Below the pieces are notes generated by a model. That model did no database searches. It saw only the letters and a program-made list of their open reading frames with translations, and was not told the DNA's origin. Source: Fuscovulum ytuae (GTDB lineage: Bacteria; Pseudomonadota; Alphaproteobacteria; Rhodobacterales; Rhodobacteraceae). From it: DNA of 64,000 nucleotides. Positions 1 through 64,000 of the stretch are shown here, in pieces. A program made the translations under genes and the position numbers. Every line of letters begins with the position of its first letter. Position 1 is the stretch's first letter. Where the stretch lies: assembly GCF_029953595.1 (NCBI RefSeq), contig NZ_CP124535.1:2450001-2514000 (forward strand), written 5' to 3'.

Positions 1-184
1 GATCCACCGAGGCATCTGGATTTCGCGCAATCTCGTGCTGGGAAGCCGCAAGGACGGGCGCAGGATCAGCGTCCGTTTGCCATCCGGTTCCATGTTGCCT
101 GTAGCGCGAGATCGCGAGGCGGAGTTCACGAACTGGATGTCGCGGCAGGGTCCGGCCTATGCGGCGCATGTGCTGAAGATGTAA
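1..184 (+). CDS. LytTR-type DNA-binding domain protein, C-terminal fragment (cut by the window edge)
   Basis: The reading frame is open from base 2 to a TAA at 182-184 and gives 60 residues beginning IHRGIWISRN. The pattern 'HRGxW(I/V)xR', then a basic strand, then 'LPSGSMLPVARDREAEF' is that of a LytTR DNA-binding domain, where HRSYWV and LPVSR mark the last beta strands. The fragment should therefore be the C-terminus of a transcriptional regulator whose N-terminal sensor or membrane part lies before base 1. The call rests on motif resemblance only; partner and target genes are not visible. Confidence 0.6.
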   Translation, partial: IHRGIWISRNLVLGSRKDGRRISVRLPSGSMLPVARDREAEFTNWMSRQGPAYAAHVLKM

Positions 185-533
185 GGCCGTGAGGCGCGGT
201 GGCCGGGACGGGTGTCGCGGAGATTGTTTCGACCTTGATGCATAAAGGCGCATGTTTCGCCGATTTGTTGCCACATTTATCTGGCTTTTGTGACCTGTGT
301 ACGGACGGCCGGAAGAGTCGTCGATGTGGCAGTAGCGAGTGGCAAAGTGATCGAAATCCGCAAGGCAAATGCCCCTGACTGGAGTCTGGGACGGCTGAAA
401 CGTATCCAGAGCGGATACGACGCCCAATCCGATCTTTCGGCGAACAGCGACTGCCACCCGAATAAGTGGGTGGCCTCATGATCGGGACTGGCAGCAACTA
501 CATTCTCGTCGATCTCCTTCAGGGAGAGCTGTC
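185..533. other. Intergenic region upstream of the RTX gene (349 nt)
   Basis: No convincing gene is seen here. Small open frames have no family resemblance. The stretch ends in an AGGGAGAG ribosome-binding site (about 525-530) just before the GTG start of the RTX gene, so the promoter of that gene presumably lies here. No clear operator or terminator was identified. Confidence 0.5.
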
Positions 534-3500
534 GTGACGATCATAAATGGTACGTCTGGCAATGACACGCTGAGCGGCGGTGCCGCCAACGACACGATCA
601 CGGGCGGCGCCGGGAACGACTTCATCACCGGCGGCGATGGCAATGACCGGATTTCGGGGGACAATCGAACCCCCGCCCCCGTAAACGTCACCAATGGCGA
701 TTTCACGAGCAACACCACCACGGGCTGGACGACGACCGGGTCGGGCACGTTCGCCTATGACGGGTTCCTCGCCTTCAACGCGGCCAATACTGTTGCCGGC
801 GGGACCGCGCAGCAGACGATCACGACCGAAGGCGGCGTCCAATACCAGTTGTCATTCGACGCCTTCGAGACGGGCAGCGCGGTTGCGAACCATACCCTCG
901 TGGTTCAGGCCATCGACGGCAACGGGCAGGTGATCGGCTCCCAGACCCTCGTGATCGCAAATGGAACGAGCCAGCTCGTCACGTTGAACTTCACGGCGAC
1001 CACGGCCACCACAACGCTGCGCTTCTCGAACCCGAACTCGACCGGCGTGGTCAACACCGATCTGGCGATCGACAATGTCACCGTCACGCCCCTGTCGACG
1101 CCTGTCACCACGGGCAACGACACGATCAACGGCGGCGAAGGTTCGGATCTCGTCGATGCGGGCGCCGGCAACGACAGCGTGACCGTCGATGGCTCCTTCG
1201 CGGGCGACGATACGCTCAATGGTGGATCGGGCATTGACACGCTTGTCCTGACCCCCGCCGACAACCGCAACCTCACCGTCGACATGGTGGCGGGCACCGT
1301 GGCCGATGGCCTTGCGGGGTCGCAAAACTTTTCGAATTTCGAAAACCTCACCACCGGCGGCGGCAATGACAATGTCACCGGCACGGCGGACGCCAATGTC
1401 ATCAACACGCAGGCCGGCAATGATTTCGTTCAGGCAGGCGAGGGTAATGACACGGTCTTTGGAGGCGCTGGCGATGACGACCTGCGCGGCGGCAACGACA
1501 ATGACGTGATCCTTGGCGATGAGGGCGACGACTTCGTCGAAGGCAATGCAGGCGATGACAGCATCTCGGGCGGCGACGGCGCTGACAACCTGCGCGGCAA
1601 TGAGGGCAACGACACGATCGACGGCGGCACGGGCAACGAGTTCATCGACGGCGGCACGGGCAATGACTCGATCCTTGGCGGGGCCGGGGCCGATGACCTG
1701 CGCGGTGGCGACGGCAATGACAGCCTGAGGGGCGGAACCGGCGCTGACCAGGTCGTCGGCGGGGCGGGCAATGACACGATCATCGTCACCAGCGCGGCCG
1801 AAGGGGCGGGCGATAACATCCGCGGCAACGATTTCGGCAGCGTGGGGGATACCACCGACACCGACGTGCTCGACCTGCGCGGCGCGGGCCCCGTCACCAT
1901 CAGCCAGGAGGCCGATCCCAACGACCCCGGCGCGACCCGCGGCACGGTCACCTTCGGCGACGGCTCGACCCTGGCCTTCCAGGGGATCGAGACGATCCTG
2001 AGCGACCCCAACGGCGTGGTGGAGGGGGCCGAGACGGGCGAGTTCATGCCCGTGGGCTATGCGGATACGCAGGGCGATCTGGTCACCGACGGCGCCGACA
2101 CGATCTTCGGCAATGGCGGCAATGACGACATCCGCGCGGGCGGCGGCAATGACAGCGTCGACGGTGGCACCGGTGGTGATTTCATCGATGCGGGCGCGGG
2201 CGACGATACGGTCCTTGGCGGCGAGGGCAATGACGACCTGCGCGGCGGTGACGGCAATGACAGCATCGACGGCGGCGCGGACAACGACTTTGTCGATGGC
2301 GGCACGGGCAACGACACGGTCCTTGGCGGCGCAGGCGATGACGATCTGCGCGGTGGTACGGGCAGTGACACCCTGAGGGGCGGAACCGGCGCTGACCAGA
2401 TCGTCGGCGGGGCGGGCAATGACACGATCATCGTCACCAGCGCGACCGAAGGGGCTGGCGATAACATCCGCGGCAACGATTTCGGCAGCGTGGGGGATAC
2501 CACCGACACCGACGTGCTCGACCTGCGCGGCGCGGGCCCCGTCACCATCAGCCAGGAGGCCGATCCCAACGACCCCGGCGCGACCCGCGGCACGGTCACC
2601 TTCGGCGACGGCTCGACCCTGGCCTTCCAAGGGATCGAGACGATCCTCCGCGACAACAATGGCGTGGTGGACGGCACGTCGGGTGCTGACAACCTTGGTC
2701 CCGGCTTCACCGATGCCGATGGCGACCAGATCGATGGCACCGACGGGAACAATGACAGCATCGCCGGGGGCGCGGGCAATGACACGGTCAATGCAGGCCT
2801 TGGCAATGACACGGTCGATGGCGGTATTGGCAATGACAGTGTCGCAGGCGGCGACGGCAATGACTCTCTCCTCGGCGGTGACGGGGCGGATACATTGTCC
2901 GGCGGCACAGGCAACGACACGCTGTCCGGCGGCGATGGGCGCGACACCTTTGTCCTGCAGAATGGTGGCGGGACAGACCGGATCACCGATTTCAACCTGA
3001 CGCGGATCAGCGGCATTGCCACCGATCAGGTGGATGCGTCGAGCGTCACGGATACCGAAGGAAACCCGGTCAATTGGCAGGATGTGGTCATCACCGACAC
3101 GGTCGGGGATGGGTCTGGCGATGCTGTCCTGACGTTTCCGAACGGGCAGACGCTTATTCTGACGGGCGTTGCCCCGGGGGCGATCACTGGGAAAGCCAAT
3201 CTTGTGGCTATTGGCATTCCCTGTTTCGCAGCGGGCACGGCGATCCGTACGCCAAGTGGTTGGCGCGCGATCGAGACCCTGCAGCAGGGGGACATCGTTG
3301 CGACACGTGATCACGGCTTGCAGCCGATCCTGTGGTGCGGAATGCGGCGCGTCGAACGGGACGAGATTGCGCAGGATCGCAAACTCTTGCCCGTGCATAT
3401 CAATGCCTGGGCGCTTGGCAATCGACGTGATCTGCGTCTTTCTGCGCAGCATGCCGTGTTGATGCAGCTTGACGGGGAAGAGGTGTTCGTGCGCGCCACC

Positions 3501-3893
3501 CATCTGGCACGGCACGGGTTCAAGGGTGTGCGCGTGGCACAGGGCGTGCGAAGCGTGCAGTATCACCATTTGCTGATGCCAAAACATACGATCCTTGATG
3601 CGGATGGACTGGCGGCTGAGAGCTTTTATCCTGGGCCGAATGGTCTTGCTTCGCTGTCCGGTGCAAGCCGGATGGAGATTGCGGCGCGTATTTGCCGCGG
3701 CCGGAACGTGATCGGGGAAACGGCGACCGAAACGCTGGCGCAGATTTACGGGCCGACCGCGCGGCGTGTTCTGACCGGGCGAGAGGCACGAGACGCGATC
3801 GAGGAAGGCCGTCTGCGGGGGGCGGGTGGGGCGGGAATGGGCCTGTCACGCCGCTCTGGTGGTGGCGCGCGGGCTGCGGTGGCGGCGGGCTAA
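534..3893 (+). CDS. RTX calcium-binding repeat protein with C-terminal Hint domain
   Basis: This 1119-residue protein starts at GTG 534 behind an AGGGAGAG ribosome-binding site. RTX nonapeptides of the GGxGxDxU type (for example GGAGNDFITGG) run from residue 8 to about 820, interrupted around residues 50-188 by a beta-rich insert starting NVTNGDF that resembles carbohydrate-binding modules. Residues about 895-1040 form a Hint_2 domain: it starts at Cys897 in 'IPCFAAGTAIRTPSG', has 'LSAQHAVLM' and 'YHHLLMPKH', and ends 'AESFYPG'. RTX arrays fold on calcium outside the cell and are normally exported by type I secretion; no hlyB/hlyD-type genes are visible nearby. Proteins of this build are common in Rhodobacteraceae. 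Whether the Hint domain cleaves itself cannot be told. Part of the array is internally duplicated. Confidence 0.9.
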   Translation: MTIINGTSGNDTLSGGAANDTITGGAGNDFITGGDGNDRISGDNRTPAPVNVTNGDFTSNTTTGWTTTGSGTFAYDGFLAFNAANTVAGGTAQQTITTEGGVQYQLSFDAFETGSAVANHTLVVQAIDGNGQVIGSQTLVIANGTSQLVTLNFTATTATTTLRFSNPNSTGVVNTDLAIDNVTVTPLSTPVTTGNDTINGGEGSDLVDAGAGNDSVTVDGSFAGDDTLNGGSGIDTLVLTPADNRNLTVDMVAGTVADGLAGSQNFSNFENLTTGGGNDNVTGTADANVINTQAGNDFVQAGEGNDTVFGGAGDDDLRGGNDNDVILGDEGDDFVEGNAGDDSISGGDGADNLRGNEGNDTIDGGTGNEFIDGGTGNDSILGGAGADDLRGGDGNDSLRGGTGADQVVGGAGNDTIIVTSAAEGAGDNIRGNDFGSVGDTTDTDVLDLRGAGPVTISQEADPNDPGATRGTVTFGDGSTLAFQGIETILSDPNGVVEGAETGEFMPVGYADTQGDLVTDGADTIFGNGGNDDIRAGGGNDSVDGGTGGDFIDAGAGDDTVLGGEGNDDLRGGDGNDSIDGGADNDFVDGGTGNDTVLGGAGDDDLRGGTGSDTLRGGTGADQIVGGAGNDTIIVTSATEGAGDNIRGNDFGSVGDTTDTDVLDLRGAGPVTISQEADPNDPGATRGTVTFGDGSTLAFQGIETILRDNNGVVDGTSGADNLGPGFTDADGDQIDGTDGNNDSIAGGAGNDTVNAGLGNDTVDGGIGNDSVAGGDGNDSLLGGDGADTLSGGTGNDTLSGGDGRDTFVLQNGGGTDRITDFNLTRISGIATDQVDASSVTDTEGNPVNWQDVVITDTVGDGSGDAVLTFPNGQTLILTGVAPGAITGKANLVAIGIPCFAAGTAIRTPSGWRAIETLQQGDIVATRDHGLQPILWCGMRRVERDEIAQDRKLLPVHINAWALGNRRDLRLSAQHAVLMQLDGEEVFVRATHLARHGFKGVRVAQGVRSVQYHHLLMPKHTILDADGLAAESFYPGPNGLASLSGASRMEIAARICRGRNVIGETATETLAQIYGPTARRVLTGREARDAIEEGRLRGAGGAGMGLSRRSGGGARAAVAAG
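1726..1999 (+). repeat. Internal direct repeat of the RTX gene, copy 1
   Basis: A 274-bp segment coding for the inter-block strand region (RGGTGADQ to GIETIL) recurs 648 bp downstream. By eye only four bases differ between the two copies. The near identity at third codon positions indicates a recent duplication or ongoing gene conversion rather than selection on the protein alone. Confidence 0.9.
2374..2647 (+). repeat. Internal direct repeat of the RTX gene, copy 2
   Basis: Second copy of the 274-bp repeat, offset by exactly 648 bp (216 codons, so in frame). Differences include GTC to ATC, GCC to ACC, GCG to GCT and CAG to CAA. Unequal recombination between the copies would remove or add one 216-residue unit without breaking the frame. 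Confidence 0.9.
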
Positions 3894-4461
3894 GCACGGT
3901 AATCGGTGGATTGCCCTTGTCTGGCCCTATGATGGGGGCTGGTAGACATGTTGCAGATGGCGCTGGACGTCGCGCTACAGGTCGGCGACGCCTGAAATGT
4001 TGACGGGTTCCGCAAGGATCGCGATCGTTGGGGAGGAAGGCCAGATCACCCCCTTGTCTGGTAACCGACGATGATGCCAACTTGGCGCGAAGGCGGCGGA
4101 TCATGTTCCGTCAGATGCTGCTGGCCTAGCTCCATTGGCAGGAAGGGTTGACCGAGTCGGCGGGCGGTTGCCGGAAATCCGGCAAAAATATGGCGAAAAT
4201 GCCATGTCCGCAGGATTACCTGCGGTTGAGGCTTGCGGGATGGTCGGCTTCGTTACAGGCTTTAGCCTTCCGGTGCGGACGAGTGGACGGGTGGCGTTGC
4301 GTCAAGGGTCAAGGTGCTGAGGGTGCAGGTGCATGCCCAGTGACCGCCCTTTGGCGAAAGGCCAACCATGTGGTTAGGAGGTTCGGCGCTGGATCATCTG
4401 GACACTGGCGGCCCTGTGGTGGGGGCGGTGTTCTTGGGATAACCGGCGCGAGGGCAGAGCC
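3894..4461. other. Gene-poor region between RTX gene and P450 (568 nt)
   Basis: No recognisable gene, strong hairpin or repeat was found. Open frames here are proline/arginine-rich shadows without family resemblance. The 3' part must hold the P450 promoter; an AGGGCAGAG stretch lies before the GTG at 4462. Confidence 0.4.
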
Positions 4462-5838
4462 GTGAGGCATATGGAACAGTTCCGGGGCGAAATCGCCCCC
4501 AGTTTGGATGATCGTATCCCCATGGCCGCCGAATTGGCGGTGGGCCAGATCAGCCTGATCGATTTCGCGCGCAAGGCCGGGAAGAACATCTTTTCGGTGA
4601 TCCCGGATGCGACGCGAACACAGAAATATCTGCGGGGGCCGGCCAATATTCATTACGTCTGCGACCCAGACATGGTGACAGAACTGCTTGCCGGGGTCGG
4701 GCGCGCCTTTCCCAAATCGAGCTTTACCCGCAATGTCATCGGCCCTGCGGTGGGCAATGGCATGATCCTGTCCGAAGGTGAGAAATGGCGTGAACAGCGC
4801 CACCGCTATGCGCCGCTCTTCGCCGCGCGCAACCTGCCTGTCTTGACCAGCCATTTCGCAGCGACGGGTGAGGAATTGGCATCCTTCTATGCCTCGGCCA
4901 ATGGCGAGGTGGATGTGGCGGATTCCGCGCAAGAGGCGACGCTGACCAATATTTCCCGCGTGATGTTTTCCGGCAATGAAGCGGTGGCGAAGCGGGATAT
5001 CCGCGAAGGGATGCGCCGTTTCACCGACTATATCAGCTATATGTCGCTGTTTGATCTGATGGGGCTGCCAACATGGGTGCCACGGATGAAATGGCTGCGG
5101 TCCAAGCAAGTGATCACCGATGTTCGGCAATTGACGCGCGACGTGATTCAAAGCCGTCAGGCCAAGCGCCACGAAACGGCGGAAGATTTCCTTGATCTGC
5201 TGATCGAAGCGCTGGAAACCGACCGCGAGGATATCGAGACGACGATCGACAATTTGCTGACTTTTGTGGCGGCAGGGTATGAGACATCGGCCAATACGAT
5301 TGCTTGGGCGCTGTATCTGCTGGCGCTTTATCCCGAAGTGCAGGATCGCGTGCGGGATGAGATCAAGACCGTGGCCGGAGAGGCACCGCTGACGCTGGAC
5401 GCCGTGCAGAAGATGCCGCTGCTGCAGGCCCATGTGCGCGAAACGCTTCGCCTTTATCCCGCAGGCGCGCTGTTTGCGCGGGATGCAACGGATACGACAG
5501 AGGTGGGCGGTGTCACCTTCAAGAAGGGCGACGTCATCATGTTCCCGGTCTATTCGCTGCATCGCAACGAATTGCTGTGGGAGGATGCGGATCGGTATCG
5601 TCCGGATCGGTTCATCAACCGCCGCTATCCGCGCGGGCAATACATTCCCTTTGGCGACGGGCCGCGCATCTGTATTGGCGCGCAATATGCCGAGACAGAG
5701 ATCATGGTCCTGATCGGATCGGCGCTGCGTCGGGCCAGCTTTGCCATGACCGAACATCCGGTTCCCGCGCCGAACCTGACCTTCACGATGCGGCCCGGTG
5801 GGCCGATCCTTCTGAAGGCACAGCCAGTAGCGGGTTAG
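4462..5838 (+). CDS. Cytochrome P450
   Basis: This 458-residue protein has the complete P450 signature set: I-helix 'AAGYETSAN' with Glu274-Thr275, the K-helix ExxR motif Glu327-Thr-Leu-Arg330, and the heme-binding loop FGDGPRICIG at 397-406 with the thiolate ligand Cys404. Length and the absence of an N-terminal membrane anchor fit a soluble bacterial monooxygenase that takes electrons from a separate ferredoxin system. No ferredoxin or reductase gene is adjacent. GTG 4462 is taken as start because of the AGGGCAGAG upstream; ATG 4471 would be three residues shorter and is also possible. The gene is convergent with the SRPBCC gene, 4 nt away. The substrate is unknown. Confidence 0.93.
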   Translation: MRHMEQFRGEIAPSLDDRIPMAAELAVGQISLIDFARKAGKNIFSVIPDATRTQKYLRGPANIHYVCDPDMVTELLAGVGRAFPKSSFTRNVIGPAVGNGMILSEGEKWREQRHRYAPLFAARNLPVLTSHFAATGEELASFYASANGEVDVADSAQEATLTNISRVMFSGNEAVAKRDIREGMRRFTDYISYMSLFDLMGLPTWVPRMKWLRSKQVITDVRQLTRDVIQSRQAKRHETAEDFLDLLIEALETDREDIETTIDNLLTFVAAGYETSANTIAWALYLLALYPEVQDRVRDEIKTVAGEAPLTLDAVQKMPLLQAHVRETLRLYPAGALFARDATDTTEVGGVTFKKGDVIMFPVYSLHRNELLWEDADRYRPDRFINRRYPRGQYIPFGDGPRICIGAQYAETEIMVLIGSALRRASFAMTEHPVPAPNLTFTMRPGGPILLKAQPVAG

Positions 5839-5842
5839 TGGA

Positions 5843-6340
5843 TCATTCCGCGGGATGGAAAAGCGGGACTTGGGGGGTGACCGCACGGCTTGATTTGCCA
5901 AGGCGCGCCTCAAGCACCGTGCCTTTGCGGCTAAGGTGGCGGTGACGATACATGAAGCGGGCATAGCGCGCGACGACGGGTGTCATGCGCCCGGCGTCGA
6001 TGATGACACGGTCCACCCAGATGGAGCCCGTTTCAGTCGGTTTGATCTGGATATGGTGCGACCAGAGCCTGACCACGTTGTTTGACTCTAGGGTTTCGAC
6101 GCGAAGCGTATCGCGGCAGATCTTGTTGACCTTGATTTCGTAGTCGTTGCAATTCACGAGGCCGAGGATACGGATGTTGGTTTTGTAGACAGCCCCTTCC
6201 TCCATGTCGGACTCTGGCAGGCCATCGTAGTTCGATATGCGGCGCGTGGCCTCGATCAAGTCGCCAAAGCTGCGGGCACGTTCAAAAAGGGCTGGGGCCG
6301 CAATATCGTACTGGGCGGCTACAAGGACTTGTGTCGGCAC
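5843..6340 (-). CDS. SRPBCC (START-like) family protein
   Basis: A 165-residue protein with the pattern of the SRPBCC/COQ10-like lipid- or polyketide-binding fold: an N-terminal beta strand and alpha-helical segment (AAPALFERARSFGD), a central antiparallel sheet ('NDYEIKVNKI', 'VVRLWSHHIQIKP') and a long C-terminal helix ('VVARYARFMYRHRH'). The start is placed at GTG 6340 because a GAGG box sits seven bases upstream; a TTG at 6346 is in frame but its spacing to that box is too short. The gene is convergent with the P450. Such proteins bind hydrophobic ligands; the ligand is not predictable here. Confidence 0.6.
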   Translation of the reverse strand: MPTQVLVAAQYDIAAPALFERARSFGDLIEATRRISNYDGLPESDMEEGAVYKTNIRILGLVNCNDYEIKVNKICRDTLRVETLESNNVVRLWSHHIQIKPTETGSIWVDRVIIDAGRMTPVVARYARFMYRHRHLSRKGTVLEARLGKSSRAVTPQVPLFHPAE

Positions 6341-6750
6341 GGTCAAACCTCGGCTGGTTGCACTTTGGCACGCGGCGACAACGACATTCCATTTCCGGTC
6401 AGGGCATGGAATGGTTTGAAGGTTCGCGCATCGTTAGGTTTGGTTAGGCAATCGGGCGGAAACGTGACCCGTTCAGGTCACCTACAGGGCAACAGCGCCT
6501 TTCCGGGATCAGTATAGCCCTGCCGGCGGGATCGTTTCGGGTCTGGTGATGAGGCGCGAGAGGTTGGCCACCCTTTCATCGCAAATGGGGGCGCCGGCCT
6601 TGGCGAGAGATTCGCAGGCGCGGTGACAAAGGCAACCTGGTCTTCGGCCGGGGTGATTTGCGCAGGGGACGTAAGGCGCGCAAGCGTCACTGCCGGGTGA
6701 CCCGCGTGCCAGATAATGTCCATTACTGTTGGTGGGCACTATGGTGCTTG
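6341..6750. other. Intergenic region between SRPBCC gene and IS66 remnant (410 nt)
   Basis: No gene is supported. It contains the promoter region of the minus-strand SRPBCC gene and the left flank of the IS66 fragment. No clear inverted repeat of an IS66 end was recognised. Confidence 0.35.
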
Positions 6751-7002
6751 ATGGCGTGTCGGACGAGGCGGCTTTGGACGGATGCGGAAAAGCGGTCGAT
6801 CTGCCTGCAGACAGCTGCGCCAGGTATTTCGGTCGCCATGGTGGCGCAGCGCTATGCGGTGAATGCGAACCTGATCTTCAATTGGCTGCGTGATCCCCAG
6901 TATCGGCCCAAGGCCGGATGGAGATCAGAGGACGCCGATTTGCGCCTTTTGGCGGTGGAGATCGTCAAGGAAGGGCGACGGGTCCAGGGTCTGACGGGTT
7001 GA
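6751..7002 (+). pseudogene. Truncated IS66-family tnpA (orf1) remnant
   Basis: The 83-residue product contains 'RRLWTDAEKRSICLQTAAPGIS' (split: RRLWTDAEKR, then SICLQTAAPGIS), followed by 'VAQRYAVNANLIFNWLRD', the typical helix-turn-helix of IS66 TnpA proteins. Normal TnpA proteins are about 130-150 residues, so the C-terminal part is missing. tnpB and the DDE transposase tnpC do not follow. The frame runs into unrelated sequence and stops, so this is a dead fragment marking past transposition. Confidence 0.75.
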
Positions 7003-7294
7003 TCCCGGTTGCGGTCCACATGCAAGCTTGGCTAGCGGCTGGTTGCTCTGCCCCCCGGCAAACTCTGCCTGCCGGCGGTGCAACGTTGTGGGTCGGATTG
7101 CAGTGGGCTGAACTTTAGCATCCGATGAAGGAGTAGTCGTGGGGCCGAGCACACGGAGCTTGCCATAACACTCGCTGATCCCTGGATCGCCCACCCCCCG
7201 CGCGCTTTTTGATCGTGCGTTTCTCTGTGGGCCAGGACGGTTGGCGCTTTGGACGGCGCATCCACAGCCCACGTGGGGCTTGCCCAGAATGCAA

Positions 7295-7325
7295 AAAAGC
7301 TTCGGACGCGGGACTCGAAGCTTTT
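7295..7325 (-). terminator. Rho-independent terminator downstream of the tRNA 3' fragment
   Basis: AAAAGCTTCG (7295-7304) pairs perfectly with CGAAGCTTTT (7316-7325) across an 11-nt loop. Read on the minus strand, the stem is followed by a run of six T. The hairpin lies 22 nt after the CCA end of the tRNA fragment, the normal place for a tRNA terminator. Confidence 0.85.
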
Positions 7326-7347
7326 GGTATTGTTGAGGGATTAGTTT

Positions 7348-7365
7348 TGGTTGCGGGGGCAGGAT
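7348..7365 (-). other. 3' end of an initiator-type tRNA (att-site-like fragment)
   Basis: On the minus strand the sequence reads ATCCTGCCCCCGCAACCA. This is the 3' T-arm strand, the acceptor strand CCCCGCA, the discriminator A and an encoded CCA. The acceptor strand with the final A72 matches the known 3' end of bacterial initiator tRNA-fMet. The upstream part (minus strand) shows no tRNA body, so only the 3' end survives. This is what site-specific integration or an imprecise excision at a tRNA gene leaves behind. Confidence 0.6.
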
Positions 7366-7497
7366 GTGTTGAAGAGCCTACGATTTCAATGGCGGCTTAG
7401 GGCGGAAGGCGGACGGTCGGTGGGACCCATCACTCTCCTCGAAAGCGGTCAAACAAGATCGCGCCCACCCCGGCCAAAGCCGAGGCGGGCATGAATA

Positions 7498-8499
7498 TCA
7501 GTTCAATACGCTGGCGAGAGTGATTGGTTTGCCTGTCTTCGCCGATTGCGTCGCGGCCTCTGCCATCGCGAGTGCCGCCACGCCGTCGTCCAGCGTCACC
7601 GGCAAGGCGGAGCCTGCGTTCACCGCCGCAACGAAGGCCGCCCATTCCGCCGCATAGGCGGGCATGTAGCGCTCGAGGAAGAAGTAAGTGGGCTTCGCGC
7701 CCGTCACGCCTGCGGTCGTCGACTTGACCACCGTGTTCTCCAGCATGTTCTGCGCCTGCAAGAGCCCTTCGGACCCAAGAAGCTCTACCCTCTGGTCATA
7801 GCCATAGACCGCGCGGCGGCTGTTCTTGATCACGGCGATCCGCCCGTCGGCATAAGTCAGCGTAACCACCGCCGTATCCACATCGCCCGCTTCCCCGATA
7901 GCAGGATCGACGATCGAGGTGCCGACGGCCGAGACGGTGACGGGGGCCGCGCCCATGATGAAGTTCGCCATGTCGAAATCATGGATCATCATGTCGCGAA
8001 ACAGGCCACCCGAGACCTTGATGTAGGCCACCGGCGGCGGCGCGGGGTCGAAGGAGGTGATCGACAGAACCTCGGTCTTGCCGATCTCGCCCCGGTCCGC
8101 TGCGGCCTTGAGGGCCGAGAAGTTCGGGTCAAAGCGGCGGTTGAAGCCGATCATCACCGGCTTGCCGTTCTTGGCCGCCACCTTTTGGCAGGCTTGCGCG
8201 CGGGCGAGGCTCAGGTCCACCGGCTTTTCACAGAGCACCGCCTTGCCCGCGCCCGTTGCCCGTTCGATCAGGTCGGAATGCGTATCGGTCGAGGTGGCGA
8301 TCAGCACCGCGTCGATGGCCGGATCGTTCAGGATGGCATCGGTCGCGCGCGCCTCGGCGCCGTATTGGGTAGCGAGTTTCGCGGCGGCATCGTTGTTGAT
8401 GTCCGACACGGCCACGAGGGTGGATCCGGGATTGGTGGAAATGGCGGTGGCATGGACGCCCGCGATGCGCCCTGCGCCCAGAAGGCCGACTTTCAGCAT
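7498..8499 (-). CDS. iolG: Inositol 2-dehydrogenase-like oxidoreductase (Gfo/Idh/MocA family)
   Basis: This 333-residue enzyme has an N-terminal Rossmann fold (VGLLGAGRIAG from residue 4), the EKP motif with Lys92, and Asp169-x3-His173 in 'RDMMIHDFD'. These correspond to the catalytic Lys/Asp/His of inositol 2-dehydrogenase. It should oxidise a cyclitol or polyol hydroxyl with NAD+. ATG 8499 is chosen because AAGGAA lies six bases upstream. It is the last gene of the minus-strand cluster that starts with the di-iron hydroxylase at 14595. In the rhizopine system the equivalent is MocA. The exact substrate is inferred from context only. Confidence 0.85.
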   Translation of the reverse strand: MLKVGLLGAGRIAGVHATAISTNPGSTLVAVSDINNDAAAKLATQYGAEARATDAILNDPAIDAVLIATSTDTHSDLIERATGAGKAVLCEKPVDLSLARAQACQKVAAKNGKPVMIGFNRRFDPNFSALKAAADRGEIGKTEVLSITSFDPAPPPVAYIKVSGGLFRDMMIHDFDMANFIMGAAPVTVSAVGTSIVDPAIGEAGDVDTAVVTLTYADGRIAVIKNSRRAVYGYDQRVELLGSEGLLQAQNMLENTVVKSTTAGVTGAKPTYFFLERYMPAYAAEWAAFVAAVNAGSALPVTLDDGVAALAMAEAATQSAKTGKPITLASVLN

Positions 8500-8515
8500 G
8501 ATATGTTCCTTGGGG

Positions 8516-9325
8516 TTACTGGCCGAGTCCGGCCTTGAAGGCTTCAAACTCCGCATCTTGCATCGCCACGTTGTGCTGCGGCTGCGGATAGGCACCGGTG
8601 TTCACATCCGCGATGAACTCCTTGAACGCGGCGATGCGTTCGGATTGCAGGCGGGCATATTCGGCAGCGAAGTTGCGGTAGGTCTTAGCGTGGCGCGGCT
8701 TGTGGCCATCCGTACAGCCGAGGACATCCTCGGCGAAGAGGTATTGCGCGTCCGCTCCTGGCCCTGCTCCCATACCAAGCATGATCATGGACGTGTTCTT
8801 CGAAATGAACTCGCCCAGACGGTCTGGCACGACCTCCAGCTCCGCCCCGAAACAGCCGATGGCTTCCAGTTGCTTCACATGGTCCCAGACGGCCCGGGCT
8901 TCGGTCGCGGATTTGCCCACTGCGCGCCAGCCCGTCCATGTGATGTAGGACGGGATAAGGCCGACATGGGCCACGATGGGAACATGGTTGTCGCAAAGCA
9001 CCTTCTGGATGTCCAAGGAGGCCGCGCAATAGAAGCAGTCGCCGCCCATCGCCGTGAATTTGAAGGCCGCGCGCAGGTAGTCCTCGGCGGTGGCGAGTTG
9101 TCCGTAGGGGCCGAAAGGCAGGCCCACCTGCACGAAACAGCGCCCCGCCGCCTCGCGCATCTCGGGGCTGAAGAAGCGGCTTTCGATCGACAGCATGTCG
9201 ATCCCCGCCGCATCCGCCGCCGCCGCCTCTTCCAGCGTGGTGACGTAGAGCATGGAGATCTTCTGCCCACGCGCCTTGATCGCGCGGATGTCGTGGACGG
9301 TCGGGCGGTTGGACTTGTGGACCAT
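8516..9325 (-). CDS. PanB-like (PEP mutase/ketopantoate hydroxymethyltransferase superfamily) TIM-barrel enzyme
   Basis: The 269-residue protein aligns by pattern with ketopantoate hydroxymethyltransferase: 'VPIVAHVGLIPSYIT', 'GAELEVVPDRLGEFI', then 'MLGMGAGPGADAQYLFAEDVLG' (split at GADAQ), matching the PanB motifs AHxGLTPQ, LExVP and GIGAGxxxDGQVLxxxDxLG. However, the PanB segment 'VKLEGG', which supplies a substrate-binding Lys and Glu, is replaced here by 'CFYCAAS', and the metal-site 'GDS' by 'IES'. It is therefore probably not a pantothenate enzyme but a retro-aldol or lyase relative serving this catabolic operon. Start at ATG 9325 is the usual length for the family; its ribosome-binding site is weak. 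Confidence 0.7.
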   Translation of the reverse strand: MVHKSNRPTVHDIRAIKARGQKISMLYVTTLEEAAAADAAGIDMLSIESRFFSPEMREAAGRCFVQVGLPFGPYGQLATAEDYLRAAFKFTAMGGDCFYCAASLDIQKVLCDNHVPIVAHVGLIPSYITWTGWRAVGKSATEARAVWDHVKQLEAIGCFGAELEVVPDRLGEFISKNTSMIMLGMGAGPGADAQYLFAEDVLGCTDGHKPRHAKTYRNFAAEYARLQSERIAAFKEFIADVNTGAYPQPQHNVAMQDAEFEAFKAGLGQ

Positions 9326-9344
9326 GGTTGCACCGTGCCCTTTC

Positions 9345-10118
9345 TTAAACTGTAAACGCTGTGCGGAAGGCTTCGAGGGCAGCCTCCTCATCGCCCTTGG
9401 CAAAAGCCTCCATCGCGACCGAGCCTGTGTAACCCATGCCCTTCAACGCCAGCGCCACGCCACGATAGTTGATCTCTCCCGTTCCCGGTTCGCATCGCCC
9501 CGGATTGTCGGCCACTTGCACCTCGCCGATCCACGGCAGGCAGGCCTGACACCAGCGGATCAGGTCGCCCTCTCCGATCTGGGTGTGGTAGAGGTCGAGG
9601 TTGATGCGAAGCTGCGGGCGGTTGACCGCCGACACCAGCGACAGCACGGCTTCGGTCGAGCCGAAGGGGCAGCCGGGGTGGTCGATGAGGTTGAGGTTTT
9701 CCAAGGTGAAAGTCACGCCCATCTCCTCGGCCAGATCGCAGATGCGGTGCAGCGTGTCGCGGGCGCGCAGTTCCGCCCCCGGCGCATGCGACCCGATGCG
9801 CGGGATTGGGATGCCCATGTCGCCCAGACCCGTGCCGTGCAGGTTCAGGCGATGCACGCCCAGACGCTTGCCCACGGCGGCGGTTTCCCGCGCGGATTTC
9901 AGGAGAATGTCTGCTCCTTCGGCATCCGCCAGACGTCCCTCAAGATAGCCGTTCATGATCGTGAAGGTCGCCCCCGTCCGCTCCAGCGCGGTCAGATCAT
10001 GCGCGGGCCAGTTCCACAGGCCCACGCCGAAGCCCATCTCCTTCAGGCGGGACGCGCGCCAGTCGATGGGGCGGTCGCGCCAGAGCATTTCCGCACAGGT
10101 GGCAAGGGGGAATGTCAT
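9345..10118 (-). CDS. Hydroxypyruvate isomerase-like TIM-barrel protein
   Basis: A 257-residue AP-endonuclease-2 type TIM barrel. 'LGVHRLNLHGTGLG', 'EEMGVTFTLENLNLIDHPG' and 'QLRINLDLYHTQIGEGDL' match the metal-binding Glu and Asp-x-x-His positions of hydroxypyruvate isomerase (Hyi) proteins. MocC of the rhizopine cluster belongs to the same broad isomerase superfamily. It lies 1 nt from the Rieske gene upstream and 19 nt from the PanB-like gene downstream, so it is co-transcribed. It may isomerise or epimerise a ketose intermediate; the substrate is uncertain. Confidence 0.75.
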   Translation of the reverse strand: MTFPLATCAEMLWRDRPIDWRASRLKEMGFGVGLWNWPAHDLTALERTGATFTIMNGYLEGRLADAEGADILLKSARETAAVGKRLGVHRLNLHGTGLGDMGIPIPRIGSHAPGAELRARDTLHRICDLAEEMGVTFTLENLNLIDHPGCPFGSTEAVLSLVSAVNRPQLRINLDLYHTQIGEGDLIRWCQACLPWIGEVQVADNPGRCEPGTGEINYRGVALALKGMGYTGSVAMEAFAKGDEEAALEAFRTAFTV

Positions 10119-10119
10119 C

Positions 10120-10431
10120 TCAGATCTCGATCCAGACTTGGCCGTCCTCGACGCGGACGGGGAAGGTTTTCAGGTTGACGCAGGCGGGCGCGCGCTTCGC
10201 CTCGCCCGTGCGGTAGTCGAAGGTCGCATTGTGCTTGGGGCATTCCACCGTGCCCTCCATCACCAGCCCGTCGCAGAGATGCACCTTCTCGTGGCTGCAG
10301 ATGCCGTCCATCGCGTGGAAGGTGTCGTCCTCGCTGCGGACGATGATGAAGGTCTGGCTGCCGTGGTCGAAGCGGATCAGGTCGTCGAGTTCAATATCGT
10401 CTGTCGCACAGGCGCGGGTCCATGTCGGCAT
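10120..10431 (-). CDS. MocE-type Rieske [2Fe-2S] ferredoxin
   Basis: A 103-residue single-domain Rieske protein. The cluster ligands are visible as Cys45-x-His47 in 'GICSHEKVHLCDG' and Cys64-x2-His67 in 'VECPKHNATFD'. The following 'YRTGEAKRAPACVNLKTFPV' is characteristic of the MocE family from rhizopine catabolism. It should carry electrons to the membrane di-iron hydroxylase encoded at 13579-14595. No dedicated ferredoxin reductase (MocF-like) gene is present in the window, so a housekeeping reductase or a distant gene must serve it. Confidence 0.88.
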   Translation of the reverse strand: MPTWTRACATDDIELDDLIRFDHGSQTFIIVRSEDDTFHAMDGICSHEKVHLCDGLVMEGTVECPKHNATFDYRTGEAKRAPACVNLKTFPVRVEDGQVWIEI

Positions 10432-10465
10432 GGGTCTGTCCTTGGTCTTGGGTCTGTGAGGGAGC

Positions 10466-10528
10466 GGCGGCCCGGGGGAGCTCCGGACCGCCGTTGAAGA
10501 CGCAGGGCGGGTGGAGCGCCGCCCTGCG
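10466..10528 (-). terminator. Two tandem GC hairpins between transporter and enzyme genes
   Basis: Hairpin 1 pairs GGCGGCCCGG (10466-10475) with CCGGACCGCC (10483-10492), one mismatch. Hairpin 2 pairs CGCAGGGCGG (10501-10510) with CCGCCCTGCG (10519-10528) perfectly. No U-run follows. They lie between the ATPase gene and the Rieske gene, and may act as an attenuator or mRNA-stabilising structure rather than a full terminator. Confidence 0.6.
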
Positions 10529-10536
10529 CCGAAAGG

Positions 10537-11358
10537 TCAGCTAGGCGTCACCGGCGGCGGGTGGCCGTCATGGGTCGCCATGTAACCCTCGATCTCCGCC
10601 TCAAGGTTCGCCATCGACGCGCCGCCAGCCATCAGGTCGGTGATCTCTTCCCGCGTCTTCTCGCCCTTGCGGAAATCGGCGGCGACGGCCCCCCGGATCA
10701 GCACGGCGAAGTGGTCGCCCACGGCCATGGCGTGCATCACCTGATGGGTGATGAAGATCACGGCCAACCCGCGCCGCTTCGCCTCGTTCACGATCCGCAG
10801 GACGTGGGTCGCCTGCTTCACGCCAAGCGCGGCGGTCGGTTCGTCCAGGATCAGAACGCGCGCCCCGAAATGCACCGCGCGGGCAATGGCGAGCGACTGC
10901 CGTTCGCCCCCCGACAATCCGCCGACCAGACGGTCACCATCATCAATGCGGGTGATCCCGAAGTCGCGCACGGCCTTGACCGCGATCTCGTTCGCCTTCT
11001 TCCGGTCGTAGATCTTGAACGGCCCCCAGCCCTTTGTCGGTTCGACCCCGATGAAGAAGCTGCGCCCGATGGACATCAGCGGGAAGGTTCCGCCGAACTG
11101 GTGCACCGTCGCGATCCCGCGATCCGACGCATCACGCGGGGTGTCAAAGGCGACGGGCGTGCCGTCCATCAGGATCGTGCCGCTGGTGGGTTTGTGGACC
11201 CCCGACATGATCTTGATGAGCGTCGACTTGCCCGCGCCGTTGTCACCCAGAAGGCAAAGCACCTCGCCCGCATGGACGTTCAGGGTGATGTCATGCAGCA
11301 CGTCGATCGGGCCGAAGGATTTGTTCACGCCTTGCAGCGAAAGGATGGGTGTGGTCAT
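10537..11358 (-). CDS. Sugar ABC transporter ATP-binding protein (single NBD)
   Basis: This 273-residue ATPase has Walker A GDNGAGKST (38-46), a Q-loop read as 'VHQFGG', signature LSGGERQ (148-154) and Walker B VLILDEP (168-174). Its single nucleotide-binding domain differs from RbsA/XylG proteins, which usually have two, and fits the FrcA/short carbohydrate ATPases of alphaproteobacteria. It pairs with the permease 7 nt upstream and the binding protein at 12504-13475 to import the substrate of the rhizopine-like cluster. Confidence 0.9.
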   Translation of the reverse strand: MTTPILSLQGVNKSFGPIDVLHDITLNVHAGEVLCLLGDNGAGKSTLIKIMSGVHKPTSGTILMDGTPVAFDTPRDASDRGIATVHQFGGTFPLMSIGRSFFIGVEPTKGWGPFKIYDRKKANEIAVKAVRDFGITRIDDGDRLVGGLSGGERQSLAIARAVHFGARVLILDEPTAALGVKQATHVLRIVNEAKRRGLAVIFITHQVMHAMAVGDHFAVLIRGAVAADFRKGEKTREEITDLMAGGASMANLEAEIEGYMATHDGHPPPVTPS

Positions 11359-11365
11359 CGCGCCC

Positions 11366-12412
11366 TCACTTCTTCTTCGGGCTGTAGGACAGCGCCATCT
11401 TGCGGAAGGTGTTGTTCATCAGAACCGCCAGCAGAAGCAGCACACCGATGATCAAGGCAGACCAGTTCCGGTCGAAATCGGTGTAGTAGATACCCTGATT
11501 GACGATGGCGAAGGTGATGGTGCCGAAGAAGATGCCGACGACTGATCCAAAACCACCCGTTAGTAGGACACCCCCGACGACCACGGCGATGATGGAGTTG
11601 AAGATGAAGCTTTGCCCACCTGCGACCTGCGCAGAATTGTAAAGGATCGCCTGGCACATCCCGACAAAGGCTGCGGAGGTGGAGGAGAGAACAAACAGCA
11701 GGATCGTCATCCGGTCGGTCGGGATGCCCGCGTTCCGGGCCGAGACTTTGTCGCCCCCCATGGCGAAGATCCAGTTCCCTTTGGGCGAGAGGTGCACGAA
11801 GAACACATAGGCTGCCGTGAGCAGGAGCCACCAGATCACCATGACCTGAAGCTGCCCGCCGAACAGGAAATCCCCGAAGATCACCTTCGCCGGACCCTCC
11901 ACCGTCAGTGCCACACTGGTGGATTTCGTGATCAGCACGGTAAGACCCAGGACGATGCCTTGCACGGCAAACAAGCTGCCCAGCGTCACGATCAGCGAGG
12001 GAACGGCGGTCTTGATCACCATGATGCCGTTGATCAGCCCGACGGTGACGCCGAAGCTGAGCGTGACGGCGATGGCCAGCCAGATCGAGAGGTCGTAGTG
12101 ACCCGCAATCACGGCCACCGTCATCGCCCCGAACGGCACCATCGCGCCGACCGAGATGTCGAGTTCCCCCGCGATCATCAGAAGGCCCACCGGAATGGCG
12201 ATGATGCCAAGGTTGGCGGCCACGTTCAGCCAGCTTGCCATGCCTGCAGGCTTGAGGAAGGTCAGTCCTCCGAAGGCCGCGAAAAAGATGAGAACGGCGA
12301 GAAGGCCCAGAAATGCCCCGGCCTCAGGGCGGCGCAGAAGGCTGCCAATCGACAGACCGGAGCTTCCCGGGGGCGTGGCCTCGACAGGCCGGCGTGCTGT
12401 GGTGGAGGTCAT
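11366..12412 (-). CDS. Sugar ABC transporter permease (RbsC/FrcB type)
   Basis: A 348-residue membrane protein with about ten hydrophobic segments. The conserved 'IIAIPVGLLMIAGELDISVGAM' (split: IIAIPVGLLM, IAGELDISVG) and 'AMGGDKVSARNAGIPTDR' are hallmarks of the branched-chain/ribose permease family (BPD_transp_2). ATG 12412 has AAGGGA upstream; an earlier in-frame start would enter the hairpin region. It works with the ATPase and binding protein of the same operon. Confidence 0.9.
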   Translation of the reverse strand: MTSTTARRPVEATPPGSSGLSIGSLLRRPEAGAFLGLLAVLIFFAAFGGLTFLKPAGMASWLNVAANLGIIAIPVGLLMIAGELDISVGAMVPFGAMTVAVIAGHYDLSIWLAIAVTLSFGVTVGLINGIMVIKTAVPSLIVTLGSLFAVQGIVLGLTVLITKSTSVALTVEGPAKVIFGDFLFGGQLQVMVIWWLLLTAAYVFFVHLSPKGNWIFAMGGDKVSARNAGIPTDRMTILLFVLSSTSAAFVGMCQAILYNSAQVAGGQSFIFNSIIAVVVGGVLLTGGFGSVVGIFFGTITFAIVNQGIYYTDFDRNWSALIIGVLLLLAVLMNNTFRKMALSYSPKKK

Positions 12413-12465
12413 GGCGTTTCCCTTTCCGTCAGACCGAGGATGACGCATGCCGCGTCGGCAGGGAT

Positions 12466-12493
12466 GTCCGGCCCACCGTCAGGCGGGCCGGAC
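12466..12493 (-). terminator. Hairpin between binding-protein and permease genes
   Basis: GTCCGGCCC (12466-12474) pairs perfectly with GGGCCGGAC (12485-12493) across a 10-nt loop. It sits just after the binding-protein gene. Such structures commonly protect the binding-protein mRNA from 3' decay, so that it is made in excess over the permease. Confidence 0.65.
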
Positions 12494-12503
12494 GGTCATC
12501 GGA

Positions 12504-13475
12504 TCAGCGTGCGCCCTTGGCGACACCGGCCAGCGTGGCCTCGATGTTGGACGCATCCACGATCCCGGGCCCGGTCAGGACCGGGAAGACCGGCAGATCC
12601 GTGCCGAAGTCGATATGCGAGGCCAGCAGGCTGACGGCGAGGTAGGATTGCAGGTAGGGCTGCTGGTCAATGGCGAAGAGTTGCGTGCCGCCCTTGATCC
12701 GGTCGAGCCCCGCCTGGTTCATGTCGAAGGAGCCGAGCTTCACTGTCTCGGTCTTCCCGGCCTGCTGCACCGCGATGGCCGCACTGTCGGCATCGCCCGC
12801 CGAGATGGTAATGACGCCGTCGATCGTCTCGTCCTTCAGAAGCTCGGCCTTGATCGCCTCGGCCACCGCCGTCGCATCGCCAAAGCTGGTCGAGGGCAGC
12901 GGAAGCTGCGCGCCCGTGCCGCCCTTGCCCGTGATACCGTCGATCACGCCCTTGCAGCGGGCCTCGATATTCGCGGTGCCGGGCAGGGTGTTGATGCACA
13001 GCACGTTCTTCTGGCCATTGTCTCCGAAGTATTCGCCACCCGCGACACCGGCCACATATTCATCCGACCCGACATAGTTGATCGCGCCCAGTTCGCGCGC
13101 TTTCTCGGCCCCGCCCGCGTTCATCAGGATGACCTTGATCCCTGCCGCGATGGCGTCCTTGATCGCCGGGTCCTGTGCCTCCGGAACCCAGTTCGGGATG
13201 ACCAGACCATCCACTTCCATGCTGATCGCCGTGCGGATCAGCTGCACCACATCGGGGGCGAAGTTGTCATAGTTCACAAGGCGCAGGTAGTTCACCGAAC
13301 CGCCATTCGCTTCGACCGCCGGGGTCGCATCGTCGATCCCCTTCTTGATGATGTTCCAGAAGGCGTCATCGTTCGATCCGCCCACGACGGCAATATCCGC
13401 CGCCATAGAGGCGCTGCCCGCGAAGGCGACAAGCGCGGTCGTGGCAAGAACCTTGGTCAGGTTTGCAAGTTTCAT
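12504..13475 (-). CDS. Periplasmic sugar-binding protein (MocB/RbsB type)
   Basis: A 323-residue protein with a Sec signal peptide (MKLANLTKVLATTALVAF, cleavage near ASMA-AD). The mature part follows the Peripla_BP_4 pattern: 'AVVGGSNDDAFWNIIKKG', 'VDGLVIPNWVP', 'GSDEYVAGVAGG' and 'FDMNQAGLDRIKGG'. It should capture a sugar or cyclitol in the periplasm; in the rhizopine cluster this position is held by MocB. ATG 13475 follows a GGGAGGA box. It is the first transporter gene of the operon, downstream of the di-iron hydroxylase. Confidence 0.88.
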   Translation of the reverse strand: MKLANLTKVLATTALVAFAGSASMAADIAVVGGSNDDAFWNIIKKGIDDATPAVEANGGSVNYLRLVNYDNFAPDVVQLIRTAISMEVDGLVIPNWVPEAQDPAIKDAIAAGIKVILMNAGGAEKARELGAINYVGSDEYVAGVAGGEYFGDNGQKNVLCINTLPGTANIEARCKGVIDGITGKGGTGAQLPLPSTSFGDATAVAEAIKAELLKDETIDGVITISAGDADSAAIAVQQAGKTETVKLGSFDMNQAGLDRIKGGTQLFAIDQQPYLQSYLAVSLLASHIDFGTDLPVFPVLTGPGIVDASNIEATLAGVAKGAR

Positions 13476-13536
13476 GGTCTGTCCTCCCTTGGTGCCCCCG
13501 GTTCCTCCGGTGGGCGTTGACGTTGGTGGGATTTGA

Positions 13537-13569
13537 CCGGCGCGCGCCCTCCTCCGGGTCACGCGCCGG
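13537..13569 (-). terminator. Hairpin between hydroxylase and binding-protein genes
   Basis: CCGGCGCG (13537-13544) pairs with CGCGCCGG (13562-13569) around a 17-nt loop. No T-run follows on the minus strand. It is the first of a series of hairpins that separate the parts of this operon. Confidence 0.45.
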
Positions 13570-13578
13570 ATCGCGGGC

Positions 13579-14595
13579 TCAGGTGCGGGCCGCCTTGGCG
13601 TTCATCCGCGCCTTCTTCTTTTCAAAGCGGGCCTGCATCATCGCATCGCCCTCTTTGGAACCGTCGTGCCAGTAGCCGAACCACTTATCGAGCGGGATCA
13701 GCCCGTCGCCGCCGTAGTTCACCTCGAAATACTTGTGGTGCAGGTAATGGGCATAGGCGTGGCTATCGATGGCGGTGCCCTCAGTGACCTCAAGCTTGTC
13801 AAATCCGATATGCCCATTCACCGCGCCGAACCCGGCAATGTGCAGCTGGAACATGGCGATGATCGGGTTCGACGGGATGATCAGGTGCCAGAAGGCCACG
13901 GCATGGTAGAGGAACCCTTCTACCGGATGCATCGACAGCGACGACCAAGGGCTCGGGTTGACCGAGTTGTGGTGTACCGAATGCACCCATTTGTAGAGCA
14001 GCGGCGTATGGATCAGCCGGTGGATCGCGAAGAAATGCACCTCGTGGATCGCAGGTGCCAGCAGGACCAGCGCCGCCAGATACCACGGATTGTCTGACCA
14101 GCTCAGCCACGGCACATAGCCGGCAGCGAAAGCGTGCAGGAACAGCACCTCGACCAGTGTCCAAAGCGGGATCGAGATGAAGAAGGACCGCAGGAAGTTG
14201 TCAATGTTCTGCGACTTGAACCAGAACACGTCCGACGGCTGCTCGCTGGGGAATTTGGCGTTGTATTTGAACCGCGTTCCCTGCTTGCGGCGGACATACC
14301 AGAACAGCTCCACCGAGCCATACATGACGAAGATCGCGGCAGCGTTCACGACATAGAGCCAGAGCGCCCAACCCCAGGACAGGGTTTTCATCACCTCGAC
14401 ATCCGGCACGACGTAGAACCAGTAAAGCAGCGCGGTCGCCATGTGGAACGCATTCCACGGGAACAGATATTCCGGCACCCAGCGCAGCACCCGCAGGATG
14501 CTGAACGGGCGCAGCCAGAACGGAGCCACTTCCAGATGCGCGTTCGGTGCCCAGTCTCCACGCTTGTTGCGGGTGCCGAATTGCAGATCGTCCAT
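13579..14595 (-). CDS. Membrane di-iron hydroxylase/desaturase (sterol desaturase/fatty acid hydroxylase superfamily)
   Basis: This 338-residue membrane protein carries the histidine clusters of the superfamily: His174-x2-His177 and His182-x3-His186 ('AIHEVHFFAIHRLIH'), His195-x2-His198-His199 ('HSVHH') and His269/273/276/277 ('SHAYAHYLHHKYF'). These bind a di-iron site that activates O2. It is the first gene of the minus-strand cluster, with an AGGAAGGA site before ATG 14595, and divergent from lacI. With the Rieske ferredoxin at 10120 it would form an oxygenase; by analogy with MocD/MocE, an O-demethylation or hydroxylation of the imported compound is likely. It is of a different family from rhizobial MocD, so this is inference. 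Confidence 0.85.
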   Translation of the reverse strand: MDDLQFGTRNKRGDWAPNAHLEVAPFWLRPFSILRVLRWVPEYLFPWNAFHMATALLYWFYVVPDVEVMKTLSWGWALWLYVVNAAAIFVMYGSVELFWYVRRKQGTRFKYNAKFPSEQPSDVFWFKSQNIDNFLRSFFISIPLWTLVEVLFLHAFAAGYVPWLSWSDNPWYLAALVLLAPAIHEVHFFAIHRLIHTPLLYKWVHSVHHNSVNPSPWSSLSMHPVEGFLYHAVAFWHLIIPSNPIIAMFQLHIAGFGAVNGHIGFDKLEVTEGTAIDSHAYAHYLHHKYFEVNYGGDGLIPLDKWFGYWHDGSKEGDAMMQARFEKKKARMNAKAART

Positions 14596-14819
14596 CTTCG
14601 TCCTTCCTCTTCCCTTCGCTCAGAGGGACGGACAGCATGTGGCATCGTCCCGCGGGACAGATCCCGAGGCACCGGGGCACGCAGCGCCCCGCCGTCAGCT
14701 TTCCGATAACTCCCTCCGCGCGGCGGTTGGGACTCAGGGTCCGCTTCCGCCGTGATGGCGGGAAATAAGCGCCTTGACGCATATCAAATCAACCCACCAT
14801 GATAGCGGAAACATGAAAA

Positions 14820-14856
14820 CGTATCATTCGTCTCAATGATGCGAAAAAATGATACG
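14820..14856. promoter_or_regulatory. Inverted-repeat operator in the hydroxylase/lacI divergent promoter
   Basis: CGTATCATT (14820-14828) is followed after 6 nt by AATGATGCG (14835-14843, one mismatch to a perfect dyad) and again by AATGATACG (14848-14856, exact reverse complement). Three half-sites in the gap between a LacI-family gene and the operon it faces are the expected target of that regulator. Confidence 0.65.
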
Positions 14857-14873
14857 AACAGGATCATCGCAAC

Positions 14874-15896
14874 ATGCGCCGCCCGACCATCCCCGACCTC
14901 GCCGAAGCCGCAGGCGTCTCCATTGCCACGGTCAACCGCGTCCTCTCCGGCGCAGGCAACGTCCGCCTCGCCACCCGCGAACGGGTGCAACAGGCCGCCG
15001 AGGAAATTGGGTTCTACGGTCTCGGCAGCATACAGGCCCGCGTCTCGGCGGCCCGTCCGAAACTCCGCTTCGGCGTCCTGCTCCTCCAACCCCATCGCCC
15101 CTTCTACCGCAACATTGCAAGCGCCATGGAAGAAGCCGCCACCAATGCTGCGGGCGCGGAAATCGAGTTGCGGATCGAGTTCCTTGAGGACCTCTCGCCG
15201 CAGAACGTTGCCGATCGCGCCCTCGCACTGGCCGAGGATTGCCATGCCATCTGCCTGACAGCCGCTGTCCACCCCGTCGTGACCGAGGCGCTTGAACGCA
15301 TCCAGTCAAGAGGCATCCCGGTCTTCGCCTTCGTCTCGCAGATCAGCGTCACAGGGCAGATGTCCTATATCGGACTCGACAACTGGAAGGTCGGTCGCAC
15401 TTCGGCTTGGACCTTTGCCAACATCTGCAAGGCGCCCGGAAAGATCGGCATCCTGATGGGCAACCCGCGCTACCGGAACCAAGAGATGAATGAGACGGGC
15501 TTCCGCTCCTACTTCCGCGAGCACGCGCCGGATTTCACCCTGCTCGAACCCATCTCCACCTTCGAATCCGCCGCCGTCGCGCAGGAGATGACAGAGAAGC
15601 TATTGGCCGAGCACCCGGACCTTGCTGGGCTATATATCTCAGGCGGTGGGATTTCGGGCGCATTGTCCGCCCTGCGCGCCAGCGGACGGGCGGGGCAGAT
15701 GGTCGTCGTCGGCTACGACCTGACCGAAGTCACCCGGGCGGCCCTGCTTGACGGCACAATGACCCTTGTCATCTCCCATCCCCTCGCCCGCCTTGCCCGC
15801 GACGCGATCGACGGCATGATCCGCGCTTGCAGCTCTCCCGGGAGCAACCAGACGAGCATCGCTCCGTTTGAAATCTACACACGCGAAAACATCTAG
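14874..15896 (+). CDS. LacI-family transcriptional regulator
   Basis: This 340-residue protein has the N-terminal LacI helix-turn-helix 'TIPDLAEAAGVSIATVNRVL' (residues 5-24) and a Peripla_BP_4-like sensor with 'GVLLLQPHRPFYRNIASAMEE' (split at NIASA), 'YIGLDNWKVGRTSA', 'GNPRYRNQEMNETGFRSYF' and 'GLYISGGGISGAL'. It should repress or activate the divergent hydroxylase/ABC/iolG operon in response to its substrate. ATG 14874 has AGGAT about ten bases upstream. Autoregulation is likely given the shared intergenic operator. Confidence 0.92.
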   Translation: MRRPTIPDLAEAAGVSIATVNRVLSGAGNVRLATRERVQQAAEEIGFYGLGSIQARVSAARPKLRFGVLLLQPHRPFYRNIASAMEEAATNAAGAEIELRIEFLEDLSPQNVADRALALAEDCHAICLTAAVHPVVTEALERIQSRGIPVFAFVSQISVTGQMSYIGLDNWKVGRTSAWTFANICKAPGKIGILMGNPRYRNQEMNETGFRSYFREHAPDFTLLEPISTFESAAVAQEMTEKLLAEHPDLAGLYISGGGISGALSALRASGRAGQMVVVGYDLTEVTRAALLDGTMTLVISHPLARLARDAIDGMIRACSSPGSNQTSIAPFEIYTRENI

Positions 15897-15922
15897 GACG
15901 ATTGTCCGCTTTGGCACGCCGT

Positions 15923-15940
15923 CGAAGGGCAGCTTTGGGC
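15923..15940 (+). repeat. Dispersed repeat, copy A (core)
   Basis: The 18-nt core CGAAGGGCAGCTTTGGGC is identical to 39621-39638 and related to copies near 60150 and 60862. It lies in the short gap between the convergent lacI gene and the next oxidoreductase gene. After the core the sequence continues GGAAAGCGGAC, which also occurs near the right-hand copy (about 62604). Confidence 0.7.
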
Positions 15941-15970
15941 GGAAAGCGGACTTTCGCGGACCATCCGACT

Positions 15971-17041
15971 TCAAAGAAGCAGGCGCTTCCCTGTTGGCGG
16001 AAACTCGCGGAGCATCGGAGGACGGATTCCCGTACGGAAAGGCCGGGGTTCGAGGCGGACCGTCTCGCCGGTGCGCGCCGCCTCGTCGATGGCCAGAAGT
16101 GCGCGCATGTCCGCATTGCCTTCCTCTCCATCTGCTTCCGGCGGGGTTCGCGCCGCGATGCAGTCGGAGAAATAGGCGATCTGGCCAGCGAAATGGTCGA
16201 CCTGATCGAAGGTCGTTACCGTCTCTCCCGTCTCTTCGCGGACGGTCAGGCGAAGAGCGGAGTCGAATTTGAAAGCAGGGTCGAGGATCAGCTCCCCGGT
16301 TGAGCCGACGACGCGGATCGACTCCGATGTGCCTGACCCGAAGGAGCAGAAGAACTGTGCGAGACGCTCGTCGGGAAACTTCAGGGTGACCGCCAGACCC
16401 GCATCAATCTCGACAAACCGCGGATCACCCGCAGTGCGGCTGGCCATGGCCTGCACAGCGATCGGTTCGGCCGCGAAGATATGGCGGGCGGCGTTGAGGC
16501 AATACACCCCGACATCCGGCAGGGCCCCGCCCCAATGACCGGCCTTCAGGCGATGGTTTCCAAGCTGCGATTGGAATCCGAAGGTGGAGGCGAAATAGAC
16601 TGGGTCGCCGATCCTGCCGGAACGGACGGCCTCGATCATGCCATGCGTGCCGGGCTCGTTATGCAGGCGATAGGCGGTCATCAGGAAGGCACCGCTTTCC
16701 CGTGCCGCCGCGATCATCGCCTCGCTTTCGGCAAGCGTCGTTGCCAGAGGTTTTTCGACCATCACATGCTTTCCGGCCCGCAGGGCGCGGATGGTGTAGT
16801 CCGCATGCATGGAATTCGGCAGCGCGATGTAGACCGCGTCGATCCGGTCGCTGGCCAGCAACGCGTCATAGCCGTCATAGGCCACAACCTCCGGCACAGC
16901 GTGAAATTCGGCAAGCTTGCCCGCCGCGTCACGACTGCCCGAGACGATGGCCTGCATGCGGGAATTCCCGGTCAGGGCAACCGCAGGCATGAAGGCTTCT
17001 TGCGAAATCCAGCCCGCGCCGACGACGGCGTATCGTATCAT
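15971..17041 (-). CDS. Gfo/Idh/MocA family oxidoreductase
   Basis: A 356-residue NAD(P)-dependent oxidoreductase. The Rossmann motif is 'AVVGAGWIS' (5-13) and the EKP motif is in 'HVMVEKPLA' with Lys97. The C-terminal domain has 'GGALPDVGVYCLNAARHIF', closer to glucose-fructose oxidoreductase-like members than to IolG. ATG 17041 follows an AGGGGAT box five bases away. It is the last gene of the xylose-type transporter operon (46 nt from the ATPase gene), suggesting it oxidises the imported sugar. Confidence 0.85.
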   Translation of the reverse strand: MIRYAVVGAGWISQEAFMPAVALTGNSRMQAIVSGSRDAAGKLAEFHAVPEVVAYDGYDALLASDRIDAVYIALPNSMHADYTIRALRAGKHVMVEKPLATTLAESEAMIAAARESGAFLMTAYRLHNEPGTHGMIEAVRSGRIGDPVYFASTFGFQSQLGNHRLKAGHWGGALPDVGVYCLNAARHIFAAEPIAVQAMASRTAGDPRFVEIDAGLAVTLKFPDERLAQFFCSFGSGTSESIRVVGSTGELILDPAFKFDSALRLTVREETGETVTTFDQVDHFAGQIAYFSDCIAARTPPEADGEEGNADMRALLAIDEAARTGETVRLEPRPFRTGIRPPMLREFPPTGKRLLL

Positions 17042-17087
17042 GGTAATCCCCTGAAGATGTGCGTGGATGCGCCCGAAGGCGCATCCC

Positions 17088-17849
17088 TCAGGCCGCAAGA
17101 TGGGCCGGTTTCTTGCCGAGGATAATCATCCCCAGAATGTCGTCATCGGTCACTTCGTTCACGTTGACTGTGCCAACCAGTTGGCCGTTCTTCATCACCG
17201 ATGCCCGGTCGCAGAGCTTCATCACATTGTGGATGTCATGCTCGATCAGGAAGATCCCAAGTCCCTGCGCTTTCAGCTCCTCGATCAGTTCGGCCACCAT
17301 CTGCGTCTCGTGCGGGCCGAGGGCGGCGGTGGGTTCGTCCATGATTAGGATCTTGGCATTGAAATACACGGCGCGTGCGATGGCGACCGACTGGCGCTGA
17401 CCGCCGGACAGTGCGGACACCGCCACATTGAATTTGCGGAAGTTGGGATTGAGCCGACCCATGATCTTTCGGGTCTCCGCTTCCATCTTCGCGTCGTTCA
17501 CCAAGCCGTGCGACATGATCTCCCGCCCGAGGAACAGGTTCGATGCGGCGTCAAGGTTGTCGGCCAGCGCAAGCGTCTGGTAGATCGTCTCAATGTTCAG
17601 AGCACGGGCGTCGCGGGGGTTCTTGATCTCGACCTTCTCGCCATTGATCAGGATGTCCCCGTGATCCGCCTGATAGGCCCCGGCAAGGATCTTGATCAGC
17701 GTCGACTTGCCCGCACCGTTGTGACCCAGAAGACCGACCACTTCACCGGGGTAGAGGTCGATCGAGACATGATCCACCGCCTTGATCCCGCCGAAGGAGA
17801 TCGAGATGTCGCGCATCTCGACAAGCGGAGTGCGTCCTGCATTGCTCAT
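17088..17849 (-). CDS. Sugar ABC transporter ATP-binding protein (XylG-like, single NBD)
   Basis: 253 residues with Walker [10 protein letters not shown] (42-50), signature LSGGQRQ (147-153) and Walker B ILIMDEP (167-173). A single nucleotide-binding domain, like the first transporter's ATPase in this window. The start overlaps the permease stop by 4 nt, indicating translational coupling. It energises the permease at 17846-19147. Confidence 0.9.
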
Positions 17850-19147
17850 TTCGTCAGCCCCATGCGCTTGCGATAGATGATGTCCACCCAGACGGCGATC
17901 ACGAGGACGAGGCCCACGACAACGTTCTGAAATGGCGTGTCGACGCCAACCATGGCCATCCCCGACTGCAACGACTGCATGATCAGCGCACCGAGAACCG
18001 CGCCATAGATCGTGCCCACGCCGCCCGCCAGCGCAGTGCCACCGATCACGGCCGCCGCGATGACGCGGAGTTCTTCCAGCATGCCGATGTCATTGCCGTG
18101 GCTCTGTAGACGCGCCTGCGCGATCAGGGCGGCAAGCGCACAGAGGAAACCCATCAGCGCGAAAATCTTGACGGTCAGGGCCCGGGTGTTGATGCCCGAC
18201 AGTTCCGCCGCGTCGGGATTTCCGCCGGCCGCGAAGATGTAGCGGCCGAAGCGCGACTTGCGTGCGATCACCGTCATGCCGACCGCGACAACGATCAGGA
18301 TGATGACCGAGATCGGAAGACCGTGCATGGCGGTATAGCCTTCGGGCATGACCTCGCCTCGCGCCTCGAAAAGCCGCTTCAGCTTTGTCTCGGGGACCGG
18401 ATAGCGGGAAAGCCACGTCACGAAGAACATGATGGCCCCGACAACGAGCGCCATCATGACGCCTTCGGCCCAGCGCGGCTTCACCACAAACCCATGGCTC
18501 AGCTTGTTCTTGCGCGCGGAATAGAGCGCCGCCACCGCTGCGATCGAGGCGACGACACCAAGGATCATGCTGACCGGTGCCCCGAGAACCCCTTCGGTGC
18601 CACCGAACATGAGGAGGTTCGGGTCCGTCAGGGACACGGACTGACCGTTGGTGGTATACCAGTTCACGTTGCGCCAGACGAACAGGCCACCGAGCGTCAC
18701 GATGAAGGACGGGATTTTCTGGTAGCCGACCAGCCAGCCGGTCAGCGCTCCCATGCCCGTTCCGACGAGGAAACCGACAGCAATGGTCACGAACAGGATC
18801 ACCGGGCTGCCATATTCAAGCCCGAGCATCGTCGGCAGCCAATAAGCCTGGCTCATCGCCATGACGGCGGAACACATGGCCAGCATGGAGCCGACGGAAA
18901 GGTCGATATGCCGGGCGACGATCACAAAGACCATGCCACAGGCCATGATTGCCACGGGAACGGCCTGAACAGAGATGTTGAAGACGTTGCGCGGACTGAC
19001 GAACGTGCCGCCCGTCCAGATGGTGAAGACAATCGCGATCGCGGCGAAGGCCACCAGCATCCCGAGAAGCCGGACATCCAGTTCCAGCGTATCGACGATA
19101 CTGCGCTTCGGCGCGGGCGCAGCGACGGCCTGCCCTGTGTCAGTCAT
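17846..19147 (-). CDS. Sugar ABC transporter permease (XylH-like)
   Basis: At 433 residues it is longer than RbsC proteins and matches the XylH size class, with an extra central hydrophilic/hydrophobic insert ('[20 protein letters not shown]'). Family signatures '[18 protein letters not shown]' and '[18 protein letters not shown]' are clear. About twelve membrane segments can be drawn. It sits between the binding protein and ATPase genes of one operon. Confidence 0.9.
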
Positions 19148-19197
19148 GTGGTTCCCTCCCCTCGGGCCGAGGTGCGTGCCGACCCGTTCGTAATTGC

Positions 19198-19224
19198 GCG
19201 GCGTCCCGATGACCGGGACGCCGC
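19198..19224 (-). terminator. Perfect hairpin between binding-protein and permease genes
   Basis: GCGGCGTCCCG (19198-19208) pairs perfectly with CGGGACGCCGC (19214-19224) around the loop ATGAC. No T-run follows. It lies 18 nt after the binding-protein stop, in the same place as the hairpin of the first transporter, and likely sets a higher level of binding protein than permease. Confidence 0.75.
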
Positions 19225-19242
19225 AGGTCTTAGCTTACCGCG

Positions 19243-20268
19243 TTATTCGCAGACGGCGACGCCGCCCGTGACACCGGCGCAAAGCGTTTCCTTGGTGATC
19301 CAGCCCGCATCCAGGACGACGTTCAGGTTGTCCTTGGTGATCGGAACGGGCTTCAGCAGCACCGAGTTCAGTTCCTTGCCACCGGGCGAGGTGAACTTGG
19401 CCGACCCTTCGATGGCGTCCATCGCGGTGCCGCTCGCCAGAGCCACGGCGATCTCGCCGGCGGCCTTGCCGAGCGCGCGGCTGTCTTTCCACACCGAAAC
19501 GGTCTGGGTGCCGAGAGCCACGCGGTTCAGTGCGGCCATGTCGCCGTCCTGACCCGAAACCGGGATACCGGCCATGCCCTGAGCGGTCAGCGCTGCCACG
19601 ACGCCACCGGCGGTGCCGTCGTTCGAGGCGACGACAGCGTCAACGCCGTTGTCGGTCTGGGTCAGGATCTGCTCCATATTTTTCTGGGCGTTCGCAGGCT
19701 GCCAGTCTTCGGTGTAGGCTTCGCCGACGATAGTGATGTCACCGGCGTCGAGCGCAGCCTGCAGGACCTCTTGCTGACCACCGCGCAGGAAGTCCGCGTT
19801 CGGGTCGACGGGCGAGCCTTTGATCATGACGTAGCGGCCCTTCGGCATCGCCTTCAGCACTTCACGAGCCTGCATGCGACCCACTTCGACGTTGTCGAAG
19901 GTCAGGTAGAAGGCACGCGGATCGTCGATCATGCGGTCATAGCCGACGACCGGGATACCGGCGTCTTCGGCTGCGTCCAGAGCCGGCCCGATGGAAGCCG
20001 AGTCTTGCGCCAGGATGATCAGGGACGAGCAGCCCTGCGTGATCATGCCTTCGATGTCAGCCAGCTGCTTCGAGGCCGAGGTCTGAGCGTCCGCCGAGAT
20101 ATATTCCGCACCGGCCGCATCCAGAGCGCCCTTGATCGCCGCCTCGTCCGTCTTCCAGCGCTCTTCGCGGAAGTTCGACCAGCTCACACAGACTTTGAGA
20201 TCCGCCGCCGAGGCCGCGGAGGTGAAGCTCGCAACCGCGACGGAAGCAAGCAGCAGGGTCTTTTTCAT
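19243..20268 (-). CDS. Periplasmic sugar-binding protein (XylF-like)
   Basis: This 341-residue protein has a Sec signal (MKKTLLLASVAVASFTSAAS, cleavage near ASA-AD). The mature part resembles D-xylose-binding XylF: 'VSWSNFREERWKTDEAAIKG', 'GCSSLIILAQDSASIGPALD', 'VGYDRMIDDPRAFYLTFDN' and 'VSGQDGDMAALNRVALGTQT'. Xylose is the family's usual ligand, but the neighbouring genes are oxidoreductases and isomerases rather than xylA/xylB, so another pentose or polyol is possible. ATG 20268 has a GGAGGAAT box six bases upstream. Confidence 0.88.
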   Translation of the reverse strand: MKKTLLLASVAVASFTSAASAADLKVCVSWSNFREERWKTDEAAIKGALDAAGAEYISADAQTSASKQLADIEGMITQGCSSLIILAQDSASIGPALDAAEDAGIPVVGYDRMIDDPRAFYLTFDNVEVGRMQAREVLKAMPKGRYVMIKGSPVDPNADFLRGGQQEVLQAALDAGDITIVGEAYTEDWQPANAQKNMEQILTQTDNGVDAVVASNDGTAGGVVAALTAQGMAGIPVSGQDGDMAALNRVALGTQTVSVWKDSRALGKAAGEIAVALASGTAMDAIEGSAKFTSPGGKELNSVLLKPVPITKDNLNVVLDAGWITKETLCAGVTGGVAVCE

Positions 20269-20351
20269 TCGTATTCCTCCCATGGAATCACCGGCACCTT
20301 CGGCCGGCTGGCGGTCTTCGCCTGCAATCATGAAATGCGCTTACCATTCAT

Positions 20352-20398
20352 TTGTCAATTTTTGTTTTTGACAATTTTCTTTGCAAACAACGTTGCAA
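20352..20398. promoter_or_regulatory. AT-rich operator region with TTGTCAA dyad and two TTGCAA sites
   Basis: TTGTCAA (20352-20358) and TTGACAA (20368-20374) form an inverted repeat with a 9-nt spacer; TTGCAA follows at 20381-20386 and 20393-20398. The region lies upstream of the XylF-like gene. The TTGCAA-type sites recur next to the iolG/SDR/RpiR modules, and TTTGTCAATTT is repeated at about 32290. Confidence 0.5.
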
Positions 20399-20465
20399 GG
20401 CATTGCCAAAGCAGGGTGACCCCGGCCTGCCGGGGCTCACGTCGTTGCCATTTGGTCCGGTGTGA

Positions 20466-21290
20466 TCAGGCCGCCTTCGGAAGCAGCGCCGTCACATATT
20501 CAAGGCTCGCCCGCAGACGGGAAAGCAGGTCCGGGTCGTGCTGGACGGCGGGATTGAAGGGCTCCATCGAAATGAACCCCGAATATCCCCCCGCCACCAA
20601 ATTGCGCAGCATCCCGATGTTGTCGACGCGGTCGTCGATGAAGACGAGACCCCGGTCAGGTTCCGTCAACTCGCCGGGTTGCAGGTCCTTGCGCGAGATG
20701 CCAGACATATGCGCAAGGCCGATGCGATCTTGGTGCAGGATCGTGTCGCCACAGCGGAAGAACTGGAAAGTGTCGAAGCAGAGCTGGTAGGTGTCCCACC
20801 CGCCCACATCCCCCACCGCATTCACGGCCATGTGCTGGTTCTTCATCGTGGACCCCCTCATTCCAAGAGGTTCCACATAACCGATGACGCCATGATCCCG
20901 CAGTATCGGGGCAAGTTTTGCAAGACCATCGCGCAAGTTCCGCTCCGTGTCCGCGTCGGACCAGCCGTGATCCTCATTATGCACAGGGCACAGAACGACC
21001 CCCGGCGCACCCAAATCAGCCGCATATGAAATGATCGCCGCTGCCTCTTTCGCCCGCTCGGGCGTCCATTCGTTGAAACGCTGCAACGCATTGACCGAAG
21101 CGACCGCAAGACCGGCCCCATCAAGGCGCGCCTTGACCTCGCGCGCAGGCGTTCCATCCGCGAATTCGCGACCTTCGATGTCATTCCGGATCTCCACCGC
21201 CTTCACGCCAGAGGCCACAGCAAGCGAGATGAAATCGGCCAGCGGCAGGTGCGGCGCGCAGGTGCGGTTCAGGGCAAAGCGGATCGGCAT
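20466..21290 (-). CDS. Sugar phosphate isomerase/epimerase family (IolI-like) TIM barrel
   Basis: 274 residues of the AP-endonuclease-2 TIM-barrel family. 'VKAVEIRNDIEGREF', 'GAPGVVLCPVHNEDHGW', 'VIGYVEPLGMRGSTMKN', 'YQLCFDTFQFFRCGD' and 'GFISMEPFNP' supply the metal-binding Glu/Asp/His pattern of inosose isomerases and related enzymes. It is the last gene of the seven-gene coupled operon, 24 nt after the preceding oxidoreductase gene. Isomerisation of an inosose or keto-sugar is the likely role; the exact reaction is not determined. Confidence 0.8.
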   Translation of the reverse strand: MPIRFALNRTCAPHLPLADFISLAVASGVKAVEIRNDIEGREFADGTPAREVKARLDGAGLAVASVNALQRFNEWTPERAKEAAAIISYAADLGAPGVVLCPVHNEDHGWSDADTERNLRDGLAKLAPILRDHGVIGYVEPLGMRGSTMKNQHMAVNAVGDVGGWDTYQLCFDTFQFFRCGDTILHQDRIGLAHMSGISRKDLQPGELTEPDRGLVFIDDRVDNIGMLRNLVAGGYSGFISMEPFNPAVQHDPDLLSRLRASLEYVTALLPKAA

Positions 21291-21314
21291 TCTTGTTTCC
21301 TTCGGACTGCCGTT

Positions 21315-22289
21315 TCAGGCGTATATTTCGGGGCGCGCGCCAAGAAAGAGCTTGGCCTTGCCTTCGGTCTGCAATGCAGTGACGACCTGCTCTGCAATGG
21401 CTGTTGCAACGTAGCCGTCCCAGGCCGACGCGCCGACAGGTTCCCCCGTCGCCACCGACCGGACCCAAGCGTTCATCTGCACGCGGTAGGCATCCCGGAA
21501 GCGCGGCACCCAGTTCTCCGGGTAGCCATGCCCGTGATGCAGGGCGCTGTTCGTGAGCGTGACAGCCGGCTGGGACATCTGGACCGTGCCCGACCGCCCT
21601 ACGATCTCTGCATGGACGTGATAGCCGTAATGCGCGTTCATGAAGACCTCGGTCGAGACGATCTCGCCGCGCTCTGTCTCCATCGTGATCATAAGCGGAT
21701 CACCGCCCGGCGCAGCATGGACAACGGCGGACACAAGTTCCGAACCGAGCAACCACCTGCTGATGTCGATCTCGTGCACGAAGGAGTTCGTCACGGCCAT
21801 CGGTCCCGTGAACCAGCCGGGCGCGGCGGCATTCCGATGCTGGTTATGCAACAGGACGGGCGCGCCGATCTCTCCGGCATCCTTGGCGCGCTTCATCTCG
21901 ACATAGGCAGGATCGAAGCGGCGCATGTAGCCGACCTGGATCAATCGCCGACCCAGCGTCACTTCTGCATCGACCACCTGCAAGGCTTCGACCGCCGTTC
22001 CGGCAAGCGGCTTCTCGCACAGCGCGAATTTGCGTTGGGCGACGCATGCCTCGGCCAATCCGGCATGCGTCGCGTCGGGCGAGGCTATGACGACCGCCTC
22101 AACCCTGTCCGAAGCGATCAGGGCCAGCGGATCGGAGAAGACCTCGGCGTCTTGCGCCAGACGCCCTGCCCGTTCGGCATCCGCGTCGCAAATTGCCGCG
22201 ACATGAACCCCCGCTGTCTCTTCGCGCAACAGACGCAGATGCTCTGCCCCCATCACGCCAAGCCCGATGACCCCGACCGACAGTGTCAT
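21315..22289 (-). CDS. Gfo/Idh/MocA family oxidoreductase
   Basis: 324 residues: Rossmann motif 'VGVIGLGVMGAEHL' at the N-terminus, 'ALCEKPLAG' as the EKP motif, and 'VTNSFVHEIDISRWLLG' at the catalytic helix. The arrangement 'GYMRRFDPAYVEMK' resembles inositol dehydrogenases, but the DxxxH element is replaced by SFVHE, so the chemistry may differ from IolG. Its start overlaps the preceding gene's stop by 4 nt, so it is translationally coupled. Substrate unknown. Confidence 0.82.
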   Translation of the reverse strand: MTLSVGVIGLGVMGAEHLRLLREETAGVHVAAICDADAERAGRLAQDAEVFSDPLALIASDRVEAVVIASPDATHAGLAEACVAQRKFALCEKPLAGTAVEALQVVDAEVTLGRRLIQVGYMRRFDPAYVEMKRAKDAGEIGAPVLLHNQHRNAAAPGWFTGPMAVTNSFVHEIDISRWLLGSELVSAVVHAAPGGDPLMITMETERGEIVSTEVFMNAHYGYHVHAEIVGRSGTVQMSQPAVTLTNSALHHGHGYPENWVPRFRDAYRVQMNAWVRSVATGEPVGASAWDGYVATAIAEQVVTALQTEGKAKLFLGARPEIYA

Positions 22290-23404
22290 TTCACGTCGAT
22301 CCAGCGCGCCTCGCGCGACGAGGTCTGGATCGTCTCGACCAGCGTCTGGATGCGCAGACCCTTGCGGAAGTTGAACGGCTCGGCGGCCTTGCCCGCGATG
22401 GCATTCACATAGCCCGCCACTTCGATGGCCTTCAGGTCGTTGAACCCCAACTGGTGGCCGGGGGCCACGCAGAACAGCCCGTAGGGCGCGTGGTCGGGGC
22501 TTGCCTCGATCCGGCGAAAGCCCTGCCGCCCCTTGGCATCAGAGGTGGAGAAGAAATGCAACTCGTTGAACCGTTCCTGGCTGAAGGCCAGCGCGCCCTT
22601 TGTCCCGTAGACCTCGAAGTCGTGCTGCATCTTCCGACCCGTCGCGATCCAGTTGCCCTCGATGCTGCCCGTCGCGCCGTTTTCGAAGCGCAGGAAAGCG
22701 CGGCCCACGTCATCCACCTCGACCGCACGGGTATTGCCTTTTGCATCTATACGGCTGGCGATCATGGTGACGCAATCGCCCATGACGCGGGTCACCGGAC
22801 CGCAGAGGAATTCCGCGCTGGCCAGAGCATGGCTGCCGATATCCGCCAGAGCGCCGCCACCCGCCGGATCGTGGCGGAAGGTGAACGCCCCGCTTGCATC
22901 GGCCATGTAATCTTCGCAATGGATGCCACGGTAACCGCGGATCTCGCCCAGTTCGCCTGCCGCGATCATCTCGCGCGCAAGGGCAAGCATCGGGTTGCAG
23001 AGGTAGTTGAAACCGACCTGCGTCTTGATGCCCTTCGCCTCGGCGGCCTCGGTCATCTCCAGCGCGTCGATGGCGAGCGGGGCCAGCGGCTTCTCGCAAT
23101 AAACGTGCTTTCCCGCGGCTATGGCGGTCAGCGACATTTCCTTGTGCAACGCGTTCGGCGCGGTGATCGAGACGAGGTCAATCTCTGGATTGGCCATGAT
23201 CGTCCGCCAATCGCTCGTCGCATGGGCAAAGCCCAGCGTCACACGGGCGCGTTCGGCTGCAGCATCGGTGATGTCGGCCACCGTGTGCAGTTCCAGATCG
23301 TAAGGCAATTCGAACACGCGCGGGGCCGAGGTAAAGCCGAAGACATGGGCCTTGCCCATGAAGCCGGTGCCGATCAGGCCGATGCGGAGTTTCGGTTTGG
23401 TCAT
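22286..23404 (-). CDS. Gfo/Idh/MocA family oxidoreductase
   Basis: 372 residues with 'RIGLIGTGFMGKAHVFGF' at the N-terminus, 'YCEKPLAPLA' and the catalytic 'GGGALADIGSHALASAEFL'. ADIGSH is typical of the larger Gfo/Idh/MocA enzymes acting on keto-sugars or glycosides. 4-nt overlaps on both sides link it to the 2-hydroxyacid dehydrogenase gene upstream and the next oxidoreductase gene downstream. It differs clearly from the IolG-type paralogues in this window. Confidence 0.84.
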   Translation of the reverse strand: MTKPKLRIGLIGTGFMGKAHVFGFTSAPRVFELPYDLELHTVADITDAAAERARVTLGFAHATSDWRTIMANPEIDLVSITAPNALHKEMSLTAIAAGKHVYCEKPLAPLAIDALEMTEAAEAKGIKTQVGFNYLCNPMLALAREMIAAGELGEIRGYRGIHCEDYMADASGAFTFRHDPAGGGALADIGSHALASAEFLCGPVTRVMGDCVTMIASRIDAKGNTRAVEVDDVGRAFLRFENGATGSIEGNWIATGRKMQHDFEVYGTKGALAFSQERFNELHFFSTSDAKGRQGFRRIEASPDHAPYGLFCVAPGHQLGFNDLKAIEVAGYVNAIAGKAAEPFNFRKGLRIQTLVETIQTSSREARWIDVK

Positions 23405-24381
23405 TTCACAAGTTCCTTAATGCCGCCAAGGGCGGCAGCATTGACGATGAGTGCCGGGTCAAGCTGACCGGCAAAGAAGTCCAGAACGTTCTGGACCGAC
23501 GACACAGCCATCCGTGCCGCCGCTTCGGCTGTCAGGCCCGCCGTATGCGGTGTCAGGATCACCTGATCGAAGGCCAGAAGCGGATGGTCCGCTGCTGGGG
23601 GTTCGGCGTCAAAGACGTCAAGGGCTGCGGCGGCGATCTGTCCAGACCGCAGCGCATCGGCCAAGGCGGTTTCTTCCACGACCCCGCCGCGCGCGGTGTT
23701 CACGATGATCGCCCCGCGCTTCATCGCCGTAATCTCGGCCGCGCCGATGATCGGCCTGTCGGCCTTGGGGATGTGGACAGACACGAAATCCGCCACCGCA
23801 AGCGCCGTGCCCAGATCGCCCGCGCAGGCCACCTGTCCTTCCGGCCACCCCTTGGCCGCGAGATAAGGATCATGGGCAATGATCTTCATCCCGAAGGCCG
23901 CTGCCATCGTCGCCAGGTGCCGCCCGATCCGTCCATACCCTATGATCAGCAGCGTCTTGCCAGAAACCTCGCCCTGTTCGAGCTTGTTACGCCACCCCCA
24001 GGGGCCTTGGCGAACGGCGCGGTCGGACCGGATCAACTGCTTGGCGCAGGCAAGGATCTGCATCATCGCGTGTTCGGCGACCGAGACGGAATTCACATCC
24101 CCCACGATGCACAGCGGGATGCCCCGCGCGTTCAGCGCCGACACATCCACCGCGTCATACCCCACGCCATGCCGCGACACGATCTTCAAACGGGACGCCT
24201 TTGCGACGCTCGCAGCGGTCATCGGCTGGGTGCGGATCACCATGCCGTCGGCCTTGTCCAGATGGGCCTGATAGGACGCCTCGCTGATCTCTTCGACATG
24301 CGTGAAGGTGACGCCCGGAGAAGCCTCCAGCAGGGCCAACCCCGAAGGATGCAGCTTTCCTGCGATCAGGATATGCGGCAT
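23401..24381 (-). CDS. D-isomer-specific 2-hydroxyacid dehydrogenase
   Basis: 326 residues with an NAD-binding motif GYGRIG (148-153) and the catalytic triad of the family: Arg231 in 'NTARGG', Glu260 in 'VFDAEPP' and His279 in 'LTPHTAG'. It should reduce a 2-keto acid, or oxidise a D-2-hydroxyacid, such as glyoxylate, hydroxypyruvate or a sugar-acid fragment. It lies directly after the HpcH/HpaI aldolase gene with a 1-nt overlap, so it may act on the aldolase's keto-acid product. Confidence 0.9.
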   Translation of the reverse strand: MPHILIAGKLHPSGLALLEASPGVTFTHVEEISEASYQAHLDKADGMVIRTQPMTAASVAKASRLKIVSRHGVGYDAVDVSALNARGIPLCIVGDVNSVSVAEHAMMQILACAKQLIRSDRAVRQGPWGWRNKLEQGEVSGKTLLIIGYGRIGRHLATMAAAFGMKIIAHDPYLAAKGWPEGQVACAGDLGTALAVADFVSVHIPKADRPIIGAAEITAMKRGAIIVNTARGGVVEETALADALRSGQIAAAALDVFDAEPPAADHPLLAFDQVILTPHTAGLTAEAAARMAVSSVQNVLDFFAGQLDPALIVNAAALGGIKELVK

Positions 24382-25190
24382 CAGTAGGCCCCCTTCTCGG
24401 TCTTGGTCGAAAAGCCATCCGTCAGCTTGCGGAAGCCCGCCACTGCAGCCCCTGCCGCCGCGGCCAGAAAGCGCGAGTCACCCCCGACCGTCGTCATATC
24501 GAACCCCCAGCCGATGGCGCGCGCCGCGTAGTCCGGCGTCCCGCAATGAAGCGCGGCGCGGATACCGTTCTTGTTGCAGGCGGCGACGATGGTTTGCAGG
24601 GCCGCGATCATCTCCGGCTCCTCGCGATCGAAACCGGGGGCAAGGCGGCCTGTGGTCAAGGACAGGGTCAGGTCGGCAGGGCCGACATAGATCCCGTCCA
24701 GTCCCGGCGTCGCGGCGATGGCGTCCAGATTTGCCATCCCTTCCGCCGTTTCGATCATGGCGAAGGCAAGCATGTTGTCATTCGCCTCGCCCGCGTAATT
24801 CGCGCCGGCGGCAAAGGAAACACGCGTCGGGCCGAAGCTGCGCTGCCCGTGTGGCGGATAGCGCATGTAGCTCACGAACCGCGCCGCATCCTCGGCACTG
24901 TTCACCATTGGGCAGATGATGCCATAGGCACCCGCATCCAGCGCCTTCATGATGATCCCGGGCTCCAGCCACGGCACGCGGGCCAACAGGACCGCTCCGC
25001 TTGCCCGCATCGCCTGGAACATCGGCAAGACGGCGGAGTAGTCGAGCGCGCCGTGCTGCATGTCGATTGTGACGCTATCGAACCCCTGCGCCGCCATGAT
25101 CTCAGCCGTGAAGGGATTGCCGATGCTGCACCAGCCGTTGATCGTCGGCTTTCCTTCGGCCCATAGGGCCTTGAGCTTGTTCGGGATCAT
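24381..25190 (-). CDS. HpcH/HpaI-type class II aldolase
   Basis: 269 residues with the family's residues visible: His46 ('DMQHG'), Arg71 ('LLARVPW'), Glu147 ('AMIETAEGM') and Asp173 ('YVGPADL'). Related enzymes cleave 2-keto-3-deoxy sugar acids or 4-hydroxy-2-oxo acids into pyruvate and an aldehyde, using a divalent metal. ATG 25190 gives the usual ATGA overlap with the aldehyde dehydrogenase stop; a GTG at 25196 is less likely. The aldehyde dehydrogenase gene upstream would oxidise the aldehyde product. Confidence 0.88.
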   Translation of the reverse strand: MIPNKLKALWAEGKPTINGWCSIGNPFTAEIMAAQGFDSVTIDMQHGALDYSAVLPMFQAMRASGAVLLARVPWLEPGIIMKALDAGAYGIICPMVNSAEDAARFVSYMRYPPHGQRSFGPTRVSFAAGANYAGEANDNMLAFAMIETAEGMANLDAIAATPGLDGIYVGPADLTLSLTTGRLAPGFDREEPEMIAALQTIVAACNKNGIRAALHCGTPDYAARAIGWGFDMTTVGGDSRFLAAAAGAAVAGFRKLTDGFSTKTEKGAY

Positions 25191-26626
25191 GCCCACACCA
25201 TCTGGCTGGATTTGATGTCGAGGTAATCCCGAATCCCTTCGATCCCGCCTTCACGACCCATGCCGGAATGGTTGGTTCCGCCGAACGGAGCCTCGCTTGC
25301 CGCCATCGCGAAAGAGTTGATCCCAACCATCCCCGCTTTCAGAGCCGAAACCGTCCGGCGAGCGCGGGCGGGGCTGGTGGTGAAGGCATAGGCCGACAGA
25401 CCCATGTCCGACGCATTGGCGCGCGAAAGCACCTCCTCCTCGGATGCAAAACGGGTGATCGCTGCGATGGGGCCGAAATTCTCGTCCGCCATGACGCCCA
25501 TCTCGTCGGTGCAGCCCGTCAGGACCGTGGGCGCAAAGAAATGGCCCGAGTTGAAGCCCTGCGCGCGAGTCCCGCCCGTAGCAACCTTTGCCCCGGCCGC
25601 GACGGCACCGGCCACGATCTTCTCCATCTCGGCCAGACGGCCGCCATTTATCAGCGGGCCCATCCCGACGCTCGGGTCCAGACCGTCACCCAGCTTGATC
25701 GCCTCCGCCCGCTTCACGAAGCCATCCACAAAGGCGTCGTGCAGGCTCTCATGCACATAGAAGCGGTCGCCGGTGACGCAGACCTGCCCCGCATTGGCGA
25801 ATTTCGTCGGCACGGCCACGTTCAGCGCGGCTTCCAGATCGGCATCGTCATAGACGATCACGGGGGCATTGCCGCCCAGTTCCATCGACACTTTCTTCAG
25901 CGTCGCCGCAGCATCGCGGATCATCTGCTGACCGACACGGGTTGACCCCGTCAACGACACCTTCCGCACCGACTTCGCCGCCATGAGCGGCGCATAGGTC
26001 GCCGCCGTTGGCCCGATGACCAGGTTGACTGCGCCGGCAGGCAGGGTCCCTGCACGGCAGCAGTCAACCATCACCATCGCCACGCCCGGCGTCTGCGACG
26101 ACGGACGGACGATGATGGAACAGCCCGCGGCAAGGGCGGGAGCCAACTTGCGTGCAATCAAGGCTGCGGGAAAATTCCACGCCGTGAAGGCCGCGACGAC
26201 CCCGACGGGTTCGTGGTGAATCTCGAACCGGCCACCCGGCACGCGGGACTCGACGATGCGGCCATAGATGCGGCGGGCCTCTTCGGCATACCAGCGGAAC
26301 TGGTCGATGCTCAGCGCCCACTCCCTCTGGGCCTGTGCGATGGGTTTGCCCGTCTCGGTTGCAATCATGCGGGCGGCTTCATCGGTCCGGCGGATCATCT
26401 CGTCCGCAATCCGGTGCAGAGCGTCTGCGCGATCGAATGCAGGCAATGCGCGGCATTTAGCGAGGCCCGCCTTCGCCGAGGCGATGGCCGCCTCTGTATC
26501 GACCACCGATGCGACCGGACACTCCCCGAGGGACTGTTCCGTGACAGGACTGAATACAGGCGATGTCGCGCCATCGGCGCTGCTACGCCACGCACCGTCG
26601 ATGAAGAGACCAAAATGGTCATACAT
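25187..26626 (-). CDS. NAD(P)-dependent aldehyde dehydrogenase
   Basis: 479 residues of the ALDH superfamily, succinate-semialdehyde dehydrogenase-like in length. Catalytic residues are Asn151 ('TAWNFP'), Glu249 ('SMELGGN') and Cys283 ('NAGQVCVTGDRFY'). It resembles the glutarate/succinate-semialdehyde group more than the IolA (methylmalonate-semialdehyde) group. It is the second gene of the operon, with a 1-nt overlap to iolG, and is followed by an aldolase gene, which suggests it oxidises the aldehyde made by that aldolase. Confidence 0.9.
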   Translation of the reverse strand: MYDHFGLFIDGAWRSSADGATSPVFSPVTEQSLGECPVASVVDTEAAIASAKAGLAKCRALPAFDRADALHRIADEMIRRTDEAARMIATETGKPIAQAQREWALSIDQFRWYAEEARRIYGRIVESRVPGGRFEIHHEPVGVVAAFTAWNFPAALIARKLAPALAAGCSIIVRPSSQTPGVAMVMVDCCRAGTLPAGAVNLVIGPTAATYAPLMAAKSVRKVSLTGSTRVGQQMIRDAAATLKKVSMELGGNAPVIVYDDADLEAALNVAVPTKFANAGQVCVTGDRFYVHESLHDAFVDGFVKRAEAIKLGDGLDPSVGMGPLINGGRLAEMEKIVAGAVAAGAKVATGGTRAQGFNSGHFFAPTVLTGCTDEMGVMADENFGPIAAITRFASEEEVLSRANASDMGLSAYAFTTSPARARRTVSALKAGMVGINSFAMAASEAPFGGTNHSGMGREGGIEGIRDYLDIKSSQMVWA

Positions 26627-27633
26627 CAGTTCATCTCCCCGACCGAAACGACACGGCCTTCTTTGATGGATTTCAGCGCGGCCTCGGCCAGAACAAGCGC
26701 CAGACGCCCGTCCTCGAAACCGACCGAAGGGGCGCGACCGGCCTCCACCGCCTCCACGAACTCCGAAATCTCGGCATCGAAAGCTTCGCGGTAGCGTTCG
26801 ATGAAGAAATTCAGCAGGGGTTCGGCGCGGTCGGTGAAATCTGCCGTGTGCAGCGTCATCTCGTGCGGGCGGCGGTTTTCGGAAAGCGCCATCCCCTTTG
26901 TGCCCAGAGCCTCAACCCGTTGGTCGTAGCCATAGACCGCCTGACGCGAGTTGTTGATGATAGCCTGCTTCCCGCTGACAGTCTTCAGGACGACTGTAAC
27001 CGTGTCGTAGTCGCCGAGCTTGTCCATCAGCGCAGGATCGACGAGGCGCGATCCCGTCGCGAAGACCTCGGTCACTTCCTCCCCCAGAATGAACCGCGCC
27101 ATATCGAGATCATGGATCGTCATATCCCGCAGTATCCCTCCAGAGACGGCGGTATAGGCGGGCGGCGGCATGCCGGGGTCGCGCGAGGTGATGACGACCT
27201 GGTGCAACTCGCCGATGTCGCCCGCCTCGATGGCCTTGCGGACGGCGGCATGGCCGGGGTCGAAACGGCGCACGAACCCCAGCTGGATAGCGACCTTCGT
27301 TCCTGCAATGGTCGTTGCACAACGGTTCACACGATCAAGGCTCAGGTCGATCGGCTTTTCGCAAAGCACTGGCTTGCCCGCCGCAACGGCCATTTCCAGA
27401 AGGTCCGCATGCGTATCGGTCGCCGTAGCGATCAAGACGGCATCGACGTCCTTCGCCGCGAAAACCGCCTCGGCGGAACCGAAAACCTGTGCGCCAGTTT
27501 TGGTGGAAACTGCTTCTGCAGCAGGAGCATAGATGTCAAAGACACCGGCCAGAGTGGCGCGCGGATGCGCTGCAATGTTGTTCGCGTGCATCACGCCAAT
27601 GCGCCCGCAGCCGAGCACAGCGATCCGGATCAT
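26626..27633 (-). CDS. iolG: Inositol 2-dehydrogenase (Gfo/Idh/MocA family)
   Basis: 335 residues with 'AVLGCGRIGVMHANNI' (5-20), Lys93 in 'CEKPIDLSL' and Asp170-x3-His174 in 'LRDMTIHDLDMARF', the IolG catalytic set. It should oxidise myo-inositol or a stereoisomer to an inosose. It heads the seven-gene minus-strand operon and is divergent from iolD/iolE, which act on the inosose. A GGGAGGAATGAG stretch precedes ATG 27633. It is very similar to the paralogue at 36242. Confidence 0.9.
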   Translation of the reverse strand: MIRIAVLGCGRIGVMHANNIAAHPRATLAGVFDIYAPAAEAVSTKTGAQVFGSAEAVFAAKDVDAVLIATATDTHADLLEMAVAAGKPVLCEKPIDLSLDRVNRCATTIAGTKVAIQLGFVRRFDPGHAAVRKAIEAGDIGELHQVVITSRDPGMPPPAYTAVSGGILRDMTIHDLDMARFILGEEVTEVFATGSRLVDPALMDKLGDYDTVTVVLKTVSGKQAIINNSRQAVYGYDQRVEALGTKGMALSENRRPHEMTLHTADFTDRAEPLLNFFIERYREAFDAEISEFVEAVEAGRAPSVGFEDGRLALVLAEAALKSIKEGRVVSVGEMN

Positions 27634-27654
27634 CTCATTCCTCCCGATTCAGTA

Positions 27655-27675
27655 ATTGCAATACTCATTGCGTTA
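27655..27675. promoter_or_regulatory. ATTGCAAT/ATTGCG operator-like sites in the iolG-iolD divergent promoter
   Basis: ATTGCAAT (27655-27662) and ATTGCGTT (27667-27674) lie between the divergent iolG and iolD genes. The TTGCRW half-site also occurs near the second iolG/SDR module and upstream of both RpiR-type genes, so these sites are candidate RpiR operators. TTGTCA at 27684 may be the -35 box of iolD, but no good -10 box is visible. Confidence 0.5.
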
Positions 27676-27740
27676 AACACCTATTGTCAACATGTAATGC
27701 GCGCGATTATGGTCGCATCGCATTGAGGGAGGAGGACTTC

Positions 27741-29612
27741 ATGGAACACTCGACGATTCGCCTGACCATGGCCCAGGCGCTGGTGCGTTGGCTCACGGTG
27801 CAGTTCACCGAAATCGACGGTCAGCGGGTCCCGCTCTTCGGCGGCGTCTTCGGTATCTTCGGCCACGGCAACGTAACCTGCCTGTCCGAGGCGCTGGAGG
27901 CCGTTCAGGACACTCTACCGACATGGCGTGGCCAGAACGAGCAATCCATGGCCCTTGCCGCCATCGGCTTTGCCAAGGCCAAACGTCGGCGGCAGATCAT
28001 GATCGCCACCTCCTCGATCGGACCGGGCGCACTGAACATGGTCACGGCCGCAGGCACCGCCCATGCGAACCGTCTGCCAGTCCTGCTGATCGCGGGAGAC
28101 ACCTTCGCCAACCGCACCCCCGATCCGGTGCTTCAACAGGTCGAACACTTCGGCAATCCCACCATCACGGTGAATGACGCTTTCAAGGCCGTCACACGCT
28201 ACTGGGACCGCATCACCCTGCCGGAACAGATCATCTCATCGCTTCCGCAGGCGGTGGGAGCGATGCTCGACCCTGCAGATTGCGGCCCCGCATTCATCGG
28301 CCTTTGCCAGGACACACAGGAAATCGCCTTCGACTATCCGGTCGAATTCTTCGAACCCCGCGTCTGGGCCATCCCGCGCCCGCGCCCCGACCGCCGCACG
28401 ATTGCCGATGCCGCGACGCTCCTTAAGACCGCCAAGAAGCCGCTCATCATCGCGGGCGGCGGTGTGCGCTACTCTGGCGCAGAGGCCGCGGTCGCCAAAT
28501 TCGCAGCCGAACGCGGAATTCCGGTTGTGGAGACGATCGCGGGCAAAGGCGGTCTCACCCACCACCATCCCGTCCACGCGGGCCCCATCGGCATCATCGG
28601 CTCCACCTCGGCAAACACCCTCGCGGCCGAGGCAGACGTCATCCTCGCCATCGGAACGCGACTGCAGGATTTCACGACCGGATCCTGGACAGCTTTCGCA
28701 CGTGATGCCCGCTTCATCTCGATCAACGCAGCCCGTTTTGACGCGCTTAAGCACCGAGCTCTTGCCGTGGTGGGCGACGCACTGGAATCCGTCGACGAAC
28801 TCGACGCGGCGCTTGGCGCGTGGAAAGCACCTGCGGGCCATCTGCCGCGCGCCAAGGAGCTGTTCAAGGAATGGGACGCCCTTCTGGACCGCCACCAGAC
28901 CCCGACGAACACGCCCATCCCGACCTATGCGCAGGTCGTCAACGTGGTGAACGGCGCGGCGGGCGAAAGGGACACGCTGATCGCCGCAGCCGGGGGGATC
29001 CCCGGTGAGGTCGCCAAGGGCTGGCGCGTCAAGGCTCCGAACACCTTCGACCTCGAATTCGGCTTCTCCTGCATGGGATACGAAATCGCAGCGGGCTGGG
29101 GTTGCGCCATGGCGCAGGAAGGTCCCGGCGCGGTCGGCGGCACGCCCATCGTCATGCTTGGTGACGGCACCTACATGATGATGAACTCAGACATCTACTC
29201 GACCGTCCTTTCGGGCCACAAGATGATCGTCGTGGTCTGCGACAATGGCGGCTATGCGGTCATCAGCCGCCTCCAGCAGTTCAAGGGCGTCCCCGGGTTC
29301 AACAACCTTCTCAAGGACTGCCGCATCCAGAACCGCGAGAACCCGCTGCACGTCGACTTCGCCAAGCATGCAGAATCGATGGGCGCAGCGGCGCGCCATT
29401 GCGAAAGCCTTGCCGATCTGGAATCCGCGCTTGAGTGGGCCAAAGGCAACGACCGCACCACCGTCATTTCCATCGTGACCGACGCCCATTCCTGGGTGCC
29501 CGGCGATGCCGACTGGGATGTCGGCGTGCCGGAAATTTCTGACCGCGAAAGCGTGCAGAAGGCGCGCGCCCACCAGCAAGAAATCCGCGCAAAACAGCGC
29601 GTTGGAGTGTGA
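27741..29612 (+). CDS. iolD: 3D-(3,5/4)-trihydroxycyclohexane-1,2-dione hydrolase
   Basis: This 623-residue thiamine-diphosphate enzyme hydrolytically opens the trione ring of the inositol pathway. Visible are the activating Glu67 ('RGQNEQSMALAAIGFAKA'), a central domain ('KPLIIAGGGVRYSGAEAAVAKF', read from 'KPLIIAGGGV') and the ThDP/Mg motif starting GDG (474-476) and ending at Asn502 ('VVCDN'). The full length matches IolD (about 620-640). ATG 27741 follows a GGGAGGAGG ribosome-binding site. iolE follows 8 nt later. No iolB or iolC gene, which would handle the product, is present in the window. Confidence 0.93.
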   Translation: MEHSTIRLTMAQALVRWLTVQFTEIDGQRVPLFGGVFGIFGHGNVTCLSEALEAVQDTLPTWRGQNEQSMALAAIGFAKAKRRRQIMIATSSIGPGALNMVTAAGTAHANRLPVLLIAGDTFANRTPDPVLQQVEHFGNPTITVNDAFKAVTRYWDRITLPEQIISSLPQAVGAMLDPADCGPAFIGLCQDTQEIAFDYPVEFFEPRVWAIPRPRPDRRTIADAATLLKTAKKPLIIAGGGVRYSGAEAAVAKFAAERGIPVVETIAGKGGLTHHHPVHAGPIGIIGSTSANTLAAEADVILAIGTRLQDFTTGSWTAFARDARFISINAARFDALKHRALAVVGDALESVDELDAALGAWKAPAGHLPRAKELFKEWDALLDRHQTPTNTPIPTYAQVVNVVNGAAGERDTLIAAAGGIPGEVAKGWRVKAPNTFDLEFGFSCMGYEIAAGWGCAMAQEGPGAVGGTPIVMLGDGTYMMMNSDIYSTVLSGHKMIVVVCDNGGYAVISRLQQFKGVPGFNNLLKDCRIQNRENPLHVDFAKHAESMGAAARHCESLADLESALEWAKGNDRTTVISIVTDAHSWVPGDADWDVGVPEISDRESVQKARAHQQEIRAKQRVGV

Positions 29613-29620
29613 GAAGACAA

Positions 29621-30514
29621 ATGAAAGCCAAACTCGGTATCGCCCCGATCGCCTGGTGGAACGACGACCTCGCCGAACTGTCGGACGACGTCAGCCTTGA
29701 GGAATGCCTGCGTCAAGCGTCGATGGCAGGCTTCACCGGCATGGAAACGGGTCGCCGCTTCCCGATGGATATGGCCGAACTCGGGCCCATCCTGCAACGC
29801 TTCGGCATCTCTGTCTGCGGCGGCTGGTTCTCCGGCCTCCTTCTCGATGGCGACATCGAGGTGGAGAAGGACCGCATCGCCCAGCAGATGGCCTTCTTCA
29901 AGGCGGCCAAGGCCCCCTGCATCGTGTATGGCGAAACCGCGCGGTCTGTGCAGGGCATCAAATCGGCCCCGCTCGCGACGAAGCCGAAACTGACCGAGGC
30001 AGAGACCGCCGCTTATGGCCGCAAGATCAGCGACTTCGCCGACTGGTGCGCCAAGGAAGGCATGCCGATCAGCTACCACCACCACATGGCGGCGGCGATC
30101 GAGACCGAGGCCGAAGTCGACCTCTTCATGAAGCACTCCTCTGTTCCGCTTCTCTTCGATGCGGGCCACATGGCCTTTGCTGGCGGTGACAATCTGCGCG
30201 TGATCGAAAACCACTGGAAGCGGATCACACATGTTCACACCAAGGACATCCGCAGTCCCGTCGTCGACGGCCTTGACCGAACGCAGGAGTCCTTCCTCGA
30301 CGCTGTCGTGAAAGGTGCCTTCACCGTTCCGGGCGACGGCTCGCTCGACTTCGAAGCCATCGTCAAGGCGCTCGCGGCCAAGGGTTACGAAGGCTGGTTC
30401 GTGGTCGAGGCCGAGCAGGATCCCAAGGTCTCGCCCCCGCTCGAAATGGCGATCAAGGGCCATAAGGAACTGATGCGCGTCATGTCCGCTGCAGGCTACG
30501 AGGTCGTGCAATGA
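29621..30514 (+). CDS. iolE: Myo-inosose-2 dehydratase
   Basis: 297 residues, a TIM-barrel dehydratase that converts 2-keto-myo-inositol to the diketone used by IolD. Typical stretches are 'LGIAPIAWWNDDLAELSDDV' (start), 'GFTGMETGRRFP', 'GMPISYHHHMAAAIETEAEV', 'LFDAGHMAFAGGD' and 'RITHVHTKDIR', with the metal-binding Glu/Asp/His residues. It lies between iolD and the SDR gene, whose ATG overlaps the iolE stop by 4 nt. ATG 29621 is preceded by GAGAAG. Confidence 0.92.
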   Translation: MKAKLGIAPIAWWNDDLAELSDDVSLEECLRQASMAGFTGMETGRRFPMDMAELGPILQRFGISVCGGWFSGLLLDGDIEVEKDRIAQQMAFFKAAKAPCIVYGETARSVQGIKSAPLATKPKLTEAETAAYGRKISDFADWCAKEGMPISYHHHMAAAIETEAEVDLFMKHSSVPLLFDAGHMAFAGGDNLRVIENHWKRITHVHTKDIRSPVVDGLDRTQESFLDAVVKGAFTVPGDGSLDFEAIVKALAAKGYEGWFVVEAEQDPKVSPPLEMAIKGHKELMRVMSAAGYEVVQ

Positions 30515-31326
30515 ACCGGATGGACGGCAAGATCTGTGTCGTCACGGGCGCGACGCAGGGCTTGGGCGCGGCCATCGCCCGCCGCCTTGCTGCGGCAGGT
30601 GCCGCCGGGATCGTCATCACGGGCCGCAACGCGGATCGCGGGTCCCATGTGGCCCGCGAGATCGCCGAGGCACATGGGATCTGGGCGCACTTCCTGAAGG
30701 CGGACTTCGGTCAGATTGAGGACTGCCGGATGGTCATCGCAGAAACGGATCGGCTGTTTGGCCGGATCGACGTTTTGGTGAATGCGGGCGCATCCACGGC
30801 GCGCGGGACTATCGTTGACACAACGCCCGAAACCTTCGACGCCCTCTTCTCCACCAATGTGCGGGGCCCATACTTCCTGATGCAGGAAGCTATCAAGCTG
30901 ATGATCGCTAAGGGCATCGAAGGGGCGATCTGCAACATCGGCTCGATCTCGGCCCTCGCCGGGCAACCATTCATCAACGCCTATTGCGCGTCGAAGGGGG
31001 CGTTGACCACGCTCACTGCCAACACCGCCTTCTCGGTGATGGCGAACCGCATCCGCGTGAACCAGCTGAACGTCGGCTGGATGGCATCCGACCACGAGCG
31101 TGAAATCCAGGCCGAAGGCGGCGATCCCAACTGGGAAGCGAAGGCTGCAGCTTCCCTGCCCTTCGGCCGTCTTGTGGACCCAAACGAAGCGGCCCGCGCG
31201 GTGAACTTCCTCGTCTCGGACGATGCGGGATTGATGACCGGTGCCATCGTCAATTTCGACCAGTCGGTCTGGGGCGCAGTGGCCGCAGGCATGCCGGTTC
31301 CAGACGGTCCGATGAAACTTGCCTGA
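30511..31326 (+). CDS. SDR family oxidoreductase (cyclitol/sugar dehydrogenase type)
   Basis: 271 residues of the classical short-chain dehydrogenase fold: cofactor motif TGATQGLG (12-19), catalytic Ser145, Tyr158 and Lys162 ('YCASK'). The C-terminal 'GAIVNFDQSVWGA' is shared with the SDR at 37400-38218. The 4-nt overlap with iolE makes it part of the iolDE operon. It probably oxidises or reduces an inositol stereoisomer or related sugar hydroxyl, feeding the IolE/IolD steps; the substrate is unknown. Confidence 0.88.
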   Translation: MNRMDGKICVVTGATQGLGAAIARRLAAAGAAGIVITGRNADRGSHVAREIAEAHGIWAHFLKADFGQIEDCRMVIAETDRLFGRIDVLVNAGASTARGTIVDTTPETFDALFSTNVRGPYFLMQEAIKLMIAKGIEGAICNIGSISALAGQPFINAYCASKGALTTLTANTAFSVMANRIRVNQLNVGWMASDHEREIQAEGGDPNWEAKAAASLPFGRLVDPNEAARAVNFLVSDDAGLMTGAIVNFDQSVWGAVAAGMPVPDGPMKLA

Positions 31327-31358
31327 GCGAAGTCTGGGAGCGCACCGCGCCCCCTATT

Positions 31359-32225
31359 TCATGGTCCCGTGACCACTGGGATGCGCGGATCGCTGCTGTT
31401 CTTCTGAAGCCGCGACGCCAGAGCCACGCACAAGGCCTGCGCCAGACACATCGGCGCGGCAAGCGAGCGCGAGAAGGTGTATTCATGCTCCGGCACGGCA
31501 AAGAGCACCTTCGCCAGCTTGGCATAGGGCGACAGCGTGCTGTCAGTGATCGCCACGATCGGCACCCCGCGCCCCGCCGTCTCTTCCGCCACGTTGACCA
31601 CTTCCGTGGCATAGAACCGGAACGACACGACGAAAAGCAGATCGGTCGGCCGCGACACCTTCGCCATATGCGTCGCCAACCCACCGCCCGGATCCAGAAG
31701 CACCGTGCGCTTCCCGAGCATGGTCAGCACATACCGCAGCAATTCCACCACGGGCGCAGATCGCAATTGCCCGATCAGGTAGATCGTGTCCGCCTTCTCC
31801 ATCAGTTCCGCAGCCGCCACAAGATCGGCAGCCTGCATGTTCGACAAGAGATCCTGAAGCGACGCCACATCCCGAGTCACAAGGTCGGCAAGGAATCCGA
31901 GCTCCCCTTCCTTCGCGCCCCCGAGCTCGGCCTCCAAGGCCCGCACCCGCGCATCGAACCCCGGTGCCGCCGTCGACAGTCGACGCTGGAAGACGGCCTG
32001 AAGCTCTTTGAACCCCTTGTATCCGAGGGATTGTGCATAGCGGACAAAGCTGGATGCATGGATCCCACATTTCGCCCCGATGGCATTTACCGAGAGCACA
32101 GCCACGTCGTTCGGGTTCTGCGTCAGATAAAGAGCGATCCTTTGGTAGGATTTGCTCATGTCATCATAGCGATCATGGATCAGCTTGATCAGCTCTTCAT
32201 AGCTCTCGGGCGGACGGTAGGACAT
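31359..32225 (-). CDS. RpiR-family transcriptional regulator with SIS domain
   Basis: 288 residues: N-terminal HTH_6 domain (about 1-80; 'AVLSVNAIGAKCGIHASSFV' and 'RYAQSLGYKGFKELQ') and a C-terminal SIS sugar-phosphate-binding domain (about 125-265; 'DTIYLIGQLRSAPVVELL', 'DLLFVVSFRFYATEVV', 'GVPIVAITDS'). It is convergent with the iolDE-SDR operon and most likely controls it together with the divergent iolG operon, sensing a phosphorylated or keto intermediate. TTTGTCAATTT and TTTGCAA lie upstream, suggesting autoregulation. Confidence 0.92.
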   Translation of the reverse strand: MSYRPPESYEELIKLIHDRYDDMSKSYQRIALYLTQNPNDVAVLSVNAIGAKCGIHASSFVRYAQSLGYKGFKELQAVFQRRLSTAAPGFDARVRALEAELGGAKEGELGFLADLVTRDVASLQDLLSNMQAADLVAAAELMEKADTIYLIGQLRSAPVVELLRYVLTMLGKRTVLLDPGGGLATHMAKVSRPTDLLFVVSFRFYATEVVNVAEETAGRGVPIVAITDSTLSPYAKLAKVLFAVPEHEYTFSRSLAAPMCLAQALCVALASRLQKNSSDPRIPVVTGP

Positions 32226-32287
32226 GGACGGCTTCCTTCATCGCGGACATCTTCCCGCTGCCTTCCCATCGAGCACGCCGCACCGAA

Positions 32288-32307
32288 GTTTGTCAATTTG
32301 TTTGCAA
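32288..32307. promoter_or_regulatory. TTTGTCAATTT/TTGCAA site upstream of the RpiR gene
   Basis: The sequence TTTGTCAATTT at about 32289-32299 is followed by TTGCAA at 32302-32307. The same two elements occur in front of the XylF-like gene (20352-20386). Further on, the 14-mer CATTGCCAAAGCAG near 32368 is shared exactly with the segment starting near 20401, so the two promoter regions look related. Confidence 0.45.
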
Positions 32308-32434
32308 TGCATGGAATGGTGCACTTGGCGCGCGGCGCGTCGAGGGGCGTTTTAGGACGGGAGTTGTCATTGCCAAAGCAGCGTGCCGCCATTCCCTACA
32401 AATGGCGACACATTGCCTTTCCCCAGACTCCACC

Positions 32435-33478
32435 TCAGGTGCGGGTGCGCACGCCGCTCGACCGACGGCTGGCCACGGTGGTTAATACCGCCGCCACGAT
32501 GATCACGGCACCCGTCGATGCTTGCACGTAGAAGGATGGCACCTGCGCCAGCGTCAACAGGTTGTTGATCACGCCGATCAGCAGCACGCCGCTGACAAGG
32601 CCAACCATCGTGCCGCGCCCACCTCCAAGGCTTACACCCCCGATCACAGCCGCCGCGAAGGCCGAGAAGATGATGCCTTGCCCTTGGGTAGTCACCGCCG
32701 AGTCCAAGCGCCCCGTCATCAGCACTCCTGCCAGACCGGCCAGAAGCCCGGCATAGACAAAGGCCGACCAGATCACGCGATCGACGTTGATACCTGCCGC
32801 CCGCGCAGCATCCTCGTTTCCGCCGATCGCGTAAAGCGCGCGGCCATAGCGGTGGTATTTGAACACCAGACCGATGGCGACCGCGACGATCGCGAAGACA
32901 AGGACAGACACCGGAAGCCCGAACAACTTGGCCGATCCGAGGTATGTCAGCGCAGGGCCGGGGGAATAGATCGACCGCCCGTTCGATACGATCAGCACGC
33001 CACCGCGCAGCAGGACCAGCAGGCCCAGCGTCGAGATAAAGGGGTTCAGCCCGATACGCACGACCATGAAGCCGTTGAAGTAGCCGATCAACCCCGCCGT
33101 TCCCAAGGCAACGACAAGCCCCATCCACGACGGCAACTCAAGCCCGAGGCCGCCTGCGGCAACCGGCACAAGGCAGACCGCCGCCAACATCGGCGCAAAC
33201 CCGACGATCCCTTCGAGCGAGAGGTCGAGCCGCCCGATCAGAACGACAAAGGTAAGCCCGATGGTGGTCAGACCAAGCACACTGACCTGTTCTAGGATGT
33301 TGATCAGGTTGATGCCTGTGGCAAAGTTCGGCGCGACAATCGCACCCACAAGCACCAGAAGGGCCAACACCGGATACATGGTGTAACCGCCCGAGACAAA
33401 GGCGCTGCCAAAGGCCGAAAGCTGGGACCGACCGGCCTTCTGGCCAGCTTTTGCCTTATCTGTCATCGCATCGCTCAT
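32435..33478 (-). CDS. Sugar ABC transporter permease (RbsC type)
   Basis: 347 residues, a hydrophobic BPD_transp_2 protein. Signature stretches are 'TIGLTFVVLIGRLDLSLEGI', 'FNGFMVVRIGLNPFISTLG' and 'YAIGGNEDAARAAGINVDRV'. The ATG overlaps the ATPase gene's stop by 4 nt. It is the third gene of the binding protein-ATPase-permease operon that starts at 36039. The cargo is unknown; the neighbouring iolG/SDR pair suggests a cyclitol or sugar alcohol. Confidence 0.9.
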   Translation of the reverse strand: MSDAMTDKAKAGQKAGRSQLSAFGSAFVSGGYTMYPVLALLVLVGAIVAPNFATGINLINILEQVSVLGLTTIGLTFVVLIGRLDLSLEGIVGFAPMLAAVCLVPVAAGGLGLELPSWMGLVVALGTAGLIGYFNGFMVVRIGLNPFISTLGLLVLLRGGVLIVSNGRSIYSPGPALTYLGSAKLFGLPVSVLVFAIVAVAIGLVFKYHRYGRALYAIGGNEDAARAAGINVDRVIWSAFVYAGLLAGLAGVLMTGRLDSAVTTQGQGIIFSAFAAAVIGGVSLGGGRGTMVGLVSGVLLIGVINNLLTLAQVPSFYVQASTGAVIIVAAVLTTVASRRSSGVRTRT

Positions 33479-34959
33479 GCCACGCCCTCCATACGCAAAA
33501 TCAAGTCCTTCATCGTGTAGTCTCCGCGCAGTTCGCCTGTAATCTTGCCTTCGAAGACGATCACGACCCTGCTTGCCAGTTGCGCAATCTCGTCCTCTTC
33601 ATCCGACACAACGATCACGCCCAAGCCCTTGCTCGCCAGATCGCGCAGCAGGGCATAAAGCTGTTCCTTTGCTCCCACATCGACACCCCGCGTCGGACTA
33701 AGGGCAACGATCACCTGCGGGTTCTGGCAAAGGGCGCGGGCGAAGACGACCTTTTGCTGGTTTCCACCCGAAAGCTGGCTGACCGCTTGTTCCAGCGACG
33801 AGCAGATCACATTCGTCTGCCGTGCAAGGTTACCGACATGGGCTGCTTCCTTGTCGAGTTTGATGAATCCCAAGCGGCCCGACAAAACGTCAAGCCCACC
33901 GATAGCGACGTTCTCCCGAACGCCCAGAAGCCCGACATACCCGCTTGCATGCCGGTCGGTCGGCACAAGGCCGATGGTCGGAAGCATGCCGTCCGAGCCA
34001 CTGACCTTGCCCTTGTAAGGGGTCAATTGGCCCGCAAGCATCATCGCCAAGGCTTCCTTGCCGCCGCCGACGGGACCGGCCAGCGCCACGATCTCGCCGG
34101 GCTTGATCTGGAAATCGACACCTTCCGCCGAAACGGGGTAAAGGCCGATCCCCTTGGCTTGCAACAAAACAGGCGCATCGCTGCGCGTGTGATCCACACG
34201 AACGGAGCGGACAGTCTTTTCGCCCATCATCAAGTCGGCGATCAACTCGACATTAAGATTGCCGACATCTTCCCTTTCCTTGACGACCAGCCCGTCGCGC
34301 AGGATCGTAACGGTGTCTGCAACCTCGAACACCTCGTCGAGATGGTGCGATATGTAGATGAACGAAACACCAAGCGCCTTGAGCGCTTTCACCTGTTCAA
34401 AGAGCATGCGCTTCTCGGCATTGCTCAGGGCGGCGGTCGGTTCATCGAGGATGATGACGGGCACACCACGGCTGAGCGCCTTCATGATTTCCAGCAGCTG
34501 GCGCGTGCCTGCGCTCAGTTCCCCGGCAAGGGACTCGGCGCGTATATCGACGTTCCATTTATCCAGCAACGCCTGCGCTTCGGACATCATCAGCCTATGG
34601 CTGACGACGCCAAATTTCTTGCGCACCAGCGGGTTTTCCAGAAACAAGTTCTCGGCCACCGTCAGCAAATTGAAAAGCTGGGGCGTCTGCTGCACATGGG
34701 CTATGTCGTCGCGGATTTTGGCTGCGTAGGGCTGACCGTTGGCCACCACTTCCGTCTTGGAAATTCGAATGGTGCCTGTGTCAGAGGCAACAAGTCCGCT
34801 CATCGTTGAGACCAGAGTGCTTTTTCCTGCCCCATTACGACCCAGTAGGGCGTGAACCTCACCGTGCATGACGGTGAAATCCACGCCCCGCAGGGCTTTC
34901 GTGGAACCAAAGGTCTTAGAGATGTTGCGCATCTCGACGATGGGATGCTGTCTGTCCAT
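33475..34959 (-). CDS. Sugar ABC transporter ATP-binding protein (RbsA type, two NBDs)
   Basis: 494 residues with two nucleotide-binding domains. The first has Walker A GRNGAGKST, signature LSAGTRQ and Walker B 'VIILDEPTAAL'. The second has a degenerate P-loop 'GPVGGGKEAL' without the Ser/Thr, signature LSGGNQQK and 'VIVALSPTRGVD'; a degenerate second site is normal for RbsA-type proteins. ATG 34959 is used; a GTG at 34974 would add five residues, and neither has a strong ribosome-binding site. It lies between the binding-protein and permease genes. Confidence 0.9.
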   Translation of the reverse strand: MDRQHPIVEMRNISKTFGSTKALRGVDFTVMHGEVHALLGRNGAGKSTLVSTMSGLVASDTGTIRISKTEVVANGQPYAAKIRDDIAHVQQTPQLFNLLTVAENLFLENPLVRKKFGVVSHRLMMSEAQALLDKWNVDIRAESLAGELSAGTRQLLEIMKALSRGVPVIILDEPTAALSNAEKRMLFEQVKALKALGVSFIYISHHLDEVFEVADTVTILRDGLVVKEREDVGNLNVELIADLMMGEKTVRSVRVDHTRSDAPVLLQAKGIGLYPVSAEGVDFQIKPGEIVALAGPVGGGKEALAMMLAGQLTPYKGKVSGSDGMLPTIGLVPTDRHASGYVGLLGVRENVAIGGLDVLSGRLGFIKLDKEAAHVGNLARQTNVICSSLEQAVSQLSGGNQQKVVFARALCQNPQVIVALSPTRGVDVGAKEQLYALLRDLASKGLGVIVVSDEEDEIAQLASRVVIVFEGKITGELRGDYTMKDLILRMEGVA

Positions 34960-34989
34960 GATCTCTGGATCCACGATGTCTAAGCAGGC

Positions 34990-36039
34990 TTACTTGCCGA
35001 CCTGGTTCGCCCAAAGGTCAGGCGAGTCGACGTTCTCGGCAGTCACGAGAGTGGCGTTCAGCTGGTATTGCGGGCCGACAGGGGTGTCGATCACCTGACC
35101 GTCATCACGCTTGCCGATCTCGATGGTGCCGCCGCCTTTGACCAGTTCGATCAGCTCTGCCGTCTTGGTGGCATACGCGCTCAGCGGCTGGGAAACGGTG
35201 GCGTCCAACGCCTTGTCGCGGATGAGTTGCAGGCCCTGCGGGGTGCCGTCGATGGCGATGCGGATCACATTGCCTTCCTCGCCCACTGCAGCGCCTTTGC
35301 CCGCGGCATTAAGCTGCGCATTGACAGCGGTCGCCATCAGCTCCGAAGCCATGAAGATACCAGCGAGGTTGGGGTTCTGGGTCAGCACGTTCTGCGCCGC
35401 ATCCGCTGCCATATCGGCGGTCCATTCGGTCGGGCGCTGGATGATCTGCACCTTGGGGGCCAATTCGCCGAGCGTCTTGGCAAAGCCTTCTGACCGGTCA
35501 AGGCCGTTCGGCGTGGTCAGTGCGCCCTGAAGTTCCAGCACGATGCAGCTATCGTCTTTCCAGCACGGGGCCGCCTCCAGTCGCTTGGCCATTTCCTTGG
35601 CACCCTGCGCGCCGGCGTCGACGTTGTCGGCGCGGACGGTCGCGGTCACCTTGCCGCCCGCCGGGCTGTCGTCGATCGAAAAGACCAGAACGCCGGCTTC
35701 GTTGGCCTTCTTGACCACCGGCACGATTCCCGCCGCGTCAAGCGGAGCAAAGACAATGACATTCGCGCCATTGGCCATCAGGTTCGTCAGGGCGTCGACC
35801 TGCGCCGCGATATCGCCATTCGGATCAGGCGCGCCAACGAGGGTGAAGCCCTTGGCGTCGAAGGCTTTCTTCGACAGATCCAGCATCAGGGTCTGGAAGT
35901 CGTCCTTCAGGAACTTCGGAGTGAAACCAATCTTCACATCGGCGTTGTCCGCAAAGGTCACGCCTGCGGACAGAGCGAATGCCACCGTTCCGGCGGCAAG
36001 CGCCTTGACCGACTGGCGACGGGTCATGCTGGATTTCAT
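34990..36039 (-). CDS. Periplasmic sugar-binding protein with twin-arginine-like signal
   Basis: 349 residues. The N-terminus 'MKSSMTRRQSVKALAAGTVA' has RR-x-x-V-K followed by a hydrophobic stretch, suggesting Tat rather than Sec export. The mature part is Peripla_BP_4: 'NLMANGANVIVFAPLDAAG', 'VLVFSIDDSPAGG', 'GIFMASELMATAVNAQLN', 'IRIAIDGTPQGLQLIRD'. A Cys pair in 'APCWKDDSCIV' could form a disulfide. ATG 36039 follows TGGAGGA. It is the first gene of the third sugar ABC operon of the window. Confidence 0.88.
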   Translation of the reverse strand: MKSSMTRRQSVKALAAGTVAFALSAGVTFADNADVKIGFTPKFLKDDFQTLMLDLSKKAFDAKGFTLVGAPDPNGDIAAQVDALTNLMANGANVIVFAPLDAAGIVPVVKKANEAGVLVFSIDDSPAGGKVTATVRADNVDAGAQGAKEMAKRLEAAPCWKDDSCIVLELQGALTTPNGLDRSEGFAKTLGELAPKVQIIQRPTEWTADMAADAAQNVLTQNPNLAGIFMASELMATAVNAQLNAAGKGAAVGEEGNVIRIAIDGTPQGLQLIRDKALDATVSQPLSAYATKTAELIELVKGGGTIEIGKRDDGQVIDTPVGPQYQLNATLVTAENVDSPDLWANQVGK

Positions 36040-36241
36040 TATGTCGTCCTCCACTGGGTTTTTGCGATCCCCTCGGGCTTTCACCGGATCGGAGGACCAC
36101 TTTTGGCCCTTTGTGCGCGTCACAAAGGGATCAGTTGACCGTGCTGACGACAAATCTCCTCACCTGACGTCAGGCACAGCGTTTCGGGGCGCGCGCCCCC
36201 TTCAGGCGGGCACGGTATTGGGTTGCCCTTGGGTGTTCCCG

Positions 36242-37252
36242 TCAGGCTTTGACTTCGGACACTTTGACCATCCGGCCTTGTTGCATGGACAAGTAGGCCG
36301 CTTCGGCAAGCACCAGTGCACGATGGCCATCCTCGAAGCTGGCAAGAGGGACCGCGCCCTTCTCGACGCAATCCACGAACCCGTCGATCTCGGCCATGAA
36401 GGCCTCGTTGTAGCGTTCAAGAAAGAAGAACTGGTAGGGCGCGCTGGTCTCGGTCGTCGTCGCGGTATAGCGGCGCATTTCGTGGGGCTTGCGGTTGTCG
36501 GAAATCACCATCCCCTTGCTGCCCATCAGTTCAACACGCTGGTCATAGCCATAGACAGCGGTCCGCGAGTTGTTGATGTGGCATTGTTTGCCAGATGCGG
36601 TTCGCAAGATTAACATGGCACTGTCCACCTCGTTCAGAGCAGCACCCAAGGCGGGGTCGATCAAGGCTCCACCGATGGCAAAAACCTCGACCGGCTCCTC
36701 GCCCAGCATGAATCGGGCAAGGTCGAAATCGTGGATTGTCATGTCGCGGAACAAGCCGCCCGCCGCTTCCAGATAAGCGCGGGGCGGGATGCCCGGATCG
36801 CGTGAGGTAATGATGACCTGATGGAGGTCCCCGATCTCGCCTGCAAGCATCGCATTGCGCGCGGCGCTGTGTCCGGGATCGTAGCGGCGATTGAAACCAA
36901 GTTGGATTGGCAGCTTGCTGCCCTTGATCTTGGCGGCACAAGCCTCGACACGCGCAAGGTTCAGGTCGATTGGCTTTTCGCAGAGAACCGCCTTACCGGA
37001 AGCGATGGCAAGTTCGATGTAATCGGCATGGGTCGGGGTTGCCGTTGCAATCAGAACCGCGTCGACATCCGGGGAATCAAAGACATCCGCCGCCGATGCA
37101 AAGGCCCGAACGCCATGCTCCCCCGCAACGCGGTCCGCCGAGGGCGGGTGCAAGTCATAGACGCCCGCAAGCGTTGTCCGCGGATGCCGCGCCACATTCG
37201 CCGCGTGCATCTGGCCGATGCGTCCGCATCCCAGAACCGCAATTCGCAACAT
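36242..37252 (-). CDS. iolG: Inositol 2-dehydrogenase-like oxidoreductase (Gfo/Idh/MocA family)
   Basis: 336 residues with 'AVLGCGRIGQMHAANV' (5-20), Lys93 in 'CEKPIDLNL' and Asp170-x3-His174 in 'FRDMTIHDFDLARF'. It is nearly collinear with the iolG at 26626 without gaps over the first 180 residues, so the two are close paralogues. It is divergent from the SDR gene at 37400. Its downstream neighbour on the minus strand, 200 nt away, is the third ABC transporter operon, which probably brings in the substrate. Confidence 0.88.
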   Translation of the reverse strand: MLRIAVLGCGRIGQMHAANVARHPRTTLAGVYDLHPPSADRVAGEHGVRAFASAADVFDSPDVDAVLIATATPTHADYIELAIASGKAVLCEKPIDLNLARVEACAAKIKGSKLPIQLGFNRRYDPGHSAARNAMLAGEIGDLHQVIITSRDPGIPPRAYLEAAGGLFRDMTIHDFDLARFMLGEEPVEVFAIGGALIDPALGAALNEVDSAMLILRTASGKQCHINNSRTAVYGYDQRVELMGSKGMVISDNRKPHEMRRYTATTTETSAPYQFFFLERYNEAFMAEIDGFVDCVEKGAVPLASFEDGHRALVLAEAAYLSMQQGRMVKVSEVKA

Positions 37253-37282
37253 ATTCCCCCCAAGCGCAGTATTTCATTCAGT

Positions 37283-37350
37283 TTCGCAAAAACTGTTGCA
37301 TTACCGCACTTATGTCAATAGAAATTTTGCAACGACTTAGTATTGCAATA
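37283..37350. promoter_or_regulatory. Cluster of TTGCAA-like sites in the iolG-SDR divergent promoter
   Basis: The gap between the divergent iolG and SDR genes has TCGCAA (about 37284-37289), TTGCAT (37296-37301), TTGCAA (37327-37332) and ATTGCAAT (37342-37349). The same half-site occurs at the other iolG module. These are the best candidates for binding by the RpiR-HTH hybrid regulator encoded at 38222. Confidence 0.55.
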
Positions 37351-37399
37351 AACAGTGCAAGACAGTCGGGACGGAGTCCGAACGGTGAAGGAAGACAGG

Positions 37400-38218
37400 A
37401 TGAGCAGGGTCGACGGGAAGATTGGGGTGGTAACGGGCGGCACGCAGGGGCTTGGGGCAGCGGTTGCCTGGCAACTCGCTCGGTCTGGCGCTGCTGGACT
37501 GGTGACGTGCGGGCGCAATGCTGCAAAAGGCACCGCAGTGGCCCAAGCCATCCGCGAGGAAACCGGCTGCGATGTGCGCTTCGTGCAGGCCGATCTTGGT
37601 GTTGCAACCGATGTCCGAACAGTGGTGGCGGCTGCCGACAAGTCGTTTGGTCGCGTGGACATGCTGGTTAACGCAGCTGGCATCACAGACCGCGGAGATA
37701 TCCTGACGACCGATGAGGCGCTTTTCGACCGCATGTTCGCGATCAACACCCGTGCACCGTTCTTCCTGATGCAGGACACGATTCGGATCATGGTAAGGGA
37801 GGGCACACCCGGCACCATCGTCAACATCGGCTCGGCTGCAGCGCTTTCGGGCCAACCATTCATTGCGGCCTATTGCGGCAGCAAGGGTGCTTTGGCCACG
37901 CTGACGCGCAACACAGCCTTTGCGGCGATGAAAAACCAGATCCGCGTCAATCAACTGAACATTGGCTGGATGGCGTCAGATGGTGAAGACCGGATCCAGC
38001 GCGACTACCACAACGCGGATGCAAACTGGCTGGAAAAGGTTGCTGCGGAACAACCGTTCGGCCGCCTGCTGGCACCAGAAGAAGTCGCAAAGGCGGTCGG
38101 TTTCCTGCTCTCGTCCGAATCCGGCATGATGACAGGCGCTGTGATCCATTTCGACCAGTCTGTCTGGGGCGCCTACCCCTTTGCACCGCCGGTGCCGGTC
38201 GGAAAGCTCGCGCTCTGA
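37400..38218 (+). CDS. SDR family oxidoreductase (paralogue of the iolDE-linked SDR)
   Basis: 272 residues with TGGTQGLG (12-19), Ser145, Tyr158 and Lys162, the same positions as in the SDR at 30511. Shared stretches include 'ATLTRNTAF/LTTLTANTAF', 'IRVNQLNIGWMASD' and 'FDQSVWGAY'. ATG 37400 has AAGGA seven bases upstream. It is divergent from the second iolG gene and convergent, 3 nt apart, with the hybrid regulator gene. It likely works on the same class of cyclitol as its paralogue. Confidence 0.88.
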   Translation: MSRVDGKIGVVTGGTQGLGAAVAWQLARSGAAGLVTCGRNAAKGTAVAQAIREETGCDVRFVQADLGVATDVRTVVAAADKSFGRVDMLVNAAGITDRGDILTTDEALFDRMFAINTRAPFFLMQDTIRIMVREGTPGTIVNIGSAAALSGQPFIAAYCGSKGALATLTRNTAFAAMKNQIRVNQLNIGWMASDGEDRIQRDYHNADANWLEKVAAEQPFGRLLAPEEVAKAVGFLLSSESGMMTGAVIHFDQSVWGAYPFAPPVPVGKLAL

Positions 38219-38221
38219 CCT

Positions 38222-39385
38222 TTAGGCGATGGCACAGTTGTGACGCGTGTAAAGTAGGCTAGGCATGATACGGCTTGTCGGCTGAACCCCGCTTCGGGCC
38301 ATGCGGATTGCATCAACCGCGAGAGAAATCTCGCGGTCGAAATCATGGCCGATGGTGACGTCCATGATCCCTTTCTCCAACAACATCCGTGAGTTGGCGT
38401 TCAGTTCGTGCCCGACGAAAACGGTCGTTCCGGCCAAGCCCTCATCCTCGAGCGCGCGCCCGATCCCAAGGTTTGCCCCCGATACGTTGTAAATCGCAAC
38501 TGGCGGCCCGTTCTGCGAGATATGCCGTCGTATCGCCTCGTAGGTCACTTCGACACTTTCATCCGAACCAACGCGCTCTTCGATTGTCAGCATCGGAAAC
38601 TCTGACCGCAAAACCTGCCGGAATCCCTGTTCGCGGTCGAGTTGACAGCGGAATGGGACGCTACAGACGAATAGAACGCGCCCCACCTGTTGTCGGGGGG
38701 CAAGACGACCACAGAACCAGCCGGCGGTCGAACCGGACGCGTATTGGTCCGCTCCGACATAGGCGGTGCGTCCCGATGCCGGAAGATCACTTGTCAAGCA
38801 CACAACGGGAATGCCCCGTGCTGTAACCTCTTGGACAGCGCGATTGATCGCGGGATGTTCACGTGCGACGAGCAGGATCCCGTCAGCATCTGCCGACACC
38901 ACGCTGATCCGGTGGGCCAATTCTTCGGCGCTGATACTGTGCGACACGTGCGATTCGGCACGAAACTCGACTTCGGGTTTGTTCAGCCAGTGGCGCTCGG
39001 CGGCCTCGCTGGCAGCCTGATTGAAAGATTTCCCCGACTCGGCAAGTAGGCGCAATCGCAACCTTTCACCCAGTTCGCGCTGGATGGCGATGGCGGGAGG
39101 TGCGGTGCCGGTAAGCTCTTTCGATATCGCGATGTCATTCTGAAGAACTGCCTTCAATTCACGAAAGCCGGACAACCCAAGCCCCTGCGCCAGCCGCACA
39201 AGACTGGACGGGTGGACATCGCAACGCTTCGCGACATCTCCAGCGGACAAGACGGCAACAATGGACGGATTTGCCATCAAGAAATCCGCGATCCGACGCG
39301 AACCTTTGCTGAAGTCGGGGCTCATCGAAGCAAGGCGGGCCTGGACCTCCTTGACCGTCGAGGGCTTCTTGTAGGGAATGTCCAT
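38222..39385 (-). CDS. Hybrid regulator: RpiR-type HTH fused to LacI-type periplasmic-binding-like sensor
   Basis: 387 residues. The first about 85 carry an HTH_6 (RpiR) domain: 'FSKGSRRIADFLMANPSIVA', 'DVAKRCDVHPSSLVRLAQGL', 'GLSGFRELKAVLQ'. Instead of an SIS domain, residues about 150-385 follow the LacI/Peripla_BP_4 sensor pattern: 'ADGILLVAREHPAINRAVQE', 'VTARGIPVVCLTSDLPASGR', 'YVGADQYASGSTAGWFCGRL', 'YNVSGANLGIGRALEDEGL', 'GHDFDREISLAVDAIRMA'. It should bind free sugar or cyclitol rather than sugar phosphate. It is convergent with the SDR gene and probably controls the second iolG/SDR module and the ABC transporter. Confidence 0.85.
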   Translation of the reverse strand: MDIPYKKPSTVKEVQARLASMSPDFSKGSRRIADFLMANPSIVAVLSAGDVAKRCDVHPSSLVRLAQGLGLSGFRELKAVLQNDIAISKELTGTAPPAIAIQRELGERLRLRLLAESGKSFNQAASEAAERHWLNKPEVEFRAESHVSHSISAEELAHRISVVSADADGILLVAREHPAINRAVQEVTARGIPVVCLTSDLPASGRTAYVGADQYASGSTAGWFCGRLAPRQQVGRVLFVCSVPFRCQLDREQGFRQVLRSEFPMLTIEERVGSDESVEVTYEAIRRHISQNGPPVAIYNVSGANLGIGRALEDEGLAGTTVFVGHELNANSRMLLEKGIMDVTIGHDFDREISLAVDAIRMARSGVQPTSRIMPSLLYTRHNCAIA

Positions 39386-39422
39386 GACTACCTATCCTGT
39401 CATGCACGATTCTAGCATAGCG

Positions 39423-39436
39423 TTGCGACTTCGCAA
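39423..39436. promoter_or_regulatory. TTGCGA-CT-TCGCAA palindrome upstream of the hybrid regulator gene
   Basis: A perfect dyad TTGCGA (39423-39428) and TCGCAA (39431-39436) lies 37 nt upstream of the regulator's ATG, followed by ATTGCAG at 39442-39448. It is a variant of the TTGCAA sites near the iolG genes, so it may be the autoregulatory operator. Confidence 0.55.
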
Positions 39437-39620
39437 GTTTTATTGCAGATCTGATGTTCTGAAATATCAGGCGCCGAAACCTTCGCGAAAACACGGAGGG
39501 TCAACTGGTGGAAACGATTTCGAGGTGAAACACGCATCCGGGATTTTTTGGGCAACGGTTGACGACAAACCCCATCCTCGGCAAGACACGTTTAGCGTCA
39601 GCCTCTTGCCGCTCCAACGG

Positions 39621-39703
39621 CGAAGGGCAGCTTTGGGCCGCGAGCGTCGACTTTTGCACAGGGCGCAAGAAACGTCCCTGCTGCACCTGCAAACTTCCGC
39701 TTC
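39621..39703 (+). repeat. Dispersed repeat, copy B
   Basis: It starts with CGAAGGGCAGCTTTGGGC, identical to copy A over 18 nt, and continues with CAGGGCGCA, GAAAC and CTGCAAAC-TTCCGCTTC, matching the layout of copy C (60150-60236). The repeat is non-coding and lies alone between operons. Confidence 0.7.
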
Positions 39704-39988
39704 TCCCCCCTCAGTTAATGCCCGCCACAACCGATAATCCGTCGCACCCCAAACGGGTGAGACAGCCGATCCGGGCGAAGGGCAGACGATCGCCACAGCA
39801 GGGTTGAATGGCCGGTTATGGCGATTGGAACCCGCTGGGTATCCACGCGCGGCGTGCCAAGCCTCTTTTGAAGAGAGCGTCCAGACATCCGATCTTCGCG
39901 TCCTTCAGGCAGAACGCGTTGCTTATGGGTCAGTTTCCTTGCGAAGGCTGAACCACGCCGGAAAGGCAAAAAAACAATGCGATCTGAC

Positions 39989-40903
39989 TTAGATCTTCTT
40001 TCGATGTTCTGCCTGTCGTCGAGCAAGGTTCATCAACCGCAACAGAGTCGGCGGTAGCACGTGGCCAGTGACAACCGTCATCCCGACCGCGCCTGATAGG
40101 TAGGATGCGCCCAAGGGTAAGGTCTCGACCTGCCCGGCCTCGATCTCTGCTTCAAGCACACCCTGGCTGATGAACCAGATCGCATCGGTCGCGTAGAGAA
40201 GCCCGCGGCCCAGGGCAAGGGTCGAGGTTTCGACCGCAGGGACGAGGTCCGCCAAGTTCAGGCTGGCAAGGTAGGCGTCCACCGTGCCCCGGATGATTGC
40301 ATCCCGCGTGGGCAGGATCACCGGATAGTCACGCAAGACCCGGGCGATGCGCTGACCCCGCCCCGGATGACCCGCGCGCACGGCGGCAATTATCGGCTCT
40401 TCGTAGAGGAACTCAAACTCCAGGCCCGGCATCTCGGCGGGTTGCGGCATCCGGCCGATCATCAGATCGATCGCGCGGTCGCGCAATTTGCGCAGAAGGA
40501 CGGGATGCGAGCCGGTCTCGATCGACAAGGTCGGCAAAGGCGGGTCAAGCAGGAACTCTCCCACTACATTCGGGAAGAAACGGGTCGAAACGGTGGGCAG
40601 GAGGCCGACCGAAAGCCGCCCCGCCCCATGCTCGGGTCTGAGCGCGGCGGCAGCGGCTTCAAGGCTGGCCACAGCCTCGCGAGCATGGCGGCGGAACACC
40701 TCGCCCTCGGCCGTCAGCACCACCCTGCGGCCCTGCCGCTGTACCAGCCGGGCGCCCAGCATCGCCTCCATCTCGGCCAGCGATTTTGAGACCGCGGGTT
40801 GAGACAGACCCTCGGCCCGGCCGGCGGCGGTAAGGCTGCCATGCTCGGCCACGGCCAGAAACAGCCTTATATGACGCAGCTTAACGCCGGGATGCATATT
40901 CAT
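39989..40903 (-). CDS. pcaQ: LysR-family regulator PcaQ of the protocatechuate operon
   Basis: 304 residues. The N-terminal LysR helix-turn-helix is 'LRHIRLFLAVAEHGSLTAAG' then 'LSQPAVSKSLAEMEAMLG'; the sensor domain includes 'GRLSVGLLPTVSTRFFPNVV' and 'DLMIGRMPQPAEMPGLEFEF'. Position and orientation (divergent from pcaD, next to pcaDCHG) match PcaQ of other alphaproteobacteria, which activates pcaDCHGB with beta-carboxy-cis,cis-muconate and/or gamma-carboxymuconolactone as inducer. The dyad at 40930-40949 is its likely binding site. Confidence 0.9.
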   Translation of the reverse strand: MNMHPGVKLRHIRLFLAVAEHGSLTAAGRAEGLSQPAVSKSLAEMEAMLGARLVQRQGRRVVLTAEGEVFRRHAREAVASLEAAAAALRPEHGAGRLSVGLLPTVSTRFFPNVVGEFLLDPPLPTLSIETGSHPVLLRKLRDRAIDLMIGRMPQPAEMPGLEFEFLYEEPIIAAVRAGHPGRGQRIARVLRDYPVILPTRDAIIRGTVDAYLASLNLADLVPAVETSTLALGRGLLYATDAIWFISQGVLEAEIEAGQVETLPLGASYLSGAVGMTVVTGHVLPPTLLRLMNLARRQAEHRKKI

Positions 40904-40929
40904 ATGGTTATGCTTCAGCGCCCTCTTTC

Positions 40930-40949
40930 TATTTTCCTGAGAGAAAATA
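40930..40949. promoter_or_regulatory. LysR-type operator between pcaQ and pcaD
   Basis: TATTTTC (40930-40936) and GAAAATA (40943-40949) form a perfect dyad with a 6-nt spacer and contain the T-N11-A arrangement usual for LysR regulators. It lies 32 nt before the pcaD ATG and 27 nt from pcaQ, so it could serve both autorepression and activation. Confidence 0.65.
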
Positions 40950-40980
40950 TTATGCCAAATTGCGCACGGGAGGAAGCCTG

Positions 40981-41760
40981 ATGTCCGTTCTGATGCGCCC
41001 CTGGGGGCATTTGCACTACCGCCTGCGCGGCCCGGATGCCGGACTGCCGGTGATCCTCCTCAATTCGCTTGGCACCGATCTGCGCATGTGGGAGGGCGTG
41101 GCTGACCGCCTGCCAGACCTCCGCCTGATCGGGATGGACAAGCGCGGGCACGGCCTTTCGGCCACCCCCACAGACGTCTGGACGCTGGACGATCTGGCAG
41201 GCGACGCCTTGGCACTTATGGACCATCTGGGCGTCGATCGTGCCGTAGTCGCAGGTTGCTCCATCGGCGGAATGATTGCGCAGCGGATGGCGACGCTGGC
41301 GCCGTCGCGTATCGCGGGCCTGTTCCTGTCGAACACCGCAATGAAGGTCGGCACGGACGAAAGTTGGGCCGCCCGGATCGCCGGTATCACCGAGCAGGGC
41401 CTGCGCGGCATGGCTGCCCAGATCATGGATCGCTGGTTCGCCCCGGCCTTCCGCGCTAGTGACGAGGCGAAGGCCTGGGAGACGATGCTGATGCGCGGCG
41501 ACAACGCGGGCTATATCGGCGCCTGCCGAGTGCTGGCGGCGGCGGACCTGCGCACCACCTCGCCCGCCATTGCCTGCCCTGTCCTGCTGGTCGGCGGCAC
41601 GACCGATGCCTCCACCCCCGAAGAGCTGGTGCGCGCAACGGCCGTAGCGATCAACGGCGCGCGGGTGGAAATCATCCAGGGCTCCGGCCATATCCCCGCC
41701 ATCGACAACCCCGACATCACCGCCCGCCTGCTAGCCGATTTCCATCGGGGGCTGGCATGA
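40981..41760 (+). CDS. pcaD: 3-oxoadipate enol-lactonase
   Basis: 259-residue alpha/beta hydrolase that opens beta-ketoadipate enol-lactone to beta-ketoadipate. The catalytic triad is visible as Ser94 in 'AGCSIGGM', Asp209 in 'GGTTDAST' and His237 in '[11 protein letters not shown]'. ATG 40981 has a GGGAGGA site six bases upstream; the in-frame TTG at 40960 has none. First gene of the pcaDCHG-BKACE-pcaB operon, where every junction overlaps or abuts. Confidence 0.93.
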
Positions 41761-42128
41761 ATCCCAAGGGCATGGCGATACGCCGCAAGGTGCTGGGCGA
41801 CGCCCATGTGAACCGTGCCGAGGCCGCGAAAACCGCCTTCGATGCGCCGTTTCAGGGCCTGATCACCGAGGCCGCCTGGGCGCAGGTCTGGGGGCGCGAC
41901 ACCATTTCCCTGCGCGAACGTTCCATGCTGACCATCGCGTTGCTTGCGGGCCTTGGCAACGACCACGAGCTTGCCCTGCACATCCGAGCCACTGCCAACA
42001 CCGGGGCCTCCGAGGCCGATGTGATGGAGGCGCTCCTGCATGTAGCGATCTATGCGGGCGTGCCCCGGGCCAACCACGCGATGAAGATCGCCAAGGACAC
42101 CTTTGCCGCGATGAAGGATGCGACATGA
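41757..42128 (+). CDS. pcaC: 4-carboxymuconolactone decarboxylase
   Basis: 123 residues, a CMD-family protein. '[20 protein letters not shown]' (start), '[20 protein letters not shown]' and '[20 protein letters not shown]' match PcaC. It decarboxylates gamma-carboxymuconolactone to the enol-lactone used by PcaD. Here it is a separate gene and not fused to pcaD as in some actinobacteria. It overlaps pcaD and pcaH by 4 nt each. Confidence 0.94.
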
Positions 42129-42847
42129 CCCCCGCCGAATACTACCAGCGCGACCGTACCCTGCATCCCCCGGCCCATCATCCCGGCTACAAGACCAGCG
42201 TCGCGCGTTCGCCGTCACTGCCGCTTCTGACCCTGCAGCAAACCCCCAGCGAGATCACCGGGCCGACCTTCGGGCACGGCGACATCGGCCGCCTCGACAA
42301 CGACCTGACGCTGAACTTTTCCCACGGCGGGATGCCGGTGGGCGAGCGGATCATCCTGCATGGCCGCGTCCTGGACGAAAACGGCCGCCCGGTGCCGAAA
42401 ACGCTGGTCGAGATCTGGCAGGCCAATGCCAGCGGGCGCTATCGCCACAAGAAAGACGTCTACCTTGGTGCCCTCGACCCGAACTTCGGCGGCTGCGGGC
42501 GGACGCTGACAGATGAGACGGGCTATTACTTCTTCCGCACCATCAAGCCCGGGCCTTACCCCTGGATGAACTACGTCAACTCCTGGCGGCCCCGGCATAT
42601 CCATGTCTCGGTCTTTGGCGCTTCGTTCAGCCAGCGCCTGATCACCCAGCTTTACTTCGAAGGCGACCCGCTGATCCCGCTCTGCCCGATTGTGCAGACG
42701 ATACCGGACCCCGACGCCGTCCAGCGCCTGATCGCGCCGATGGACCTGAACGCCTCGGTTCCCATGGATTGCCTGGCCTACAAGTTCGACATCGTGCTGC
42801 GCGGGCGACGGTCGACGCTGTTCGAAAATCGGCTGGGGGGGAACTGA
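42125..42847 (+). CDS. pcaH: Protocatechuate 3,4-dioxygenase beta subunit
   Basis: 240 residues, the iron-binding subunit of the intradiol dioxygenase. The Fe(III) ligands correspond to Tyr106 ('GRYRHK'), Tyr145 ('PGPYPW'), His158 and His160 ('RPRHIH'), the same spacing as in the Pseudomonas enzyme. It cleaves protocatechuate, the product of the 3-dehydroshikimate dehydratase encoded at 52744, to beta-carboxy-cis,cis-muconate. It overlaps pcaG by 1 nt. Confidence 0.96.
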
Positions 42848-43458
42848 TGGTGCAATCCCTTGATTACCTGAAGGAAACCGCCTCGCAGACTGCCGGGCCT
42901 TATGTCCATATCGGGCTGGCCCCCGGTGCTGCGGGCTTCAAGACCTTTGAGCAGGAGCTGGGCCAGATCATCGCCGGGCCCGACGTCGCGGGCGAACGCA
43001 TCCGGGTAGAGGGCGTCGTGCTGGATGGCACCGGCGCTCCGGTAAAGGACGTGCTGCTGGAGGTCTGGCAAGCCGACTCGGCTGGCATCTATCCGCACCC
43101 CGAAGATCCGCGCCATGCAGAGGTCGCACCGGGCTTTCGCGGCTGGGGCCGCATCATCACCGATTTCGACAGCGGGCTTTGGTCGTTTGACACGATCAAG
43201 CCGGGGGCAACGCCGGGCCGCGCCGGGCGACTGCAGGCACCGCATGTCAGCTTCTGGCTCGTGGCGCGCGGCATCAACATCGGGCTGAACACCCGGATGT
43301 ATTTCCCCGAGGATGACCACTCGGCCGATCCCGTGCTGACCTCGGTCGAGCAACCGACCCGTCGCAAGACCCTGATCGCCACCAAGACCGGCCTCGGCAG
43401 CTATCGCTTCGACATCCGCCTGCAGGGCGACGGCGAAACCGTGTTTCTGGATATCTGA
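42847..43458 (+). CDS. pcaG: Protocatechuate 3,4-dioxygenase alpha subunit
   Basis: 203 residues with 'ETASQTAGPYVHIGLAPGAA', 'VLLEVWQADSAGIYPHPED', 'GFRGWGRIITDFDSG' and 'QAPHVSFWLVARGINIGLNT', all typical of PcaG. It pairs with PcaH to form the dioxygenase and contributes to the substrate pocket but not to iron binding. ATG 42847 overlaps the pcaH stop; the earlier in-frame start lies inside pcaH. Confidence 0.95.
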   Translation: MVQSLDYLKETASQTAGPYVHIGLAPGAAGFKTFEQELGQIIAGPDVAGERIRVEGVVLDGTGAPVKDVLLEVWQADSAGIYPHPEDPRHAEVAPGFRGWGRIITDFDSGLWSFDTIKPGATPGRAGRLQAPHVSFWLVARGINIGLNTRMYFPEDDHSADPVLTSVEQPTRRKTLIATKTGLGSYRFDIRLQGDGETVFLDI

Positions 43459-44289
43459 ATGGAACCCTGCTTCATCTGCGTCGCCATCACCGGCTCCTTG
43501 CCGACCAAGGCCAACAACCCCGCCGTGCCGATCTCAATCGCGGAACAGGTGGAAAGCACACAAGAGGCCTTCGAGGCCGGGGCGACCATCGCCCATTGCC
43601 ATGTGCGCGACGACGAGGGGAAGCCGACCTCGGACCCCGACCGCTTTGCCCGACTGATGGAAGGGTTGCACCAGTACTGCCCCGGCATGATCGTACAACT
43701 GTCAACCGGCGGGCGGTCGGGTGCCGGTCAGGCGCGGGGCGGGATGCTGCCCTTGAGGCCGGATATGGCTAGCTTGTCGGTGGGGTCGAACAACTTTCCG
43801 ACCCGTGTCTACGAGAACCCGCCCGATCTGGTGGACTGGCTGGCCGCCGAGATGGTCACGTATGGGGTCACGCCCGAGATCGAATGCTTCGACCTGTCCC
43901 ACATCTTCAAGGCGCATGAGATGTGGCGCAAGGGGCAGCTGACGGCGCGGCCCTATGTGCAGTTCGTGCTGGGCGTGAAGAACGCCATGCCGGCGGATCG
44001 GGTGGCCTTTGACTTCATGGTCGCCACGGTCAAGCGGCTGTTCGGCGAAGACGTCCCCTGGTGCGCCGCCGGGATCGGCCCGGCGCAGATCGTGGTCAAC
44101 CAATGGTGTATCGAAAGCGGTGGCCATGCCCGGACGGGCCTTGAGGACAACGTGCGGCTTGACCGCGACACCCTCGCCCCGTCGAACGCGGCTCTCGTCC
44201 GCCGCGTTGTGGACCTCTGCGACCGCGCGGGCCGTCCCGTCGCTACCTGGGCGCAGACGCGGGCTCGGCTGGGCCTGCGGCCCGCGTGA
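43459..44289 (+). CDS. BKACE-family beta-keto acid cleavage enzyme (DUF849)
   Basis: 276 residues. The zinc ligands of the family are visible as His46 and His48 ('AHCHVRD') and Glu229 ('TGLEDN'). 'VQLSTGGRSG', 'EIECFDLSHI' and 'VPWCAAGIGPAQ' also match. BKACE enzymes condense a beta-keto acid with acetyl-CoA and cleave it to acetoacetate and a new CoA ester. Located directly between pcaG and pcaB with no gap, it probably acts on beta-ketoadipate, replacing the CoA transferase and thiolase (PcaIJ, PcaF) that are absent here. The family function is established; the substrate assignment is inference. Confidence 0.85.
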   Translation: MEPCFICVAITGSLPTKANNPAVPISIAEQVESTQEAFEAGATIAHCHVRDDEGKPTSDPDRFARLMEGLHQYCPGMIVQLSTGGRSGAGQARGGMLPLRPDMASLSVGSNNFPTRVYENPPDLVDWLAAEMVTYGVTPEIECFDLSHIFKAHEMWRKGQLTARPYVQFVLGVKNAMPADRVAFDFMVATVKRLFGEDVPWCAAGIGPAQIVVNQWCIESGGHARTGLEDNVRLDRDTLAPSNAALVRRVVDLCDRAGRPVATWAQTRARLGLRPA

Positions 44290-45614
44290 TGCCCGCCGCC
44301 ACCGCCGATAGCGCGATCTACCGCGACCTGTTCGGCGATGCCGAGACGGCTTCTCTCTTCACCGACAGCTCCGAGGTGCGGGCGATGCTGCTGGTCGAAG
44401 GGGCCCTCGCGCGGGTGCAGGGCGCGCTTGGCCTGATCCCCGCCGATGCCGCCGCCTTCATCGACCGCGCGGCCCGCGAATTGCAGATCGACCCCGCCGC
44501 CCTTGCCGCCGAGACCTCCCGCAACGGTGTGCCGGTGCCCGCCCTGCTGGCCGCCTTCCGCAAGGAGGCAGGGGCGCCCGATCCAATACGCTGGCTGCAC
44601 TGGGGCGCGACCAGTCAGGACATCATCGACACTGCCCTCGCCCTGCGCCTGCGCCGAGTGCTAGACCTGTGGGAGGCTCGGCTGACCGCGCTGATCTTGG
44701 CACTCAGCCAACTGGCCGCGGCCCATGCCGACCTGCCCATGGCCGCACGCACCTATGGTCAGGCCGCGACGCCCTCGACTTTTGGCGCGCAGGTGGCCAG
44801 TTGGGGCCGCCCGCTGCTGCGGCACCGCGAAAAGCTGAACCCGCTCCGCGCAGAGGTCCTGCAGGTCTCGCTGTCCGGGGCAGCCGGAACACTGTCGGCG
44901 ATGGGTCCGCGTGGGCCCAAGGTCCGCGCCGCCCTTGCCGACGCATTGGGCCTGTCCGACCCCGGCGCAAGCTGGCACGGCGAACGCGACGGGATGGCCG
45001 CCTTCGGAGCGTGGATGGCCGGACTTTGCGCGACCCTCGGCAAGATCGGCGAGGACCTGATCCTTCTGACCGCCACCGGCCTGTCCGAGGTGCGGATTGC
45101 CGGCGCGGGCGGGTCATCCACCATGCCGCAAAAGCAGAACCCGGTCGGGCCCAGCGTGCTGGTGGCGCTGGCCCGGCAGGTGATCGGCTTGTCCGCCACG
45201 CTGATCGGGGCGGGCCTGCACCGGCAGGCGCGGGACGGGGCGGCGTGGTTCACCGAATGGCTGACCCTGCCGCAGATGTGCATCTCGACAGGGCGGGCGC
45301 TGGAACTGGCGGGGGATCTGGCCACACGGGTCGAGCCTGACCCAGCAGCGATGGCGCGGGTGCTGGCGGCCGACGCCGGCACTATCCACGCCGAGGCGCT
45401 GACCTTCGCGCTGGCCGCCCGGATGCCCCGCCCCGAGGCGGAGGCTGCTGTCAAACGCCTGTGCGCCGAAGCTTTGCAGACCGGCATAGACCTGCAGGCG
45501 CTGGCCGCCCGCGAATGGCCGGGTCTGCACGTGCCGATGGCCGTGGGAGAGGCTCCGGCCGAGGCGAGGGCCTTTGCGGCCGCCGCGCAGCGCGCGGGGC
45601 CGCCCGCCTCCTAA
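44289..45614 (+). CDS. pcaB: 3-carboxy-cis,cis-muconate cycloisomerase
   Basis: 441-residue member of the fumarase/aspartase superfamily. The signature loop is 'GGSSTMPQKQNPVGPS', with the catalytic Ser277 region; 'LHWGATSQDIIDTALALRLR' and 'AARTYGQAATPSTFGAQV' also match PcaB. It lactonises beta-carboxy-cis,cis-muconate to gamma-carboxymuconolactone. ATG 44289 gives TGATG coupling with the BKACE stop; GTG 44286 is an alternative. Its stop codon overlaps the stop of the convergent gntR gene. Confidence 0.93.
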   Translation: MPAATADSAIYRDLFGDAETASLFTDSSEVRAMLLVEGALARVQGALGLIPADAAAFIDRAARELQIDPAALAAETSRNGVPVPALLAAFRKEAGAPDPIRWLHWGATSQDIIDTALALRLRRVLDLWEARLTALILALSQLAAAHADLPMAARTYGQAATPSTFGAQVASWGRPLLRHREKLNPLRAEVLQVSLSGAAGTLSAMGPRGPKVRAALADALGLSDPGASWHGERDGMAAFGAWMAGLCATLGKIGEDLILLTATGLSEVRIAGAGGSSTMPQKQNPVGPSVLVALARQVIGLSATLIGAGLHRQARDGAAWFTEWLTLPQMCISTGRALELAGDLATRVEPDPAAMARVLAADAGTIHAEALTFALAARMPRPEAEAAVKRLCAEALQTGIDLQALAAREWPGLHVPMAVGEAPAEARAFAAAAQRAGPPAS

Positions 45615-46282
45615 CCCTGCACAGCCATCCGCGCCGACAGCGCCTGACCTGTGCACAGGATATGCGACCGCAGCGCCACGCAGGCGCGGTCGCTGTCATG
45701 CGCCGTCGCAGCCGCGGCAATCTCGCTGTGTTCCGCCTCGATGTCTCGGTCGGTCACGTCATCCAGCGGATAGAGGTGGCGATAGCGGTCGATCATGTTG
45801 TGCAGGCTTTTGCAGAAGCTCAGCACCAGCGGCATCCCGCAGCCCCGGATCAGTGCCAGGTGAAACTCGGCATGCGCCTCTTCCCATGCCGCAACGGTCT
45901 CGGGCCTTGCCGGATCACGCACCGAGCGGGTCAGCAGGTAGTGGGTCCGCATGACATCGCTTTCCCAGTCGAGCCCGCCGTGGGCGATGCTGGCGCGCAA
46001 GGCCATGACGTCCAGTTCGGCCCGCAGTGCCGTCACCTCGGTCAGATTGGCCGACGACACTGGGGCCACGCGATAACCGCGCTGATCCTCGAATTCGACC
46101 AGACCATCGGCCACTAACCGCGACACGGCTTCGCGCAGGGGGCTGATTGAGATGTCATGTTCCTCGCGTAGGCGGTCCAGGTTGATCCGCGACCCGGGCG
46201 CCAGATCGCCGCGCAGGATGGCATGGCGCAGGGTCGCGGAAATGCGGCTGGAGATCGTTTCCTTGCGGGGGGCTTCAGCCAT
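45611..46282 (-). CDS. GntR-family regulator (FCD domain)
   Basis: 223 residues: winged helix-turn-helix (about 8-72; 'SATLRHAILRGDLAPGSRIN', 'ISISPLREAVSRLVADGLVE') and an FCD effector domain ('LRAELDVMALRASIAHGGLD', 'AHAEFHLALIRGCGM', 'EHSEIAAAATAHD') with Asp/His metal ligands. ATG 46282 is behind an AGGTGA stretch. It is closely similar in pattern to the GntR at 58969 ('LNLDRLREKLAVGLSPLREA'). It is divergent from the next gntR and probably controls quinate/protocatechuate genes. Confidence 0.88.
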   Translation of the reverse strand: MAEAPRKETISSRISATLRHAILRGDLAPGSRINLDRLREEHDISISPLREAVSRLVADGLVEFEDQRGYRVAPVSSANLTEVTALRAELDVMALRASIAHGGLDWESDVMRTHYLLTRSVRDPARPETVAAWEEAHAEFHLALIRGCGMPLVLSFCKSLHNMIDRYRHLYPLDDVTDRDIEAEHSEIAAAATAHDSDRACVALRSHILCTGQALSARMAVQG

Positions 46283-46433
46283 GGTCACCTCATTCCTTGA
46301 CCGAACCATAAAAGACGAACCTTCGCCTTACAATGTTCAGCTTGGAAAAATGGATGATTCCTGAAATCTTGGCGGGCACCAGAAAGTGATGAGAATCGTC
46401 GTTCATTCGGCGAATCGAAGAAGGTCGCCCCCC

Positions 46434-47084
46434 ATGTCGCTGTTCCAGACTACCTATGCCCAGCTCCGCGGCGATATCGTCTTTGGCGCGCTTGCCCCCG
46501 GCCTGCGCCTGCGGCTTGAGGAGCTGCACACGCGCTATGGCGCGTCCGTCCCTACCCTGCGCGAGGTGCTGAACCGGCTGGCCTCGGAGGGGCTGGTGGT
46601 GTCCGAAGACCAGCGCGGCTTTGCGGTCGCGCCGATCTCTGTGGCGAACCTTCTGGAACTGGCCAGCCTGCGCAAGCTGATCGAGGTGCATGCGCTTGAA
46701 CTGTCGTTCCGGATGGGCACCGTGGCCTGGGAAAGCGAGGTTGTCGCCGCGCACCACAAGCTGAGCCGGATCGAGCAGCAGCTGATCGCGGGTGAGGCCG
46801 CCGACCGCAGCGAGTGGAAGCGCTATGACTTCGGCTTTCACCAGACGCTGATCGGGGCCTGCGGGTCCGAGGAATTGCTGGCGGTGCATCGGGCGGTCTT
46901 CGACAAGTACCTGCGCTATCAGATGATCTTCCTGACCTTCCGGGGCGACATCGCGGCGCGTGAACACAAGGCGCTTCTGGATGCAGCCCTCGCCCGCGAC
47001 TTCGCCACCGCCCGCGCGGTGCTGGAACGCCATGTGGATGGCGGTGTCGCGCATGCGCTTGCCGCGCAGGGCGAGCCTGTGTGA
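46434..47084 (+). CDS. GntR-family regulator (FCD domain)
   Basis: 216 residues from ATG 46434, which has AAGAAGG nine bases upstream; an earlier GTG at 46386 lacks a site. The winged helix is 'YAQLRGDIVFGALAPGLRLR' and 'GASVPTLREVLNRLASEGLV'; the FCD part has 'LASLRKLIEVHALELSF', 'YDFGFHQTLIGACGSEELL' and 'EHKALLDAALARD'. It is convergent with the aroE/TRAP operon, 7 nt away, and divergent from the other gntR. Regulation of the quinate/shikimate uptake operon is a reasonable inference. Confidence 0.88.
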   Translation: MSLFQTTYAQLRGDIVFGALAPGLRLRLEELHTRYGASVPTLREVLNRLASEGLVVSEDQRGFAVAPISVANLLELASLRKLIEVHALELSFRMGTVAWESEVVAAHHKLSRIEQQLIAGEAADRSEWKRYDFGFHQTLIGACGSEELLAVHRAVFDKYLRYQMIFLTFRGDIAAREHKALLDAALARDFATARAVLERHVDGGVAHALAAQGEPV

Positions 47085-47091
47085 CTGGCCC

Positions 47092-47949
47092 TTACGGGGT
47101 GTACGTGATGATGCTGCGCACCCAAGGCTCATCCGGTTCGGCCCCGGTGAAGATATGGAAGGCCTGCACGCCCTGATGGAAATAAAGTTCGTAGCCTGAA
47201 AGGAAGGCGGCCCCCAAGGCTTGAGTCTGGGCGCGGAATTCGGTCTTGTCGGGGGTATAGACGGCATCGAAGGCCCAGACGGGTGCGCCCCTGGCACCCG
47301 CCGGAAGGGCAGAGCCCGGACGCCCGACCATGCCCAGCGGCGTACAGTTCACCAGACCGGTGATGTCGGCAAGATCGGTCAGCTTGTCCTTTTCCGTGGC
47401 CAGCACAGCCGTTTCCGGAAACTGCTTGCGCACCGCAGCACCCAGCGAGACGACCTTGGCCAAGTCGGTGTCATAAAGGAGGATCTCGCTAGCCCCAAGA
47501 CTCGCCAGCCCGAAGACCACCGCCCGCCCCACGCCGCCGGTGCCTAGCACCAGCACCCGTCCCGGCGTCTTGCCCGGAAACCGCGCCCGGAACGCCGCGA
47601 CAAAGCCGGAATAGTCGGTATTGAAGGCGCGCGGCCCCTCTGCCGTAAAACGTACCGTGTTCGACGACCCCATCGCAGCCACGACCGGATCGCCCGCAGG
47701 GACCAGCGCCGCCGCTTCTTCCTTGTGGGGGTAGGTGACGTTCACGCCGTGAAAACCCGTGTCCCGGCAGTGGTCCAGCATTTTGGCAAAGCTCTTGCCA
47801 TGTTCAGCCGGGATCAAAAGGTCGTAGCTGGCGTTGCCCCCGACCGACAGGGCGCAAACCGTATGCAGGACCGGTGACCGGGAGGCGACGATGTTTCCTC
47901 CGATCAGGCCAAGTCGCCAAGTGCGTGTGGAGGTAAACGTGGTGTTCAT
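47092..47949 (-). CDS. Quinate/shikimate dehydrogenase (AroE/YdiB family)
   Basis: 285 residues. The substrate-binding 'SRSP' (23-26), catalytic Lys76 in 'NVTYPHKEE' and Asp112 in 'NTDYSG' are present, as is the Rossmann loop 'LGTGGVGRA'. After the second beta strand the sequence is 'LLYDTDLAK', with Asp160 where biosynthetic AroE has the NADP-binding NRT; this favours NAD+ and a catabolic role. It is the last gene of the TRAP operon (4-nt overlap with the large permease gene). It should convert imported quinate or shikimate to 3-dehydroquinate or 3-dehydroshikimate. Confidence 0.85.
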   Translation of the reverse strand: MNTTFTSTRTWRLGLIGGNIVASRSPVLHTVCALSVGGNASYDLLIPAEHGKSFAKMLDHCRDTGFHGVNVTYPHKEEAAALVPAGDPVVAAMGSSNTVRFTAEGPRAFNTDYSGFVAAFRARFPGKTPGRVLVLGTGGVGRAVVFGLASLGASEILLYDTDLAKVVSLGAAVRKQFPETAVLATEKDKLTDLADITGLVNCTPLGMVGRPGSALPAGARGAPVWAFDAVYTPDKTEFRAQTQALGAAFLSGYELYFHQGVQAFHIFTGAEPDEPWVRSIITYTP

Positions 47950-49241
47950 CCCTGATATCCAAAGAGACGTGGAAAATAGAGAACCAGGTCGGGCGATGCG
48001 ACAAGGATGACCAAGGCTGCCAGCAACGCTACGAAGAAGGGCGCGATGCCGCGCACGATGTCCTTGATCGGAATGCCAGTGACGGCATTGATGACGAAGA
48101 TAAGGATGCCATAGGGCGGTGTGATCAAGCCCAACATGGTGTTGACCACGGCGAAGACGCCAAAATGCACCGGATCGATCCCGAGTGATTTCACCGTGGG
48201 TAGGAACAGAGGGATCACGACCAGGATGATCGTGCCGCCGTCCAGAAGCATGCCCAGCACGAGGAGGAGGATGTTAAGGCCGATGAGGAATTCAATCTTC
48301 GAGATCTCCCGCGCTTCCAGCCAGGCGGCAAGTGCCTCGGGGATGCGTTCCGAGGCAACGATGTAGTTGAAGATGAGCGCCGAGCCGATGACGATTCCCA
48401 CCGTCGCCGCCTGTCTTGCGCTTTCCGTGAAGACCCCCCACAGGCCTGCGGGCGAAAGCTGTCTGTACACGACCATGGAAAGAAGCAGGGCATAGAGCGC
48501 GGCACAGGCGGCAGCCTCGGTCGGTGTAATGGCGCCGCCGTAGATTCCGCCCAGAAGGATCACGGGCAACATGAGGACGGGGAAGGCGCGGAAGGTCAGG
48601 CGCGGCATCTCGCGCATCGGGACGGGTGTTTCGCGGATTCTTTCCGCCCGCCCGGCGAGGACACTGTTCATCGCTGCAAGCGACAGCGCCATCAGAAGAC
48701 CCGGAACCACGCCTGCAAGGAAGAGGAAGCCGATCGATGTGTCAGAAACGAGCGCATACATCACCATCGGGATCGAGGGCGGAATGATCGGGCCGATGGT
48801 CGCCGCGGCGGCGGTGATGCCGGCAGCATAACTAGGGGCATAGCGGCCGTCCTTCGTCATCATGCCGATGATCATTTTCCCCGGTCCCGCGGCATCGGCC
48901 ACCGCCGATCCAGACATTCCCGCGAAGATCACCGAAACAGCGATGTTCACATGGCCCAGTCCTCCGCGGAACCGCCCGACGACGGCATTGCAGAAATCGA
49001 GCAACCGATCCGATATCGACCCCGCGTTCATGATGTTCGCCGCTACGATGAACAGCGGTACGGCCAAAAGGATATAGCCGTCATAGATCGACTGGATCAG
49101 CTGTTCGCCCGCGAGCGAGAGGTCAGACCCCGTCCAGGCCAGCCATACTATGGCGGCCACCATCATAGAGTAGCCGATGGGCGCGCCGATGGCTGCGACG
49201 AAGAACAGTGTAGCAAGACAGATCAGAAAGGCCATGCTCAT
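47946..49241 (-). CDS. TRAP transporter large permease subunit (DctM family)
   Basis: 431 residues, very hydrophobic, with the DctM landmarks 'GAPIGYSMMVAAIVWLAW', 'HVNIAVSVIFAGMSGSAVAD' (read as HVNIAVSVIF, AGMSGSAVAD), 'AAGITAAAATIGPIIPPSIP' and 'GLITPPYGILIFVINAVTGI'. It imports an organic acid with sodium or proton symport, together with the small subunit (12 nt upstream) and the periplasmic protein. Linkage to a quinate/shikimate dehydrogenase indicates quinate or shikimate as cargo. Confidence 0.93.
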   Translation of the reverse strand: MSMAFLICLATLFFVAAIGAPIGYSMMVAAIVWLAWTGSDLSLAGEQLIQSIYDGYILLAVPLFIVAANIMNAGSISDRLLDFCNAVVGRFRGGLGHVNIAVSVIFAGMSGSAVADAAGPGKMIIGMMTKDGRYAPSYAAGITAAAATIGPIIPPSIPMVMYALVSDTSIGFLFLAGVVPGLLMALSLAAMNSVLAGRAERIRETPVPMREMPRLTFRAFPVLMLPVILLGGIYGGAITPTEAAACAALYALLLSMVVYRQLSPAGLWGVFTESARQAATVGIVIGSALIFNYIVASERIPEALAAWLEAREISKIEFLIGLNILLLVLGMLLDGGTIILVVIPLFLPTVKSLGIDPVHFGVFAVVNTMLGLITPPYGILIFVINAVTGIPIKDIVRGIAPFFVALLAALVILVASPDLVLYFPRLFGYQG

Positions 49242-49253
49242 GTCGTTCTCCGG

Positions 49254-49757
49254 TCAGTCCGCCATGATGTCGCGCTGGTCGAGATCAGGATTGTAACCCC
49301 GAAGGATCGCTGCGATCCGCCAGCCGTAACGTGCGATGACTGCCACAAGGAAGATGATGTAGATTGAGAAAACCCAGATCAGCGGAATGCGGAAGACCGC
49401 CGATTTCTTGATCTTGTAGAAGGTCACGTAGTCCCAGCTGTCGGGCACCGATGCCAGCAGCGCAGCAAAGATCGAGATCGAGGCCAGCAAGGCGCAGATC
49501 CGTCGCGCCCCGGGGCGCAGGGACGTGACCAGAACGTCAAATTTCACATGGTCTCGTTCCCGCAACACGAAAGCACAAGTGAACAGGACCAGCCAGAGCC
49601 ATAGGCTGAGCGACAGCTCGATAGTCCAGCCTAGCGACCAGCCGAAGATGTAGCGGGCGACGATCTGCAGAATGAAAGTGGCGAAGATGGCGGCGAGCAT
49701 GCCCGCCGCCACGCCTTCCGCCGCCTTCGCCAGAACCGGCAGAAGGCGGGCCATCAT
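49254..49757 (-). CDS. TRAP transporter small permease subunit (DctQ family)
   Basis: 167 residues with four hydrophobic segments. 'AAIFATFILQIVARYIFG' then 'WSLGWTIELSLSLWLWLVLF' is the typical DctQ core, followed by 'RERDHVKFDVLV'. ATG 49757 overlaps the stop of the binding-protein gene by 1 nt. It forms the membrane complex with the large subunit. Confidence 0.9.
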   Translation of the reverse strand: MMARLLPVLAKAAEGVAAGMLAAIFATFILQIVARYIFGWSLGWTIELSLSLWLWLVLFTCAFVLRERDHVKFDVLVTSLRPGARRICALLASISIFAALLASVPDSWDYVTFYKIKKSAVFRIPLIWVFSIYIIFLVAVIARYGWRIAAILRGYNPDLDQRDIMAD

Positions 49758-50755
49758 TACTTGGCCAGTTCGTTGATCCGGTCCAGCATGCCGGCCGGCC
49801 AGTCCTTGGCATAGTCCGAAGCCAGGTAGTCGGCCTGAACCTTGGTGCGGAAGGCCGCCACGTCGGGCTCGTAGACCTTGATGCCCTTTTCGGTCAGGAA
49901 GGCGACTGCGTCTTCTTCCTTCTTCAGCTGCAGTTGGCGCGCATGTTCCGCCGCCGCATCCGCAGCCGCCTGAACCGCAGTTTGCTGTTCGGGCGTCATT
50001 CCGTCCCAGACCGCCTTCGAGATCGTCAGATAGTTCAGGTCGACCAGATGCGAGGTCAGCACGATCTGGTTGGTAACCTCGTAGAACTTGCTGTCGATGA
50101 CGGTCGGCAGCGGGTTGTCCTGCCCGTCCACGGCACCGGTCTGCAGTGCGGTGTAAAGCTCGCCGAAGGCCACCGGAACGGGCGATGCGCCCAAGGCACC
50201 CCCCAGGAACTGCCAGGCGTCCGACCCGGGCATCCGCAGCTTGACACCCGCCAAGTCGGCCGGGGTCTTGATCTCTTTGTCGCCCTTCAGGTTGATCTGG
50301 CGCTTGCCAAGGTACATTACCGTCAGCAGTTTCACGCCAAGCTCGGCTTCGACCTTTGCCTTCAGCGGGTCCATGATCGGGTCGTTGAACACGGCGATCT
50401 GATGTTCGGCCGACTGGTGGACATAGCCTGCGGTCAGGATCGAGAATTCCGGGAAGAAGCTGGAGAATTCCTGCGCGGAGGCGATGGACATGTCGAGGTT
50501 GCCGCGCGCGATGGCCTCAAGCTCGGTGCCCTGCTTGAACAACGTTCCGTTCCAATGCGGCTCGAATGACGCGAACTCGGCGACGGCGGGGCCGAACTTT
50601 TCGATCAGGCCGATGGCGCGGCTGTCGGTTTCGGTGTTCACCGAGGACAGGCGCAGGCGGATCTTGTCCTGCGCCACGGCGGCCCCTGCGGCAAGGACCA
50701 GAGCGGAGGCGGCAGCAGTCGAAAGCAATGCGCGGCGCGAGATGGTGAATGTCAT
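49757..50755 (-). CDS. TRAP transporter periplasmic binding protein (DctP family)
   Basis: 332 residues. The N-terminus 'MTFTISRRALLSTAAASALV' has a twin-arginine followed by a hydrophobic stretch (Tat-like), with cleavage near AVA-QD. The mature protein shows DctP features: 'KIRLRLSSVNTETDSRAIGL', 'KTPADLAGVKLRMPGSDAWQ' and 'LQTGAVDGQDNPLPTVIDS', where the Arg of 'LRMPG' usually pairs with the ligand carboxylate. ATG 50755 follows GGGAGGA. It is the first gene of the operon and divergent from the aldolase gene. Confidence 0.92.
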   Translation of the reverse strand: MTFTISRRALLSTAAASALVLAAGAAVAQDKIRLRLSSVNTETDSRAIGLIEKFGPAVAEFASFEPHWNGTLFKQGTELEAIARGNLDMSIASAQEFSSFFPEFSILTAGYVHQSAEHQIAVFNDPIMDPLKAKVEAELGVKLLTVMYLGKRQINLKGDKEIKTPADLAGVKLRMPGSDAWQFLGGALGASPVPVAFGELYTALQTGAVDGQDNPLPTVIDSKFYEVTNQIVLTSHLVDLNYLTISKAVWDGMTPEQQTAVQAAADAAAEHARQLQLKKEEDAVAFLTEKGIKVYEPDVAAFRTKVQADYLASDYAKDWPAGMLDRINELAK

Positions 50756-51017
50756 GGTTTCCTCCCTGTGACATCGGATTTTTCGGCCCTCTCCCTCGGG
50801 CCAATGCGTAAAGTTTGACAGGAAAGGACCTACGTGTCTACCGTTTATCTTATAAGCATGATTATCCTTCACTGATCCGATTTCTATGGAGTTTTACCGA
50901 ATAATCGATTTTCATGAATTGCAGCACATCCCCGATTCGGCACCGTCGCCTGGATGGCGCGGCGTTCTGCACAGCAGGACGGGAGGGGTTGATTTGCCGA
51001 CAGGAAGGAAGCGGGAC

Positions 51018-51782
51018 ATGGACTTGCCACGAAACACGTTCAAGGCGGCCTTGCGCGAAGGGCGGACCCAGATCGGCATCTGGTGCTCGATCGCCGGTTC
51101 CGACAATGCCGAGGCGCTGGCAGGTTGCGGCTTTGACTGGATGCTGATCGACACCGAACATTCGACGGTCAGTCTCGACACGGTCAAGGCGATGCTGCAG
51201 GCGGCCGCGGCATACCCGACGCAGACCATCGTGCGCCCCGGCTGGAACGACGCGGTGGAAATCAAGCGCATCCTAGACGCCGGCGCGATGTCGATTCTGG
51301 TGCCCTACATCCAGAACGCCGAAGAGGCCGCGCGCGCGGTCTCGGCCGTCCGTTATCCGCCACATGGGACGCGGGGCGTGGCCGGGATCACCCGCGCCAG
51401 CCGCTATGGCGCGGTGGACCGCTACATCGCCCGTGCCAATGACGAGATATGTCTGCTAGTGCAGGTCGAAACCGCCGAGGCGTTGACGAACATCGAATCC
51501 ATCGCAGCCGTGCCAGGTGTAGACGGCATCTTTGTCGGCCCCGCCGACCTCGCCGCCAGCATGGGCTTTCCGGGCGACACCGGCGCGCCTGAGGTGAAGG
51601 CCGCGATCCTTGAGGCAATCCGCCGCGTCCGCGCGGCCGGTAAGCCCGCGGGCATCCTGTCACTGGACCCTGACCTTCTGAAACAGGCGGTGGCTGCGGG
51701 GTCGGTCTTTACCGCTGTCGATGTGGACCAGGCGATCCTGCTGCGAGGGGCGCGCGCGCTGGCGCGGCAGTGGAAGGGCTGA
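51018..51782 (+). CDS. HpcH/HpaI-type aldolase
   Basis: 254 residues with His48 ('DTEHST'), Arg73 ('IVRPGW'), Glu151 ('VQVETAEAL') and Asp177 ('FVGPADL'), the class II aldolase set. It resembles HpaI (4-hydroxy-2-oxoheptanedioate aldolase). The HpaH-like hydratase encoded at 56060 would make exactly the type of 4-hydroxy-2-oxo acid such an aldolase cleaves to pyruvate, so the two may work in one route. ATG 51018 has AGGAAGGA upstream. It is divergent from the TRAP operon and starts the AEC/dehydratase operon. Confidence 0.88.
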   Translation: MDLPRNTFKAALREGRTQIGIWCSIAGSDNAEALAGCGFDWMLIDTEHSTVSLDTVKAMLQAAAAYPTQTIVRPGWNDAVEIKRILDAGAMSILVPYIQNAEEAARAVSAVRYPPHGTRGVAGITRASRYGAVDRYIARANDEICLLVQVETAEALTNIESIAAVPGVDGIFVGPADLAASMGFPGDTGAPEVKAAILEAIRRVRAAGKPAGILSLDPDLLKQAVAAGSVFTAVDVDQAILLRGARALARQWKG

Positions 51783-51806
51783 CGGCATCCGGCGCAAGGG
51801 GGGCGC

Positions 51807-52730
51807 ATGGTAGAGGTTCTTGCGATCACCTTTCCGATTTACCTGATCATCGCGCTTGGCTTTGCGGTGGTGAAGGGCGGACTGGTCAGCGTCGAGGACA
51901 TCCGGGCGCTCGGCAGGGTAGTGATCGGGATCTTCATCCCCGCGACCCTGTTCGTGAACATCAGCCGCGTCCCCGTGGCCGAGGCGATGCGCTGGGACTT
52001 CGTCGTCGGCTATCTCGCGGGATCGCTCACCATCTTCGCGGTGGGCACCCTCTTCGCGGCGAAGGTCCTGCGACAGTCCCGACAGGTCGCGGTGCTGCAA
52101 GGGTTAGGCATGTCCTCGTCCAACAGCGGCTTCATGGGTTTTCCCATCGTCGCCATGGTCTTGGGCGATGTGGCTGTGCAAGCGCTGGCGATGGCGATGC
52201 TGGTCGAAAACGTGGTGATGATCCCGCTTGCGATGTTGCTGGCCGACGGCGGGAGGGGACAATCGCTCCTGCAAAACACCCTGCGCCCCGTGCTGTCGAA
52301 CCCGATCCTGATCGCCGTGGTCGCCGCGCTGGCACTGTCCGCCTCGGGCCTGGCCCTGCCAGGAGCAATGGAGCGGACGCTGGAGATCCTCGCGCCCGTC
52401 GGCCCGCCGGTCGCTCTGGTGGCCGTCGGGGGGATCGTGGCCGCCCTGTCTTTTGCCCCGATCAAGGGACCGGTGGCGGCAGTTGTGGCGGGCAAGCTGG
52501 TCCTGCATCCCCTGGCTGTGCTTGTTGCGCTGACCCTCAGTGGGAGCCTGCCGCAGGACCTTGTCCTCGCCGGTGTCCTATTTGCCAGTGTCCCGATGAT
52601 GTCGATATACGCCCTGTTTGGCCAGCGCTGGGGTGCCGAAAGCTTCGCCGCTTCGGCCCTAATCCTGACCACCGTGCTGTCCTTCCTCACCGTTTCGGCC
52701 ATCCTTTGGCTGACTTCATCCCCTGCGTGA
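51807..52730 (+). CDS. AEC-family (auxin efflux carrier-like) transporter
   Basis: 307 residues with about ten hydrophobic segments and the AEC stretches 'RVVIGIFIPATLFVNISRVP', 'GLGMSSSNSGFMGFPIVAMV' and 'VLAGVLFASVPMMSIYALFG'. Bacterial members carry small organic acids such as malonate or malate. It lies between the aldolase gene and the dehydroshikimate dehydratase gene (24 and 13 nt), so it probably moves an acid related to this pathway; direction and cargo are unknown. Confidence 0.87.
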   Translation: MVEVLAITFPIYLIIALGFAVVKGGLVSVEDIRALGRVVIGIFIPATLFVNISRVPVAEAMRWDFVVGYLAGSLTIFAVGTLFAAKVLRQSRQVAVLQGLGMSSSNSGFMGFPIVAMVLGDVAVQALAMAMLVENVVMIPLAMLLADGGRGQSLLQNTLRPVLSNPILIAVVAALALSASGLALPGAMERTLEILAPVGPPVALVAVGGIVAALSFAPIKGPVAAVVAGKLVLHPLAVLVALTLSGSLPQDLVLAGVLFASVPMMSIYALFGQRWGAESFAASALILTTVLSFLTVSAILWLTSSPA

Positions 52731-52743
52731 CCGGAGATTGCCC

Positions 52744-54624
52744 ATGAGAACCTCCATCGCTACTGTCTCAATCGCCGGCACCCTGCCCGAAAAGCTGGAA
52801 GCCGTTGCCGCAGCTGGCTTCGACGGGATCGAGATATTCGAGCAGGACTTCATAGCGTCGGACATGTCGCCCCGCGATGTAGGACGCATGGTCGCAGACC
52901 ACGGGCTGACGATCACCCTCTTCCAGCCGTTCCGCGACTTCGAAGGCCTGCCCGAGCCGCACCGAAGCCGCGCCTTTGCCCGGGCCCAGCGCAAGTTCGA
53001 CCTGATGAACCAGCTTGGCACGGACCTCGTGCTGGTCTGCTCCTCTGTCCACCCCGCCGCGATAGGCGGCATCGACCGTATGGCGCAGGATTTCCGTGAT
53101 CTTGGCGAAGTTGCCGCCCAGCATGGCATCCGAGTCGGGTTCGAGGCGCTGGCTTGGGGCCGCCACGTCAATGACCACCGCGACGCCTGGGAGGTGGTGC
53201 GACGTGCCGATCACCCGAACATCGGCCTGATCCTCGACAGCTTTCACACCCTTGGCCGGGGCATCAGCCTGCAATCGATCCGGTCGATCCCCGGTGACCG
53301 CATCTTCTTTGTCCAGTTGGCCGATGCGCCCGCCATACCGATGGATCTGCTGTACTGGTCGCGCCACTTCCGCAACATGCCGGGCGAGGGCGATCTGGAC
53401 GTCACCGGCTTCATGCGCGCGGTCACGGCCACCGGCTATGCCGGGCCGCTGAGCCTTGAAATCTTCAACGACCAGTTCCGCGCGGGCCTGCCGCGTCTGG
53501 TGGCGCTGGACGGCTACCGGTCGCTGGTCGATCTGATGGACAGGGTGCGCCGGCAGGAACCGGCGCTGCCTTCAGCCTTGCCAGATTTCCCGGCGCCCGC
53601 GCCGATCAAGGGCGTCGAGTTCGTCGAATTCGTGACCTCCAAAAAGGAAGAACCGGACCTTTCCACCTTCCTTTCCGGTGCCGGCTTCACCCCTGTTGCC
53701 CGCCATGTCTCCAAGTCGGTGACACGCTGGCGGCAGGGTGGGGTCAACGTGCTGGTCAATATGGAATCCACCGGATTTGCCCATTCCACCTATGTCGTGC
53801 GCGGCACGACCGTATCCGAGATAGCCCTGAAGGTCCCTGATGCAGAGGCCGCCCTGGACCGGGCCAGGGCACTCCATGTGACCCCTCACGCCGAGGACGT
53901 GCCGCCCGGGGAACTGTCGATCCCAGCCGTCCGCGGCGTCGGTGGCAGCGTACTGCGGCTTCTGGATGACGGCCCGACCCTGTCGCGCATCTGGAAGGCG
54001 GATTTCGCCGAAGCCGCGGCCGCTGACGCAGGTGTCGGCCTCACCGGCATCGACCATATCGGCCAGACCATGGCGCATGACGAGATGCTCAGCTGGTCGC
54101 TGTTTTACCACGCGATGTTCGATGCGGCGAAGGCCCCGATGGTCGACGTGGCCGACCCGGACGGGTTAGTCCGGTCGCAGGCGGTGCAGTCCGGGGCGCT
54201 GCGGGTCACGCTGAACGGGTCCGAGGCCCGCCGGACGCTGGTCGGGCGTTTTGTCGAGGAAGGCTTCGGTGCCTCGGTCCAGCACATCGCCTTTGCGACC
54301 AACGACATCTTCGCCACGGCCGAGGCACTGGCAGCCCGTGGCTTCCCGATCCTGAAGATTGGCGAAAACTACTTTGACGATGTCGCCGCCCGCTTCGGCC
54401 TGCCGGACACGTTGGTTGCCCGGATGAAGCCGCTGAACGTGCTGTATGACGAAGACGCGGGCGGACAGTTCTTCCAGGTCTATTCCCGCAGCCGCCCCGA
54501 AGGCCTGTTCTTCGAGTTCGTCCAGCGCCAGGGCAACTATGACGGCTACGGTGCTGCCAATGCTCCGTTCCGAATTGCAGCCCAGAAACGCGCGACGCGC
54601 CCGCCAGGGTTGCCGAAGTTCTGA
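52744..54624 (+). CDS. quiC: 3-dehydroshikimate dehydratase, two-domain (QsuB/QuiC type)
   Basis: 626 residues. Domain 1 (about 1-275) is a sugar-isomerase-like TIM barrel with 'AAGFDGIEIFEQDF', 'GIRVGFEALAWGRHVND', 'NIGLILDSFHTLGRG' and 'GPLSLEIFND', giving the metal-binding Glu/Asp/Glu pattern. Domain 2 (about 290-626) is a VOC/4-hydroxyphenylpyruvate dioxygenase-like fold whose iron-ligand positions are all kept: His438 ('GIDHIG'), His514 ('QHIAFA') and Glu591 ('FEFVQR'). The first domain dehydrates 3-dehydroshikimate to protocatechuate, the substrate of PcaHG. ATG 52744 follows GGAG by eight bases. The role of the second domain is uncertain in this family. Confidence 0.9.
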   Translation: MRTSIATVSIAGTLPEKLEAVAAAGFDGIEIFEQDFIASDMSPRDVGRMVADHGLTITLFQPFRDFEGLPEPHRSRAFARAQRKFDLMNQLGTDLVLVCSSVHPAAIGGIDRMAQDFRDLGEVAAQHGIRVGFEALAWGRHVNDHRDAWEVVRRADHPNIGLILDSFHTLGRGISLQSIRSIPGDRIFFVQLADAPAIPMDLLYWSRHFRNMPGEGDLDVTGFMRAVTATGYAGPLSLEIFNDQFRAGLPRLVALDGYRSLVDLMDRVRRQEPALPSALPDFPAPAPIKGVEFVEFVTSKKEEPDLSTFLSGAGFTPVARHVSKSVTRWRQGGVNVLVNMESTGFAHSTYVVRGTTVSEIALKVPDAEAALDRARALHVTPHAEDVPPGELSIPAVRGVGGSVLRLLDDGPTLSRIWKADFAEAAAADAGVGLTGIDHIGQTMAHDEMLSWSLFYHAMFDAAKAPMVDVADPDGLVRSQAVQSGALRVTLNGSEARRTLVGRFVEEGFGASVQHIAFATNDIFATAEALAARGFPILKIGENYFDDVAARFGLPDTLVARMKPLNVLYDEDAGGQFFQVYSRSRPEGLFFEFVQRQGNYDGYGAANAPFRIAAQKRATRPPGLPKF

Positions 54625-54666
54625 CCATGCGCCCGGGGACGGGCATTCTGTGCGTCAGTCCCTAGT

Positions 54667-55518
54667 TTAGGTAGCAGAGAGCAACTCGGTCAGCACCTCG
54701 CGCAACGTCCGTGGCGGGCGGCCCGCCAACTTTGCGATATCGCCCGTGACGATGTCGAAAGCCCCGTTCGAGAAGTCGCGCTGGATGCCGATGACGGCGT
54801 TGATGACATGCTCGGGCAGGCCCATCTGCGCCATGCCGTCGGCGAGCGCAGCCTCGGGGAGGGTCACGAAACCAAGGGGGAAGCCACCCACTTCGGCAAT
54901 CAGCGCTGCCCGTTCCGCACCGGCCAGGGCGGCTGGTCCCGTTGCGTTGTAGATCGCGCCCGCATGTCCATCGCCGGTCAAGATCCCCGCCGCTGCCGCC
55001 GCGATGTCATCGCGTGAGACGAAGGCCACGCGATTTTCCGACAGGCCGGTCAGCATGCCAGAGGCCGCCGACATCTGCGCTTCCTGCGCCAGCGCCTCGG
55101 CATAGTAGTTCATCCGGAGGATCGTCCAGACCGGTGCGGTCATGATCAGGGTTTGCTCGGCCGTCCAATAGGATGCGCCAATGGCGGGCTCCGCCTGCGC
55201 CCGGGTTCCTGCCGCCGACATCAGCACGATGTGGCCCACCCCGGCCGTGACCGCCGCCTTGATGGCCACCGCCATCTGCCCGCCCCGCACCCCGGAACGC
55301 AGATCGCTGGACGGAATCAGGAGAAGGCGATCCAGACCGCCATAGGCGGCGGCGAGGCTTTCGGGCCGGTCATAGTCGCCGGGACGCCCCTCGATCCCAG
55401 TGGCCGGGCGCGGCGTGCGCGAGATCGCCACCAGCTCATGCCCGCCGCCACGGGCGACCAGTTCCTTAACCACTGCCTGGCCAAGCTGGCCGCTTGCGCC
55501 ACTGATACCGATCTTCAT
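54667..55518 (-). CDS. NmrA-like NAD(P)-binding protein (quinone oxidoreductase QorB type)
   Basis: 283 residues of the atypical SDR/NmrA group: 'KIGISGASGQLGQAVVKEL' at the N-terminus, 'DRLLLIPSSDLRSGVRGGQM', 'VWTILRMNYYAEAL' and 'YNATGPAALAGAERAALIAE'. QorB-like members reduce quinones with NADPH. The start at ATG 55518 has AGGAT seven bases upstream, whereas ATG 55527 would sit directly on that box. It is divergent from the hxlR gene, a common pairing in quinone/electrophile response. Confidence 0.85.
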   Translation of the reverse strand: MKIGISGASGQLGQAVVKELVARGGGHELVAISRTPRPATGIEGRPGDYDRPESLAAAYGGLDRLLLIPSSDLRSGVRGGQMAVAIKAAVTAGVGHIVLMSAAGTRAQAEPAIGASYWTAEQTLIMTAPVWTILRMNYYAEALAQEAQMSAASGMLTGLSENRVAFVSRDDIAAAAAGILTGDGHAGAIYNATGPAALAGAERAALIAEVGGFPLGFVTLPEAALADGMAQMGLPEHVINAVIGIQRDFSNGAFDIVTGDIAKLAGRPPRTLREVLTELLSAT

Positions 55519-55534
55519 GGGTTGCATCCTTTTT

Positions 55535-55553
55535 CACGAACATTTAGTTCGTG
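55535..55553. promoter_or_regulatory. Perfect dyad operator in the NmrA-hxlR divergent promoter
   Basis: CACGAAC (55535-55541) and GTTCGTG (55547-55553) are exact reverse complements with the spacer ATTTA. It lies 17 nt before the NmrA-like start and is the obvious target of the divergently encoded HxlR regulator. Confidence 0.75.
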
Positions 55554-55643
55554 GCGATATGATCGTAACCACAACTTCGTGCAAGAACGCACGTGAATGA
55601 TCCCCACGCACCTTTCTGTGCGTGCAGAATAAGTGAGGTACCC

Positions 55644-56042
55644 GTGACCAAGCCAAAGCTCAGACTGGTGACGCCAGATCAGGCGCAGGAGGGTGCCGCG
55701 AACTGCAAGGCGCTGGGTCAGGTCCTAGACCGGATAGGCGACAAATGGACGATCATGGTCGTGGGCGTCCTGTCGCACGGCCCGATGCGGTTCAACGCGC
55801 TGCAGCGGGAAATCCCCGGCCTGTCACATCGGATGCTGACGATGACCCTGCGCGGGCTTGAGCGGGACGGTCTGGTGAAGCGCACTGCCTTTGCCACGAT
55901 CCCGCCCCGCGTCGATTACGAACTGACCGCCGTCGGCCACTCCCTGACGGAGCCGCTATATGCGCTGGCCATCTGGGCACGCGGACAGCAGGCCAATATC
56001 GAGGCCGCGCGGGCGGCATTCGACGCGAGTTCCACCGACTGA
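55644..56042 (+). CDS. HxlR-family winged-helix regulator
   Basis: 132 residues with the HxlR landmarks 'NCKALGQVLDRIGDKWTIMV' (N-terminal Cys and DKW), 'GPMRFNALQREIPGLSHRML', 'LRGLERDGLVKRTAFATIPP' and 'VDYELTAVGHSL'. The single Cys in 'AANCKAL' is the redox/electrophile-sensing position in some relatives. GTG 55644 has GAGG six bases upstream and is preferred over an earlier GTG at 55593. It likely represses the divergent NmrA-like gene. Confidence 0.9.
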   Translation: MTKPKLRLVTPDQAQEGAANCKALGQVLDRIGDKWTIMVVGVLSHGPMRFNALQREIPGLSHRMLTMTLRGLERDGLVKRTAFATIPPRVDYELTAVGHSLTEPLYALAIWARGQQANIEAARAAFDASSTD

Positions 56043-56059
56043 CCCGGATTCACAAAGGG

Positions 56060-56842
56060 TCAGGCGAAACTGACCCCGATCCCCCCAAGCGGGCCATAGT
56101 CGGCGTGGATCACGTCGCCCGACCGGATATCGACCGGCCGGGTGAAGGACCCGCCCAGCACGATATCACCCTTCTTCAGCCCATCCCCCTGCGCTGACAG
56201 CTTGTTCACCAGCCAGGCCAGACCCGCCGCCGGATGCCCCATGATGCCGGCCGCCAACCCGGTTTCCTCGATCGTGCCATTCTGGCTGAGCGTCGCGCCG
56301 ACCCAGCGCAGATCCACGTCAAAGGGCCGGATCGTCCGTCCGCCCAGAACGGTGGCCCCAAACGCAGCGTTGTCGGCGATGGTATCGACGATCTGGCGCG
56401 GCACCTCGGTGCGGTAGTCGATAATCTCCAGCGCCGGGGTCACGAACTCGGTCGCGCGCAGCACGTCATGAATCTGGCAGCCCGCGCCTTGCAGATCCTG
56501 CCCCATCACGAAGGCCAGTTCCACTTCAAGCCGCGGCTTGATGAAGGTCCCCGCAGCGATCCGGGCTCCGTCGCGATAGAGCGCGTCATCCAGCATTACG
56601 CCGTAGTCCGGCTCGGTCATCTTCGACGCCTGCTGCATCGCCCGGCTGGTCAGGCCGATCTTGCGGCCGATGATCTTGGCCCCACGCCGGGTCCGCGCGT
56701 CGGCCCAGCGGCGCTGCACGTCATATGCGTCCTCAAGCGTCATCTCTGGCCAGGTCTTCGACGGCTGCGGGCAGACCTTGCGGCTGTCTTCGGCGGCAAG
56801 GATCGTGTCGGCAACCAGTTGCCGTTCGGTTTCGGTCAGCAT
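56060..56842 (-). CDS. 2-keto-4-pentenoate hydratase family protein (HpaH type)
   Basis: 260 residues of the fumarylacetoacetase-like fold. 'GRKIGLTSRAMQQASKMTEP', 'KPRLEVELAFVMGQDL', 'EIIDYRTEVPRQIVDTIADN', 'NGTIEETGLAAGIMGHPAAG' and 'LGGSFTRPVDIRSGDVIHAD' match 2-oxohept-4-ene-1,7-dioate hydratase HpaH more closely than MhpD. It adds water to a 2-oxo-4-enoic acid formed in meta-cleavage routes. Here it lies 7 nt after an intradiol dioxygenase gene, an unusual pairing. ATG 56842 has GAGG five bases upstream. Confidence 0.87.
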   Translation of the reverse strand: MLTETERQLVADTILAAEDSRKVCPQPSKTWPEMTLEDAYDVQRRWADARTRRGAKIIGRKIGLTSRAMQQASKMTEPDYGVMLDDALYRDGARIAAGTFIKPRLEVELAFVMGQDLQGAGCQIHDVLRATEFVTPALEIIDYRTEVPRQIVDTIADNAAFGATVLGGRTIRPFDVDLRWVGATLSQNGTIEETGLAAGIMGHPAAGLAWLVNKLSAQGDGLKKGDIVLGGSFTRPVDIRSGDVIHADYGPLGGIGVSFA

Positions 56843-56849
56843 CAATGCC

Positions 56850-57743
56850 TCACTTGATCGGGGGAACGGGAAGGGTCGAGATGCCCGGTTCAAGGACAAG
56901 TGTATGGACCAGCGTGAACCAGTCCCCGATGTCCCCGTCGATTGGGTGCGGACCGGAATGGCGTTCAAGCTTGCCGATCAATGCCGCCGTCACGCCGAAC
57001 TGGACATCCGAGGTCAAATAGTCAGTCTCGTCGACATAGGTCTGGTTGATCAGCGTCTTGAACCCCACCTTGTGCGCCAGCAAATGGATATGCGCTGGCC
57101 GGTACGGGTGGCGGCTCTGCGCGGCCAACAGTTGCCCGACCGTCGTGTTCGTCGGGATCGGATAGCCCACCGGCTTGACCGAGGTGAACCGCACCACTCC
57201 ATCCGGCCCGGTGCGGAACTTGCCGCGCAGGTTGTACTCTGCCTGGGCCTCATCCTGATTCTCGTAGAGCCCGACCGGCGAGGCATGCCAGATGTCGACC
57301 TCCAGATCCTCGATCGGCTGCCCGTCACGATCCAGGAAGGTGAACGTACCATAGAGGCGTTGTCCCGGCGTAGGCGACCGCAGGATCGACCCGCCGTTTT
57401 CGGTCTGCGGCTGGTTCATCCGCCAGAACGGGCCAAGCAGGGACTGCGTCGTCTCGGTCGCGCCATTATCGCCGTTGTTCATCAGGCAGACCAGCGTGGA
57501 CACACCCAGCGAGCCCGCCATAAGGACAAACTCGTTGTGCTTTTCGGTGGTCTGCTGGCCCATCGTGTTCAGAATCCGGGTCGCCTTCTGGAACTCGGCC
57601 TCGGTCAGGCGCACGTCGCGGACGAAGCCATGCAGATGGGTGATCAAGCTGACCATGATCTCGCGCAGGCGCGGATCGGTGGTCTGTTCCATCACCTTCA
57701 GGACAGCGGGGGTTACGGCGTCGAGGTTGGGGATGATCGTCAT
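56850..57743 (-). CDS. Intradiol ring-cleavage dioxygenase (hydroxyquinol 1,2-dioxygenase type)
   Basis: 297 residues: an N-terminal dioxygenase_N helical domain (about 15-90) and the catalytic barrel with the Fe(III) ligands Tyr160 ('SPVGLYEN'), Tyr194 ('PVGYPIP'), His218 and His220 ('RPAHIH'). 'KPVGYPIPTNTTVGQLL' and 'RHPYRPAHIHLLAHKVGFKT' resemble hydroxyquinol dioxygenases, which turn 1,2,4-trihydroxybenzene into maleylacetate; catechol remains possible. It follows aroQ by 3 nt. No maleylacetate reductase gene is visible. Confidence 0.88.
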   Translation of the reverse strand: MTIIPNLDAVTPAVLKVMEQTTDPRLREIMVSLITHLHGFVRDVRLTEAEFQKATRILNTMGQQTTEKHNEFVLMAGSLGVSTLVCLMNNGDNGATETTQSLLGPFWRMNQPQTENGGSILRSPTPGQRLYGTFTFLDRDGQPIEDLEVDIWHASPVGLYENQDEAQAEYNLRGKFRTGPDGVVRFTSVKPVGYPIPTNTTVGQLLAAQSRHPYRPAHIHLLAHKVGFKTLINQTYVDETDYLTSDVQFGVTAALIGKLERHSGPHPIDGDIGDWFTLVHTLVLEPGISTLPVPPIK

Positions 57744-57746
57744 CGC

Positions 57747-58181
57747 TCACTCCCCTACCAAGGAAACGATGCGTCGGACGGCTGCCGCATAGCCTTCAAG
57801 CCCCAGCCCGGCGATCACGGCATCCGCCCGCAGCGAGACAAAAGAATGATGCCGGAAGGCCTCGCGCTTGTGGACCTGGCTGATGTGAACCTCGATCACC
57901 GGCGGGTCATAGGTGTTCAGCGCATCCAGGATCGCAATCGAGGTATGGGTCAGCGCGCCGGGATTGATCACGATGCCACAGGTCGTCTCGCGGGCGGCGT
58001 GAATCCAGTCGATCAATTGGCCCTCATGGTTCGACTGCTGCAGGTCGATGGAAAATCCACTGCCGCAAGCGTCGCGACACAAGCGGGCGACATCCTCCAG
58101 CGTCTCATGGCCATAGATCTGCGGCTGGCGTTTGCCGAGCAGGTTCAGGTTCGGTCCGTTCAGGACCAGGATGGTCTTCAT
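57747..58181 (-). CDS. aroQ: Type II 3-dehydroquinate dehydratase
   Basis: 144 residues with the complete type II active site: Arg18 and Tyr23 ('GKRQPQIYG'), Asn73 ('[11 protein letters not shown]'), His79, His99 and Arg110 ('[17 protein letters not shown]'). It interconverts 3-dehydroquinate and 3-dehydroshikimate. Embedded in a catabolic operon with a dioxygenase and near the quinate dehydrogenase, it is probably the degradative isozyme (quiB/qutE role). It overlaps the upstream isomerase gene by 4 nt. Confidence 0.94.
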
Positions 58182-58972
58182 GGGTGGGTATCCTCGACAA
58201 GGCGGGCTGTGGCACGAAAGATCGCTTTGGCGCGGTCGCGTTCGGGTCGCGGGTCCGAGGCGGACGGCACCTCGACGGAAATGGTGGTGCCCTGGGGCAA
58301 GGCGGCAACTAGGGACCGCAGCGGCAGGCCCCCCTCACCGGGGACCAGTCGCCCGCCCCGCGCCTCGGCAATCATGGCCTCACGATCCGCGGGTGGGGTC
58401 GCTAGCGCATCGCACAGTTGCGCCGAGACGATCCCGCCCGATTGCGTGGCCGCCAAATCCGCAGCGCTGCCGCCGCAACGGATGTGGTGCAGCGCATCGA
58501 CCAGATATCCGGCATTCGGCGCCCCGCTGCGGCGGATCAGGTCCAGACAGGCCCCCGGAGAGTTGATCCCGCGCCAGGCCATGCACTCCAGATCAACGCC
58601 CAGCCCCCGTGCCCGGGCGAGATCGCAGATCGTCGCGAAGGTGTCGTCCAGCCCGTCGAACCAGTCGGCGCAGGTGTTTATCCTTGCGCCGCCCAAGGCC
58701 GCCGCGGCGTCCATCATCGGGACAAGTCCATGCACGTCCAGCGTCGTGTCGATCACCACGGTTTCGACGTCGTAAAGGCGGACGCCTTCGCCGTTCATGA
58801 CGCGCCGAAGCTCGCCCAGCTCCTCCCCTACCGGCAGCCAGTGCAGCTGTCCGGGCACGACCGGGTGAAAGCGCAGCCCGACAAGGCCGAACCCGGCCTC
58901 CCGCGCCAGACGAACAAGCCGGGCTGGCGACAGATGCAGAAAGGTGAAATGCCCCAGGCCGAGTGCCATCAT
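58178..58972 (-). CDS. Sugar phosphate isomerase/epimerase-like TIM barrel
   Basis: 264 residues of the AP-endonuclease-2 fold: '[20 protein letters not shown]', '[18 protein letters not shown]', '[18 protein letters not shown]' and '[15 protein letters not shown]'. The metal-binding Glu ('LECM') and Asp/His ('DALHH') are present. Position next to aroQ suggests a second dehydratase or isomerase of the quinate route, perhaps acting like the first domain of QuiC, but this is not certain. 4-nt overlaps join it to gntR and aroQ. Confidence 0.75.
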
Positions 58973-59652
58973 GGCGTCTCTGGCAGGGACTGCGCGATCA
59001 GCCGACGCAGATTGTCGGTCGATGCCCGGATGTGCGACCGCAACAGGCCTACGGCGTCATCTGCGCGCCGCTGCACGGCGGCTTCGGCGATGGCGATATG
59101 TTCGTCCGTCACATCTCGCTGTTGCCCCGCCGCCGAAAGGTAGATGTGCCGGTAGCGGTCGTTCAGCGCCTGCAGCGAGTGATACATCTTCAAGAGGATC
59201 GGCATGTCGCACCGGGCAACAAGTGCAAGATGAAAGGCGTTGTTCGCCGCTTCCCAGGCATCCCGGCTGGCCTGGTCGCCCGCAACCCGCTCTGTCCGCT
59301 TCAGCCGGTGCAAGGCACCGATCACCTCCGACTCCCAGTCCAGGCCGCCACGCTCGATCGACCGGCGCAGTGCATAGGGCTCCAGTTCTAGCCGCAGGTC
59401 GCAAACCTCGTTTAGATTGGCCAGCGAGATCGGCGTCACCGTGTAGCCCTTCTGGGCCTCGGCCAGGATCAACCCGTCGGTCACCAGCCGGTTCACCGCC
59501 TCCCGCAACGGAGACAGCCCGACGGCCAGCTTCTCCCGAAGCCGGTCGAGGTTCAGTTTCTCACCCGGCAAGAGAGCGCCGCGCAGGATGTCCTGGCGCA
59601 GCTGAGCTTCTGCAGTTGCCGCAAGTGTTGGTCGCCCCCGCACGTCAGACAT
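58969..59652 (-). CDS. GntR-family regulator (FCD domain)
   Basis: 227 residues from ATG 59652 (AGGTGA upstream; earlier in-frame starts give an unusual leader). The winged helix is 'AEAQLRQDILRGALLPGEKL' and 'VGLSPLREAVNRLVTDGLIL'; the FCD part has 'LRLELEPYALRRSIERGGLD', 'NNAFHLALVARCDMP' and 'EHIAIAEAAVQRR'. It is the first gene of the isomerase-aroQ-dioxygenase-hydratase operon and so probably autoregulates it. It is a close relative of the GntR at 45611. Confidence 0.88.
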   Translation of the reverse strand: MSDVRGRPTLAATAEAQLRQDILRGALLPGEKLNLDRLREKLAVGLSPLREAVNRLVTDGLILAEAQKGYTVTPISLANLNEVCDLRLELEPYALRRSIERGGLDWESEVIGALHRLKRTERVAGDQASRDAWEAANNAFHLALVARCDMPILLKMYHSLQALNDRYRHIYLSAAGQQRDVTDEHIAIAEAAVQRRADDAVGLLRSHIRASTDNLRRLIAQSLPETP

Positions 59653-60149
59653 TATCCGCTGGTCACCTATTCCATCTTGAGCTTGTTTGCCCCGGTTGCA
59701 TGATAGTCTGCCCAAAACCGATGATATAGTCACAAAATCGATTTCCAAAGGAAAAATCGCTTTAACTCTCTCATTGTCAGCAAGTTCCCTGGGCGACAGC
59801 TGATCTTGCCGCACTCCGTGCTAGGTGGTTTTCTGTTCGGAATTGACCTTGCACACCCCTCTGCTGCCCAACTTCGGATCAGGCGTTGTCGTAGGACCCA
59901 GGTATGAGCTGACGTGGGAAGACAAATGGCCTTTCCAAATGACCAGGCCCTCCGTGTCCGGCACGTCACCGCGAGTACCGAAGTCTTTTTCCCGGAGTCG
60001 AGTGGAGCGTTGCCCTCGCAGCCTGGCCGAAAATCGACGCTGCAGTTGCCGAGACTGGTCCGCAAATGTCTGACAGCACCGCCTCTTGACGCTGTCGTTA
60101 CAAGACACCCCCAAGAAGTACACAAAGCTGCCGTTGATCTTACGTGTGC

Positions 60150-60236
60150 TGAACGGCAGTGTGGGCCGTGAACTCCGCATCTGCTCAGGGCGCAGAAACC
60201 GTTCCGTTCGCGGCTGCAAACGTCCGCTTCGTCCCC
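60150..60236 (+). repeat. Dispersed repeat, copy C
   Basis: The sequence starts TGAACGGCAG-TGTGGGCCG, continues with CTCAGGGCGCAGAAACCG and ends CTGCAAACGTCCGCTTCG. The same order of elements is seen in copy B and in the IS-split copy D. It is non-coding. Confidence 0.65.
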
Positions 60237-60393
60237 GGGACGTTCGTCACCGCATCCGTCAAGTTAGGGATGTATCGGTTTGATTGAACGTCCACTGCGG
60301 TCAGACGGTCGGATCAGAACTTCCTTTGGTGGTAAGCTCAGCAAGACCGGGTGGTCCGGGGAAAGGGTGGGTCGGTGGAAAGGAGGATACTCC

Positions 60394-60480
60394 ATGTCGA
60401 ACGAGCAACTGTCCGCACTCCGCCCACCGCGCTCTGTCTGGCCTTCTGCCGTTCGATCGGTGGTTCGGGACATGCCATGA
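60394..60480 (+). CDS. Short open reading frame with strong ribosome-binding site (28 aa)
   Basis: ATG 60394 is preceded by AAAGGAGGATACTCC, the best ribosome-binding site in this region, and encodes 28 residues starting MSNEQLSALRPP before TGA. No family is recognised. It could be a small protein, a leader peptide or the 5' stub of a lost mobile-element gene. Confidence 0.25.
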   Translation: MSNEQLSALRPPRSVWPSAVRSVVRDMP

Positions 60481-60861
60481 TGGAACCGCGGAAGGTGATC
60501 TGCGCATGAAGGAACGACTTCGGCGAAAAAAAACGAACTTGCTCATTGACTGAACATCGCATTGCATCATCGCTGCTGGTCCAAAATGGTTCCAATAATT
60601 CAGGTATGATCGCTTTCGCCATGACAGATTGATGCCTGGGAGCGCAGTTAGCTGCGCCAGTCGTTGAAGAGAACGAGAGCTCTTCCAAGCCGCATCAAAG
60701 TCTCGCGCACTGCCAATCCCTGCGAAGACGTTCAGATAGCCCTGCGGGAGCCTCGTCCAACAACCGGCTGACCAAACCGATGCGATAGCAGCAAGTATTA
60801 GCCGTAGGGTATTTCGAATGACTGTTAACTTGTGAGCAGTTCAGCTGCATTATTAAAATCT

Positions 60862-60879
60862 GAACGGCAGGTTTGGGCC
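60862..60879 (+). repeat. Dispersed repeat, copy D, left part (split by the IS)
   Basis: GAACGGCAGGTTTGGGCC ends exactly at the IS1182 boundary. The right part of the same copy continues after the IS from 62532, with CCTCAGGGCTCGC and ATGCAAACGTCTGCTTCGTC (62583-62602). Joining the two flanks restores the layout of copy C. Confidence 0.7.
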
Positions 60880-62531
60880 GAGGCTGTGTGGAAACTGCTC
60901 TGTGTGGTAGACTTCCGCAGGTCAGGCGGAGGCGGGCATGGCGGGTTTCATCGAGGGTGTTGATCGTGGCCAGTCGGTGCTTTTCCCGGACCGTCTGGAC
61001 GACTGGATCGGTGAGGACAGCCTCGTTCGCGTCGTGGATTTCTTCGTCGAAGAACTGGATCTGCAACGTCTCGGTTTCGTTCGCTCTGCCGCCGCACGGA
61101 CTGGACGGCCCGGCTATCACCCAGCAATGCTGCTCAAGCTGTTCATCTATGGATACCTGAACCGCATCCCGTCGAGCCGCAGGTTGGAGCGCGAGGCAGG
61201 GCGCAATGTCGAGGTCATGTGGCTGACCGGCAAGCTGGTACCGGATCACAAGACCATTGCGGATTTCCGGCGCGACAACGGCGCGGGCATCCGCAAGGTC
61301 TGCGCGCAGTTCGTCGAGCTCTGCCGCCGGATTGGCACCCTGAAGGGCGATTGCGTCGCCATCGACGGCAGCAAGTTCAGGGCCGTGAACAACCGCGACA
61401 GGAACTTCACAAAGGGCAAGATCGCCAGCCGCATCGCCCATCTCGAAGCCGATGTCGAACGTTACATCACCGAGATGGTCCGCATCGACCGGCAGGAGGA
61501 AGGCGAGGCAAGGGGCGGAAAGGTCGAGCATCTGTCCCGCCGCTATGGCCGCATCCGGCAGGAGATCGCGCGCCTCAGGGAGGTGGACAAGGCTTTGGCC
61601 GCCGCACCGGATGGCCAGATTTCCCTGACTGACCCCGACGCCCGCGCGATGGCGACCAGCGCGCGGAACAGCGGGATGGTCGGCTACAACGTGCAGAGTG
61701 CAGTCGATGCCGAGACCCATCTCATCATCGCGCATGAGGTCACCAATCAGGGCTTCGACCGCGAACAGCTCAGCCCGATGGCCATCGCGGCCAAGGCCGC
61801 CCTTGGGCGGGACAAGCTCCATGCCATCGCCGACAAGGGCTATTTCAGCAGCCCCGAGATCCTGGCCTGTCATGAGGCAGGCATCACCACGACCGTGCCA
61901 CGGCCCGCGACCTCGGGCAATGCGGCCAAGGGCATGTATGTGAAGGCGGACTTCGTCTACGACACCAAACGGGATGTCTATGTCTGCCCTGCAGGCGAAG
62001 ACCTGACCTACCGCTACACGACCGAGGAGCGTGGCATCCCGATCCGGCGATATTGGATCAACGGATGCAAGACCTGCCCGCTCCGGACCAATTGCACGAC
62101 CGGCAACGAGCGGCGGATTTCGCGCTGGGAGCGGGAAGATTTGGTCGACGACATGGAGAGCCGTCTGGGACGCGACCCAGACTACATGACCCTCCGCCGC
62201 TGCACGGTCGAACACCCGTTCGGCACGATAAAGGCATGGATGGGCAGCACCCATTTCCTGACACGCAGGCTGAAGAACGTCCGCAGCGAGATGGCGCTGA
62301 ACGTGCTGGCCTACAACATCAAGCGAATGGTCGCCCTGCTCGGCGTCAGGGGGCTGATGCGGGCCATGCAGGGCTGATCTACATCATCTTGAGCTACATC
62401 GGGCCGACCGGAAACCGTCAGATCCCCCAGAGGCGTGGTGAACGCGATGTGCGCTCATTGCGAACCTGATCCCCGGAAATGCTCCGATCGCCTATGCGAC
62501 CAACGTCACCACCGAGTTTCCATACAGCCTC
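60880..62531 (+). mobile_element. IS1182-family insertion sequence, 1652 bp, apparently complete
   Basis: The left end GAGGCTGTGTGGAAACT (60880-60896) and right end AGTTTCCATACAGCCTC (62515-62531) are inverted repeats matching at 16 of 17 positions. GGCC lies directly outside on both sides (60876-60879 and 62532-62535), fitting a 4-bp palindromic target duplication. One transposase gene fills the element; 137 nt lie between its stop and the right end. The intact frame and ends suggest a recent, possibly active insertion. Confidence 0.85.
60938..62377 (+). CDS. IS1182-family transposase
   Basis: 479 residues, full length for the family. The N-terminal part ('GRPGYHPAMLLKLFIYGYLN', 'IPSSRRLEREAGRNVEVMWL') is the DUF772/transposase-associated domain; the catalytic part has 'DCVAIDGSKFRAVNNRDRNF' with the first Asp, 'ISLTDPDARAM', 'DKGYFSSPEI' with the second Asp, and 'RRCTVEHPFGTIKAWMG' with the Glu. 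The zinc-like 'CKTCPLRTNCTTG' segment is also typical. ATG 60938 follows GGAGG. No frameshift or stop is seen. Confidence 0.93.
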   Translation: MAGFIEGVDRGQSVLFPDRLDDWIGEDSLVRVVDFFVEELDLQRLGFVRSAAARTGRPGYHPAMLLKLFIYGYLNRIPSSRRLEREAGRNVEVMWLTGKLVPDHKTIADFRRDNGAGIRKVCAQFVELCRRIGTLKGDCVAIDGSKFRAVNNRDRNFTKGKIASRIAHLEADVERYITEMVRIDRQEEGEARGGKVEHLSRRYGRIRQEIARLREVDKALAAAPDGQISLTDPDARAMATSARNSGMVGYNVQSAVDAETHLIIAHEVTNQGFDREQLSPMAIAAKAALGRDKLHAIADKGYFSSPEILACHEAGITTTVPRPATSGNAAKGMYVKADFVYDTKRDVYVCPAGEDLTYRYTTEERGIPIRRYWINGCKTCPLRTNCTTGNERRISRWEREDLVDDMESRLGRDPDYMTLRRCTVEHPFGTIKAWMGSTHFLTRRLKNVRSEMALNVLAYNIKRMVALLGVRGLMRAMQG

Positions 62532-62805
62532 GGCCGGATGCTGCTTCTCACGCCCGGCACCGGCCCTCAGGGCTCGCTACAGATGCAAACGTCTGCTTCG
62601 TCGAAAGCGGACAGTGGGTTTTAGAATTTGTGCAGATCTCTAATTTGTTCCCCGCGCGCCACTCCTTCCACCTAAGAGCAACGCTGCAAGCAATTAACGT
62701 GCAGTGTGACGCAGGCAATTATGCCGGGTTCCTGCGCGCAATGCGACTATTTCCACGGGGTGCTGTGGCGTATCATTGGCCATCTGACATCTAGAAGATG
62801 CGTCC
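62532..62805. other. Region between the IS right end and the hypothetical gene
   Basis: It begins with the right-hand half of the split repeat (to about 62605), followed by CGAAAGCGGACAG, which echoes copy A. The rest shows no recognisable feature and presumably contains the promoter of the next gene. Confidence 0.4.
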
Positions 62806-63438
62806 ATGTCCCCAGCGCTTGCCGCTCTTGAGAACCGTCTCGGCCTTTCTGGTGAAGAGATGGATCGTTTCACGGCCGCATTGGACCGCGCCGTTGAGAC
62901 GTACCAGTGGGCAAGGCAATTGCAAGCTAGGCATACATCGGAGGGCGCACCGGCCGTTGCCCATGAGCTTGACGGCTTTCACCGGAGCCTTGGCCGGACA
63001 GCAAACATGCGATCGGCTGCGAAGCACTGGGCCGGTCTTTCGAATGAGGGACGAACCTTCATCGAGATGCGGCTGCGAATGGCGGACCCACCGCGTGCCA
63101 GTATTGCTAACCTGGACCTGGAGAATGGGTCTGATCTCGCGGCATTGCGAGACGCAGTTGGCGCAGCGCGACGGTGGCTTGGAGAGAAGCCTGGCCGGTC
63201 ACATGATGCCGCGATCCGGGAGCTGATGGCTGAAGTGGGACGAGTATATCAGCGCGCGACAGGCAAGTTGCCTGGGCTGAGCTCATCGCAAGCGGCTGCT
63301 GGCCCTGGTTACGCGACCCCGTTCGAGGAGGTTCTGAGGACCACCGTCGCGGAGGCTGGCACACCGCTCAGCTTGGAAGCGGTTCGCAGTCTCTATCGAT
63401 CGGAACTTCGAGGCAAGCCGAAGAAGCTGCAGCCCTAA
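62806..63438 (+). CDS. Hypothetical protein (210 aa)
   Basis: I do not recognise a family. The protein is soluble, largely helical by composition and rich in Ala, Arg and Glu: 'ALENRLGLSGEEMDRFTAAL', 'RSAAKHWAGLSNEGRTFIEM' and 'RELMAEVGRVYQRATGKLP'. The C-terminal 'SLEAVRSLYRSELRGKPKK' is basic. AGAAG lies near the ATG at 62806, a weak ribosome-binding site. Together with the excisionase-like gene downstream it may belong to an integrative element. Confidence 0.55.
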   Translation: MSPALAALENRLGLSGEEMDRFTAALDRAVETYQWARQLQARHTSEGAPAVAHELDGFHRSLGRTANMRSAAKHWAGLSNEGRTFIEMRLRMADPPRASIANLDLENGSDLAALRDAVGAARRWLGEKPGRSHDAAIRELMAEVGRVYQRATGKLPGLSSSQAAAGPGYATPFEEVLRTTVAEAGTPLSLEAVRSLYRSELRGKPKKLQP

Positions 63439-63537
63439 TTACTGGTCCTGCGCTGAGGACTTCAACTTTTGGCTGCAATTCTGGCGGGGGAATGCGCCAA
63501 CATTCTTGGGCTGGCGCCGTGCGGCAGACTGGCTGCC

Positions 63538-63837
63538 ATGACCCGCCATCCCCGCCCTTTGTCGCCAGACCTGCACCCGACCGGTGATTGCACCGAGCGG
63601 CCTTCGGCCCTCGGGATGCAGGAACAGCCGCCAACCAAGGACGCCGCCCCTGCCAATGAGGCGCTGCTTGCCCTTGCTCGGCTGCTGGGCCGACAGGCGG
63701 CACGCGCGTTCCTACGTAAGGGAGGCGACAGCATGGTGGGTTCCCCTTTCGCCGGAGATCCAACCGATGCCGAGGCCCGACCCCACCCCCCCTGCCCCGC
63801 CACCGCCCAAGCCGACCCGCCTCCTTACCCCTGCTGA
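63538..63837 (+). CDS. Small hypothetical protein of mobile-element type
   Basis: About 99 residues, with 'ANEALLALARLLGRQAARAF' as the only conserved-looking segment. Short proteins containing 'LLGRQAAR' are often encoded just before excisionase/recombinase genes in alphaproteobacterial elements (from memory of such loci, not checked). It overlaps the next gene by 71 nt in another frame. The start is uncertain; an internal ATG at 63616 is possible. Confidence 0.4.
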   Translation: MTRHPRPLSPDLHPTGDCTERPSALGMQEQPPTKDAAPANEALLALARLLGRQAARAFLRKGGDSMVGSPFAGDPTDAEARPHPPCPATAQADPPPYPC

Positions 63838-63985
63838 GGCGGCCGCGTTTTTGTCGGTCTCGCCCCGAACACTGACGCGTCTGACTACCACAGACGCCCT
63901 GCCGCATGTCCGGATCGGCGGCCAGCGCCGCTACGAGCTAGAGGCGCTGCTGGCTTACGTCGCGCGCCAGCGACGCGGCGGATGA
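63767..63985 (+). CDS. Excisionase-like helix-turn-helix protein
   Basis: 72 residues from ATG 63767 (GGAG upstream). After a proline-rich leader, 'RLLTPAEAAAFLSVSPRTLT' and 'HVRIGGQRRYELEALLAYVA' form the MerR-like HTH_17 domain of excisionases and related DNA-binding proteins ('lLTpeEaAalLgvSprTl...pavriGgrrRy...ldaym'). Such genes usually stand next to a recombinase or relaxase; that gene would lie beyond the window end. Confidence 0.75.
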   Translation: MPRPDPTPPAPPPPKPTRLLTPAEAAAFLSVSPRTLTRLTTTDALPHVRIGGQRRYELEALLAYVARQRRGG

Positions 63986-64000
63986 GCTGTGGGCATCCCC

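Follow-up and report, generated by a model that had tools for sequence, protein, structure and literature searches.

The closest described system to the operon reported here is the catabolism of rhizopine (3-O-methyl-scyllo-inosamine), encoded by mocABRC together with mocDEF in Sinorhizobium meliloti L5-30 and Rhizobium leguminosarum. MocD converts 3-O-methyl-scyllo-inosamine to scyllo-inosamine and has been placed among the membrane fatty-acid desaturases (PMC2593844; this and the other sources given by PMC number are cited for the parts that were available). Rhizopine's genes aside, no bacterial genes for removing the methyl group of a cyclitol were found described in the mostly open-access literature searched. 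Ether cleavage through a hemiacetal is catalyzed by alkylglycerol monooxygenase, a eukaryotic member of the superfamily to which our hydroxylase belongs, which acts on ether lipids and is not known to work with a sugar transporter. Methylated cyclitols make up a major share of the carbohydrates in many plants (PMC5889025), and pinitol is the most concentrated measured component of Mimosa root exudate (PMC5789663). Oxidative removal of a methyl group releases formaldehyde, whose condensation with tetrahydrofolate (H4F) is described as spontaneous in the available part of a review that names Fae as the enzyme for H4MPT and Gfa as that for glutathione (PMC8879981).

The window analyzed is a stretch of 64,000 nucleotides of Fuscovulum ytuae (contig NZ_CP124535.1, positions 2,450,001 to 2,514,000), in which nine genes with long open frames occupy positions 7498-15896. 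Their order, proposed in an earlier note made from the sequence alone, is borne out by the open reading frames and by matches to curated-family profiles. A divergent LacI-family regulator (14874..15896, plus strand; PF00356) is followed on the minus strand by a membrane di-iron-type hydroxylase of the sterol desaturase / fatty acid hydroxylase superfamily (13579..14595; PF04116), proposed here as a cyclitol O-demethylase, and by a CUT2-type periplasmic binding protein of about 323 aa resembling rhizopine-binding proteins (12504..13475; PF13407), an ABC permease (11366..12448, with a start that may be at 12412; PF02653) and an ABC ATPase of 273 aa with a single nucleotide-binding domain (10537..11358; PF00005 in one stretch). 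The remaining minus-strand genes encode a MocE-family Rieske 2Fe-2S ferredoxin that is the proposed electron donor to the hydroxylase (10120..10431; TIGR02377), a Hyi-like TIM barrel of the AP_endonuc_2 family that is a putative isomerase or epimerase (9345..10118; PF01261) and reaches no NCBIfam equivalog cut-off among the models listed for it, a PanB-like protein (8516..9325; PF02548) and a myo-inositol 2-dehydrogenase, IolG (7498..8499; TIGR04380, 425.5 bits against a cut-off of 355). Likely starts are ATG 13475 for the binding protein (read from the open reading frame at 12504-13562), ATG 9325 for the PanB-like protein and ATG 8499 for IolG. Two gaps between minus-strand genes are of 7 bp or less, and the widest is about 105 bp. 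A candidate operator, consisting of TTCG[TC]ATCATT repeats in both orientations, is predicted in the divergent intergenic region (14820..14858), and of 25 upstream regions, 16 contain the 8-mer AATGATAC on one strand or the other; a palindrome scan for a LacI operator found none in the window at the limits used, where only shared repeats were seen. A separate cluster in the window encodes a second IolG (26626..27633, minus strand; TIGR04380, 412.3 bits, cut-off 355). The window also encodes IolD (27759..29612, plus strand; TIGR04377, 816.6 bits, cut-off 715), for which a later step in the breakdown of the demethylated cyclitol would be expected, and the inosose dehydratase IolE (29609..30514, plus strand; TIGR04379, 382.5 bits, cut-off 290). 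Among relatives, IolD lies beside the operon itself in L076, as do both IolD and IolE in L100.

With the rhizopine system this locus shares a binding protein, a Gfo/Idh dehydrogenase, a link to the inositol pathway, and a membrane oxygenase paired with a MocE-family Rieske ferredoxin (together with a reductase, in relatives). It differs in that its oxygenase matches PF04116 only, whereas MocD is of the membrane fatty-acid-desaturase kind in the available part of PMC2593844. It also has a LacI regulator rather than MocR, its own permease and ATPase, and a PanB-like gene; it contains no MocF-type ferredoxin reductase. The nearest curated model of its binding protein, the rhizopine-binding model NF052284, scores 162.7 bits against a cut-off of 420, and the best PDB match of that protein is 4ru1. 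Rhizopine itself is not supported as the compound by the oxygenase superfamily, the regulator or the binding-protein score.

The hydroxylase matches PF04116 with 62.3 bits (cut-off 31), and two alignments, of 27 and of 32 relatives, show no exception to His192, 196, 205, 208, 209, 223, 262, 283, 286 and 287 or to the motifs HxxxH, HxxHH and HxxHH; the histidine clusters and superfamily read from the letters are confirmed. The predicted model (pLDDT 81.8) contains several long helices. Compared with the PDB, it had no Foldseek match at E 0.001 or better, and a sequence search of the PDB returned a single match at E 0.96. The resemblance to alkylglycerol monooxygenase lies in the superfamily and in the proposed ether-cleaving reaction. 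A 'fatty acid hydroxylase' of Mimosa symbionts was set aside: according to the available part of PMC5789663, it has a nod box and is less than 40% identical to its orthologues elsewhere among bacteria. The MocE-family protein scores 154.8 bits against TIGR02377 (cut-off 136.15), and its Rieske ligands are readable, as had been claimed, as C-x-H and C-x2-H pairs. The reductase described as missing is indeed absent from the locus; a ferredoxin reductase does lie in the flanks of 21 of the best 80 among at least 563 relatives, and the organism's own genome encodes one homologue, 40% identical, outside the window and unlinked.

In order to assess conservation, we used the best 80 hydroxylase loci from at least 563 relatives (at least 596 stretches), with counts that ignore kinship. 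The earlier note had suggested a neighborhood search for the hydroxylase and MocE pair, and MocE was found near the hydroxylase in 67 of these best 80 loci. Within the fetched flanks of the same 80, an ATPase was found in 68, a binding protein in 64, a PanB-like gene in 53 and a Hyi-like gene in 52; the LacI regulator was matched in 73, and the complete eight-gene order was kept in 21. Hosts of the 80, many of them alphaproteobacteria, include Rhodobacterales, Rhizobium, Mesorhizobium, Ensifer, Labrys, Shinella, Rhodoferax and Leptothrix. PurU was found in the flanks of 10 of the best 80 (12 at a looser E-value) and FolD in 4, and one locus, L068, has the order hydroxylase, binding protein, permease, ATPase, MocE, Hyi-like, PanB-like, IolG, ferredoxin reductase, FolD, PurU. 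The counted ferredoxin reductase, PurU, FolD and MocD-like labels each denote similarity to one reference protein, and one member each of reductase, PurU and FolD was checked. Only a minority of loci carry FolD or PurU, and those that do are in part closely related. No PurU above the cut-off was found in the organism's own genome. As controls, we took 20 loci whose hydroxylase is a distant paralogue (33-38% identity). None contained MocE, a MocD-like gene, PurU, FolD or a PanB-like gene at 33% identity or more, and 1 contained a ferredoxin reductase; PanB-like neighbors at 29-31% occurred in 2 of the 20, so that the association has a blurred outer boundary. By the partner counts across the 80 loci, the grouping exceeds chance assembly. 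Partner counts and control loci together led us to reject a lipid or carotenoid hydroxylase that is a neighbor by chance.

The PanB-like protein belongs to PF02548 (124.5 bits, cut-off 28.7) and scores 80.9 and 79.4 bits against the PanB equivalog TIGR00222, far under its cut-off of 207.55. A genuine PanB is encoded elsewhere in the genome, and a pantothenate gene was rejected on that ground. The best 28 Foldseek matches of its predicted model are all PanB chains (best E 1.3e-17), and its closest solved relatives by sequence and fold are the PanB structures 1m3u, 3vav and 1oy0. A quick tree, in which 32 of 80 inner branches are left open, was built from 64 of 91 PanB-like rows plus the window protein and 18 of 30 genuine PanB proteins; the 64 rows form one clade on a branch of 3.6 with support of 100, with L275_761_28, one of the 64, lying outside the long branch on the genuine-PanB side. 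The residue alignment left out hits with fewer than 230 aligned residues, hits with stops and duplicates. In it, the counterparts of Asp84 and Lys112, which we take to serve together with Glu114 in metal and 2-oxo acid binding in PanB (E. coli numbering), are, respectively, Gly (97 rows) and Tyr (96 rows) in a set of 104 PanB-like rows, in agreement with a profile alignment; the position aligned with Glu114 is Ala in 60 and Ser in 31. The counterparts of E. coli His136 and Glu181 remain His and Glu in all 104. The family thus shares with PanB its fold and the conserved His and Glu, but differs in its equivalog score, its separate clade and its replaced metal- and lysine-aligned positions. Judged from these sequence features, it is no longer a ketopantoate hydroxymethyltransferase.

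PanB-like genes also occur away from the hydroxylase. In 20 PanB-like loci without a nearby hydroxylase match, hand-picked from 82 rows, a MocD-like FA_desaturase was found in 17 and MocE in 17. 'MocD-like' here means a member of the FA_desaturase superfamily beside MocE, independent of any MocD sequence; one member was identified as PF00487, and against NCBIfam these proteins gave weak desaturase matches below the cut-off. One such locus, L195, with a PF00487-like gene, MocE and a PanB-like gene, lies elsewhere in the organism's own genome. At least five changes are needed on the PanB-like tree for switching between the two di-iron partners. In L190 and L191, MocE and a PanB-like gene are paired with formate dehydrogenase genes (alpha subunit in L190, TIGR01591, 952.6 bits, cut-off 666.25), and L190 also has PurU. 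Near remoter PanB-like genes lie PhyH dioxygenases (L272, L273, L278 and L279) or, in L243, a Rieske oxygenase whose nearest model is GbcA, with a score below that model's cut-off. In the 91-row set, which left out hits shorter than 215 residues or with a stop and kept 15 of the 20 hand-picked loci, 14 rows have no FAH-, MocD- or PhyH-like neighbor by similarity, some of them at contig ends. L278 and L279 are among the rows without such a neighbor by similarity, yet have PhyH by Pfam. No such oxygenase neighbor was found within more than 8 kb on each side in L190, L191, one L275 row, L284 and L286. The PanB-like gene is not obligatory, since 27 of the best 80 hydroxylase loci from at least 563 relatives have no PanB-like match and none was found in the 34 kb taken around a cluster on the organism's own plasmid; nor was there a nearby match (E 1e-40) in 9 of 24 genomes whose hydroxylase is at least 53% identical. 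The PanB-like enzyme had been regarded as an addition to a moc pathway; it is indeed in the operon, but its clade is a distinct one with members beside oxygenases of other kinds as well, and this suggests a part in one-carbon handling.

The explanation we favor overall, and consider somewhat better than even, is that the operon imports a methylated cyclitol, demethylates it oxidatively and hands the formaldehyde to folate through the PanB-like protein. Its parts differ in strength: oxidative demethylation of a cyclitol is probable, and the one-carbon/tetrahydrofolate role of the PanB-like protein, proposed from gene context, is a little less than an even prospect. The CUT2 ABC transporter would import an O-methylated cyclitol such as ononitol, sequoyitol, bornesitol or pinitol. 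An unlinked ferredoxin reductase would take electrons from NAD(P)H, and the MocE-family protein would relay them to the membrane hydroxylase for hydroxylation of the O-methyl carbon; the resulting hemiacetal would collapse, releasing formaldehyde and the free cyclitol. Oxidation of this cyclitol by IolG would give an inosose, which the Hyi-like TIM barrel would epimerize or isomerize, and the inositol pathway, with IolE and IolD encoded in the same window, would complete the breakdown. The PanB-like protein may combine formaldehyde, or the hydroxymethyl group itself, with tetrahydrofolate to give 5,10-methylene-THF, from which FolD and PurU could form formate where those genes occur. Import and oxygenation of a substituted cyclitol or sugar, as first suggested, agree with a sugar/cyclitol importer encoded with a di-iron-type hydroxylase, MocE and IolG, IolD and IolE; rhizopine as the compound does not.

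The PanB-like protein could instead act on the carbon skeleton, with aldolase or isomerase activity toward a 2-oxo cyclitol intermediate and no folate link. Its PanB fold, its retained counterparts of His136 and Glu181 and its frequent position between the Hyi-like gene and IolG are consistent with such a role, which we nevertheless consider unlikely, as the protein tracks oxygenases and MocE although the dehydrogenases and TIM barrels of the clusters differ, and the counterparts of Asp84, Lys112 and Glu114 are replaced. Lipids or carotenoids are the substrates of most named enzymes in PF04116. Together with the long helices of the hydroxylase model, this would suit an enzyme that oxygenates a lipid or carotenoid as a mere neighbor of the operon; alternatively, the hydroxylase might oxygenate a sugar or cyclitol at a ring or deoxy carbon without demethylation. 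Either is improbable given the recurrent association of the hydroxylase with a sugar ABC importer, LacI, IolG/Gfo genes and THF genes, and the lack of MocE, MocD-like, PurU and FolD genes at the 20 distant-paralogue loci. About as improbable is that the substrate is rhizopine or another aminocyclitol and that the operon replaces mocDEF with non-homologous genes, as the nearest curated model of the binding protein, the MocE-family ferredoxin and the moc-like layout (known moc units, available part of PMC10107442) would suggest. The binding protein is far under the NF052284 cut-off, a LacI regulator stands in place of MocR, IolG is of the myo-inositol type and, to judge by their record titles, a number of the hosts are Rhodobacterales of ponds or water, in which a nodule compound would be less expected.

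In the mostly open-access literature searched, we found no description of this operon or of a PanB-like enzyme in demethylation, and to that extent the suggestion of an undescribed variant pathway holds. On the demethylation reading, the PanB-like protein resembles Fae and Gfa by its proposed role alone, the capture of formaldehyde by a carrier cofactor; unlike theirs, its carrier would be tetrahydrofolate, and no homology is claimed. More tentatively, the PanB-like clade may be a new family of THF-dependent, formaldehyde-capturing enzymes that serves several unrelated types of oxidative demethylase, namely PF04116 and MocD-like di-iron enzymes, PhyH dioxygenases and Rieske oxygenases. Its alphaproteobacterial hosts range from rhizobia to organisms with small, low-GC genomes of 1.4-1.6 Mb. 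The operon described here would be one case, in which methyl-cyclitols may be both a carbon and a C1 source. If the proposed role is true, an enzyme would be supplied for a step that the review, in its available part, calls spontaneous (PMC8879981), and the family would provide an annotation marker for oxidative demethylation where 'panB' is otherwise written.

The nine genes that an earlier note had listed at 7498-15896 of the window are present in the order it gave, and the curated families agree. The operon encodes a hydroxylase (PF04116), a binding protein (Peripla_BP_4), a permease (BPD_transp_2), an ATPase of the ABC ATPase family, a MocE-family Rieske protein (TIGR02377, exceeding the cut-off), a Hyi-like TIM barrel (AP_endonuc_2), a PanB-like protein (Pantoate_transf) and IolG (TIGR04380, exceeding the cut-off), with a divergent regulator of the LacI family. 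The minus-strand genes follow one another closely and are therefore likely to share one transcript. The ATPase (window 10537-11358) is a 273 aa protein with a single nucleotide-binding domain, although the models it matches best describe sugar ATPases about 500 aa long. A PDB fold search with the hydroxylase structure model returned no match.

Genome contigs were scanned with the hydroxylase, and neighboring genes were counted at the best 80 loci of 563 relatives. The closest named relative among the matches listed was from Rhodobacter amnigenus HSP-20 (97%). The earlier note had proposed a neighborhood search for the pair of hydroxylase and MocE; 67 of these 80 loci have a MocE match. Matches were also found for LacI (73/80), the ATPase (68/80), the binding protein and permease (64/80 each), the PanB-like protein (53/80, leaving 27 without), the Hyi-like protein (52/80) and IolG (49/80, or 30/80 under stricter identity limits). 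Under the stricter limits, a second Gfo/Idh protein occurs in 18/80; its nearest model is inositol/chiro-inositol dehydrogenase, below cut-off. The complete eight-gene order was recovered in 21 of the best 80 loci, from Rhodobacterales, Rhizobium, Shinella, Ensifer, Labrys and Mesorhizobium. Within the family, 24 of 295 genomes, F. ytuae included, carry a hydroxylase of at least 53% identity (counted from the listings), and in 15 of them a PanB-like match lies within ~13 kb of it on the same contig; in the class sample, such hydroxylases were found outside the family in 2 of 289 genomes. A rhizobial variant (L123, L126-L128, L131-L134) combines the hydroxylase, in most cases, with MocE, a TIM barrel unlike that of the window operon, another sugar-binding protein and a ferredoxin reductase, and has no match to the window-type binding protein or the PanB-like protein.

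Paralogues served as controls. At 20 distant PF04116 loci (33-38%), no MocE, MocD-like (FA_desaturase superfamily), PurU, FolD or PanB-like gene at 33% or above was found; one locus has a ferredoxin reductase, and two (L243 and L245) have a PanB-like neighbor at 29-31%. Among 19 intermediate loci (35-48%), MocE, PanB-like and MocD-like genes occur once each, all in L262, with FolD once and PurU not at all. Because the control loci are almost without partners, the partner link belongs mainly to the close hydroxylase clade, not to the superfamily.

The earlier note had considered the reductase missing. For the system as a whole this does not hold, since a ferredoxin reductase lies in the flanks of 21 of the best 80 loci, and the F. 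ytuae genome (4.19 Mb, 3 contigs) holds one unlinked member of that family, 40% identical. The same flanks contain PurU (10/80) and FolD (4/80). One member of each was checked, with PurU and FolD exceeding the curated cut-off and the reductase below it. By a rough estimate over related loci, which assumes about one PurU per 4-6 Mb genome, well under one would be expected in 80 such stretches. No PurU above cut-off was found in the F. ytuae genome. At L068, the hydroxylase, binding protein, permease, ATPase, MocE, Hyi, PanB, IolG, ferredoxin reductase, FolD and PurU genes follow one another on one strand. L215 and L216 are parts of one 119-kb contig whose ends the operon apparently spans, with the hydroxylase close to the last bases and the binding protein, ATPase, MocE, Hyi, ferredoxin reductase, PanB-like, FolD, PurU and IolG genes running from the first; this contig may be a circular plasmid.

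The PanB-like protein (269 aa) has the PanB fold (model pLDDT 87.3), and the top 28 PDB matches of its model are all PanB chains. That it is PanB itself was ruled out by the equivalog model, and a genuine PanB is encoded elsewhere in the genome. Among 104 PanB-like rows (alignment and profile alignment), the columns of E. coli Asp84 and Lys112 hold Gly in 97/104 and Tyr in 96/104, while those of His136 and Glu181 are conserved in 104/104 (E. coli PanB numbering). Genuine PanB and the PanB-like proteins have the fold, the His and the Glu in common, whereas the Asp84 and Lys112 positions are replaced in nearly all of the latter. In a quick tree, 64 PanB-like rows are set apart from genuine PanB by a branch with a length of 3.6 changes per column and a support of 100.

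The earlier note had read the PanB-like protein as an enzyme added to a variant pathway; the gene does belong to the operon, but that reading is too narrow, as such genes also lie beside other oxygenases. At 20 PanB-like loci picked for having no such hydroxylase close by, MocD-like and MocE genes each occur in 17, with L189, L190 and L191 lacking the former. L190 and L191 have MocE and PanB-like genes beside NAD-linked formate dehydrogenase genes (alpha subunit above cut-off), L190 also having PurU, and no oxygenase was found nearby. A MocD-like gene is also present in 5 of the best 80 hydroxylase loci, and adjoins the PanB-like gene in L269 and L270, loci of 30-32% GC whose two genomes belong to one genus and measure 1.4 Mb each. 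Remoter PanB-like genes have PhyH dioxygenases nearby in L272, L278 and L279, a PhyH dioxygenase plus a MocD-like gene in L273, and a Rieske oxygenase plus a PF04116 gene in L243. At L262 (4375-10000), a low-GC locus in a 1.6-Mb genome, a single run contains two MocD-like genes together with genes for a reductase (31%), MocE, a PanB-like protein and a PF04116 hydroxylase. On the PanB-like tree, in which many forks are open, at least five switches between the two di-iron partner types are required; PF04116 labels of the best 80 loci follow from their selection by hydroxylase. For 14 of 91 PanB-like rows no oxygenase was found by similarity; at least five of these (L190, L191, one L275 row, L284 and L286) are flanked on each side by more than 8 kb.

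Several features point to cyclitols. The binding protein has 4ru1 as its best PDB match, a structure reportedly solved with myo-inositol. The window encodes a further IolG (26626-27633), IolD (27759-29612) and IolE (29609-30514), all above cut-off, and IolD adjoins the operon in L076, as do IolD and IolE in L100. Next to these window genes, two Gfo/Idh proteins, a 2-hydroxyacid dehydrogenase, an HpaI/GarL-type aldolase and an aldehyde dehydrogenase lie in a row (21315-26626, minus strand). Beside the LacI gene lie a Gfo/Idh dehydrogenase gene and the binding protein, permease and ATPase genes of a second sugar ABC transporter (15971-20331, minus strand), and a similar neighbor set adjoins the operon in Gemmobacter aquatilis (L059). 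Fairly near the operon is a cytochrome P450 (4462-5838, plus strand; PF00067, 252 bits).

A second copy of the module lies on a 120-kb contig of F. ytuae (L004, 12703-18177), with identities to the window operon of 57% for the hydroxylase, 56% for the binding protein, 69% for the permease, 88% for the ATPase and 83% for MocE. Its dehydrogenase is nearest to the inositol/chiro-inositol dehydrogenase model, below cut-off, and no PanB-like match was found in the 34 kb surrounding this plasmid cluster. Energy supply for transport and electron transfer are thus conserved, and the parts predicted to contact the substrate have diverged, a pattern that would fit two modules serving different methyl-cyclitols. 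L195 (C1:2822000-2840000), one of the 20 picked loci, is a third demethylase-like module of this genome, in which a MocD-like oxygenase, MocE and PanB-like genes adjoin another sugar ABC transporter and LacI. At window 60440-60541 (plus strand) is a decayed piece of what was a third hydroxylase copy (34 residues, 50% identity to C-terminal residues 298-331), with no full hydroxylase gene around it in the matches.

The simplest reading of the operon is a putative oxidative O-demethylation. Electrons would pass from the reductase via MocE to the hydroxylase, whose product would be a hemiacetal that falls apart into cyclitol and formaldehyde; the freed cyclitol would enter IolG and the inositol pathway, and the formaldehyde would go to THF. 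PMC2593844 describes MocD as converting 3-O-methyl-scyllo-inosamine to scyllo-inosamine. The other oxygenase types beside PanB-like genes could each plausibly release formaldehyde from a methyl group. PanB normally exchanges a formaldehyde unit with methylene-THF on one side and a 2-oxo acid on the other. With the 2-oxo acid and metal residues lost and the general base kept, the PanB-like protein could retain the THF half-reaction. A review, PMC8879981, describes formaldehyde-H4F condensation as spontaneous, with Fae and Gfa serving the other two carriers, H4MPT and glutathione.

The moc-type import and oxygenation suggested earlier was right in kind. No description of the operon, or of a demethylation role for a PanB-like protein, was found in the open-access literature searched, and judging from sequence the operon is probably a moc-type demethylation variant, previously undescribed as far as we found, with a putative substrate and chemistry. 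The PanB-like clade offers a testable proposal of a new C1 enzyme family.
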